Positions 1 to 40,575 of a stretch of DNA of 40,575 bases are shown here, in pieces (positions within the stretch are counted from its first letter, which is position 1; each line of letters starts with the position of its first letter). Source of the DNA: Oscillospiraceae bacterium. GTDB taxonomy: Bacteria; Bacillota; Clostridia; UMGS1810. The stretch is taken from assembly GCA_015068985.1 (NCBI GenBank), contig SVJL01000010.1, positions 1 to 40,575 of the forward strand, written 5' to 3'. The notes below the pieces were generated by a model that was given only the letters and a program-made list of their open reading frames with translations, did no database searches and was not told the DNA's origin. The translations under genes were made by a program, and so were the position numbers.

Positions 1-41
1 TTACTTTAATAACGAAAGATTATCATACAAATTAAATTACA

Positions 42-76
42 AAACCCCTGTTCAATATAGAGTTGAACAAGGGTTT
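42..76 (-). terminator. Possible terminator hairpin downstream of dnaE
   Basis: An AAACCCCTGTTCAA / TTGAACAAGGGTTT inverted repeat with a 6-7 nt loop. Read on the minus strand, the right arm runs into a T-rich stretch (GGGGTTTTGTAATTTAATTT), as in an intrinsic terminator. It could end the dnaE transcript, which would first pass through the repeat element at 198-447, or it could belong to a gene left of the window. Nothing else recognisable was found in 1-197. Confidence 0.4.
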
Positions 77-197
77 GCATAATCCGTGGTTTTTTAGTGT
101 CTACTTTTACTTGACAAGTTCATAAAAATCACAAGGTTTTTACAGGTGTTTTTGCACGTAATAATTGTATAGTCATTGGAAAACTCTAATTATAAGA

Positions 198-447
198 TAA
201 ATTATTGTTTGGTTGTATTAAGTGCGGGCATACCTTTGTCCGCTTGGGCTTCGGAATGGCTCGGCAAGCCTCGCACATTCCTGCAGAGTCGCTACCAAAG
301 GTATGCCCTGCACTTTACAGTTTGCAAATTTATCGCCAATGCTTTTGGATGTTCTCGGAGAAAACCTCTGCAGGCGAAGCCGAAGCCAGTTTTCGAAGAG
401 AATATCCAAAAGCATTGATGAGCAGTATACAACTAAACAATAATTTA
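198..447. repeat. Nested inverted-repeat element 1 with TAAATTATTGTTT ends
   Basis: Outer arms of 20 bp (198-217 and 428-447) match at 19 of 20 positions. Inside lie two further hairpins: 221-238 pairs with 296-314, and 337-350 pairs perfectly with 404-417. The loop of the first (235-292) is a sequence found again, inverted, near 39741-39797. The outer arms share TAAATTATTGTTT with the elements at 4061 and 15873. Short ORFs here are translated repeats in several frames with no ribosome binding site. It could be a MITE-like non-autonomous element; mobility is inferred, not seen. Confidence 0.8.
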
Positions 448-465
448 TAATAGTTATTATCCGTT

Positions 466-3400
466 TTATTTTATCTTCACGTTTTCCTGACCAAGTTCTT
501 TTATGAGCTTGTCGTAAAGTTCATCACAAATTCTGATGCGGTGAGAAGGGTCGGATTTTATCATCTTGGAAGTATTGGCAAAATATATGCACAAATTATT
601 CTCGCCGCCATATGCGGAAAAAACATTTTTTATGTTTTCAAACTTTTCTTTCGATTCAAGCCTAACATATAGAGTTTTTTCGGGGCCTATGCTCATTTGA
701 GCAAGAGGAGCAACCGAAAGAATTGTGAGTTCGGCTTCCTTGTCTCCGTCGGCGGAAGAAACCACAGCCGTTGCAAACACAACCGCTCCATCGGTAAAAT
801 ATTGCTGATATTTCGACACAGTGGAATCAAACGCTATGGCAGAGCAAGGACCGGTAAAATCGGAAAAGGTCATCGAAGTTAAAAACTTGCCCGATTTTGT
901 GCGGCGGGTAGAAATTCCGGATATTCTGCCGCAGATGTTGACACGGCACCCGTCAAGCTCAGCTTTTTCCATAATGTCGGCAACAGTATATTCGCTGAAA
1001 GCTTCAATTTTTAGCCTATGACTGTCAAGTGGGTGACCGGAGAAAAACATTCCGGCATATTCATACTCAAACTCCATTTTTTCTTCCAAAGAAAAATCTT
1101 CATATTCAACGTTTATAAGCTCATCGGTATCGTCTGCCACATCATCTATAACCGAAAACCAGTCGAGCTGACCGATAGCGGCAGTTCTGGCATCTTCGGT
1201 GTGCTTGCCGACAAGGCGTTCGGAGTTAAAAAACAACACACGCCTGTTGGGATAAATGCTATCGAAGCAGCCGCATTTTATCATAATCTCTATGCTCCGC
1301 TTGTTAATATCATAGGCTGCCATTCTTTTGGTGAAGTCGGCAAAGGATGTGAATTTGCCGTTTTTTTCACGCTCCGCGGCAATTTGCATAGGGAAGCGGT
1401 CGCCAAGATTTTTGAGCCAGCAAAGACCAAAACGCACATTTTTTCCCTCGGGTGAAAAATGAGCATAGCTTTTATTAACGTCGGGCGGCAAAAGAGATAT
1501 ACCGTATTTGCCAAATGACGAAAGATATTTGACTGCTTTGCCAAGATAACCGGCATAGTTTCGGAGAACTGCCGAAAGATAGCAGGTGGGATAGTGAGCC
1601 TTGAGCCAGGCAGTGCGGTACGCCACAAGGGCATAGCAGGCAGCGTGGGACTTGTTGAAGGCATAGTTGGCAAAATCAACAAGCGAATCAAAAATTTCAT
1701 TGGCACACTTTTCGTCAACTCCCCGTCTTTTGGCACCGTCAATTATCACCTTACCGTTTTCTTCGAGACCATTTATAAAAATCTCTCTTTCGCGAAGCAT
1801 TTCTTTTTGCTTTTTCTTTGCCATTGTGCGTCTTACAAGGTCGGCTCTGCCAAGAGAATAGCCGGCGAGAGTACGCACAATTTTCATAACCTGCTCCTGA
1901 TAGATAACAACCCCGTGGGTCGACTCTAAAATAGGCTTTAATAGCGGATGAGCATATTGAATATTCTCAGGGTTTGCAACATTTTGCAAAAATTTGGGAA
2001 TTTGCTCCATTGGACCGGGACGATAGATTGAAGTAGTGGTTATGATATCTTCAATTTTTGACGGCTTATATCTGCGCAAAAAGGTTTGCAGACCGGGGTT
2101 TTCAAGCTGAAAAACTCCGTCGGTGTCGCCCCTGCGAATAAGCTCAAAGGTGAGCGGGTCATCAAGAGGAATAGAATCTATGTTTATGTGTTCACCGTAA
2201 TTTTCTGCTATCAGACTCAAGGTATCGTCTATGATTGTAAGGTTACGAAGACCCAAAAAGTCCATTTTCAGCAGTCCGATTTTTTCCAGTGCTGCCATGG
2301 GATACTGGGTCAGAAGACCTGTTTCGCCCGGTTGAAGGGGCACATAGCTTGTAAGCTCATCATCACCAATAACAACGCCTGCAGCGTGGGTTGAGGTGTT
2401 GCGTGGGAAGCCCTCAATTTTCATTGCAATGTCTAAAAGCTGTTTTATCTGAGGGTCGGTGCGATACAATTTTGAAAGCTCGGGCGACTGCTCTATGGCA
2501 GTTTTCAGTTTTATGTTGAGCACCCGTGGCACAGCCTTTGAAACCGCATCGGTCACCGAGAGAGCAATGCCCATAACCCTGCCGACATCTTTTATAGCAG
2601 CACGGGCGGCAAGGGTGCCAAAGGTGATTATTTGTGCAACACGGGTAGAGCCGTATTTGGAGGCAACATATGACCGAACCTCGTCACGGCGGCGATAGCA
2701 AAAGTCGATGTCGATATCGGGCATAGACACACGCTCAGGATTTAAAAAACGCTCAAACAAAAGATTGTGTGCTATGGGGTCGACCTGAGTTATGTTGAGG
2801 CAATATGCCGCAAGACTTCCTGCTGCCGAGCCTCTGCCGGGGCCAACAGAAATGCCCGAGTCTCGGGAGAATTTGATAAAATCATGAACAATCAGGAAAT
2901 AGTCGGTATAACCCATTTTGTTTATGACAGAAAGCTCATAGTTGAGACGGTCGGTAAGCTCCTTTGTGACGTCAGCATATTTGGCTTTTAGGCCGTTCAT
3001 ACAAAGAGTGCGGAGATAATCCTCGTGAGAAAGGCTTGTCTCAATTTCGATTGTGGGCAAATGAAAGGTGTTGGTGTCGATGGTCAGATTGCACATATCC
3101 GCAATTTTCAAGGTGTTTTGGATTGCTTCGGGACAATCGGTAAAAAGCTCCGACATTTCATCGCCGCTTTTGAAATAGAAATTATCGCCCACCATTTTCA
3201 TACGGTCGGTATCGGATAGTTTTTTGCCCGTCTGAATACAGGTGAGCACATCTTGCAGAAGGGCATCCTCGGCGTTTACGTAGTGAACATCGTTTGTGGC
3301 AACAAGACCAATGCCTGTTTCTTTTGAAATTCGTTTCATAACCTCACGAATTTCGTCTTCTTCGGGTATGGAGTGATTCTGAATTTCCAGATAGAAATTG

Positions 3401-3906
3401 TCTTTTCCAAAAATGGCGGCATAGTCTAATGCCGCATTTTTGGCAGCTTCATATCCCCCCGAAAAATATGCCATGGGCACATCGCCCCTTAGGCAGGCAC
3501 TGAGAGCTATAATCCCCTCCGTGTGAGATTTCAGAAGTTCCTTGTCGATTCGGGGTTTATAGTAAAACCCCTCGGTGTGCCCCGCAGTGACAAGCTTCAT
3601 AAGGTTGCGGTAGCCAATTTCATTTTTGCACAGCAAAACAAGATGCCCGTATCTTTTATCGAGTGTGGCATCTTTGTCTTTTCGGCTTCGGGGGGCGGTG
3701 TAGACCTCACAGCCGATTATGGGTTTTATTCCATTTGAAACTGCAGCTTCATAAAACTCGATTGCTCCATACATAACGCCGTGGTCGGTGATTGCAACAG
3801 ACTTCATACCAAAATCCTTTGCACGCTCTATGACCTTGCCGATGTCGGCGGCACCGTCAAGAAGGCTGTATTGAGTGTGAAGATGCAAATGTGCAAAATC
3901 TGACAT
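466..3906 (-). CDS. dnaE: DNA polymerase III subunit alpha (DnaE)
   Basis: Replicative DNA polymerase catalytic subunit, 1146 aa, a normal length for DnaE. The N-terminal PHP domain begins with HLHLHTQYSLLDG and has ITDHGVMYG. The polymerase core carries GPGRGSAAGS and the metal-binding acidic motif SMPDIDIDF near residue 397. FNKSHAACYA and YRPGPMEQIP are further family blocks, and a C-terminal OB-fold follows (HPLDSH, then ICGRISGISTRRTKSGK). I chose the ATG at 3906 because GGAG sits 6 nt before it; a TTG four codons upstream (3918) keeps the frame but lacks that spacing. Transcribed alone from its own promoter. Clostridia usually also have PolC; this is the DnaE1-like enzyme, and which one is the main polymerase cannot be judged here. 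Confidence 0.97.
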   Translation of the reverse strand: MSDFAHLHLHTQYSLLDGAADIGKVIERAKDFGMKSVAITDHGVMYGAIEFYEAAVSNGIKPIIGCEVYTAPRSRKDKDATLDKRYGHLVLLCKNEIGYRNLMKLVTAGHTEGFYYKPRIDKELLKSHTEGIIALSACLRGDVPMAYFSGGYEAAKNAALDYAAIFGKDNFYLEIQNHSIPEEDEIREVMKRISKETGIGLVATNDVHYVNAEDALLQDVLTCIQTGKKLSDTDRMKMVGDNFYFKSGDEMSELFTDCPEAIQNTLKIADMCNLTIDTNTFHLPTIEIETSLSHEDYLRTLCMNGLKAKYADVTKELTDRLNYELSVINKMGYTDYFLIVHDFIKFSRDSGISVGPGRGSAAGSLAAYCLNITQVDPIAHNLLFERFLNPERVSMPDIDIDFCYRRRDEVRSYVASKYGSTRVAQIITFGTLAARAAIKDVGRVMGIALSVTDAVSKAVPRVLNIKLKTAIEQSPELSKLYRTDPQIKQLLDIAMKIEGFPRNTSTHAAGVVIGDDELTSYVPLQPGETGLLTQYPMAALEKIGLLKMDFLGLRNLTIIDDTLSLIAENYGEHINIDSIPLDDPLTFELIRRGDTDGVFQLENPGLQTFLRRYKPSKIEDIITTTSIYRPGPMEQIPKFLQNVANPENIQYAHPLLKPILESTHGVVIYQEQVMKIVRTLAGYSLGRADLVRRTMAKKKQKEMLREREIFINGLEENGKVIIDGAKRRGVDEKCANEIFDSLVDFANYAFNKSHAACYALVAYRTAWLKAHYPTCYLSAVLRNYAGYLGKAVKYLSSFGKYGISLLPPDVNKSYAHFSPEGKNVRFGLCWLKNLGDRFPMQIAAEREKNGKFTSFADFTKRMAAYDINKRSIEIMIKCGCFDSIYPNRRVLFFNSERLVGKHTEDARTAAIGQLDWFSVIDDVADDTDELINVEYEDFSLEEKMEFEYEYAGMFFSGHPLDSHRLKIEAFSEYTVADIMEKAELDGCRVNICGRISGISTRRTKSGKFLTSMTFSDFTGPCSAIAFDSTVSKYQQYFTDGAVVFATAVVSSADGDKEAELTILSVAPLAQMSIGPEKTLYVRLESKEKFENIKNVFSAYGGENNLCIYFANTSKMIKSDPSHRIRICDELYDKLIKELGQENVKIK

Positions 3907-3928
3907 AGCTTGCTCCAATGTACATTTT

Positions 3929-3986
3929 ATTTGCGTTCAATCATTTTTGCACCGAATCAAATGTGATGCAATGAATGAACGCAAAT
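3929..3986 (-). promoter_or_regulatory. Stem-loop in the dnaE 5' leader
   Basis: ATTTGCGTTCAATCATT (3929-3945) and AATGAATGAACGCAAAT (3970-3986) pair at 16 of 17 positions, with a second partial stem inside (TTGCAC / GTGATGCAA). It lies between the predicted dnaE promoter and its ribosome binding site, so it would form in the leader RNA. It matches no riboswitch I recognise. Confidence 0.5.
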
Positions 3987-4009
3987 ATTTTTGATGAAGT
4001 TATATATAT

Positions 4010-4038
4010 ATCTTATACAAATTAGGCTCTGTTGTCAA
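4010..4038 (-). promoter_or_regulatory. Predicted sigma-A promoter of dnaE
   Basis: On the minus strand: TTGACA, a 17-bp spacer, then TAAGAT. About 100 bp upstream of the dnaE start. Confidence 0.55.
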
Positions 4039-4060
4039 CCGATTTTATTATTTGGAAAAG

Positions 4061-4255
4061 TAAATTATTGTTTAGCCAAGCCTTCCCCTTAGAGGGGAAG
4101 GGGGACCGCGTTAGCGGTGGATGAGGTGTCTTGCTTACAACAAGTGCCTTATTAACGCCGCTTTGCGGCTACACCTCACCACCGCCTGCGGCGGAGCCTC
4201 TCCTCAAGGAGAAGCCTTTCGCTACAGCCTATACAGTGCTCTAAACAATAATTTA
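4061..4255. repeat. Hairpin-array element 2 with TAAATTATTGTTTAG ends
   Basis: The 15-bp terminal inverted repeats (4061-4075 and 4241-4255) are perfect. The interior is a row of small palindromes: CCTTCCCCTTAGAGGGGAAGG, CCGCGTTAGCGG, GCCGCTTTGCGGC, CCGCCTGCGGCGG and CTCCTCAAGGAG. AAGCCTT near each end gives a second pairing layer. The interior is unrelated to element 1, yet the ends are the same. It fills most of the dnaE-spoVM interval; no gene is supported there. Confidence 0.8.
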
Positions 4256-4260
4256 CCGTA

Positions 4261-4341
4261 TTATTCCTCACTGTTTATTTTGAAAAACTTTTTAAGTAAT
4301 TTTTTGAACATACCCGGTGCATTCCACACAACAACCTTCAT
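4261..4341 (-). CDS. spoVM: Probable stage V sporulation protein SpoVM, 26 aa
   Basis: A 26-residue amphipathic peptide that starts MKVVVWNAPG and ends KINSEE. The Bacillus subtilis SpoVM is also 26 residues and has a key proline at position 9; this peptide has Pro9 followed by a Lys/Phe/Leu helix (MFKKLLKKFFK). SpoVM marks the curved forespore membrane and recruits the coat ATPase SpoIVA. The start is preceded by a strong AAAGGGGGAAAG ribosome binding site 3-5 nt upstream. It lies 17 nt after a 52-aa membrane ORF on the same strand. The gene is below usual annotation limits. I assign SpoVM from length, Pro9 and helix character; overall identity to the Bacillus peptide is low. Confidence 0.7.
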   Translation of the reverse strand: MKVVVWNAPGMFKKLLKKFFKINSEE

Positions 4342-4358
4342 AATCTTTCCCCCTTTCA

Positions 4359-4517
4359 CTATTTACTGCAATATATTGCAATACACAAAAGTGCCAGAAG
4401 TATGCCCTCAATAAGAGCTATTACAATCGGGGGCATAATAAAGGCAATAAAAATTCCGGCAACAAAACCCAAAATGCACAACCCCCACAGCTTTTTTAAG
4501 AAATTTTTAAAAAACAA
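4359..4517 (-). CDS. Small membrane protein upstream of spoVM, 52 aa
   Basis: An uninterrupted 52-codon ORF with a TTG start. A GGGGG ribosome binding sequence lies about 8 nt upstream. After a basic N-terminus (FFKNFLKKLW) come two hydrophobic stretches, GLCILGFVAGIFIAFIM and IVIALIEGILLALLCIAIYC, separated by a PP turn, so it should be a membrane hairpin. Its stop is 17 nt before spoVM, suggesting co-transcription and perhaps a sporulation role; this is inference from position only. The ribosome binding site and start codon lie in the 3' arm of a long inverted repeat (4516-4613). Confidence 0.55.
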   Translation of the reverse strand: MFFKNFLKKLWGLCILGFVAGIFIAFIMPPIVIALIEGILLALLCIAIYCSK

Positions 4518-4613
4518 TACCCATACCCCCTTTTAGCCGACATAGAGTAAAAGGTTCGGATTATTCCCTTTCGGCTATAGTGACTAATATCATTATATGA
4601 GGGTATGGGTATT
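4516..4613 (-). promoter_or_regulatory. Long hairpin covering the start of the 52-aa ORF
   Basis: AATACCCATACCC (4516-4528) and GGGTATGGGTATT (4601-4613) are perfectly complementary. Inside, TAGCCGA (4534-4540) pairs with TCGGCTA (4571-4577), then AAAGG with CCTTT. On the minus strand the 3' arm contains the GGGGG ribosome binding sequence and abuts the TTG start, so folding could block translation. It may instead be a small palindromic repeat or the exporter operon's terminator. Confidence 0.5.
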
Positions 4614-4627
4614 TTGGTTACACTTTA

Positions 4628-6493
4628 TTAATCAAGCTCAACAGCGCCGGTGTAGAGCTGATAGTATCTGCCTTTTTGCTCAAGGAGTTCATCGTGGGAG
4701 CCCCGTTCAATAACCTCGCCCTGCTCAAGCACAAGAATTGTGTCGGCATTTCGGATGGTAGAGAGGCGGTGAGCAATGATAAAGGTGGTGCGGTTTTTCA
4801 TAAGGCGATCCATTCCATGCTCAATGTGCTTTTCGGTGCGTGTGTCCACCGAGCTTGTGGCTTCATCGAGAATCAGAATCGGAGCTTTTGAAATTGACGC
4901 ACGGGCAATGTTGAGAAGCTGACGCTGCCCCTGACTGAGGTTTGCACCGTCGCCCTCCAGAACTGTGTCGTAGCCCTTTGGCAGACGCATAATAAAGGAA
5001 TGGGCGCTGGCAGTTTTAGCAGCTTCAATCACCTCTTCGTCGGTGGCATCAAGGCGCCCGTAGCGAATGTTTTCACGCACTGTTCCTGTGAAAAGGTGGG
5101 TGTCTTGCAAAACCATTGCAATGTTTGCTCTGAGACTTGGCTTGTTGTATTCCCTGATGTCGGTGCCATCTATAAGAATTGAGCCAGTGTCGATATCATA
5201 AAAACGGTTTATGAGGTTGGTTATGGTGGTTTTGCCGGCACCGGTGGAACCAACAAAAGCGATTTTCTGTCCCTTTTGGGCAACGAGGTTAATGTCTTTT
5301 AAGATAACCTTTTCGGGTGTGTAGCCAAAGGTTACATTTTTGAGCTCAATTTTGCCCTGAACATCACCAATTGACGGTTTTTCAGTCATATCGGCTTCGG
5401 GTTCTTCGTCCATAACGGCAAACACACGCTCTGCACCGGAAAGTGCGGAGAAGATGTTGGTCACCTGCATGGAAATTTCGTTTATGGGGCGGCTGAACTG
5501 GCGTGAATAGTTAACAAACACCGCCAAACCGCCCACGTCGAAGCCGCCAAGAATACACATAAGACCGCCGACTGTGGCTGTGAGGGCATAGTTAACCTGA
5601 CTTAAGTTTCCCATAATGGGGCCCATCATCGAACCAAAAAACTGAGCCTTAACCTGACGGGAACGAAGCTCTTCATTAAGAATGCCAAATTCTTCACACG
5701 CCTGATGCTCGTGGTTGAAAACCTTAACAACCTTCTGACCCGATACGGTTTCTTCAATGTAGCCGTTAACAGCACCAAGTGCCGCCTGCTGAGCCGAAAA
5801 AAACTTGCGGCTCCGCTTGGCAAGAGATGCGGCGGTTCTGGCAAAAACAGGAATCATAACAATTGTGATGATGGCAAGCTTCCAGTTGGTGTATATCATC
5901 AAAGAAAAAGTGCCGATTATGGTAATGATGCCCGAGAAAAGCTGAACAATTGTGTGATTGAGCATTTCGCCAACCGTGTCAACATCGTTGGTGAAACGGC
6001 TCATAAGCTCACCGCTGGCATTTCGGTCAAAAAACCCGACCGGCAGATTTTGCATTTTGCCAAAAAGCTCTTCCCTTATGCGGCACAGAGCACGCTGAGA
6101 GATGCCAACCATAATTTTTGCCTGAAAATATGAGGTGAGAACTCCGGCAAGATAGATGAGTGCCATAAGGCAGAGTGCACCAACAAGACCTTTGATGTTG
6201 CCGGGGACAATGTAGTTATTGATTATGGGGCGTAGCATATATGAGCCGGCAAGAGTAGAAGCCGAACTTATGAGAACAAAAATGAATGCAAGAATAATTT
6301 TGTGCTTGTCGCAAGCAATGTAGGAAAACAGTCTCTTTACTGTGGCGGATGTGTTTTTTGGTTTGCCGCCTTTGCCCATCATTCTGCCTCTTCCGGGTCC
6401 GCCTCCGGGGCCTCTGTTACCGCCCGAGGGCATTTTTGAGCTGAAGCTTGAGCTATAGCGTTTGAGGAGTCGTTCCTTCTTTTGATTGTCCAT
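4628..6493 (-). CDS. ABC exporter half-transporter, catalytically canonical subunit (TM288/BmrD type)
   Basis: A 621-aa fusion of one six-helix membrane domain (about residues 60-340) and one ATPase domain (about 375-610). The ATPase has Walker A FVGSTGAGKTT, signature LSQGQRQLL, Walker B ILILDEATSSVDT with the catalytic Glu, and switch His in IIAHRLSTI. It overlaps its partner's stop by 1 nt (TAATG), so the two should be co-translated as a heterodimer. The first 50 residues form a Gly/Pro/Arg/Met-rich extension (GGNRGPGGGPGRGRMMGKGG) that is longer than usual. Such pairs export drugs, lipids or peptides; the substrate cannot be told from sequence. Ribosome binding site AAGGAGG is clear. Confidence 0.94.
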   Translation of the reverse strand: MDNQKKERLLKRYSSSFSSKMPSGGNRGPGGGPGRGRMMGKGGKPKNTSATVKRLFSYIACDKHKIILAFIFVLISSASTLAGSYMLRPIINNYIVPGNIKGLVGALCLMALIYLAGVLTSYFQAKIMVGISQRALCRIREELFGKMQNLPVGFFDRNASGELMSRFTNDVDTVGEMLNHTIVQLFSGIITIIGTFSLMIYTNWKLAIITIVMIPVFARTAASLAKRSRKFFSAQQAALGAVNGYIEETVSGQKVVKVFNHEHQACEEFGILNEELRSRQVKAQFFGSMMGPIMGNLSQVNYALTATVGGLMCILGGFDVGGLAVFVNYSRQFSRPINEISMQVTNIFSALSGAERVFAVMDEEPEADMTEKPSIGDVQGKIELKNVTFGYTPEKVILKDINLVAQKGQKIAFVGSTGAGKTTITNLINRFYDIDTGSILIDGTDIREYNKPSLRANIAMVLQDTHLFTGTVRENIRYGRLDATDEEVIEAAKTASAHSFIMRLPKGYDTVLEGDGANLSQGQRQLLNIARASISKAPILILDEATSSVDTRTEKHIEHGMDRLMKNRTTFIIAHRLSTIRNADTILVLEQGEVIERGSHDELLEQKGRYYQLYTGAVELD

Positions 6494-8226
6494 TATTCGT
6501 TCGCCTCCTTATCACGCTGAGAATAATATATTTCCCTGTAGGCTTCATTGTCTTTTAAAAGCTCGGCGTGGGTGCCTGAACCAACAATTTTGCCGTCGTC
6601 AATAACAAGGATTTTGTCGGCATCCATAACTGAGCTGATTCGCTGAGCAATGATGATTTTGGTGGTGGTGCCCAGCTGATTGGAGAATGTGTCGCGGATT
6701 TTGGCTTCGGTTGCCGTGTCGACTGCACTGGTGCTGTCGTCTAAAATCAGGATGCGTGGATTTTTTATGAGAGCACGGGCAATGCAAAGACGCTGCTTCT
6801 GACCGCCAGACACATTAACACCACCCTGACCAAGCTCGGTGTTGTAGCCATCGGTAAAAGATGTGACAAAGCCATGAGCCTGAGCGTTTTTGGCGGCATC
6901 GGCAATTTCTTCATCGGTGGCATCTTCTTTGCCCCAATGAAGATTTTCGTCAATTGTGCCCGAAAAGAGGGTGTTTTTTTGGAGAACCATGCCAACTCCC
7001 TCACGAAGATTATAGAGAGAATAGTCTCTGACGTCAACGCTATCCACAAGAATCTGACCGCTTGTGACATCATAGAGCCTTGCAATGAGCTGAACAAGGC
7101 TTGTTTTGCCCGAACCTGTTGCACCAACAATGCCGAGGGTTTCGCCGGGGTTGGCAACAAAACTGATGTTCTCGAGCACATTGTTTGCGCCGTCGCCATA
7201 GGCAAAACAAACATCTTTGAACTCTACCCTGCCCTGCTCCACGGTTTTCTCTTTGCAGGCGGCATTTGAGTCGTCAATGTCGGGAATTTCGTTTAAAACC
7301 TCTTTTATGCGGCGCGACGAAGCAAGAGCACGTGATGCCTGAAGAATTATCATCGACACCATCATAAGCGACATAAGAATCTGAACAATGTAGGTTGTGA
7401 AAGCAGTTAGCTCGCCAATATTCATTGAGCCTGCCACTACAAAATTGCCCCCATACCACACAACGGCGATGGTGGTTATGTTCATCATAAGAGTCATAAC
7501 CGGACCGTTTTTGATAACCAGATACATTGCACGCAGGGTATTGTCACGCAGGTCACGGTTGGAGGTGTTGAATTTTTCTTTTTCGTGTTCGGTGCGGACA
7601 AAAGATTTGACAACACGAACGTTGGTGAGATTTTCCTGAATGTCGCGGTTAAGCTTATCGAGCTTTTTTTGCATAACATTAAAACGAGGAAAAGCCTTCA
7701 CCATTATTGTTATGATGCAGGCCGAAAGAATGGGTATTATGATAGCTATAACAGCTGCCAGACGTGCATTGATGGATATTGCCATAATAAGAGCACCAAT
7801 GAGCATACCGGGAGCACGAAGAAGCATAACAAGGCTCATTCGGATAACATTTTGCATCTGGGTGATGTCATTGGTGAGACGGGTGACCAAAGATGCCGTA
7901 GAGAAACGGTCAATATTTTTGAACGAAAAGGTTTGTACCTTGCGGAACAAATCCCCCCTCAAATCACTTGAAAACCCGATTGACGCTCTCACAGCAAAGT
8001 AGTTACCCAACACACCGCCCGCCATCATCATTAGTGCAACACCAACCATTGAAAGACCAACCTTTATTATGTAGTTGACATTTCCGGCATCGATGCCACC
8101 GTCGATGATGAGAGATATGAGCTTTGGCATTAAAACCTCACCCACAACCTCAGTTATCATAAACAAGGGGCCGAATATGAAAAATAGAATATGGGGTTTA
8201 ATATACTTAAAATAGCTGTTTTTCAA
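6493..8226 (-). CDS. ABC exporter half-transporter, degenerate-site subunit (TM287/BmrC type)
   Basis: A 577-aa protein with a six-helix membrane domain followed by an ATPase domain: Walker A IVGATGSGKTS, signature VSGGQKQR and Walker B ILILDDSTSAVDT. In Walker B the catalytic Glu is replaced by Asp, and the switch His is replaced by Gln (IIAQRISS). This is the pattern of the non-hydrolysing site in heterodimeric exporters, and matches the canonical partner directly downstream. The start is a TTG at 8226, forced by an in-frame TGA two codons upstream; the ribosome binding site is weak. First gene of the pair; no convincing promoter was seen in 8227-8317. Confidence 0.94.
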   Translation of the reverse strand: MKNSYFKYIKPHILFFIFGPLFMITEVVGEVLMPKLISLIIDGGIDAGNVNYIIKVGLSMVGVALMMMAGGVLGNYFAVRASIGFSSDLRGDLFRKVQTFSFKNIDRFSTASLVTRLTNDITQMQNVIRMSLVMLLRAPGMLIGALIMAISINARLAAVIAIIIPILSACIITIMVKAFPRFNVMQKKLDKLNRDIQENLTNVRVVKSFVRTEHEKEKFNTSNRDLRDNTLRAMYLVIKNGPVMTLMMNITTIAVVWYGGNFVVAGSMNIGELTAFTTYIVQILMSLMMVSMIILQASRALASSRRIKEVLNEIPDIDDSNAACKEKTVEQGRVEFKDVCFAYGDGANNVLENISFVANPGETLGIVGATGSGKTSLVQLIARLYDVTSGQILVDSVDVRDYSLYNLREGVGMVLQKNTLFSGTIDENLHWGKEDATDEEIADAAKNAQAHGFVTSFTDGYNTELGQGGVNVSGGQKQRLCIARALIKNPRILILDDSTSAVDTATEAKIRDTFSNQLGTTTKIIIAQRISSVMDADKILVIDDGKIVGSGTHAELLKDNEAYREIYYSQRDKEANE

Positions 8227-8317
8227 ATATCACATCTTCTTTCAAAAAATTTTTCATCGAGGGAGTTAATATCATTCACAATATTTTGTCTTGCCGAAAG
8301 AGAGTAATTAGACCTCG

Positions 8318-8350
8318 CCTAAAACTCCTCAAAAACACTTATGTTTTAGG
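8318..8350 (-). terminator. Hairpin just after murB, possible terminator
   Basis: CCTAAAAC (8318-8325) pairs with GTTTTAGG (8343-8350), directly after the murB stop. No T-run follows on the minus strand, so termination by this stem alone is uncertain and read-through into the ABC pair is possible. Confidence 0.35.
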
Positions 8351-9265
8351 TCAAAGAATTTTAACCTCCGGCTCAAGATCATAGCCAAATTTTTCTTTAA
8401 CGACCTTCTGAATGTGCGTCATAAGTTTTGTTACATCATCAAAGCTTGCATTGCCCTTATTCACAACAAAGCCGCAGTGCTTCTCCGATACCTGAGCATC
8501 ACCCACACAATAACCTCTGAGCCCTGCATCGTCGATAAGCTTTGCGGCAAAGGCTCCCTCGGGACGTTTGAAGGTGCTGCCTGCACTGGGGTATTCGAGG
8601 GGCTGTTTTTCTCTTCTTTTTGCGGCAAGAGAGTGCATTTCTTCTTTTATTGCATCTGCATTGCCCTCTTTTAGCTCTAAAGTGGCAGAGAGGATTATTT
8701 CGCCGTTTGTAAAGCGGCTTTTGCGATAAGAAAAGCCGTGTTCATCACCTATGCATTCACAAAGATTTCCGTTTTGGTCAAGATAACGTGTTTTAACAAC
8801 ACAGTCTTTCATCTCTCCGCCATAAGCTCCGGCATTCATAACAATTGCTCCCCCAAGAGAGCCTGGAATTCCCGATGCAAACTCAAAGCCTGTGAGTGAA
8901 TGCTTTAGTGCAGTCTGTGCAATTGACGAAAGGAGAGCACCTGCCGAGGCAGTTATCTTTGAGCCATTGACCGAAACATCAGAAAAGCTTTTGCCTATGC
9001 ATATGACTGCTCCCTCTATGCCATTGTCGGAAACAAGGAGGTTTGAGCCGTTGCCGATTATTGTGAGAGGGACAAGATGTCTTTTGAAAAAAGCAATTGC
9101 ACAAATAATTTCGTCTTCCGACTTTGGCATAACAAAAATGTCTGCATTGCCGCCAATATGGAAGGATGTGTGATTTTTCATCGGCTCGTTGCAAACTGCT
9201 TCGAGAGCCGGAAATTCCGCTTTAAAAAGCCCATATATTTCGCTGTATTTAGAAATTACGTTCAC
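8351..9265 (-). CDS. murB: UDP-N-acetylenolpyruvoylglucosamine reductase (MurB)
   Basis: FAD/NADPH enzyme that makes UDP-N-acetylmuramic acid for peptidoglycan in the cytoplasm. Of 304 aa, typical of the short (type II) MurB. The FAD-binding block contains IIGNGSNLLVSDNG and GIPGSLGGAIVMNAGAYGGE. The catalytic serine lies in YPSAGSTFKRP (Ser230) and the C-terminal catalytic Glu in LEPEVKIL (Glu300); Arg181 is in FSYRKSRF. The start is GTG, with GAAAGG unusually close to it; no better start exists. It follows the glucokinase by 23 nt in the hprK operon. Confidence 0.96.
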   Translation of the reverse strand: MNVISKYSEIYGLFKAEFPALEAVCNEPMKNHTSFHIGGNADIFVMPKSEDEIICAIAFFKRHLVPLTIIGNGSNLLVSDNGIEGAVICIGKSFSDVSVNGSKITASAGALLSSIAQTALKHSLTGFEFASGIPGSLGGAIVMNAGAYGGEMKDCVVKTRYLDQNGNLCECIGDEHGFSYRKSRFTNGEIILSATLELKEGNADAIKEEMHSLAAKRREKQPLEYPSAGSTFKRPEGAFAAKLIDDAGLRGYCVGDAQVSEKHCGFVVNKGNASFDDVTKLMTHIQKVVKEKFGYDLEPEVKIL

Positions 9266-9288
9266 GACCTTTCTTGACGAATCAAAAA

Positions 9289-10239
9289 TTATTCTTTTCC
9301 CAAAAAAGCAGCACCGATAATTCCGGCATCATTGCCAAGAGATGCAATGATAATTTTTGTTGCAGGAATAAGGCCGGCACCATAGGTTCGGGGTGCAACA
9401 TACTCTCTTAAAGGCACAAGCAGATTGTCACCCTGATTGCATACGCCGCCGCCAATGGCAACAACCTCAGGCTGGAAAATGTTTATTATGTCAACAATAC
9501 CCTCGCCAACATAGCTGATGTAGGCATCAACAACCTTTTTGCCGGTTTCATCGCCTGCCTGCGCCGCATCAAAAGGAATTTTGCCCGTTGCTCTGCCGCC
9601 GTTTTCGTTGACCATTTTTGCAAGAAGCGAGTCGGGGTTTGCCTTTGCTGCACGCTCGGTATCGCGAATGAGAGCCGTGGCAGATGCATAAGCTTCCCAA
9701 CATCCGCTACGGCCGCAGGTGCAGGGTTCGCCGCCAAAGCAAAGGTTAATGTGGCCAATTTCTCCGCCGGCACCGTTAAAGCCTGTGTAGAGCTTTTTGC
9801 CCAGAATTATGCCGCCGCCAACACCTGTGCCAAGAGTTACGGCAACAAAGTTTTCAACGGAGTCGTCATCAAGATTATAAAACTCACCCAAGGCTGCACA
9901 GTTGGCATCATTGCCAATGAAAATGGGTTTGTTAATATATTTTTTCATTTCATCGCATATGGGAGCATTTTCCATAACCAGATTATTGGAATAGTATACA
10001 ATGCCGTTTTTGTCGTCTATAGAACCGGGGCAACCAATTCCAACACATTTTATTTCATCAAGGCTGACAGACGCATCCTCCATCACTTTAAGTGCAAGTT
10101 TTGCCATAGCCTCAACAATGGCTTCAAAGCCAACAAGCTGCTTGGTTGGAACACTGCCTTTGGCAATGATGGTGCCTTCTTCGGTTACGATGCCCGCTTT
10201 GGCTCCTGTTCCGCCAAGATCTATGCCTATATAATACAT
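9289..10239 (-). CDS. glcK: ROK-family glucokinase
   Basis: 316-aa sugar kinase, probably phosphorylating glucose with ATP to feed glycolysis. The N-terminal phosphate loop is IGIDLGGTGAKAGIV. The sugar-binding acid is in GNDANCAALGE and a second ATP loop is GTGVGGGIILG. The ROK zinc motif is CTCGRSGCWEAYAS. This matches the Firmicute ROK glucokinase size and arrangement; other hexose specificities cannot be excluded. It has a good GGAGGT ribosome binding site. Its place between hprK and murB suggests joint control with carbon-source signalling. Confidence 0.9.
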   Translation of the reverse strand: MYYIGIDLGGTGAKAGIVTEEGTIIAKGSVPTKQLVGFEAIVEAMAKLALKVMEDASVSLDEIKCVGIGCPGSIDDKNGIVYYSNNLVMENAPICDEMKKYINKPIFIGNDANCAALGEFYNLDDDSVENFVAVTLGTGVGGGIILGKKLYTGFNGAGGEIGHINLCFGGEPCTCGRSGCWEAYASATALIRDTERAAKANPDSLLAKMVNENGGRATGKIPFDAAQAGDETGKKVVDAYISYVGEGIVDIINIFQPEVVAIGGGVCNQGDNLLVPLREYVAPRTYGAGLIPATKIIIASLGNDAGIIGAAFLGKE

Positions 10240-10272
10240 AATATTCTACCTCCGGATAATATATAAATAGAT

Positions 10273-11220
10273 TTATTCTTCTGTGGATTTATTATTCATT
10301 TCCGACATAAAACGATTGTTGAGTGCCTCTGCTGCATTATAGCCCATTTTTTTCTGGCGGTTATTCATTGCGGCAACCTCAATTACAACTGCAAGGTTAC
10401 GTCCCGGCTTAACGGGAACGGTGATTGACGGAATGTTTATGCCTAAAATGTCGGTATATTCGGTTGTGAGACCCAAACGGTCGTATTGCTTCTTATCCTG
10501 CCAAAGCTCAAGATTAATGATAAAATCTATCTTTTCAACATTTTTAACGGCACCGATACCAAATATCATCTTAACGTCAACAATGCCTATGCCCCGAAGC
10601 TCAACAAAATGGCGGATAACATCGGGTGCTGAGCCGAGAAGAGAAATGTCGGACACACGCTTGATTTCAACCGCATCATCGGCAACAAGACGGTGACCTC
10701 TTTTAACAAGCTCTATGGCAGCTTCCGATTTGCCGACGCCCGAGTCGCCCAAAAGAAGAATACCCTCACCATACACCTCAACCAGCACGCCGTGCATAGT
10801 CAGACGGGGAGCAAGCTCCACATTCAGAAACGCAATGAGTGAGCTCATAAAACGTGAGGTTGAGTTGTTTGTTCTGAGAACGGGAGTTTTGTGCTTTTCG
10901 GCAAGCTGTGTCATCTCGGGGTAGATTTCCATTCCACGGGTAACAATAACGCAGGGAATGTTTTTTTCAAAAAGCTTTTCGAGTGCCTCTCTTTTCTGGT
11001 CAGAAGTCATTTTTTCAAGATACGAAAACTCTACCCTACCCATAATCTGAATTCGGTTATTATCAAAATAGTCAAAAAAACCTGCTATCTGCAAGCTTGG
11101 ACGGTTAACCTCGTTTGTGACAATTTTCACTTTTTCATATTTTTCAAAAACGCAAATCGGCTCAAGATCAAACTCAGAAATAATTCGGCCGAGTTCTACG
11201 CTGAATGTGTAATTTTCCAT
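10273..11220 (-). CDS. hprK: HPr kinase/phosphorylase
   Basis: 315-aa bifunctional enzyme that phosphorylates HPr on Ser46 and reverses it, the core of Firmicute carbon catabolite repression. Walker A is GDSGVGKS (about 158-165), and the family block runs from LVADDAVEIKRV to ELRGIGIVDVK. The C-terminal block includes KPGRNLAVVIEVAAMNNRQ. I use the ATG at 11220 because GGAGGTGCATT precedes it with correct spacing; a start 13 codons upstream has none. First gene of hprK-glcK-murB, with a predicted promoter at 11251-11278. Confidence 0.96.
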   Translation of the reverse strand: MENYTFSVELGRIISEFDLEPICVFEKYEKVKIVTNEVNRPSLQIAGFFDYFDNNRIQIMGRVEFSYLEKMTSDQKREALEKLFEKNIPCVIVTRGMEIYPEMTQLAEKHKTPVLRTNNSTSRFMSSLIAFLNVELAPRLTMHGVLVEVYGEGILLLGDSGVGKSEAAIELVKRGHRLVADDAVEIKRVSDISLLGSAPDVIRHFVELRGIGIVDVKMIFGIGAVKNVEKIDFIINLELWQDKKQYDRLGLTTEYTDILGINIPSITVPVKPGRNLAVVIEVAAMNNRQKKMGYNAAEALNNRFMSEMNNKSTEE

Positions 11221-11250
11221 AATGCACCTCCGATGGTATAGATGCTTTAT

Positions 11251-11278
11251 ATTATACACTATTTTTAGTTAAATTCAA
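11251..11278 (-). promoter_or_regulatory. Predicted sigma-A promoter of the hprK operon
   Basis: On the minus strand: TTGAAT, a 16-bp spacer, TATAAT, about 30 bp upstream of the hprK start codon. It lies back-to-back with the rpmB promoter. Confidence 0.6.
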
Positions 11279-11358
11279 ATAGTTTTGATAAAAAAATTTT
11301 ATTATTTTGCTAAAAACTGACAGAATTTCATTATTTAGAAAAAAAATTAAAAAAACAC

Positions 11359-11387
11359 TTGCAATTGCTCTTATTTTCTGCTATAAT
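11359..11387 (+). promoter_or_regulatory. Predicted sigma-A promoter of rpmB
   Basis: TTGCAA, a 17-bp spacer, then a perfect TATAAT, 44 bp upstream of the rpmB start. Confidence 0.75.
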
Positions 11388-11431
11388 ATCATATGTTTTA
11401 TGAACGGATTAAGCCAAGGAGGTGCATATAC

Positions 11432-11620
11432 ATGGCAAAATGCGAAATTTGTGGTAAAGGCGTTACTTTTGGTATAAAGGTGAGCCACTCACACAGAAGA
11501 TCAAACAGAACATGGAAAGCTAACGTTAGAAGCGTAAGAGCTCTTGTTAACGGTACACCCAAAAGAGTTAACGTTTGCACAAGCTGCCTTCGTTCAAATA
11601 AGGTTACCAGAGCTATCTGA
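11432..11620 (+). CDS. rpmB: 50S ribosomal protein L28 (zinc-binding form)
   Basis: 62-aa large-subunit protein. It starts MAKCEICGKG and has CEIC plus CTSC pairs, the zinc-ribbon (C+) version of L28, and the family core SHSHRRSNRTWKANVR. The ATG at 11432 follows AAGGAGGTGCATATAC. Monocistronic, between its own promoter and a shared terminator at 11727. Confidence 0.97.
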   Translation: MAKCEICGKGVTFGIKVSHSHRRSNRTWKANVRSVRALVNGTPKRVNVCTSCLRSNKVTRAI

Positions 11621-11636
11621 GTATGCCCAAAAAGAT

Positions 11637-11695
11637 TTTCGTCCGCTATTTGCGTAAAATAGGCTCACGTGCTTATTTTTGCCAAACGGACGAAA
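11637..11695. repeat. Imperfect palindrome downstream of rpmB
   Basis: TTTCGTCCG (11637-11645) pairs with CGGACGAAA (11687-11695), and the inside continues as an imperfect stem (TTTGCGTAAAATA with TATTTTTGCCAAA). It could be a small dispersed repeat or an RNA-stabilising hairpin at the rpmB 3' end. Confidence 0.45.
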
Positions 11696-11726
11696 TATAT
11701 TTTGATTGTTCAATTGTGAATATAAT

Positions 11727-11760
11727 AAAAATGGTCTTGTCATTCGACAGGACCATTTTT
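11727..11760. terminator. Bidirectional terminator between rpmB and the AI-2E permease gene
   Basis: AAAAATGGTC (11727-11736) and GACCATTTTT (11751-11760) form a perfect stem with T-runs on both strands, suiting the convergent rpmB and permease transcripts. Confidence 0.85.
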
Positions 11761-11767
11761 TCTTGTA

Positions 11768-12934
11768 TTAAGCTTTTGGGGGTTCACTATTTGGCGTTGA
11801 TGGTGTCTTTTTGCAAAGCTCATTTTCTTCGCGAAGCGAAAGGTCTTCTTTTAAGAGACGATACAATGCGGCGAAAATCGGCACACCGATAAGCATTCCG
11901 AAAATGCCCATAATTCCTCCGCCAATGGTGATTGCAGCCAGCACCCATATTGCAGGCAGACCAATTGACTTGCCAACAACCTTTGGATATATAAAATTGC
12001 CCTCTAACTGCTGAAGCACTATTATAAAAAGAATAAACAAAAGTGCTTTAAGGGGAGATACGGTCATTATCATTATTGCACCAACAATGGCACCAATGTA
12101 GGCTCCGGCAACAGGAATGAGAGCTGTGAAGCCTATGAACGCACCAATCATCTGAGCATAGGGGAACTTGAATATCATCATACCAAAGCTACACAGTACC
12201 CACAAAATAACCGATTCAACACACTGTCCCACAATGAACTTGTGGAAGCTTTCATCAAACACCGAAAAGATGTGACGTATTTTATTTTCGGCTTTTGGAA
12301 GATATAAATGCAGAACACGTGATGATTGCTTACGGAGCTTTTCTTTGCCAAGCATAAAGTATATGGCAAAAATTATGCTGATGAACACAGTTATTATTAC
12401 CGACACAACCGACGAAATTGCACTGAAAAGTGCTCCGGCTGCCGTGCCGACTCCGGAAGCTACAAACTGAACCACCTTCGACACCATCTGCTGCCAGTTC
12501 ACATCGGAAAGAGTTTTTAAAAGCTCTTTTGGAATGTATTGGGTGATGTTGTCGTTACCGAGAATAGAATCAACAAAAGGCGGAATCTGAGCCAAGAGAA
12601 ACTTGATACACAAAATCAACTCCGGCACAATAAGCCTTATTATGAGAGCTACAATTGCAAAAAAGCTCACAACGGCAGCAAGCATACAAACAACCGTTTT
12701 TGACTTGGCAACAAAGGGCTTTGATGCAATTCTCTTAAAATAGTGACGCTCATAAAAGCTCATAAGGATGTTGAGCACATATGCAATTGAAAAACCAATC
12801 AAAATTGGACTGCAAGAGCTTAAAACAACATATATGCCATGAGACACGTTTTTCCAATAATATATGCCCAGATACAGCAGAAAGGCCGTTAGAGCAATTT
12901 TTAAAAGTTTTTTCCATTCAAGATTCATATGCAT
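11768..12934 (-). CDS. AI-2E family transporter (permease)
   Basis: 388-aa polytopic membrane protein with about eight predicted helices. The family block IGAFIGFTALIPVAGAYIGAIVGAI, the LQQLEGNFIYPKVVGKSIGLPAIWVL region and the GIFGMLIGVP motif are characteristic of the family (formerly UPF0118). Members include AI-2 exporters and Na+/H+ antiporters, so the substrate is open. The first ATG (12934) has AAGGAA 5 nt upstream; a second ATG two codons later is less well placed. A charged tail ends in SEPPKA. Confidence 0.92.
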   Translation of the reverse strand: MHMNLEWKKLLKIALTAFLLYLGIYYWKNVSHGIYVVLSSCSPILIGFSIAYVLNILMSFYERHYFKRIASKPFVAKSKTVVCMLAAVVSFFAIVALIIRLIVPELILCIKFLLAQIPPFVDSILGNDNITQYIPKELLKTLSDVNWQQMVSKVVQFVASGVGTAAGALFSAISSVVSVIITVFISIIFAIYFMLGKEKLRKQSSRVLHLYLPKAENKIRHIFSVFDESFHKFIVGQCVESVILWVLCSFGMMIFKFPYAQMIGAFIGFTALIPVAGAYIGAIVGAIMIMTVSPLKALLFILFIIVLQQLEGNFIYPKVVGKSIGLPAIWVLAAITIGGGIMGIFGMLIGVPIFAALYRLLKEDLSLREENELCKKTPSTPNSEPPKA

Positions 12935-12987
12935 CGCCGTTCCTTAAAATATATTGATAATGTTATAAAGATTAATGGGGCTGTAGC

Positions 12988-13017
12988 ATTAAACAAATAT
13001 ATGCGTAATTGTGTCAA
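12988..13017 (-). promoter_or_regulatory. Possible promoter of the AI-2E permease gene
   Basis: On the minus strand: TTGACA, an 18-bp spacer, TTTAAT, about 55 bp before the start. The -35 box lies 4 bp from the palindrome at 13021. Confidence 0.4.
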
Positions 13018-13020
13018 TTT

Positions 13021-13083
13021 TGTAGGGGCGGATGCCCACATCCGCCCGGATATTACGGGTCGATGTGGGCATCGACCCCTACA
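13021..13083. repeat. Palindromic dispersed repeat, copy A (GTAGGGGCGGATG family)
   Basis: The left arm TGTAGGGGCGGATGCCCACA and the right arm (13056-13083) are complementary at about 26 of 28 positions. A shorter relative lies at 20477-20504. It sits between the permease and the caspase-like gene and could also act as a terminator. Confidence 0.7.
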
Positions 13084-13208
13084 TCAATCGAAATCTTATG
13101 CATTTAAAATGTTTAATGTGACAGTCCCATTATATCACTTATCTAAAAAAATATCAATGCGTTTGTGAAAAAATTTAACCTTGCTCTACTTATTAATCAG
13201 CATTTTAA

Positions 13209-15803
13209 TCAGAAGTTACCAATGTTACCTCCTGAACCGCTGCTAAATTTGTTTATGGGTTTAATCTCGTTACCGTTCAGTTCAAAAACAGTCCAGATAG
13301 TGCCTTTTACACCGGTGGGCACGTGGAATGTTGCAACAAGCACCGACCCCTTATACACATTTACCGTTGCATTAGAATTGGAAAGTGCATAGCTTCCCGA
13401 ATTGCTGCTGTTGGAGAAATCGTGAACAGAGTAACGGTAGGTTCCGTCGAGCTGAGTTACTATTGTTGTTGTTTCGGGAATGTGAGGATATGAAACAATA
13501 TCGGTATTGTCAAGGTCGAGCTGATAATAGTCGGCATTACTGTTTGCGCTGCTTGTGTTGGCGTAGCGATAATAAAGGTGGAATCTTGAGCCATCGGCAT
13601 TGGGTCCGGTAAGGTGAGAATCAAGATCTTTTGGCGCATTACTCCACGAAAGCACAATTCGAAAATTGCCATCGTCGGGCATTTCGGGAGAAATTACTGC
13701 ATTCTGAGAACGGAAGTCTACTATGCCGATTACTATGTTGAGATATGAGGTTATGTAGCCCTCTTTGGAATATTCAATGGTGTAGTAGCCCGGGGTGTAG
13801 CGGATTTCGTAATAGCCGCTATCGTTGGTGGTTGTTGTGTGAACAACGGCACCGGTGCGGTTGTTCCAGCTTTTTCTCATTTGAATATATACCGACGAAG
13901 CCGCCTCGCCCGAAAGTGCATCACTTATCACACCGTTAGCAAAACCATCGGTTATGCCAACTTTCATCATAAGAGATGTTTCGTTATATACCGTAACGTT
14001 TTTGTCGATTGTAACGGCAATTTTTGCACTCTTATAGTGAGGCTTTGAGATTTTGAACACATAATCGCCGGAGGCAAGCTTTTTGCTGTATTTGCCGGAG
14101 GAATCGGTTCTTACCGATGCAACAAAGCCACCGTTTTTGTAGATGCGAACAAGAGCATTTTTGATGTTGGAGCCATCGCCCGAATCCATAACTGCACCAA
14201 CCGCTGTGCCCCTGCCTGCGTAGGATGTCATAATAAAGGTGTCGTCGCCTTTTTTGAGAAGCTCGCAGTTCTTGTTGTTATGGGGATCGCTCTGACCGCA
14301 GGTGCTACGGGTGTTGTTGAAGGCATCACGAACGTTGGAGGTGCCGAGGAGATGCTGGTTAATGTAGAGTTCTTTCAAAACGTCGTTACAGTAGGTAACG
14401 GTCACGGGTTTGGAGAAGCCATATACAACCTTAGCACCTTTCTTTATGAGGGCATTGGCGATGGTTTCGTTTGCCATGCTATAGCAGGTGCCAAGATAGA
14501 TGGAAGCACCGTCGAGGGAATGGTCGGCATAGTAACGTTCGAAGAAGTCGCCGTCGATTGCCACACGTGCACCTGAAGTTTTGGAGATGCTTACGTGGAG
14601 TCGTTTGCTTTGCCAATCGGCAGATGAGAAAGAATCGGCAGATGTGTAGGAAACGCCGGTCAAAATTGCTGGGTTACCATCGTAGTCAAGCTTTCCGTGA
14701 GAATCGATGAGAATTGTGCCATAGTCACCAAAAGCCTTGAAAGCATCAAGATTTGCCTTTTCGTTATCGCGAACAACCATTTCACCGCCAAGAGTGTCGG
14801 CAATGATTTTGCCAGCTGTTTTGAAGTCGTCATATTGGAAGTCGGTGCTGCGATATGGTCTGAGAACATACACGTCACCATCGGAAACTGCCGAAGAAAG
14901 ATTTGCACTGCGAACCTCGGCTGCAACGCCGTCGTAGTCGGAATATAGAACTCTGCCGTCGGCCGATGTGCCTTTGAGCTGGGCACCATCGGTGGTGTCG
15001 TCTTCCCAAACACAGGTTATTCCGGAATTGAATTCAATTTTAACCTGTTTGCGATCGGTAGACACAGTGCATGCCTTAATGCCTGAGTTGCCCATAAGAA
15101 GCTGTTGAATGCCAAGAGGTTCGTTTATTTCAACAATTTTTGCAACGGTTTCTTTGTAGAAGGTGAAATCGGCAGCGGTTATGTCGGTATAGAAAAACAG
15201 CTTAACTGCATTGCTTACAGCATCTTTTGCCTTCAGAGTGTAGGTGAGAGCTTTTTTCATGTTGGAGTTGACCGAGGCAATGAGAGTGTAGATGCCGTCA
15301 CCTGCTTTTGCGTCGCCGCTTGTGCCGTCATCGTTCATATAACCGATGCTGTTGCCTGCACCGTCTGTGACAACAAGGTCGGTGGGAGCAAGTTCGTTTT
15401 CTGAAAAAATCTCGGCAGTGAATTTAACATCCTGAGTTGAACCAACAAGAAGGTCGAACTTGTCGGCAGTGAAAAAGTTGATTTCAACCTCAGGGTCATT
15501 GCCATCTATGGTAACGGGATTTTGAGCAACAATTGTTTCGCCGCCTCCACCACCGGTTGATATGGAGCCAAAGCCACCGGTGCCGCCGCCACCCATTCCG
15601 AAGCCTTTTTTGCGTGGCCAGAACTGCTGGTAGGCAAAGGTGCCTGCAACACAGGCAAACACAAGGATCAGGGCTATTATTGTGCCAATAAGTTTTTTGT
15701 CACCTTTTTTGCTGTTTTGCGGTTTGTTTGTGAGCGGTGCATTACAATATATACAACGCTGAGCATTTTCCGGATTATCTCGTCCGCATCTTTTGCACTT
15801 CAT
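13209..15803 (-). CDS. Membrane-anchored zinc-ribbon protein with caspase-like (clan CD) protease, Ig-like and YfaP/DUF2135-type domains
   Basis: 864 aa. Residues 3-20 form a CxxC...CxxC zinc ribbon, then a membrane helix at about 38-60 (LIGTIIALILVFACVAGTFA) and a Gly-rich linker, so the rest should be outside. At about 311-530 is a caspase/gingipain-like fold: ILIDSHGK holds the candidate His369 and IYLGTCYSM the candidate Cys440, each after a hydrophobic strand as clan CD requires. Residues 531-705 hold two carboxypeptidase-regulatory-like beta domains (RIYKNGGFVASVRTDSSGKY; TNDSGYYEIRYTPGYY). Residues 715-850 resemble DUF2135 (VLSWSNAPKDLDSHLTGP). Last gene of the signalling block, after a repeat element. 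Protease activity is inferred from the dyad; a CHAT-like or inactive fold is possible. Confidence 0.8.
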   Translation of the reverse strand: MKCKRCGRDNPENAQRCIYCNAPLTNKPQNSKKGDKKLIGTIIALILVFACVAGTFAYQQFWPRKKGFGMGGGGTGGFGSISTGGGGGETIVAQNPVTIDGNDPEVEINFFTADKFDLLVGSTQDVKFTAEIFSENELAPTDLVVTDGAGNSIGYMNDDGTSGDAKAGDGIYTLIASVNSNMKKALTYTLKAKDAVSNAVKLFFYTDITAADFTFYKETVAKIVEINEPLGIQQLLMGNSGIKACTVSTDRKQVKIEFNSGITCVWEDDTTDGAQLKGTSADGRVLYSDYDGVAAEVRSANLSSAVSDGDVYVLRPYRSTDFQYDDFKTAGKIIADTLGGEMVVRDNEKANLDAFKAFGDYGTILIDSHGKLDYDGNPAILTGVSYTSADSFSSADWQSKRLHVSISKTSGARVAIDGDFFERYYADHSLDGASIYLGTCYSMANETIANALIKKGAKVVYGFSKPVTVTYCNDVLKELYINQHLLGTSNVRDAFNNTRSTCGQSDPHNNKNCELLKKGDDTFIMTSYAGRGTAVGAVMDSGDGSNIKNALVRIYKNGGFVASVRTDSSGKYSKKLASGDYVFKISKPHYKSAKIAVTIDKNVTVYNETSLMMKVGITDGFANGVISDALSGEAASSVYIQMRKSWNNRTGAVVHTTTTNDSGYYEIRYTPGYYTIEYSKEGYITSYLNIVIGIVDFRSQNAVISPEMPDDGNFRIVLSWSNAPKDLDSHLTGPNADGSRFHLYYRYANTSSANSNADYYQLDLDNTDIVSYPHIPETTTIVTQLDGTYRYSVHDFSNSSNSGSYALSNSNATVNVYKGSVLVATFHVPTGVKGTIWTVFELNGNEIKPINKFSSGSGGNIGNF

Positions 15804-15872
15804 TTTTGCACATCCTTTACTTTTGTTTTTTAATGATTAGCAATGTATTTAGTTCTTATCTTTTTTGGTATG

Positions 15873-16050
15873 TAAATTATTGTTTATTGCTGCAAGCAAT
15901 AAACAATAATTAGCTAAATTTGCCTTGCGGCAAGCTAAATTGACCAATGGTCAGCTAAATTGCCTCCGGCAGCTAAATTGTGCTTCGCACAGCTAAAAGG
16001 CAAATTTTATTTAGCTGCACTTTGGTGCTATTTAGCTAAACAATAATTTT
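15873..16050. repeat. Hairpin-array element 3 with TAAATTATTGTTTA ends and AGCTAAATT linkers
   Basis: The ends match elements 1 and 2: TAAATTATTGTTTA at 15873-15886 and its complement at 16036-16049. The left end itself folds into a perfect 17-bp-arm hairpin. Then AGCTAAATT recurs at 15912, 15933, 15953 and 15971 (shortened at 15991), and each copy is followed by a different mini-palindrome: TGCCTTGCGGCA, GACCAATGGTC, GCCTCCGGC, GTGCTTCGCAC. The element separates the caspase-like gene from the truncated WG gene. The rest of 15804-16119 shows no gene. Confidence 0.85.
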
Positions 16051-16119
16051 ATATTGCAATTCATCAAAGGCATATTGCACGCGAAAAGCCTGTATTAATC
16101 GCATTTTTGTTGTTGGGTA

Positions 16120-16503
16120 TTATGGTAAAAAAACACCGACATTGCCATTGATGTCATAATACATATTCCCTGCGGGAGTTTCTACTTCAACAACACCTTT
16201 TTCGGGAACGTTATCTTTTGGATATGTGAAATATACTTTTTGATTGTCCCAAATAGTGTAGGTAACTTTGATTTGGGGAGCTTGATTTTCGCCTGTTACT
16301 TCTTCGGTTTTAACACCGGTGAATACATTGTCAAACGAAAATTTTTCGGCAGATTTATAGTACAAACCCACAACCACCTCACCTGCCGAATTAATAACAC
16401 CGTATCTATCCTCTCTAAGTTCTTGTCCGTCGGGCAATTCTTCATAGAAGTCATTAATGGGATCTAACAATCTATTTTTCTTAGTATTCCTAACATCCTC
16501 CAA
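16120..16503 (-). pseudogene. Truncated WG-repeat protein remnant
   Basis: 127 codons from a TTG. The product matches the C-terminal end of the 446-aa protein at 17336-18676: IKVTYTIWDNQKVYFTYPKDN against VKVTYILSDGRKVAFTYTVDN, then a shared GxxxVxT...YxDxxGNxGxx tail, with one WG-type repeat (RYGVINSAGEVVVGLYY) before it. The signal peptide and copper-amine-oxidase-N domains of the longer paralogue are missing. It follows the zinc-ribbon gene by 3 nt, just as the intact paralogue follows its own zinc-ribbon gene, so a duplicated two-gene module seems to have lost most of its second gene. A short cytosolic protein might still be made. Confidence 0.6.
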
Positions 16504-16506
16504 CTT

Positions 16507-17310
16507 TCACTCCCACACACTTGTGTCGACTTTTGCAGCTTCCGTTGTTGGTGATGATACCGAACTATTTCCACCACCAGTAGAACCTCCACCAGTAGAA
16601 CCTCCACCAGTGGAACCACCGCCTGTAGAACCGCCACTAGTGGAACCACCGACTGTAGAACCGCCACCTGTGTAACCGCCACCTGTGTAACCACCACCTG
16701 TGGAACCGCCACCTGTGGTGTTATTGCTACCACCGTCTTTTTTAGCCTCTTCGCTTTTTGGTGCATCCTGAGGAGCAGGGGCGGATTTTTTTGATTGTTG
16801 TTTACTTTCTTTTTTGGCTTCTTTTGCCTTAGCTTTTGATTCGGCTACAGCCTTATCTTCAGCTGCTATTTTGCCTTTAGCATCGTTCGATGCAGTATCT
16901 TTGGCTGCCGATGGCTCTTGTTGTTCTTTGCCATTTTCTGATGGCAAAGCCTCATTTGGTATGTCCGCATTTTCAGTTAATGCAGCATCTTCTGCCGGAG
17001 ATAAATTTGGAGCTACGGTTTCCGCTTCGTTGAAAAAACGATTATCGGGAACAGCCGGAGGCGTTGCCGGTGTGATTGCAACAACGATTATGGCTATGAA
17101 AAGAACCAATGCCACAACAGCCGAGGCTATGTAGAATATGAGCCATCCGGTTGATATTCTCTTTTTTAGATATGGCAGCATCGGCGGTTGCCACGGAGGC
17201 ATATTTTGCACTGAGTTATCATTGGGGTTCTCTGTGTAAAAAGGCAAACCACAATGCCAGCACTGCGTGTTTTGAGCAGGATTTTCTGCTCCACATCTTC
17301 CGCATTTCAT
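16507..17310 (-). CDS. Zinc-ribbon membrane protein with Lys-rich and Gly/Ser/Thr-repeat tail (copy 1)
   Basis: 267 aa, family not named. Residues 2-18 form a zinc ribbon (MKCGRCGAENPA, CWHCG), and a single helix follows (WLIFYIASAVVALVLFIAIIVVAI). The predicted outer part has a Lys/Ala/Glu-rich stretch (KAKAKEAKKESKQQSKK) likely to be helical, then about ten GGGST-type pentapeptides, then the ending SSVSSPTTEAAKVDTSVWE. The same Lys-rich block and ending occur in the protein at 18692-19492. I use the second ATG (17310): AAGGA lies 8 nt before it, whereas it abuts the first ATG (17319). Possibly a surface-exposed scaffold or sensor; function unknown. Confidence 0.8.
   Translation of the reverse strand: MKCGRCGAENPAQNTQCWHCGLPFYTENPNDNSVQNMPPWQPPMLPYLKKRISTGWLIFYIASAVVALVLFIAIIVVAITPATPPAVPDNRFFNEAETVAPNLSPAEDAALTENADIPNEALPSENGKEQQEPSAAKDTASNDAKGKIAAEDKAVAESKAKAKEAKKESKQQSKKSAPAPQDAPKSEEAKKDGGSNNTTGGGSTGGGYTGGGYTGGGSTVGGSTSGGSTGGGSTGGGSTGGGSTGGGNSSVSSPTTEAAKVDTSVWE
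16571..16720. repeat. 15-bp coding tandem repeats (GGGST)
   Basis: About ten imperfect 15-bp units encode Gly-Gly-Gly-Ser/Tyr-Thr in the zinc-ribbon protein. Third-position changes differ between units, so it is not a single recent expansion; length variation by slippage is plausible. A shorter relative lies at about 18757-18846. Confidence 0.7.
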
Positions 17311-17335
17311 TTTATTCATCCTTTATTTTGTTATT

Positions 17336-18676
17336 TTATTCAGTTACAATGCCATTGTTTCCATAAACGTCAATATATTTTACTGCTCCATCTGCATTAG
17401 TTGTAACTTGGGCGATACCTTTTGAAGGAACATTATCTACAGTATATGTGAAAGCTACTTTTCTTCCATCTGAGAGTATGTAGGTTACCTTTACCTGAGT
17501 GTCATCTAATTTTTCTTCATTTGATGTTAAAGAATCGTCAAAATTTGCAATTGTCTTATTTTCTGCATTTATAATATGATATGACTTTTGCGAATTTTCA
17601 GATTTTACTACAATGGCAGTGTTATCATCTATGATTTTTATTTCATCATATTTTAATTCAACTATGGTTGCATCTTCATTATTAATGCTAAAGTAGGTAT
17701 TGTCTTTTTTTGCGAAAGCAAAGCCGTTGCAGAAAGCTCTAAATTCATCATACTCAAATTTAACAACTTCATTTCCAAATGTATCTATGTAACCATATTT
17801 TCCTTCGCTATTTTTAGCTATTGCTTTTCCGTTTACAAACGGGGTTATTTCCTGATATATAATTCTTGAGTTCAAATCTGTTGCTCCACTGTCTGAAAGC
17901 TTAGAGTATTCAGTTCCAGAAAAGCAAGCGAATCCACCATCTATTGGCTCAATTGAATCATACTGGCAAGGAATAAAAGGCTTAATAGGAAAATTTGACA
18001 GATTATTCATATTTATATATCCATATTTAAGCTTACCAGCGGTATCTGTTCCAACTTTTACTCTACCAAGCTCATCTATGTTACCTATAAAATCATATTT
18101 TTTAGTCACAGCTGTTTTAGCATAATCAACATACCAATATTCTTCGTTCTTACTAACCTTTACTATGCCTCTTTCTTTATCATCTTCCACTGTGTCATAT
18201 TGTGATTCTATATAGATATTTCTGTTGCCTTTATTCCAGTCCTCATTATTTGTTATAACCACGGCATCTAAAGCCTCAGCTACAGCTCTTAATGGTATCA
18301 ACGTTCTGTTATTTTCATCAATTTGTGCAGGAACTTCCATTTCAACCGGTATCACATTATCTTGTTCATATCTTTTTACTTTAGACATTGTTTTATTGCC
18401 TATTTTTAATGCTACACCATCAAATGTACCACTCACTTGTACCGTTTGAATCGTTGCATTCCAATTAACCTTGCATCCCATTGCTTCAAACACTGCTCTG
18501 GCAGGAACCATAGTTCTTCCATTAATAAGCATAGCGTTCGTGTCTTTTGTGTCTACCAGTTTTCCGTTCAAATAAATTTTTATTGTATTTGGTTCATTAC
18601 TCTCATATGCACACACGCCGACACATACTGTTGCAAATATAAATACAATTAATATAATACTGAATACTTTTTTCAT
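17336..18676 (-). CDS. Secreted protein with copper-amine-oxidase-N-type domain and WG repeats
   Basis: 446 aa. A signal peptide (KKVFSIILIVFIFATVCVGVCAYES) is followed by two copper-amine-oxidase-N-like halves: IKIYLNGKLVD with NGRTMVPARAVFEAMGCKVNW, then NRTLIPLRAVAEALDAVV. This domain is common in clostridial wall-associated proteins and does not itself imply oxidase activity. From about residue 170 come WG-type repeats (YGYIDTFGNEVVKFEYDEF and relatives), usually binding modules. The C-terminal 50 residues are shared with the remnant at 16120-16503. Start ATG with AAGGAGGTTACT; 15 nt after the zinc-ribbon gene, so probably one module with it. Confidence 0.85.
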   Translation of the reverse strand: MKKVFSIILIVFIFATVCVGVCAYESNEPNTIKIYLNGKLVDTKDTNAMLINGRTMVPARAVFEAMGCKVNWNATIQTVQVSGTFDGVALKIGNKTMSKVKRYEQDNVIPVEMEVPAQIDENNRTLIPLRAVAEALDAVVITNNEDWNKGNRNIYIESQYDTVEDDKERGIVKVSKNEEYWYVDYAKTAVTKKYDFIGNIDELGRVKVGTDTAGKLKYGYINMNNLSNFPIKPFIPCQYDSIEPIDGGFACFSGTEYSKLSDSGATDLNSRIIYQEITPFVNGKAIAKNSEGKYGYIDTFGNEVVKFEYDEFRAFCNGFAFAKKDNTYFSINNEDATIVELKYDEIKIIDDNTAIVVKSENSQKSYHIINAENKTIANFDDSLTSNEEKLDDTQVKVTYILSDGRKVAFTYTVDNVPSKGIAQVTTNADGAVKYIDVYGNNGIVTE

Positions 18677-18691
18677 AGTAACCTCCTTAAA

Positions 18692-19492
18692 TTATTCCCA
18701 CACACTTGTGTCGAATTTTGCAGCTTCTGTTGTTGGTGATGATACCGAACTATTTCCACCACCTGTAGAACCGCTACCAGTAGAATCGCCACCAGTAGAA
18801 CCACCAGTAGAACCGCCAACTGTGGAACCTCCAACTGCAGAACCACCGCTACCACTGTCTTTTTTAGCCTCTTCGCTTTTTGGTGCATCCTGAGGGGCAG
18901 GGTCGGTTTTTTTTGCTTGTTGTTTACTTTCTTTTTTGGCTTCTTTTGCCTTAGATTTTGCTTCGGCTATTGCTTTATCTTCAGTTGCTATTTTGCCTTT
19001 GGCATCATTTGCTGCTTTACTTTTGCCACTACTTCCATCGGAATTGGTTGTTATTCCTGTAGTCGAACTATCATTCGGCAGCAGTTGTTTTATTGAAGGG
19101 TGAATTCCATCAGATATAACCTCTGCTGCATCCGATGTGCTGGAAGCATCAGAACCTACAACACTACCCTCTTCCCCGCCATCCTTGTTTGAGATGGCAA
19201 TAATAGCCACCACAAGAAGCACGATGACGAGAGCAGATATTATACAAAATACGATAAGCTTATTTGAACCTGACGGTTTTTTGCCGTTTCGTTTTGCAAT
19301 TTTCTTTCTGCCATATGGCGTTGTTCTGATTTCGGTTTGCGGAATATTGGAGCCGGAGCCTGCAACCCAGGAATCAAGCTCATTTTCTTCATAGAAGGTC
19401 TGGCCGCCATCGGCAAGATTTATTCGTGCACCGCAACGCATACACTGTGATGCATTGGAGACTATTTTGTTGCCACAAAATTTACAATACAT
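18692..19492 (-). CDS. Zinc-ribbon membrane protein with Lys-rich and Gly/Ser/Thr-repeat tail (copy 2)
   Basis: 266 aa, paralogue of the product at 16507-17310. N-terminal zinc ribbon MYCKFCGNKI...CMRCGARI, a linker with TPYGRKKIAKRNGKK, and one membrane helix (LIVFCIISALVIVLLVVAIIAI). Then DKAIAEAKSKAKEAKKESKQ, GGSTxGGST repeats, and the same ending SSPTTEAAKFDTSVWE. The near-identical C-terminus in both copies, despite divergent zinc-ribbon and linker regions, suggests that part is under constraint. Ribosome binding site GGGAGGG. Function unknown; it sits between a PP2C and the WG protein. Confidence 0.82.
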   Translation of the reverse strand: MYCKFCGNKIVSNASQCMRCGARINLADGGQTFYEENELDSWVAGSGSNIPQTEIRTTPYGRKKIAKRNGKKPSGSNKLIVFCIISALVIVLLVVAIIAISNKDGGEEGSVVGSDASSTSDAAEVISDGIHPSIKQLLPNDSSTTGITTNSDGSSGKSKAANDAKGKIATEDKAIAEAKSKAKEAKKESKQQAKKTDPAPQDAPKSEEAKKDSGSGGSAVGGSTVGGSTGGSTGGDSTGSGSTGGGNSSVSSPTTEAAKFDTSVWE

Positions 19493-19511
19493 AATTTTTC
19501 CCTCCCAATTG

Positions 19512-20240
19512 TTATTGTATTATGCCACCAATTACGGTGAAGTTGTCATTATTGCCTGTGTAGCGAACAAGAAGACGAACGAGCATATAGTCGATCCATT
19601 CTTTTGCTGTTGCAGATTTGGAAAGGTCAATTTCCATTTCTTCCTCTATCACATTCTCCCAAAAGCCATCGCTGCAAAGCAGAAAAGCATCGCCGCTTTT
19701 GCATACAATTGGCTGATACACAGTGCCGCAGTCGCCATCGGTTGCCTCGCCGAGAACCTTTAAAAGCTTGTTGCGGTCGGCGTCACCACGAATTGCATCG
19801 AAGGACATTTCGCCCATTGTAACCGACATTTGCGACACACTGTGGTCTTTAGACATTTGGGTTATGCTACCGCCGGAGAAATAGTAAAAACGGGAATCTC
19901 CGCTATTGAAATAGGTCAGGATGTTTTTGTCGATAACGCAGCCAACGGCTGTTGTTCTCATGCCCTTGAGGCGTGCATCGGAGCCTTGAAGCTTGATGAT
20001 GCCGTCGTTAACCATTTTTAGAATTGCCTGAATGTTTGAAGCAGTGATTTTGGTGAGTTGAGCAAGGGGAAGCGAAATGTTTTTTACTGCAGCCTGAGAG
20101 GCAATTTCACCGCAATTGTGACCGCCAAGACCATCACAAACAACAGCAACGCATCTTTCTTTTTCGATGATTGTGTCGAAGCTATCTTCGTTGAGTTCTC
20201 TTGAGCCGGTATTTGTATAGGTGTATAAGTCTATGTTCAT
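19512..20240 (-). CDS. PP2C-family Ser/Thr phosphatase 1
   Basis: 242-aa stand-alone cytosolic PP2C (PPM), metal-dependent, expected to remove phosphate placed by the Hanks kinases. Metal-binding motifs are intact: RELNEDSFD, VCDGLGGHNCGE, NSGDSRFYYF, LCSDGFWENV and DNFTVIGG. No membrane segment. The ATG at 20240 is preceded by an in-frame GTG; AAGGA upstream serves either. It is separated from the upstream block by 296 bp of repeats, so it may start a separate transcript with the zinc-ribbon genes. Confidence 0.93.
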   Translation of the reverse strand: MNIDLYTYTNTGSRELNEDSFDTIIEKERCVAVVCDGLGGHNCGEIASQAAVKNISLPLAQLTKITASNIQAILKMVNDGIIKLQGSDARLKGMRTTAVGCVIDKNILTYFNSGDSRFYYFSGGSITQMSKDHSVSQMSVTMGEMSFDAIRGDADRNKLLKVLGEATDGDCGTVYQPIVCKSGDAFLLCSDGFWENVIEEEMEIDLSKSATAKEWIDYMLVRLLVRYTGNNDNFTVIGGIIQ

Positions 20241-20277
20241 CACTTATTTTCCTTCTTTCTTTAAGATTATTTGGTTT

Positions 20278-20357
20278 TAAATTAATCACCGAAAGGGTGA
20301 AAAATGATTATGTTATGTTATTAAAACTTTAATTTCACCATTTTGGTGATTAATTTA
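20278..20357. repeat. 25-bp inverted repeat between PP2C and FHA genes
   Basis: 20278-20302 and 20333-20357 are complementary at 23 of 25 positions, with a 30-bp AT-rich centre. It resembles a small MITE or a terminator-like stem. The rest of the 20241-20536 gap, apart from the copy at 20477, shows no gene or clear promoter. Confidence 0.65.
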
Positions 20358-20476
20358 CATATTACAGAGTTTTTGCAATTTTTACGAACTGTATGAGATG
20401 TGTGCAATAGAAATTTTGATAAACAAAAATTAAATCAATAAACACACAATAATACGAATACGGAAATATTCCGATA

Positions 20477-20504
20477 GTGGGCGGATGAGGGCATCCGCCC
20501 CTAC
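20477..20504. repeat. Palindromic dispersed repeat, copy B (GTAGGGGCGGATG family)
   Basis: Reads GTGGGCGGATGAGGGCATCC then GCCCCTAC. Its complement, GTAGGGGCGGATGCCCTCAT and onward, matches the left arm at 13022 with only a few changes, in opposite orientation. The neighbouring CGGAAATATTCCG (20461-20473) is a perfect palindrome. Confidence 0.65.
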
Positions 20505-20536
20505 GAAATATATAACCAATGGTGTTAAATCAATGA

Positions 20537-21187
20537 TTATTCTGCTTTTTTGTCATCTTTGCCATAAGATTCCCAACTGAAGGATTTGTTGCAAAGAGTG
20601 CGCAGAATGAGTTTTGTTGAACCAAGCTCAATTACGTCATAATCTTTAAGTTCAATAGGACTCATAACAGGATTTCCGTTAACATAAATGTTGCTGCGGG
20701 CATCGCCACCGTAGATATAGAACTTATTGTTTTTAGCGTCATAGTTAACTATTGCAGCAACACCTCTGGAAAGCTTGTCGTCAAAATCGAGTTTGATGTC
20801 ATTTTTTTCGCCTCTGCCAACGGTGTTTTTGTCGCTATAGAGCTTATAGTCGCCGCCGCTATTTTTGCCTTCAACACACACAAGCCAACCTCTCACAGGC
20901 TTATTTCCGCTTGGTGTTGCATCAAGATAAACAGTGATTGCGTGTTCGCCCTCTATGGGTTTTGTTTTGGGAAAATCAACATTTGCATCGGTTACAGGCG
21001 GATTGGGGTTAACATAGCCGTCGTTACCACCAAGAGGCAAGGTTGAGGGAAAATCGTTTGAAGAGCCGTCGAAGCTCTGACCAAGAGGTACAGTTGCATT
21101 AGCAACGCCAACTCCATTACAGAATGGGCAATTTGCACTTTTTTCATCATCATACATATGTCCGTTGGGGCACTGTTGTATAGCCAT
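20537..21187 (-). CDS. Zinc-ribbon FHA-domain protein
   Basis: 216 aa, cytosolic. It starts with a treble-clef-like zinc site (CPNGHMYDDEKSANCPFC) and ends with an FHA domain (about 118-205), the phosphothreonine reader. FHA landmarks are TVGRGEKNDIKLD, LSRGVAAIV and YVNGNPV. The usual His of the SRxH core is not present (SRGVA), so binding specificity may be altered. A middle part (ITVYLDATPSGNKPVRGWLVC) resembles a small beta unit. Good AAGAAGGA ribosome binding site. A likely effector or adaptor for the kinases upstream. Confidence 0.88.
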   Translation of the reverse strand: MAIQQCPNGHMYDDEKSANCPFCNGVGVANATVPLGQSFDGSSNDFPSTLPLGGNDGYVNPNPPVTDANVDFPKTKPIEGEHAITVYLDATPSGNKPVRGWLVCVEGKNSGGDYKLYSDKNTVGRGEKNDIKLDFDDKLSRGVAAIVNYDAKNNKFYIYGGDARSNIYVNGNPVMSPIELKDYDVIELGSTKLILRTLCNKSFSWESYGKDDKKAE

Positions 21188-21222
21188 AATTTTTTCCTTC
21201 TTTCTATATTTTTTATAAAGTA

Positions 21223-21933
21223 TTATTGATTTGCAGGAGGTTGTGAACCCTGAGGAGGTTGACTGCCCATAGGGGGCTGACCGCCCATAGGAGGCTGACC
21301 GCCCTGAGGCATCTGACCGCCCGGTGGCGGCGGTGGCATTCCGGGACCACCCATGCCAACATTGATTTCTACAATCTGCATACCGGCATTGTAGGTAACG
21401 TAGGTGTTTTTCATATAAAGAGCAAGGTCTCTTGCGTAGATATATGTTTTTTCGCCATTAACAAAGGGGGCTGTTGTGATGGCAATGGTTGTTTTGGTGC
21501 CTGCCGTCTGATCATCGGCAATAACGATTGTGTCGTCTACGTTGAGGGTGTAGATTTCGGTTGGAGCCATAATCTTTATGGTGCCATCATCTATTACGCA
21601 ATCGTAGCCAACAGCTTTTGCAAAATCATCAACAGGAAGGTAGGTTCTGCCATTTTCCAGAATAACGTCGAAGGTTATCTGTTGACCGTTGAGCATAACA
21701 CTTCCCGGCTCCGCATTATACATTGGCGGTGGCGGAGGCATCATTGAACCATTGTCTCCTTTTTTGATCAGAACAACAAGAGTTGTGACTAAGGCTACAA
21801 TAACAACAGCTATAACAGAAACGATAACTATTTGCCAGCTTGAGGTTTTGCGAACGGGCCCATATTCCGACATTGGATACTGAGAGTCGGGATAGGCCGA
21901 TGGTGGATAGTTATTGTTTGATTTATTATTCAT
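21223..21933 (-). CDS. Membrane protein with copper-amine-oxidase-N-type domain and Pro/Gly/Gln-rich tail
   Basis: 236 aa. A short cytosolic N-terminus (SNNNYPPSAYPDSQYPMSEYG), a membrane helix (IVIVSVIAVVIVALVTTLVVLI), then outside a PPPPP spacer and a copper-amine-oxidase-N-like domain (VMLNGQQITFDVILENGRTYLPVDDFAKAVG...). The tail repeats GGQPPMGGQPPMGSQPPQ. MPPPPP-type runs also occur in the kinase at 26569 and the CotH protein. Probably a surface-exposed binding module; ligand unknown. AGGAGGAAG ribosome binding site; it starts 11 nt after the RDD-FHA gene. Confidence 0.83.
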   Translation of the reverse strand: MNNKSNNNYPPSAYPDSQYPMSEYGPVRKTSSWQIVIVSVIAVVIVALVTTLVVLIKKGDNGSMMPPPPPMYNAEPGSVMLNGQQITFDVILENGRTYLPVDDFAKAVGYDCVIDDGTIKIMAPTEIYTLNVDDTIVIADDQTAGTKTTIAITTAPFVNGEKTYIYARDLALYMKNTYVTYNAGMQIVEINVGMGGPGMPPPPPGGQMPQGGQPPMGGQPPMGSQPPQGSQPPANQ

Positions 21934-21944
21934 TATTCTTCCTC

Positions 21945-22733
21945 CTATCTTACTTCAAAAGAATTCTGGGGTGTTGCCAGATAGAAGCGGTCGCCGCTCT
22001 TTAGTGCAATTGGCTGCCCCTTAGGCACACGCTTTCCGTTTGCAAGAAAGGTGCCATGAGTTGAGTTGCGGTCGCTGAGAACAAACATTCCCGACATGGG
22101 GTTATATGTTATGAGACAGTGACAACGACTCACCTTAGCTTGAGACTCGGGCACAACAATATTGCATCGGAGTCCATCCCTTCCTATGGTGAGTCCGGAC
22201 TGGGGGATGGGATAGACTGTGCCGGCAAGAGGACCGGTTATGCCAATGAGCTGACTATTGGATGCAAAAGCACCTTTTGATACACGTTTTTGACGTGCAA
22301 AACCACCGGAGTGCGGGCGAGCTTCTTCTGCCAGACCGCTGACAACATAGGTTTTGGCAATCATATCGTGAAGGCACTGTTTTTCGTTGTTAAAAAGTGC
22401 CATAAGATAGCCTATGCACAATATGAGACCGGAAACATATTTTGAAAGATATCTCAAAATAGCGGTTGCATAGCTGATACCCTCTCCGGTTTCGCCTGCA
22501 ACATACAGCTCCATAACTCGTTTGCCCACTGTTGCGTGCATTGAGCCGCCCTCCATTGCTACATAATACACAATTTCGGTTAAAAGCACCAAAGGTATGC
22601 CAACAGCAAAAAATCCGAAGCTTAAGCCGCCAAGTGCAAATGTGAGCCATGCAATGACTGCGTCTATCAAAGAAATTATTATCAAGTCAATTATACGGGC
22701 AAGAACTCTTTTGCCCAAATCTCCATAATTCAT
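21945..22733 (-). CDS. RDD membrane domain fused to FHA domain
   Basis: 262 aa. The N-terminal RDD domain (about 1-130; KRVLARIIDLIIISLIDAV and GKRVMELYV) places three or so helices in the membrane. The C-terminal FHA domain (about 172-262) has intact readers: LTIGRDGLRCNIV, VSRCHCLI and DRNSTHGTFLANG. It would recruit threonine-phosphorylated partners to the membrane. The kinase just upstream also ends in an RDD domain, so the two may assemble through RDD-RDD contacts (inference). Start ATG with GAGGT 9 nt upstream. Confidence 0.92.
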   Translation of the reverse strand: MNYGDLGKRVLARIIDLIIISLIDAVIAWLTFALGGLSFGFFAVGIPLVLLTEIVYYVAMEGGSMHATVGKRVMELYVAGETGEGISYATAILRYLSKYVSGLILCIGYLMALFNNEKQCLHDMIAKTYVVSGLAEEARPHSGGFARQKRVSKGAFASNSQLIGITGPLAGTVYPIPQSGLTIGRDGLRCNIVVPESQAKVSRCHCLITYNPMSGMFVLSDRNSTHGTFLANGKRVPKGQPIALKSGDRFYLATPQNSFEVR

Positions 22734-22796
22734 CGTGTGTTACCTCATTCCTTTAGCCAAAAGTTGCCGAAGCTATGCCTTTTTAGCATATTCGGA

Positions 22797-24371
22797 TTAC
22801 TCTCTTTCGACTATACATACCATACTATCTGTTTTATCTTCAAGCAATTTGCCTTCGTCACCAAACACATACACAAAAATCCCCAGAAGCTTTATTATGT
22901 TGCGAATAATGATTTCGCCGGGTTCAACCTCATAATAAACTCTGCCGCAAACCCGAAGTCCTAAAAGAGCTTTGCCCACAGTTTGGGAGCTTATGAACTC
23001 AAGTGCGATGTTTGCTACAGTGAACACAACCGGAAACATTGTTGCAAATCCTATAAACACAGAATCGAATTCGCCAATTGACAAATACAGTATTGTGAAA
23101 TATATCACACCCCACACCAGCAAATCGATAACATAGGCACTTGCTCTTGCATAAATTGAAGCCGAAAGCCTACCATATTGACGCTGACCTGAAGTGATTA
23201 CCTTTTTGGGTTTTGGACTCTCTGCAACAGATGCCGGTTTTTGCACCACAGCCTGAGCAGTTTTTGCTATTTCTGCCACGGATTGCTTAGCCTTTACCGG
23301 AGTTACAGATTTAACCTTAACCTCAACATTAGGGCGATTATTCTGCTTATGTGTTGTTGGTGACCAATTTATTTTTTGAGCCTGAATCCGTTGAGAAGCC
23401 GAGTCTGCCTTAGTTGGCCAAAGAATTGACCTCATCTGGGCAATGCTTGCCGGTCGTGCCGATGCCGAAAGAGCCATACACTGCTCTACACAATATTGGA
23501 GATTGTGAGGCAGATCCGGTCTGAGAGACGAAAACGGCACGAGACCGTCGTCTACAACACGTTCGGTAGATTCGAGCGGAACCTTTTGCGTCATTAAATG
23601 ATAAAAGGTTGCGGCAAGACCGTAGATGTCGGTGTAGGGGCCTTGCTTGCCTCGTCCTCCATATTGCTCGAGGGGAGCATATCCAACCTTAAGGATTACG
23701 GAAAGTTCGCGGTTTTGCTGCTCCATTTCGCTTCGGGCAGAGCCAAAATCGAGAATTTTAACATTATTATTGTTTGTGACGTATATATTATCGGGAGCTA
23801 TGTCGCGGTGGAAAATGCCCTGTGAATGAATGTATTCGAGTCCGTTCATAACCTGACAGAGAAGATTTATTCCCTCTTCATAGCTAACACGACGGCTAAA
23901 ATTGTTGGAATAACAACGAAGGTTAACGCCGTTACAATATTCCATCACATAATAGGCAGTGTTGTTGGCATAGAAGCTGTCGTAGGTGGATATGATGTTG
24001 GGATGATTCAGTCTTCTGAGAAGATCTGCTTCGCTTACAAAACGCTGTTTGAAACGATTGTAGCGAGGAAGATTATCGGAATCAACCATCACAGCCGGAC
24101 TTGGGGCAGTTCGTAATGCAATAGCGGCAGGAAAAAATTCCTTTATTGCACACACACCGCCAAGTGACATATCGAGGCATTTGTAGGTTACGCCAAAGCC
24201 GCCTGCTCCAAGCTCCTCTCCCACTATGTAGCGATTGCAAAGAATGGTACCGGGGAGAAGATGCCTGGAAGGCGATGAGTTTGGAGTGTATATGTATCCG
24301 CATTTGGGACACGGTTTTTCTGCTACGGGCTTTTCGGAAAAGCAATGGTAGCAGAGATTGTTAATGTTCAC
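22797..24371 (-). CDS. Zinc-ribbon Hanks-type Ser/Thr kinase with C-terminal RDD membrane domain
   Basis: 524 aa. The zinc ribbon uses C7, C10, C21 and C24. The kinase domain (about 42-310) has glycine loop GAGGFGVTY, Lys77 in AIKEFF, catalytic HRDIAPDN (Asp190), LDFGSAR (Asp208) and APLEQYGGRGKQGPYTDIYG, so it should be active. A basic linker (about 315-400) leads to an RDD membrane domain (ARASAYVIDLLVWGVIYF ... GKALLGLRV). The topology differs from the other three kinases, which have one helix and an outer tail. The start is GTG with GGAG 8 nt upstream. Confidence 0.94.
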   Translation of the reverse strand: MNINNLCYHCFSEKPVAEKPCPKCGYIYTPNSSPSRHLLPGTILCNRYIVGEELGAGGFGVTYKCLDMSLGGVCAIKEFFPAAIALRTAPSPAVMVDSDNLPRYNRFKQRFVSEADLLRRLNHPNIISTYDSFYANNTAYYVMEYCNGVNLRCYSNNFSRRVSYEEGINLLCQVMNGLEYIHSQGIFHRDIAPDNIYVTNNNNVKILDFGSARSEMEQQNRELSVILKVGYAPLEQYGGRGKQGPYTDIYGLAATFYHLMTQKVPLESTERVVDDGLVPFSSLRPDLPHNLQYCVEQCMALSASARPASIAQMRSILWPTKADSASQRIQAQKINWSPTTHKQNNRPNVEVKVKSVTPVKAKQSVAEIAKTAQAVVQKPASVAESPKPKKVITSGQRQYGRLSASIYARASAYVIDLLVWGVIYFTILYLSIGEFDSVFIGFATMFPVVFTVANIALEFISSQTVGKALLGLRVCGRVYYEVEPGEIIIRNIIKLLGIFVYVFGDEGKLLEDKTDSMVCIVERE

Positions 24372-24392
24372 TCATATCACTCCAGACGAAAA

Positions 24393-25550
24393 TTAGAATC
24401 TGACTTCAAATGTGTTTTCGGGAATTGCAAGATAGAACTTGTCGCCGCTATTCAGCAGTTTAGGAACATTTGGAGCAAGCTTTTTACCATCGGAGGTGAA
24501 GGTGCCATAGCTCGAACCGAGGTCTTTAACATAGCACACGGAACCATCGAAAGAGATTTCGCAGTGTTCTCCGCTTACACCCTGAGTGTTAACAGGATAA
24601 GCGATGCCGCAAACACTTGAATTTCTGCCTATTTTTATTATTCCGTTAACTTCGTATCTTTTGCCGTTCATTGTGCCTCCGATTGCAACTACTCTGGCTG
24701 TGCGAGAATGTTGTTCGGTTTTTGGGAAATTATCGATAGGAGGCTGAGGGGGTAATTCTTCAGGAACAACTCTGTTTCGGCGAACAATAAGAACGATAAC
24801 AAGAGCAATTATGGCAACAAGCAAAACGCCGCCGGCAACAAGGAGCCAGTTAACATCGCCGTGAAGTGTTACGGGGATTTTGTCTTCGTCTATAACTGCA
24901 AGAAGCTCATCTATGGCAATTGCATAGTTATCCTGATTGAGACCAAAGGTGTTGATGCCCACAACTTCACCCTTAGAGTTAACAAGAGGACCGCCTGAGT
25001 TACCGTGGGTGATTGTGAGGTCGAGCATATAAACATCAAGACCGATTATTCTGTCGGCTTTTTTGATGCCACCTTTGGTTACGGTGATGTCGTCGGTGTT
25101 GAATTTTGGCCAATCGGTAGCCTGATTGCTGGGGTAGCCGAGAGCTGCAAAATCGTCATCGGGGTCAACATCTTCCATAGGGCAAAGAACCATTGCCTGA
25201 CGTTTTTCGGTGGGCTGAGGGAGACGGAGCACTGCAACGTCTCTGTTGGCATCATAGAAATATACGTTTGCAAGCATCATTTCGTTTGATGCAAGGTCGA
25301 ACGCAACTGTGGCTGTTGTGTTAACTTCGCCTTTTACAACGTGGTTGTTGGTTACAATGTATTCAACAGGCTTACCAACCTTACCAATGGCAAAGCCGGT
25401 GCCGTAGGAACCATCCTGACTGATAACTGCAACAACACTGCTTTTTGCCTCGGTTGCCGAGCCTGCCGATGCGGTAACTGCCAAGAATGAAAACATTATT
25501 GCAATTACTGCCAGAAGGCTGACGATTCTTTTTGTTTTTGTGATTTTCAT
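24393..25550 (-). CDS. Trypsin-like serine protease with transmembrane helix and cytosolic FHA domain
   Basis: 385 aa. A signal peptide (about 1-29, ending FLAVTASAG) precedes an HtrA-type protease domain with a complete triad: His70 in VTNNHVV, Asp104 in NRDVAVL, Ser185 in HGNSGGPLV. No PDZ domain. A membrane helix at about 233-257 is followed by a cytosolic linker and an FHA domain (about 287-385; IKIGRNSSVCG, VSGEHCEISF, DLGSSYGTF). The phosphothreonine reader is thus inside and the protease outside, so inner phosphorylation might control outer proteolysis, or cleavage might signal inward. Ribosome binding site AAAGGAA. Confidence 0.93.
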   Translation of the reverse strand: MKITKTKRIVSLLAVIAIMFSFLAVTASAGSATEAKSSVVAVISQDGSYGTGFAIGKVGKPVEYIVTNNHVVKGEVNTTATVAFDLASNEMMLANVYFYDANRDVAVLRLPQPTEKRQAMVLCPMEDVDPDDDFAALGYPSNQATDWPKFNTDDITVTKGGIKKADRIIGLDVYMLDLTITHGNSGGPLVNSKGEVVGINTFGLNQDNYAIAIDELLAVIDEDKIPVTLHGDVNWLLVAGGVLLVAIIALVIVLIVRRNRVVPEELPPQPPIDNFPKTEQHSRTARVVAIGGTMNGKRYEVNGIIKIGRNSSVCGIAYPVNTQGVSGEHCEISFDGSVCYVKDLGSSYGTFTSDGKKLAPNVPKLLNSGDKFYLAIPENTFEVRF

Positions 25551-25581
25551 TTACTAACATTCCTTTCAAATTAAAATGTTT

Positions 25582-26484
25582 TTACTTTTGTTTTTCACAC
25601 TTTATGACCATTATGGTCATATTGTCCTGACCCGGGTGCGCCATAGCCGCTATTTGAGATATTATTGTATCGCTGGCAGTTTGAGCATCGTAGGAAAGGA
25701 TAATGTCTTTTATGGAATCTTCCGACATTGCATTATACACACCATCGGAGCACAGCACGAACACATCGCCGGGTTGGATTTTGTAGCCTTTATAACCGAT
25801 GTCGGTAAGCGGGAGACCATCTTTTCCCATAAAGCTCACAAGACTGTCTTTTTGAGGATTCTCTTCAATCTCGCGGATACTTCCGCCAACTTCCAGATAT
25901 TCGCGGAAAAGCTGGTTTTTGTAGTCGTGGTCTTCGTTTAGCTGAAACATCTTTCTGTTTCGGATACAATATAGTCTGCTGTCGCCGGCGGTGAGCCAAT
26001 AGATACGGTTTTTGAATATATATGCCATAACAACCGTTGCTCCTGCCTTGCTCATACCGTCTGTTGACGCATATTTATCGCAAATGCTCTTGTTTACATA
26101 CAGAGCAATGTTTTGAAGCTGATTTGCGATGTTAAGCTGAGGATTTATGGCTCCAAAAGACGCAATTGAATTCTGAACGGTAAAGTCGGCAACAAATTTG
26201 CCGTCGGACAAACCGCCCATTCCGTCAGAAAGAACTGCGAGAAGTCCTTTTTCGGAAACAATTTTGCTATCAATCAGATTGGAGTAGCCAAAAGAATCTT
26301 CCTGATAAGGACGTGCACCCTGATGCTGCCCGTTGCCGGTGTTAACATACATCGACACTGCCGGAGTGAGCTTAAGCTCAACGCCCGTGTTTTTGGCTTG
26401 AGTTAGAGCAGCCTGTGCTGCGTGTTTTGCGGGAACTTTATTTCGAACGGTATGTACTTTTGTTTTTTTCTTGTCTGATCGCAT
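25582..26484 (-). CDS. PP2C-family Ser/Thr phosphatase 2
   Basis: 300 aa, soluble. All PP2C landmarks are present: RPYQEDSFG, LSDGMGGLSDG, AGATVVMAY, TAGDSRLYCI, LCSDGVYNAM and DNMTIMVIK. It has a basic 50-residue N-terminal extension (SDKKKTKVHTVRNKVPAKHA) absent from phosphatase 1. The ATG at 26484 follows AGAGGTG with 6-nt spacing; an earlier in-frame start at 26526 lacks one. It sits between kinase and protease-FHA genes, the usual eraser for such pairs. Confidence 0.94.
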   Translation of the reverse strand: MRSDKKKTKVHTVRNKVPAKHAAQAALTQAKNTGVELKLTPAVSMYVNTGNGQHQGARPYQEDSFGYSNLIDSKIVSEKGLLAVLSDGMGGLSDGKFVADFTVQNSIASFGAINPQLNIANQLQNIALYVNKSICDKYASTDGMSKAGATVVMAYIFKNRIYWLTAGDSRLYCIRNRKMFQLNEDHDYKNQLFREYLEVGGSIREIEENPQKDSLVSFMGKDGLPLTDIGYKGYKIQPGDVFVLCSDGVYNAMSEDSIKDIILSYDAQTASDTIISQIAAMAHPGQDNMTIMVIKCEKQK

Positions 26485-26568
26485 TTGTATCACCTCTTTC
26501 TGCATATAGCGTTTTTTGTATGTCAAGTTATTGGTGGCAAAATTGCCAGTTCACAGTAACAATTACTG

Positions 26569-27948
26569 TCATGCAGGGGGAGCACCGCCGGGCATTCCCG
26601 GTGGTGGCATTCCACCCGGTGGCGGCATCATTTCGCCATTTGGCGGAAACGGTGGTTGTTGCCCCGGGGTGAGAAGTGTTACCAAAATAACTATGATGAG
26701 TGCCACAATAATCAGTGCACACACTCCTATTATTATGCCTTTGAGCATTGCAGACTTTGCTTCTTTTTCGGCTTGCATACGCTCATAATATGACATGGGA
26801 TATTCGTATGAGCTGTGGGTGTAAGGTCCGCCTGAGGGTGGATAGGATTGATGCGAATTGTTAGCGGAATTATATGAATTTGGAATTTCACCAAATTTCA
26901 CATCACTTCCATGCAATTCCTGCCTGATGCCGGAATATATTGGTTGAACATATTCATCACCGCCAACGCTGACGCTTCCGGTGTTTATGTCGTTTATGTC
27001 GGCAAGCAGCTCGATTGCACTCTGATAACGGTCTTCAACTCTTGGCTGCATACACTTCTCTATGATGTTAATAAAATTTTGTGAAATGCCAAGCTCAGGG
27101 TCAAAATCAATTTGAGGATTTTCAAAACGTGTCATTGCATCGGGGGGAACTTTACCGGTCAGAGAATAGTAGGCTGACGCACCAACAGCATAAATGTCGG
27201 TCCAGACGCCTTGCTTACCCGAGCTTTTGTATTGTTCCAGAGGTGCAAAACCCTGTTTGACAACAACAGAATAGGTTTGCTGAGAATTGCCAAGAACCTG
27301 CTTTGCTGCACCAAAGTCGATGAGCTTAACATCACCATTGGTGCATATGAAAATGTTATCGGGAGAAATGTCGCGATGGAGGGTCTGGGTGCTATGAACA
27401 GTTACAAGTGCATCGCAGATTCCCTTCATTATTGCGACTGCTTCGGGTTCCGACAGGCGGTGCCCTTTTTTGGAAACATATCCTTTAAGGTCGATGCCTT
27501 TAAGATACTCCATAGAATAGTACACTGTGTTGTTGGAATAGAAAAATTCATAGACCGAAACAACATTTTTGTTGGAATTGAATTTTGATATGGTTTTTGC
27601 TTCATCAAAAAATCTTCTGGCACCTTTTTCAAACACATTTCTTTTGTCGTCGGAAATTATGGTTATCTCTTCTTCGCCTTTGGCTCTTGTTGCAATACCG
27701 GTGGGATAATATTCCTTAATTGCCACAACTGAATTTTTCTCGCTCGAATAAGCAAGGTAGGTTGCTCCAAAGCCACCTCTGCCAAGCACTCTTCCGATTA
27801 TGTATTTGCCGAGGATGTTGGTTCCGGGCATCAGAAGTCCAACTTCGGCGTGGTAGGTTTCGTGCGTTAAGCCACAATTTGAACAGACTGTACCGGGGGT
27901 GACAGGTTCAAAGCAAAAGTCGCACAAATCTACTCCTTTATAATGCAT
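26569..27948 (-). CDS. Zinc-ribbon Hanks-type Ser/Thr kinase, Pro/Gly/Met-rich outer tail
   Basis: 459 aa. Zinc ribbon C9/C12/C22/C25, kinase domain about 45-315 with GRGGFGATY, Lys78, HRDISPDN (Asp193), DFGAAK (Asp211) and APLEQYKSSGKQG, all intact. After a linker, a membrane helix (MLKGIIIGVCALIIVALIIVILV, about 398-425) leads to a short outside tail of PPPGGMPPPGMPGG type. Ribosome binding site GGAGGAGAT. One of three tandem paralogues with identical spacing of zinc, Lys, HRD and DFG residues, differing mainly after the kinase domain. Confidence 0.95.
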   Translation of the reverse strand: MHYKGVDLCDFCFEPVTPGTVCSNCGLTHETYHAEVGLLMPGTNILGKYIIGRVLGRGGFGATYLAYSSEKNSVVAIKEYYPTGIATRAKGEEEITIISDDKRNVFEKGARRFFDEAKTISKFNSNKNVVSVYEFFYSNNTVYYSMEYLKGIDLKGYVSKKGHRLSEPEAVAIMKGICDALVTVHSTQTLHRDISPDNIFICTNGDVKLIDFGAAKQVLGNSQQTYSVVVKQGFAPLEQYKSSGKQGVWTDIYAVGASAYYSLTGKVPPDAMTRFENPQIDFDPELGISQNFINIIEKCMQPRVEDRYQSAIELLADINDINTGSVSVGGDEYVQPIYSGIRQELHGSDVKFGEIPNSYNSANNSHQSYPPSGGPYTHSSYEYPMSYYERMQAEKEAKSAMLKGIIIGVCALIIVALIIVILVTLLTPGQQPPFPPNGEMMPPPGGMPPPGMPGGAPPA

Positions 27949-28030
27949 TGTATCTCCTCCTTCGGGCTTATTGTTGTTATAATAAGGTTATTCAGTTTCT
28001 GATTCTATGCGGATCAAGCACTATAGTTGG

Positions 28031-29779
28031 TTACTGAATAGTGTTTAAGCCACCCGGCACCTGATCCGGACGTACATATGGCGGCATACCATTTCCGGCT
28101 GTGCCAACATCCGGAGAAGAACCGGCTGTTGAATTTGTGTCTGGAACTCTTACAGCGTCCGGATTAATCACTTCACGTTCCTGCGGAGAATCACTTAAAG
28201 CAGGAGCAAGCCATGACGGCACCTCTTCCATAGACTTTGTGCTGCTATCTGAGGAACCACCGGTTGAGTCGCTGTTAGTTGCGGAATTGCTGTTGCTTGA
28301 TTGGCTGGTGGATGCAGGAGTCTCTTGTTTAGGAGTTGTTTTGGGGTTAGGAGTTGTTTTGGGTTTAGCAGGTGATTTTTTCTCGGTTGCCTCGACTTTT
28401 TTCTGAGCTGCCTGATTTGCCTGTTCACTTTCAGGGCTCTGAGCTTCACTATCGTCGCCGGAAATCTGGGCTTCAACGCTTGAACCCACATCACGAATGA
28501 GACTTATTGTTGGTTCAAGCAAGTCGGCATCTGAAGTCACAGAAGCGGCATCAGAACTCGGCGGAGTATCGACCAAATCATCCGAACTTCCCCCACCAAA
28601 AGCCAAGGCTACAATCAACCCACCCAAAACTAAAAGAACTGCCGCAATTATTATGGTGTTTTTGCGGTTTGCAACGCCCTTTGAATTGGATGAATCGCCA
28701 AAGGTTTTGGGTTCATCATATTGCTGCGATGGTGTTTCTTCAATTGATTGTTCAAAATTTTCACTATTATCATCAAGTTCGCTTTCGTTAGTCAACAAAT
28801 CTTCTTCATCAACTTCCAATTTATCAAGATCGGAAAGGAGCTCTATAACACTTTGATAACGGTCACCGATGCGGTATGCCATACATTTTTGTATTATGCC
28901 GGCAAGGTCAGGCGAAAGCGAAACGTCTGCATCGAATTTCATCTCGGGATTGTCAACACGGTCAATAGCATCGGGCGGGATTTTGCCGAGAAGTGCATAA
29001 TACATGGTTGCTCCAAGTGCATAAATATCGGTCCATACGCCTTGCTTGCCGTTGCGTGTGTATTGCTCAACAGGGGCAAAGCCTTGCTTGAGCACAACCG
29101 AATAGCCTTGTGTTTCTTCCGAAACCATCTGTTTTGCTGCTCCAAAGTCAATTAGCTTAACATCGCCGTTTGAACAAATAAAGATATTGTCGGGAGATAT
29201 GTCGCGATGCAGAGTTTGGGTGCTATGAATTGAAATGAGTGCGTTACATATCTCTCTTACAATTTTCAACACCTTACTTTGGTTAAGCTTACCACCGTTT
29301 AAGCTAACATATTTTTTGAGGTCCATACCGTCAAGATATTCCATAGAATAATACACGGTGCCGTTGGCATAGAAAAATTCATATACGGAAACAACATTTT
29401 TGTTGTTTCTAAATTTCGAAATAGTTTTTGCCTCTTCAAAGAAACTTTTTGCACCCCTTTCAAAAAGGTCTCTTTTTTCTTCCGAAACAATGGCAACAGT
29501 TTCTTCCCCTGTGCTTCTGTAGGAAATGCTGACAGGAAGATATTCCTTAACTGCAACCGCTTTTGCATGGTCGTTGGAATAGGCTATGTAGGTGGCACCA
29601 AAACCTCCTCTGCCAAGTGCTCTTCCGATTATGTATTTACCCATCAGGTTAGCTCCGGGCTTAAGCAATCCGGGAGAGGGCTTGTAGGTTTCGTGCGACA
29701 AACCGCACTTATGACACTTGCTTCCATCCTTTATGGGTTCAAAGCAAAAGTCACACATATTTAATGATCCAAGCTTCAT
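28031..29779 (-). CDS. Zinc-ribbon Hanks-type Ser/Thr kinase, Ser/Thr/Pro-rich outer tail
   Basis: 582 aa from the ATG at 29779, chosen for AAGGAG 9 nt upstream; a start at 29821 would overlap the previous gene. Zinc ribbon C9/C12/C22/C25; kinase with GRGGFGATY, Lys78, HRDISPDN (Asp193) and DFGAAKQ (Asp211). A single helix (TIIIAAVLLVLGGLIVALAF, about 375-397) is followed by an outside region of about 185 residues rich in Ser, Thr, Pro and Lys (KSPAKPKTTPNPKTTPKQ; SQSSNSNSATNSDS) with no recognised fold, perhaps a wall-spanning stalk. Confidence 0.94.
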   Translation of the reverse strand: MKLGSLNMCDFCFEPIKDGSKCHKCGLSHETYKPSPGLLKPGANLMGKYIIGRALGRGGFGATYIAYSNDHAKAVAVKEYLPVSISYRSTGEETVAIVSEEKRDLFERGAKSFFEEAKTISKFRNNKNVVSVYEFFYANGTVYYSMEYLDGMDLKKYVSLNGGKLNQSKVLKIVREICNALISIHSTQTLHRDISPDNIFICSNGDVKLIDFGAAKQMVSEETQGYSVVLKQGFAPVEQYTRNGKQGVWTDIYALGATMYYALLGKIPPDAIDRVDNPEMKFDADVSLSPDLAGIIQKCMAYRIGDRYQSVIELLSDLDKLEVDEEDLLTNESELDDNSENFEQSIEETPSQQYDEPKTFGDSSNSKGVANRKNTIIIAAVLLVLGGLIVALAFGGGSSDDLVDTPPSSDAASVTSDADLLEPTISLIRDVGSSVEAQISGDDSEAQSPESEQANQAAQKKVEATEKKSPAKPKTTPNPKTTPKQETPASTSQSSNSNSATNSDSTGGSSDSSTKSMEEVPSWLAPALSDSPQEREVINPDAVRVPDTNSTAGSSPDVGTAGNGMPPYVRPDQVPGGLNTIQ

Positions 29780-29813
29780 TTGTGCAATCTCCTTAGTGTT
29801 TTTATTGGCAAAA

Positions 29814-31916
29814 TCATTCAAATTGGGTGCTGATTATGTAGTTTACAATTTCTCCGATAACTCTGTCACGGAAATCTCCGCCCTCCGATTTTGTTTTGCC
29901 TTCCTGAGTGTAGGCAAGAATCGATACAATTATCTGTGTGTTGCCATCTTCTATCAGTGCAACATTGTTGGTTGACTGTGAGTTGATGGCGTTTGCATTA
30001 TAAACACTGTAGTTACCTTCAACAACTTTTTTGAGACCTATAGCTTTTCCGTCATTAGACACCGAGCCGAAAATGCTTTTCATATAATTTTCGCTACCGT
30101 AACCACTGTTGAAAATCAGATTTTCAAATATGCCTGCAATGTCGCGAGCGGATGTTTTGTTTGGTTCTGCAGTTTCGTCTATATATGCCGAGTTAGTATA
30201 GGTTTTGCGGTTAACCCTGGTATTGGCATAGCCTTTAGCAGTTAGCATACTGTTTATTACGTCAAAGCCGCTATAGGCCTCCCTGATGTAGGCAATATAG
30301 TCTATAAGCTGGTTAGACTTATTATTATCGCCATATATTGCAACATCTTCAACATATTCTCTTATGGTAAGATATTGACCCGACTGGTTCTCACTACCGG
30401 GTGCTTCTTTGCCATTCATAATATAGTCAAAACGCATGGTATATTCGTCAATATTGATTCCGTTGGTTGACACAATCTGCGACAGGGTGTCGAGAATAAC
30501 CACCTGGCTCATTGCGGATGCAGGATAAGTGTAGTTCTCGTTGTAACCATATGTATAGCCTGTATCAAGATTTGTGACAGAAATTCCAAAATCAGTGTAG
30601 TTACAGTTATTGTATATGATATTCTCTATGACTTCACTGTCTATTTCATATTCATTCTCAAGCGGTGGGTCGAGCAATGTAATACTATCACTAAAGACTG
30701 TTTGACCACCATCGGTAATTACTCTAGATCCTCCGCCCGAATTTTGCGAATCCACCAAAGAAACAACACCAATAAAAGCCATACAAACAGTAAGCAAGGC
30801 AATGGCTGAGACTATGCCAAGTGTGACCCTGTCTTTGGGAAGAAAAGACAATATCTTGTCATACCATTTCTTTTTCGGATTGGGTTTCGGATCGGGTTTC
30901 GGATCGGGTTTCGGATCGGGTTTTGGATCGGGTTTTGGAACGGGTTTTGATTTTGCCCCATATTTTAAAGCAGTGAGCAAATCATCCACCCTCAGATATC
31001 TGTCGGATGCGTGATAACTCATACAAGTTGCAACTATAGATTTTAACTTGTTCGATATATTACCATACGAATCGAAGTCTACACCCGATTCAAAAATAGA
31101 TGCCGCATCAGGCGGAATTTTACCCGTCAGTGCATAATACATTGTTGCACCAAGAGAGTATATGTCGGTCCACGGGCCTTGCTCTCCATTGGTCATATAT
31201 TGTTCAGGCGGAGCAAAGCCCTGCTTCACAACAATTGAATAGTTTCGATTTTCTTCATTCATGATCTGTCTGGCTGAGCCAAAGTCGATGAGTTTAACAT
31301 TGCCATCAGAACAAATGTAGATATTGTCGGGAGTCAGGTCTCTGTGCAGAGTATCCTGATTGTGAACAACCTTTAACGCCTCACACACCTCGATAGCAAT
31401 TTTGGTTACTTCATCTCCACCCAATCTACCGCCTTTTTGCATAATATATTTTTTTAAGTCGCTTCCTTTAAGATATTCCATTGCAAAATATGCCGTGTTG
31501 TTTGCATAGAAAAACTGATAAATAGAAACAATATTTTTATTTGAACCGAATCCATAGATGGTTTGTGCTTCGCGATAAAACCTTTTTGCACCTTTATCAA
31601 ACACTTCTCTTTTATCTTCTGAAACAATTGAAACCGCTTCTTCGCCTTTGCCTCTGTATGTGATGTTTACCGGAAGATATTCTTTTAATGCAACAATTCC
31701 ATCATACTCACTTGAATATGCAAGATAAGTTGCACCAAAGCCGCCTCTGCCAAGAACCATGCCGATAATATACAAGCCCAATATGTTTGTGCCCGGGGCA
31801 AGCAAGCCAACAGGCAGATTGTAGGTTTCGTGAGTGAGGCCACAGTTTGGGCACTTTCCACCGGGCTGTATTGGTTCAAAACAAAAATCACACAAGTTTT
31901 TGCCTTTGAAAAACAT
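29814..31916 (-). CDS. Zinc-ribbon Hanks-type Ser/Thr kinase with extracellular beta-lactamase-fold domain
   Basis: 700 aa. Zinc ribbon C9/C12/C22/C25; kinase with GRGGFGATY, Lys78, HRDLTPDN (Asp193), DFGSAR (Asp211) and APPEQY. A DPKP repeat linker (about 322-345), then a membrane helix (about 360-385). The outer domain (about 420-700) looks like class A beta-lactamase/serine hydrolase: GISVTNLDTGYTYGYN, YPASAMSQVVIL at the active-site position, YGDNNKSNQLID at the SDN position. The SxxK lysine is absent (S467-A-M-S470, then Gln), so it is probably a ligand-binding pseudo-enzyme, perhaps sensing cell-wall fragments or beta-lactams. Ribosome binding site GGGGGAG. Confidence 0.9.
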   Translation of the reverse strand: MFFKGKNLCDFCFEPIQPGGKCPNCGLTHETYNLPVGLLAPGTNILGLYIIGMVLGRGGFGATYLAYSSEYDGIVALKEYLPVNITYRGKGEEAVSIVSEDKREVFDKGAKRFYREAQTIYGFGSNKNIVSIYQFFYANNTAYFAMEYLKGSDLKKYIMQKGGRLGGDEVTKIAIEVCEALKVVHNQDTLHRDLTPDNIYICSDGNVKLIDFGSARQIMNEENRNYSIVVKQGFAPPEQYMTNGEQGPWTDIYSLGATMYYALTGKIPPDAASIFESGVDFDSYGNISNKLKSIVATCMSYHASDRYLRVDDLLTALKYGAKSKPVPKPDPKPDPKPDPKPDPKPNPKKKWYDKILSFLPKDRVTLGIVSAIALLTVCMAFIGVVSLVDSQNSGGGSRVITDGGQTVFSDSITLLDPPLENEYEIDSEVIENIIYNNCNYTDFGISVTNLDTGYTYGYNENYTYPASAMSQVVILDTLSQIVSTNGINIDEYTMRFDYIMNGKEAPGSENQSGQYLTIREYVEDVAIYGDNNKSNQLIDYIAYIREAYSGFDVINSMLTAKGYANTRVNRKTYTNSAYIDETAEPNKTSARDIAGIFENLIFNSGYGSENYMKSIFGSVSNDGKAIGLKKVVEGNYSVYNANAINSQSTNNVALIEDGNTQIIVSILAYTQEGKTKSEGGDFRDRVIGEIVNYIISTQFE
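30877..30950. repeat. 12-bp coding tandem repeats (DPKP)
   Basis: About six near-identical units of GGATCGGGTTTC on the plus strand encode the Pro-Lys-Pro-Asp linker before the membrane helix of the beta-lactamase-fold kinase. Several units are identical, so recent expansion by slippage is likely. Confidence 0.8.
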
Positions 31917-31958
31917 TATTAACTCCCCCTTTTATCTATTCGTATATGGTATCAAAAA

Positions 31959-32657
31959 TTAGTCTTCAAAATTAAATCCGCATTCTGAACAAATATTGGA
32001 TGTAACCATCATTCGGGCACCACATTTGATGCAGTAGTTTCTATAGGCTTTCTGCATTCCGAGATATTTGGTTACTTTTATTTGTCCCGAAGATGTTGTG
32101 CTTTTTCCGCCGGTGTTTGTGTACACAGTTCCAATTGTATGCGTGGTTATGTATTGACATCCCATACCGGCAAGCGCCATAGGAATCCATAAAACAACCA
32201 TAACAGCAACATCTTGGTTGAAAGGAATAGCAAATATGGTATATGCCGATAAGAGAATGATGCCGGCTCCGGACACAGCGGTTACAACAAACGAAGTGAC
32301 CTTTGGACAGAAAAATGATAAAACACCAAACGGAATTCCGGCAAGGACTGCAAAACAGATGTTGTTAAATAACACATACATTGTTGTTGCTGCCATAAAA
32401 GCTACAACAACACAAGTGGCTATTTTTCTTTGCATAATTGCCAAAGCTGCAAGAGCCGATCCAAGCAAAAGAGCGAAGATGATGCCCACAATAACGTGCC
32501 CTATGCCGACTCCTGCCAAAAAGCCAAGTGATAAGCCGCCAAAAAAAGACCAGACAATAACCATGGGTTTCATTAATTTAAGACCTGCAAAGCATTCGAT
32601 GCCTCCCAAAACAAGAGAGATGCAAGCAAGTATCCGGACAATGTTCCCGACAGTCAT
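31959..32657 (-). CDS. Polytopic membrane protein with C-terminal zinc ribbon
   Basis: 232 aa with about six to seven hydrophobic helices over residues 8-178 (for example VIVWSFFGGLSLGFLAGVGIG and ATCVVVAFMAATTMYVLF). A cytosolic tail ends in a zinc ribbon (CIKCGARM...ICSECGFNFED). The helix pattern resembles TMEM198/DUF4203-like proteins, but I do not assign it firmly. It lies 43 nt upstream of the first kinase with a GGAGGG ribosome binding site. The zinc ribbon matches a shared theme of this block. Confidence 0.8.
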   Translation of the reverse strand: MTVGNIVRILACISLVLGGIECFAGLKLMKPMVIVWSFFGGLSLGFLAGVGIGHVIVGIIFALLLGSALAALAIMQRKIATCVVVAFMAATTMYVLFNNICFAVLAGIPFGVLSFFCPKVTSFVVTAVSGAGIILLSAYTIFAIPFNQDVAVMVVLWIPMALAGMGCQYITTHTIGTVYTNTGGKSTTSSGQIKVTKYLGMQKAYRNYCIKCGARMMVTSNICSECGFNFED

Positions 32658-32675
32658 TTTTTGCCCTCCAAACTT

Positions 32676-33239
32676 TTATAAAAGTTTTGTGCCGCAACGT
32701 GCACAATAAATTGCATCGTGACGGTTATGATATGTGCATGAGCACTTTTTATAATTGACCGGAATTGGTTCCAATCCGGCCGGGCAGGTCACCTTAAGCT
32801 TTCGGTTTGGTTGTTCTTCATCGGACGTTTCGGGCATCGAAGCTTCGAGGTTGAAATCAATTGCTTTATCAACAAAAGTATCTGCTTCGATAGACTCATC
32901 CATCATCCTGCCATTTATGTTCATTATTGTGTCACACAAAATTAACACATCACGATTAACCAGTTTTTTATCGTTATACAAATTGTAGCATATGCATCCA
33001 AGCTCAGTTAGCATTTTATCCAGTTCCGTTTCCTGCAATTTCAAATAATCTTTGCTTATGTTGTCATTACCTCTGAGAACGGAGAGAAAATTTAAAGATT
33101 TTTTTATTTGTGTCACAATATCGGTCATTTCAGAAAAAACCATAACGCCGTCTTCGCATAAACTGTAGCACAGACTACCCAATGTTTTTAGATTACCGTC
33201 TCTTATGGTTTTAAGATTGTCGGGTTTATTGTTTTCCAA
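32676..33239 (-). CDS. Helical cytosolic protein with C-terminal zinc ribbon, unknown function
   Basis: 187 aa, not recognised. Residues 1-120 look alpha-helical and carry two similar segments (TLGSLCYSLCEDGVMVFSEM and ELGCICYNLYNDKKLVNRDV), suggesting an internal duplication. The C-terminus has a zinc ribbon (CSCTYHNRHDAIYCARCG). The start is TTG with AGGAG 10 nt upstream; no better start was found. Followed after 18 nt by the membrane zinc-ribbon gene, so likely in the same transcript. Confidence 0.72.
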   Translation of the reverse strand: MENNKPDNLKTIRDGNLKTLGSLCYSLCEDGVMVFSEMTDIVTQIKKSLNFLSVLRGNDNISKDYLKLQETELDKMLTELGCICYNLYNDKKLVNRDVLILCDTIMNINGRMMDESIEADTFVDKAIDFNLEASMPETSDEEQPNRKLKVTCPAGLEPIPVNYKKCSCTYHNRHDAIYCARCGTKLL

Positions 33240-33261
33240 GGGTAATCATCTCCTGTCTATT

Positions 33262-35130
33262 TTAATAATTGCGTTTAAAAAGGAACACAGCAACAAACGC
33301 AATGCACAATATTATTAGTGAAACCAATATGGTTATAACACTATTGGAGTTGCCTTGGGGTGTATGAGGCATACCCGGCGGAGGCGGCATCATATGACCG
33401 CTGTTTTCACCGGGTGGCATTATACCGTGACTGCCTGCCATATCGGGCGGTTGGTTTCCACCGGGGCCACCGGGCTCACCCATTGAACCCATGTCGTTTA
33501 TAGAAAAATCTGCTGTTATTAACGTGGATGAAATCTGAGATTGAGTTTTGGATGCTATTGTGCCGTTTAGCTGTCCGTCTATGCTTTTGCACCTGAGTGC
33601 TATAAATTTTTTCAAAACATTGAATGCATTAAGCTGCTCCTGAGGAGTGTAGAACGAAACAGTTTCTTTTGATACATATGGATAAATCTCGTTTTCTAAC
33701 ATTTCCAGCTTGTTGATAAATTCGCCGGAGGCATACATTATCAAATCGGAAAGATAGCTGTGATATTTTTGCATATATTCCTCTTTTCCGAGGAGTACCG
33801 AAACGAGCGGTCTTGATTCCATATCGACTCCGATGGTGGGCGTATCAATAGCGTGATTTATCACCTCGGTTGTCTCATTTTGAGAAGATCCTTTCGTTTT
33901 TTTGTTGTCAAAGACAAAATCGCCCTGATTTTGAACATCGGGCTGGCCTTTGTCATTTTTCATATGTGGTGGTTCTACGCCGGGGCCTCCGCCGAATGTA
34001 CCAAAAGACAAATTATAATCCCAAGGCAGAACCGTTATTTTTCCATTTATTTCTGCAAGGTAGTAATTTTGCTTCATATTACCGGTGTAGCTGTCTCCAT
34101 TTACCATAAAGGTGTGAACTGCGAGATATCGGAGAATTGAATCCACATCCCAATATTTTTCGAGTTCTTCTTTTGAAACACCGGTCTTGTTAAGATATTT
34201 TATTGCTTTTATAACCTTTGCATAATCCTTTGCATCTGTGTGCTTTGAAACTGCATTTGCAAAAATGGTTTTGTAACTATCGGTTGAGTCATCAACATAC
34301 ACCAAGTCACCGCCACCACCTTCACCTCCCCCGGGTGCAGGCGGCATTCCATGACCACCAGCCAAACCTTGCGGCGGAGGCGGCATTCCCTGACCATTAC
34401 CGTCTCCCGGAGGTGGTGGCATTACACCCCCCGCAGATGGCTTTTCCATTCCTTTTGATTGTATAACCGAGCCGTTTTCAACATCAACAATGGCGTTTTC
34501 AAACTCATCAAATCCCGAGCTTTTTACATTATAAAGTTTTATGTTTGTGTTGTTGTACACTCTGGATAAATAGTCTTCATCATACACCTCTACAGCAAGA
34601 TACAATCCAAAAGGTTCTCCGTTTAACGTAAGAAAAGCGTATGTGTGAAGAGGAGCATTAACACCCTCGTAAGACATAAGATCGTAGGCGATATAATCTT
34701 TCATATAGGTTGCATCTGCCTGCAGATTATTAAGAACCATCTGTTCCAAGCCATAACAGGTTTGATTGCTTACGTAATGATCAAAATCAAGACGATAGCC
34801 GATTCTTTCTCCTTGAATACTCGTGAGGCTTGAATTTCCCTTTGGTCTTAATCCAACATTTGAAAACTCTGCCCCGTCTATTTTTAGATTGCACGAAATG
34901 TATGGCTTAGACATTTTGTTGTTGAGCATATCATCCCAAGAGGTTTCGTCAACCAAGATTTCTATATTAACAACGCTTTTGCCAAAAAATTTTACAGCAT
35001 ATTCCCCTGTTGATGTGTTGACGGAATCAAAGTTAAAAAAGCCTGATAAAAACGTCAGAGTCAAAGAAAAAATCAATGCAACCGCAACAAGCAACAATAT
35101 TCTTTTTTCGAATCTTCTTGAACCCAACAT
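33262..35130 (-). CDS. CotH-family (kinase-like) membrane protein
   Basis: 622 aa. N-terminal membrane anchor (ILLLVAVALIFSLTLTFLSGFF), then a CotH domain outside: GLRPKGNSSLTS, YRLDFDHYV, LNNLQADATYMKDYIAYDLM, LNGEPFGLYLAVEVYDEDYL, NGDSYTGNMKQNYYL and PWDYNLSFG (metal-binding DYN). A low-complexity insert (about 240-285; MPPPPGDGNGQGMPPPPQG) interrupts the domain. A Pro/Gly/Met tail and a C-terminal helix (VITILVSLIILCIAFVAVFLF) follow, so both ends are anchored. Spore-coat CotH is a protein kinase; activity here is unproven. The ATG at 35130 follows GGAG by 6 nt. It neighbours DUF4956 and VTC genes, a known association. Confidence 0.9.
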   Translation of the reverse strand: MLGSRRFEKRILLLVAVALIFSLTLTFLSGFFNFDSVNTSTGEYAVKFFGKSVVNIEILVDETSWDDMLNNKMSKPYISCNLKIDGAEFSNVGLRPKGNSSLTSIQGERIGYRLDFDHYVSNQTCYGLEQMVLNNLQADATYMKDYIAYDLMSYEGVNAPLHTYAFLTLNGEPFGLYLAVEVYDEDYLSRVYNNTNIKLYNVKSSGFDEFENAIVDVENGSVIQSKGMEKPSAGGVMPPPPGDGNGQGMPPPPQGLAGGHGMPPAPGGGEGGGGDLVYVDDSTDSYKTIFANAVSKHTDAKDYAKVIKAIKYLNKTGVSKEELEKYWDVDSILRYLAVHTFMVNGDSYTGNMKQNYYLAEINGKITVLPWDYNLSFGTFGGGPGVEPPHMKNDKGQPDVQNQGDFVFDNKKTKGSSQNETTEVINHAIDTPTIGVDMESRPLVSVLLGKEEYMQKYHSYLSDLIMYASGEFINKLEMLENEIYPYVSKETVSFYTPQEQLNAFNVLKKFIALRCKSIDGQLNGTIASKTQSQISSTLITADFSINDMGSMGEPGGPGGNQPPDMAGSHGIMPPGENSGHMMPPPPGMPHTPQGNSNSVITILVSLIILCIAFVAVFLFKRNY

Positions 35131-35142
35131 ACCAGTCTCCAA

Positions 35143-35823
35143 TTATGACATATACTCTCCGTTGTAGCTTACCAGGGTTGCATTTCCAACCCCGTTTATT
35201 TCCATCAATTTATTTATTGCATAACCCTCTCTGTCTTTGAGTCTTACCTCATAGGTTAACTCCAAACCCTGCCCGGTTACGCTTTTTGATTTGAGCAGAT
35301 ATTTTTGACAATTATGTTTTATAACAGAATTAACCTCACATTCTGCCTTATAAGAGCAGCTTACAACAAGAATATATGGTACAACCCCCACCGTTCTGAT
35401 GTTAGCAAAAATTAAAATTATTATGCCTATAATAACAGAACCGATAACCGCAAGCGGAATAAGACCTGCACCAAGAACTATACCGGCAGCTATAGCCCAA
35501 AACAAAAAGGCAATATCCATGGGCTCTTTTATTGCTGTGCGGAATCTGACAATTGAGAGTGCACCAACCATACCCAAAGAAAGCACAATATTAGCTGTGA
35601 CAGCAAGAATAACCAATGTTGTTATCATTGCCATTGAAATCAGAGACACGCCAAAAGACGCCGAATACATAACACCCTTGTAGGTTTTTTTGTATATAAG
35701 ATAAATATACAACCCTAAAACAAACGCAAGAGCAAGTGCCAAAAGTGTGTCAAGCACTGAAAATGAGTTCAAATTGGTTGAACTTAAAAATTCTGATTTG
35801 AAAATGTCGGTGAAATTGGTCAT
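35143..35823 (-). CDS. DUF4956 family membrane protein
   Basis: 226 aa with about four helices in residues 22-145 (LLALALAFVLGLYIYLIY, SFGVSLISMAMITTLVILAV, a central stretch, and AVIGSVIIGIIILIFANI). The hallmark GMVGALSIVRFRTAIKEPMDIAFLFWAIA motif is present; a cytosolic C-terminal domain of about 80 residues follows. Usually found next to VTC-domain and CotH genes, as here; molecular role unknown. AAGGAGAATT ribosome binding site. Confidence 0.92.
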   Translation of the reverse strand: MTNFTDIFKSEFLSSTNLNSFSVLDTLLALALAFVLGLYIYLIYKKTYKGVMYSASFGVSLISMAMITTLVILAVTANIVLSLGMVGALSIVRFRTAIKEPMDIAFLFWAIAAGIVLGAGLIPLAVIGSVIIGIIILIFANIRTVGVVPYILVVSCSYKAECEVNSVIKHNCQKYLLKSKSVTGQGLELTYEVRLKDREGYAINKLMEINGVGNATLVSYNGEYMS

Positions 35824-35853
35824 TTGTAATTCTCCTTGATATTGTATTTTGTA

Positions 35854-36528
35854 TTAAAAAGCAGAAAATCTTGTTGCCGCATATTTGGAAAAACTGCTTG
35901 ATTTAACATTGCTGAGCTGAACCGCGTCCCTGATTATCTGCGGTAAAAACTCATCCCACTTTACCTCCACAATGCTTTTGGAAAACAGCTTTAAACCTAT
36001 ATGGTCATTATCTAAAAACCTGTCAACATTACTGCTTCCTCTAATATCGGAATCAATTGTTACCCTAACATTGCCCGGAGCATATATATAAGCTTCTCTG
36101 GTGTATGTAACAATATTTTTAGGACGTAAAAGCTGATATTGCATTTTTGTCCAAAGTTCCCTTATAAGCTCTTCACGGGAATCTTTCATCCACGAAAAGT
36201 CCTGATTCAAAATTCTCTGAACCTGATCCATAGTTAACATACAGCTTCTTTTTAAGCATAAACCATTGATCTTACTCTTTTTTTCAAGTCTTATAAAACC
36301 TGTGTCGTTATTGTAATATCTTATTCTGAACTTTTCTCTTTTTTCATATCCGGCAATTTTTTCGAGCATAGCCTTATCGTAGCAATTGTCGAAATACAAA
36401 CTCTTAACAACATAAAGACCTGCACTGTCGGCGTGATAATCGCATTTTGCTATAAGCTTCAATCGTTGTCGTAAGCCTATGAGGTCAAACTCTGTTACGT
36501 GATGTTTTATTTCGTTTCTGAATTTCAT
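35854..36528 (-). CDS. VTC-domain polyphosphate polymerase-like protein
   Basis: 224 aa forming a single VTC (triphosphate-tunnel-type) domain. Tunnel motifs: RNEIKHHV, VKSLYFD, KFRIRYYN, FIRLEKKSK, VRVTIDSDI and IVEVKWDEFLP, with the expected basic and acidic residues intact. The yeast Vtc4 domain makes polyphosphate from ATP; bacterial members are assigned by homology. First gene of the long minus-strand block, with a GGAGATATTAA ribosome binding site and a consensus promoter about 80 bp upstream. Confidence 0.92.
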   Translation of the reverse strand: MKFRNEIKHHVTEFDLIGLRQRLKLIAKCDYHADSAGLYVVKSLYFDNCYDKAMLEKIAGYEKREKFRIRYYNNDTGFIRLEKKSKINGLCLKRSCMLTMDQVQRILNQDFSWMKDSREELIRELWTKMQYQLLRPKNIVTYTREAYIYAPGNVRVTIDSDIRGSSNVDRFLDNDHIGLKLFSKSIVEVKWDEFLPQIIRDAVQLSNVKSSSFSKYAATRFSAF

Positions 36529-36609
36529 TTAATATCTCCAAACTATTAAAAAAGCTCGTTAAAGTATACCTTTTAGCTATAAATCCACCTATAGCAGTAT
36601 AATTAATTT

Positions 36610-36638
36610 ATTATAGCACCAGATGCAGTAATTGTCAA
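36610..36638 (-). promoter_or_regulatory. Consensus sigma-A promoter of the VTC/CotH/kinase block
   Basis: On the minus strand: TTGACA, exactly 17 bp, TATAAT, a perfect match to both boxes. It faces the VTC gene, and a 25-bp direct-repeat array lies 4 bp upstream of the -35 box. Such a strong core promoter beside repeats suggests repression or roadblock control. Confidence 0.85.
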
Positions 36639-36642
36639 TAAA

Positions 36643-36717
36643 TGTCTAATTTAGCAAGTTGTGTATTTGTCTAATTTAGCAAGTTGTGTATTTGTCTAAT
36701 TTAGCAAGTTGTGTATT
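36643..36717. repeat. Three 25-bp direct repeats upstream of the block promoter
   Basis: Units start at 36643, 36668 and 36693, each TGTCTAATTTAGCAAGTTGT then GTATT, differing at most at the junction base. Each contains the small palindrome CTAA-T-TTAG. There are no spacers, so this is not CRISPR. A candidate operator array for a DNA-binding regulator. In the rest of 36529-36908 only promoters were seen. Confidence 0.85.
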
Positions 36718-36749
36718 ACATAAAATTATGTAAAAAATCCACTTTTATA

Positions 36750-36778
36750 TTGAAAATAATCGTTAATTATGATATCCT
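36750..36778 (+). promoter_or_regulatory. Possible promoter of the CapA-like gene
   Basis: TTGAAA, a 17-bp spacer and TATCCT in an AT-rich region about 130 bp upstream of the start. The -10 box is a weak match and other candidates exist. Confidence 0.3.
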
Positions 36779-36908
36779 TATGACAAGTAATTTTATATGA
36801 AACAAATATGTGTAATTTTATAAAAAGACAATTCAACAAGTTATTGGTAAAATAATTTATCTTACATTTAAGTTTGCATCGCCAATGGCTACAATGGGAG
36901 GATATAAT

Positions 36909-38189
36909 ATGAAATTTACTGCAGCAGGCGACACCGCCATTCAAAGAGTTTTAACCGAATACGACGGCATAGACACCGTCAGAGATTTTCTGAATCAGGG
37001 CGACGTGAGATTTTTTAATCTCGAAACAACCGTTAACAAAGACTGCTACGCAAACTTTTTCAGCGGCGGCACGTGGCTCCGAACCGATCGCAAGGTTTTG
37101 GAATCAACAAAGCTTTTTAACTTCAATATGACAGTATCTGCAAACAATCACTGTCTCGACTATGGTCACGATGGGTTATTGCAAACTATTGAAAACATAG
37201 AAGACGCAGGCTATGTTCACGCAGGCTGCGGCAGAAACTTAAGAGAGGCATCAGCTCCTAAATATCTTGATCTTCCACAGGGCAGAGTTGCACTCATTGC
37301 CTGCTCAACAAGCTTTGCCCCCGGCGCTCTGGCAGGTGAGCAATCACGTCTTTTGCCCGGCAGACCCGGCATTAACGGCTTAAGGGTTAAGACAACACTT
37401 ATGATTGAAGACGAGGATCTGGAAGCTCTCAAGAAAATTGCTGCAAAAACCGGCATTAACATCAGCAAAGAAGCCTCTATAAAATCGGGCTATTCTCACC
37501 CACTGCCCGAGGGAACCTACGACCTTGGCGATATGCACTTTAAGGTGAGCGACGAGCCCGGTCTTAAGGGAGAAATTGACAAAGCAGATATGACAAGAAT
37601 TGAAAAGGCCATAGAGGAAGCTTCATTCTTTGCAGACTATGTGCTTGTGTCGCTTCACAGTCACGACCGTCACTTTGAAGATGACAATCTTCCTGCAAAA
37701 TACATTGAAGAATTTGCTCACAGATGCATTGACTGCGGAGCTCATGCAATCATAGGTCACGGACCGCATCTTTTGAGACCTTTTGAGCTTTATAAGGAAC
37801 GTCCTATTTTCTATTCATTGGGTGACTTTTTGCTTCAGCTCGAAAACTGCGAGCTTGCTCCCGAAGATTTTTACTCAAAATTTAATCTCACATCCGACAG
37901 CTCTATGTATGAGCTTTTTAAAGCACGCACAAGAGATTTTACCTGCGGACTTCAGCGTCAACAGGTTATGATGGAATCGGTTATTCCTTTCTTTGAAATG
38001 AAAGACGGAAGACTCACATCTCTCGAATTTATGCCTCTTGAGCTTGGTCTTGGCATGAGCCATTCAAAAATTGGTCTGCCGAGAATTGCCAAAGACAACA
38101 GTATACTGGAAAGATACGCCCAAATGTCGGCTCCATACGGAACAAAGTTTGAAATTGGCGACAGAAGAGCAAAACTCGTTTTGAAATAA
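36909..38189 (+). CDS. CapA-family (poly-gamma-glutamate synthesis type) metallophosphatase-like protein
   Basis: 426 aa. The family motifs are present: AAGDTAIQR at the N-terminus, [31 protein letters not shown] and [16 protein letters not shown]...PIFYSLGDF, matching the metal-binding His/Asp/Asn pattern of calcineurin-like CapA proteins. No signal peptide, so it is probably cytosolic, unlike capsule-linked CapA. The ATG at 36909 follows GGGAGGATATAAT; an in-frame ATG at 36885 has no such site. No capB or capC is present, so a role in polyglutamate synthesis is not supported. Likely co-transcribed with the amidohydrolase-AraC gene 71 bp downstream. Confidence 0.88.
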
Positions 38190-38260
38190 ATTGAAAAAAT
38201 GCATATGTGGTCATATACTTTATGTAATCAGCAATCCACACATTTGAAAGGATGTTGGGA

Positions 38261-39625
38261 GTGTATAGCATAAAATTAACAGATTTTGACAAGTTAATAT
38301 ATGAAAAAGAACTCAAAAGCTTTCTACCAAAAGAGATTATTGACTTTCACTCTCACATCGACAGCCCTTATCTCGAACAATACAGCTTCTCGAATCAGAA
38401 CTCCTCGTGGGCAGACCGTGTTGTGTCGGAAGGCTGCAGTGCAGAAAATCTATTGGATATTTATGCAAAAGTTTTTCCGTCAAACAGTGTTACTCCCCTT
38501 TTGTTTGGCGGACGTCTGACCGATATTATGGGTGCTAACGATTACGTGAGCGAGTCTGCTAAAAAATATGGCTTTAACGCCCTCTACTGCACCGATTATA
38601 CTATGGATGCAGGCTTTTTGGAAGCCGAAATAAAGAAAAAGGGCTTTATTGGCATAAAATCTTCTCTTTCCAACCCGCCCGAATATATTCCCGAAAAAGA
38701 AATGAGAATTTTTGATTATCTTCCCCAGTCGCATCTTGAAATTTGCAACAAAAACAACCTGATGGTTTTGCTCCGGATTCCAAGAGACGGCAGACTAAAG
38801 GACCCAGTGAACCTTGTTCAGATTGCAAATATTGAGAAACAGTATCCAAACATAAAGCTCGTTATTGCCCACATTGGCAGAGCCTACGCCAAAGAAGACA
38901 TCGGCAACGCTTTTGACATAATCGGGAAAGGCGAAAACACATATTTTGACTTCAGTGCGAATTTATGTGATGATGCCATAGAAGAATGCATTAAGGCAGT
39001 TGGCCCCAAAAAACTCATCTTTGGCTCAGACTTGCCTGTTGCCACAATGAGAATGTATCGCATTGTGGAGAACGGAGTGTATTATAATGTTGTGCCAAGA
39101 GGGATGTATGAAATGGCCGACGGTGAACCTCATATGAGAACCTCCGACCGACGAGACATTACCATTATGATATATGAACAGCTTCTTGCACTAAAACGTG
39201 TTGCACACAAATTAAAGCTTTCGGATTCAGACATTGAAAGCATAATGTTTTCAAACGCAAAATCGCTCATAGACCAATGCAAAAATAATCTTTTAGCTGC
39301 GGGCGACGAAACCTTTGGACTAATTATAAACACAATTGAAAGCAATCTGTCCAATCACGTAACGATTGAATCTCTGGCAAAAATGTGCAACTTAAGTGCC
39401 AGCAATTTGAAGCAGATTTTTAAAAAGCACTACTCCGGCGGAGTGATGAAGTATTACACTCAAAGAAAAATAGAAAAAGCCAAAGCTCTTATGAAAGAGG
39501 GCTACAGTGCGTCGCAAATCAGCAGTATGATGGGTTTTTCAAGTCAGAACTATTTTACCAATGTGTTTAAAAGAGAGACGGGAGTGCTACCGTCGGAATA
39601 TAAAAAAACGCTTAGCAGAGAATAG
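38261..39625 (+). CDS. Amidohydrolase (TIM-barrel) fused to AraC-type DNA-binding domain
   Basis: 454 aa from the GTG at 38261 (GAAAGG 9 nt upstream); the ATG at 38252 keeps the frame but abuts that site. About residues 25-310 resemble an amidohydrolase-2 barrel: IIDFHSHID for the first metal ligands, LVIAHIGRAY with a later His, LIFGSDLPV with the terminal Asp. The last 100 residues are an AraC/XylS pair of helix-turn-helices (TIESLAKMCNLSASNLKQIF; ASQISSMMGFSSQNYFTNVF). AraC regulators normally carry a cupin or GyrI-like sensor, so an enzyme-like barrel as sensor is unusual. It may regulate the CapA-like gene or bind the repeats upstream of the kinase block (speculative). Confidence 0.88.
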   Translation: MYSIKLTDFDKLIYEKELKSFLPKEIIDFHSHIDSPYLEQYSFSNQNSSWADRVVSEGCSAENLLDIYAKVFPSNSVTPLLFGGRLTDIMGANDYVSESAKKYGFNALYCTDYTMDAGFLEAEIKKKGFIGIKSSLSNPPEYIPEKEMRIFDYLPQSHLEICNKNNLMVLLRIPRDGRLKDPVNLVQIANIEKQYPNIKLVIAHIGRAYAKEDIGNAFDIIGKGENTYFDFSANLCDDAIEECIKAVGPKKLIFGSDLPVATMRMYRIVENGVYYNVVPRGMYEMADGEPHMRTSDRRDITIMIYEQLLALKRVAHKLKLSDSDIESIMFSNAKSLIDQCKNNLLAAGDETFGLIINTIESNLSNHVTIESLAKMCNLSASNLKQIFKKHYSGGVMKYYTQRKIEKAKALMKEGYSASQISSMMGFSSQNYFTNVFKRETGVLPSEYKKTLSRE

Positions 39626-39629
39626 CATA

Positions 39630-39870
39630 AGCCGAGTGAGCATATGGATGGCTGTGTCGTGCGTAAGCACTATCGTTCTTGCTCATGGCAACACGTAAAC
39701 AAACTGCCGCAGAGCGTATGATTGGATGTGTTTTTGGAAATGACTCTGCAGGAATGTGCGAGGCTTTGCTGAGCCATTCCGAAGCCCAAACGGACAAAAA
39801 TATATCCAATCATAGCTCTGCATAAATTTATGTGCCGCCGTGAGCAAGACTTTCATATACTCACTTGGCT
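39630..39870. repeat. Nested palindrome element 4 with shared 57-bp core
   Basis: Three nested pairings: 39630-39646 with 39854-39870 (15 of 17), 39678-39694 with 39832-39848 (14 of 17), and 39709-39727 with 39804-39821. The innermost loop (39741-39797) is the reverse complement of 235-292 in element 1 with about four substitutions and one indel. The stem arms of the two elements are unrelated in sequence. ORFs across it are repeat translations. It fills most of 39626-39887. Confidence 0.8.
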
Positions 39871-39887
39871 TCCCTACGGCAAAAACA

Positions 39888-39930
39888 AAGGCATATCCAC
39901 CCTCCCAATCATGGGAGGAGGATATGCCTT
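39888..39930. terminator. Terminator between the AraC fusion and PFOR genes
   Basis: AAGGCATATCC (39888-39898) pairs with GGATATGCCTT (39920-39930), with CCCTCCC / GGGAGG inside. On the minus strand it is followed by TTGTTTTT, fitting the PFOR transcript; the plus side is only moderately T-rich. Confidence 0.8.
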
Positions 39931-39961
39931 AAATTTTGTGTTATTTTGACCGCAAGCCAGA

Positions 39962-40575
39962 TTATTCAGCCATACGTTTGTAGGTTTCGTATCTGTCGAG
40001 GAGGTCTTTTTCTGCTTTATCGAAGAGTTCACCTGCGATATCGGGATATGCTTTCTGGAGCATAAGATATCTGTTTTCGCCCATCATAAAGTCTTTGATG
40101 TTACCTGTGGGTTCCTTAGAATCAAGAGTGAAAGGATTCTTGCCGGCTTCTTTGAGCTCGGGGTTGAATCTCCAGAGGTGCCAGTAGCCTGTTTCAACTG
40201 CTTTCTTTTCTTCAGCAATTGAGTTAGCCATGCCGCCTTTGGTCTTGATACCGTGGTTGATACAGGGAGCATAAGCGATAACGAGTGAAGGACCGGGATA
40301 AGCTTCAGCTTCTTTGATTGCGTTGAGAGCCTGCTGCATATTAGCACCGAGAGCAATCTGAGCAACATATACATAGCCATATGTTGTTGCAATCATACCA
40401 AGATCTTTCTTCTTAACCTTCTTACCGGAAGCAGCAAATTTAGCAACTGCAGCGGTAGGAGTAGCTTTTGAAGACTGACCGCCTGTGTTGGAGTATACTT
40501 CGGTATCTACAACGAAGAGGTTAATGTCTTCGCCGGAAGCGATAACGTGATCGAGACCGCCGTAACCGATATCGT
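39962..40575 (-). CDS. nifJ: Pyruvate:ferredoxin oxidoreductase, C-terminal part (runs off the window)
   Basis: 204 codons, open to the right edge; the 5' end is outside. The thiamine-diphosphate domain end is visible: FVVDTEVYSNTGGQSSKATP, then AKFAASGKKVKKKDLG, YGYVYVAQIALGAN, and PSLVIAYAPCINHG. The usual C-terminal end of one-chain PFOR is present (YWHLWRFNPEL, NRYLMLQKAYPD). The enzyme oxidises pyruvate to acetyl-CoA and reduces ferredoxin in anaerobes. It ends at a clear terminator. The first ATG inside the window (40396) is an internal Met, not a start. Confidence 0.95.
   Translation of the reverse strand, partial: DIGYGGLDHVIASGEDINLFVVDTEVYSNTGGQSSKATPTAAVAKFAASGKKVKKKDLGMIATTYGYVYVAQIALGANMQQALNAIKEAEAYPGPSLVIAYAPCINHGIKTKGGMANSIAEEKKAVETGYWHLWRFNPELKEAGKNPFTLDSKEPTGNIKDFMMGENRYLMLQKAYPDIAGELFDKAEKDLLDRYETYKRMAE

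Follow-up and report, generated by a model that had tools for sequence, protein, structure and literature searches.

A Hanks-type receptor kinase from an Oscillospiraceae bacterium carries an apparently dead class A beta-lactamase-fold ectodomain

One gene in the window, the 40,575-nucleotide stretch of Oscillospiraceae DNA analysed here, joins a Hanks-type kinase to a predicted extracellular domain that has the class A beta-lactamase fold and has lost its catalytic residues. The strongest clue to its function lies outside the window, in the pairing of this clade of dead domains with intact PBP-A-like genes. With moderate confidence, the dead ectodomain of this receptor kinase is taken here to be the member without catalytic activity in a dead/active pair, where it would contact its partner or the same stem peptide and thereby signal the state of the cell wall.

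The ORF is intact, with an ATG start and 700 codons, and its features are listed in Table 1. In the kinase alignment, the glycine-rich loop, the VALK lysine, the alphaC glutamate, and the HRD, DFG, and APE-like motifs are all found, and the zinc ribbon and kinase on the cytoplasmic side look competent. Basic residues flank the kinase side of the single transmembrane (TM) helix, which places the kinase inside and the lactamase-fold domain outside; this receptor topology, with one TM helix between kinase and ectodomain, is a prediction from hydropathy. A sequence-only reading of the same DNA had proposed a receptor-type Hanks kinase, and the strong kinase match, the intact catalytic motifs, and the single TM helix bear this out. 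Two other accounts of the gene were set aside. A misbinned contig is ruled out, as the dnaE of the contig is 67-70% identical to full-length same-genus copies and at most 57% identical to other full-length hits. As for an anti-phage defence kinase, PADLOC matches span the kinase domain of all four tested kinases alike and are uninformative on the ectodomain.

Table 1. Coordinates of the receptor kinase gene, its domains and altered motifs, and neighbouring genes in the window
Feature	Position	Strand	Basis or remark
Whole gene: Zn ribbon, Hanks kinase, linker, TM helix, degenerate class A beta-lactamase-fold ectodomain	29814..31916	(-)	700 aa
Zinc-ribbon-like CxxC...CxxC, residues 9-25	31842..31892	(-)	Sequence; four Cys invariant in kinase alignment
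Hanks-type Ser/Thr kinase domain, residues 51-307	30996..31766	(-)	Pfam PF00069 2.4e-37 and motifs
Lys/Pro (KPDP)n juxtamembrane linker, about residues 324-350	30867..30947	(-)	Sequence
Single transmembrane helix, residues 367-385	30762..30818	(-)	Hydropathy
Ectodomain, class A beta-lactamase/PBP-A fold, residues 431-700	29817..30626	(-)	Pfam, model, Foldseek, VIA-align
SxxK equivalent A468-M-S-Q471, neither nucleophile nor lysine retained	30504..30515	(-)	Alignment with intact homologues
SDN equivalent G529-D-N531	30324..30332	(-)	Alignment
KTG equivalent A641-N642-A643; subfamily usually N-H-N-A	29988..29996	(-)	Alignment
Tandem paralogous kinase, other extracellular tail, 59% identical over kinase region	28031..29821	(-)	Overlaps the 29814-31916 gene by 8 bp
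Tandem paralogous kinase, short Pro-rich tail	26569..27948	(-)	Orthologue (67%) in G263
PP2C-type phosphatase, same cluster	25582..26526	(-)	DGMGG/GDSR/SDG/DN motifs present
Trypsin-like protease with FHA domain, same cluster	24393..25550	(-)	Domain search

Several lines of evidence concern the fold of the ectodomain. The Pfam family Beta-lactamase2 (PF13354) matches residues 444-667 at 3e-14, with 53.3 bits against a cut-off of 22 bits; the NCBIfam model bla_class_A stays far below its own cut-off (22.9 versus 200 bits). A structure model of residues 431-700, computed from a five-sequence alignment, reached a pLDDT of 82 and a pTM of 0.87. Every one of the top 50 Foldseek matches listed against the PDB is either PBP-A or a class A beta-lactamase, with a best E of 1.6e-13, and VIA-align superposed the model on LRA-5 with a Z of 27.3 (2.2 A over 238 residues) and on PBP-A with a Z of 26.8. 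The predicted structure thus confirms a true class A beta-lactamase-type fold, as the sequence-only reading had supposed. Structure prediction and superposition on class A beta-lactamases, which that reading had suggested as a check, gave this same fold, and since Foldseek and VIA-align both point to class A enzymes and PBP-A, the possibility of another fold falls away.

All three catalytic motifs are altered in alignment with intact homologues. The earlier description had recorded the loss of the SxxK lysine (in PASAMSQ) and the presence of a GDN box. The lysine is indeed gone (Q471), but the account was incomplete, with the serine (A468) and the KTG motif (ANA) gone as well; the GDN box is present at residues 529-531, but itself departs from SDN, Ser130 having become Gly. 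The serine of PASAMSQ lies one residue before the Ambler-70 position, and because the ungapped register with intact homologues puts A468 at the Ser position, the nucleophile has been lost together with the lysine. Throughout an eight-member dead subfamily, Ala occupies the nucleophile position and Ser the one before it, without exception. Judged by its motifs, the ectodomain would be a catalytically dead pseudo-enzyme, a proposal of the sequence-only reading that these alignments support. The motif positions are the best conserved of the subfamily: the 22 motif columns contain ten of its 21 invariant columns (hypergeometric p 8e-7). The pocket is thus conserved in an altered form and not merely decaying. 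The window copy retains the conserved pocket residues of the subfamily; it also keeps the omega-loop Asn and the Asp-Asn of GDN.

The relatives of this domain occur in gene pairs. Nine loci (L013, L014, L015, L017, L023, L024, L025, L055, and L058) were found through the dead domain, and in every one of them the next gene encodes an intact domain; given this route of discovery, the search itself did not create the adjacency. Five further loci found through the intact gene (L018, L020, L021, L027, and L028) have the same order, with the dead gene first. In each of the 14 pairs measured, both genes lie on the same strand, the dead gene being directly upstream, with a gap of -41 to +38 bp. The remaining loci fetched for a class A-fold domain hold a single copy each. 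A maximum-likelihood tree of 43 domains places 15 dead receptor domains on one side of a branch with 97/89 support and 28 others, chiefly intact, on the opposite side, the rows labelled intact including some altered ones (Clostridium stand-alone proteins with Gly at position 70, and L029, which lacks SxxK and KTG). The window domain falls on the dead side, where it groups with L025 (100/100), its nearest relative at 41-42% identity, but it has no adjacent partner. The distance matrices of dead and intact domains over the 14 pairs are correlated (Mantel r 0.83, 0/20000 permutations), and they remain so with one member per pair type (r 0.80, 3/20000 permutations). Dead and intact partners therefore co-diverge, which the shared inheritance of linked genes can partly account for.

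The dead domains are carried by zinc-ribbon membrane proteins, by pseudokinases, and, in another class, by Hanks kinases. In three same-genus genomes, the carrier is a pseudokinase with a Big domain, whose Pfam kinase match is only 1.1e-3, whose HRD and DFG motifs are replaced, and which hhalign relates to kinases at 9e-7. The gene next to each pseudokinase encodes a PP2C-like protein, followed by a TM helix and then an intact SxxK/SDN/KTG domain. This PP2C-like part was recognised by hhalign (8e-8) and by Foldseek to PP2C phosphatases (3e-10), and lacks the DGMGG and SDG motifs. In these pseudokinase/pseudophosphatase pairs (L013:5111-9111, L014:2946-6349, and L015:4056-8179), both signalling enzymes appear inactive by motif. 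In G010, G125, G084, and G092, a zinc-ribbon membrane protein bears the dead domain, and its gene immediately precedes that of an intact domain; a second, more divergent dead type, with AWGFYLP replacing SxxK, has the same arrangement in G003, G004, G005, G009, G115, and G182. At the AWGFYLP-type loci (L018, L019, L020, L021, L027, and L028), zinc-ribbon membrane proteins lie upstream of an intact domain that is lipoprotein-like or TM-anchored. Searches within the orders of G092 (6 genomes) and G125 (9 genomes) added no members, and the ectodomain query against genome contigs brought up nothing but Clostridium-type proteins, stand-alone and about 259 aa long. Such class A-fold proteins, represented by L001-L008, have Gly at the Ser70 position and keep Lys73, SDN, and KTG. 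A different context is seen at L026:4948-9387, where a 1480-residue ORF contains a degenerate lactamase-fold stretch and the neighbours resemble, by eye, a conjugation apparatus.

The Hanks kinases of the other class come from G470, obtained by a phylum search, and from G878, obtained by a follow-up within the class of G470. Both proteins share with the window protein the layout of zinc ribbon, Hanks kinase, TM helix, and dead domain, and their ectodomains are 72% identical to each other. Their dead domains belong to another branch, with S70 changed to Gly, K73 to Tyr, and KTG to QTG, and with SDN kept. Each kinase gene overlaps that of an intact partner, whereas the window kinase has no such partner gene. 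As in the window cluster, the neighbours in G470 include PP2C, RDD-FHA, FHA, and trypsin-FHA genes. These kinase/intact-partner loci are L055:7214-15517, which also has a VWA gene alongside, and L058:2696-5906.

Fifteen intact partners show little or no variation in SxxK, SDN, and KTG, and the omega-loop glutamate is not conserved among them. PBP-A is a DD-carboxypeptidase/endopeptidase, and the absence of the class A catalytic omega-loop glutamate is its key difference from class A beta-lactamases (PMC11189452). It is also the top PDB sequence match of the intact domain from the genome of the window (E 9e-10). Given the motifs kept without a conserved glutamate, this best PDB match, and the activity of PBP-A, the intact partners probably work as peptidoglycan enzymes and not as lactamases.

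The kinase gene lies in a long same-strand run (window positions 19512-36528) with VTC, DUF4956, CotH, and zinc-ribbon proteins, four kinases, two PP2C, trypsin-FHA, RDD-FHA, and FHA. This cluster (VTC, DUF4956, CotH, zinc-ribbon proteins, kinase, PP2C, trypsin-FHA, and kinase-RDD) is largely syntenic in G263 (L035), a genome of another family, at 41-79% identity. The dead-domain kinase is absent from the G263 cluster, where other genes occupy its place. Because the cluster is otherwise conserved there, the window gene looks like a tandem kinase copy that acquired an ectodomain. None of about 44 other relatives of the window kinase within the class carries the same ectodomain, and the fusion is thus rare in this lineage and could be a recent chimera. 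No intact partner gene adjoins the window kinase within the window. The genome itself, in an assembly that is 83% complete, has one signalling-linked intact domain, carried by a PP2C-like pseudophosphatase at G000:C27 that is unlinked and has no pseudokinase neighbour. In the tree, this intact domain groups with the pseudokinase-type pair and not with the L025-type pair whence the window domain comes. The two orphans might work together, or the partner may have been lost or be missing from the assembly.

Three known systems offer comparisons. With the PASTA-domain Hanks kinases (PrkC/StkP/PknB), the window protein has in common a single-pass Ser/Thr kinase, a cytoplasmic kinase, and an extracellular C-terminal module of a wall-linked kind; it differs in having an N-terminal zinc ribbon and a whole dead class A-fold domain in place of any PASTA repeat. 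An ordinary PASTA kinase is ruled out by the lack of a Pfam PASTA match, the NCBIfam PASTA-kinase model covering the kinase part only, at 134 bits against a cut-off of 450. With BlaR1 and MecR1, it shares the principle of a receptor in the membrane whose extracellular domain belongs to the penicillin-recognising superfamily. BlaR1 is described as sensing through acylation of its sensor domain and signalling through a metalloprotease (PMC9834060), whereas the window protein has a kinase as effector and lacks the acylatable serine and lysine. The sequence-only reading had likened the design in principle to both systems, while noting that it combines a kinase with a pseudo-enzyme. That combination is indeed distinct from both, but the BlaR1 parallel is weak because the serine to be acylated is absent. 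PBP-A of Thermosynechococcus and the class A beta-lactamases have the fold in common with the window domain, which lacks SxxK, Ser130, and KTG and is membrane-tethered to a kinase. Within its own dead-domain clade, the zinc-ribbon, TM, and dead-domain receptors of L017, L023, L024, L025, and others have an adjacent intact partner and no kinase, and the window protein is the reverse. No prior description of such a kinase or pair was found in open-access full text, an absence that is weak evidence.

On the reading judged most probable, the gene encodes a single-pass receptor kinase whose outside domain derives from an old clade of dead domains. The usual partner of that clade is a membrane-anchored, active-site-intact PBP-A-like enzyme, encoded one gene downstream and evolving together with it. 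Through its retained but altered pocket, the dead domain would contact its active DD-peptidase-like partner or share with it a peptidoglycan stem peptide, and how the dead/active pair is occupied, or what state it is in, would be relayed across the membrane to the kinase. The kinase would then signal within the cluster of PP2C and FHA proteins.

In the class A enzyme fold, the serine and lysine of SxxK, like the lysine of KTG, hold ligands. Their loss from the window domain weighs against a lone sensor, the view taken by the sequence-only reading, in which a muropeptide stem or a beta-lactam bound non-covalently in the dead pocket would switch the kinase with no partner enzyme. Such a sensor would fit with the conservation of the pocket positions in altered form and with the missing adjacent partner, and PASTA kinases, described as muropeptide-responsive, would be a precedent (PMC5786024). 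However, all the other signalling-type relatives were found with an adjacent, co-diverging intact partner, and a sensor acting alone is held to be unlikely, if still a serious contender. Because the clade is otherwise paired with a co-diverging intact gene, a lone penicillin or muropeptide sensor is no longer the simplest reading, and the dead/active pair is.

Two further explanations dispense with sensing by a pair altogether. The gene could be a recent chimera, in which a tandem-duplicated kinase acquired a surplus dead domain that once belonged to a zinc-ribbon gene and that is no more than a wall-side anchor, and the syntenic G263 cluster without the dead-domain kinase, the closest ectodomain relative being a zinc-ribbon protein (L025) and not a kinase, and the intact partner missing beside the gene are all consistent with this. 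Yet the reading frame, TM helix, and fold of the window protein are intact, its pocket residues are conserved, and G470 and G878 keep the same architecture with ectodomains of 72% identity, so that a chimera without a sensing role seems improbable. Least credible by far is a hydrolase working through other residues. In its favour are the preserved fold and the retention of both the omega-loop Asn and the Asp-Asn of GDN. Against it, the domain has substitutions at the nucleophile, the lysine, Ser130, and the KTG lysine, and all eight members of the subfamily carry Ala at the nucleophile position.

Extended to its relatives, the dead/active pair leads to a more tentative proposal, which we hold with rather less conviction. 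It may represent an undescribed class of wall receptors, in which co-evolving dead and active PBP-A-like ectodomains are mounted on Hanks kinases, pseudokinases, PP2C-like pseudophosphatases, or zinc-ribbon proteins, and the non-catalytic subunit reports to a kinase the working state of its catalytic twin. This bears on the means, other than PASTA domains, by which bacterial receptor kinases monitor the wall, and it offers a design in which a pseudo-enzyme subunit would couple a wall enzyme to phospho-signalling. If true, inactive class A-fold domains would be a standing class of signalling parts, which annotation pipelines may mislabel as lactamases.
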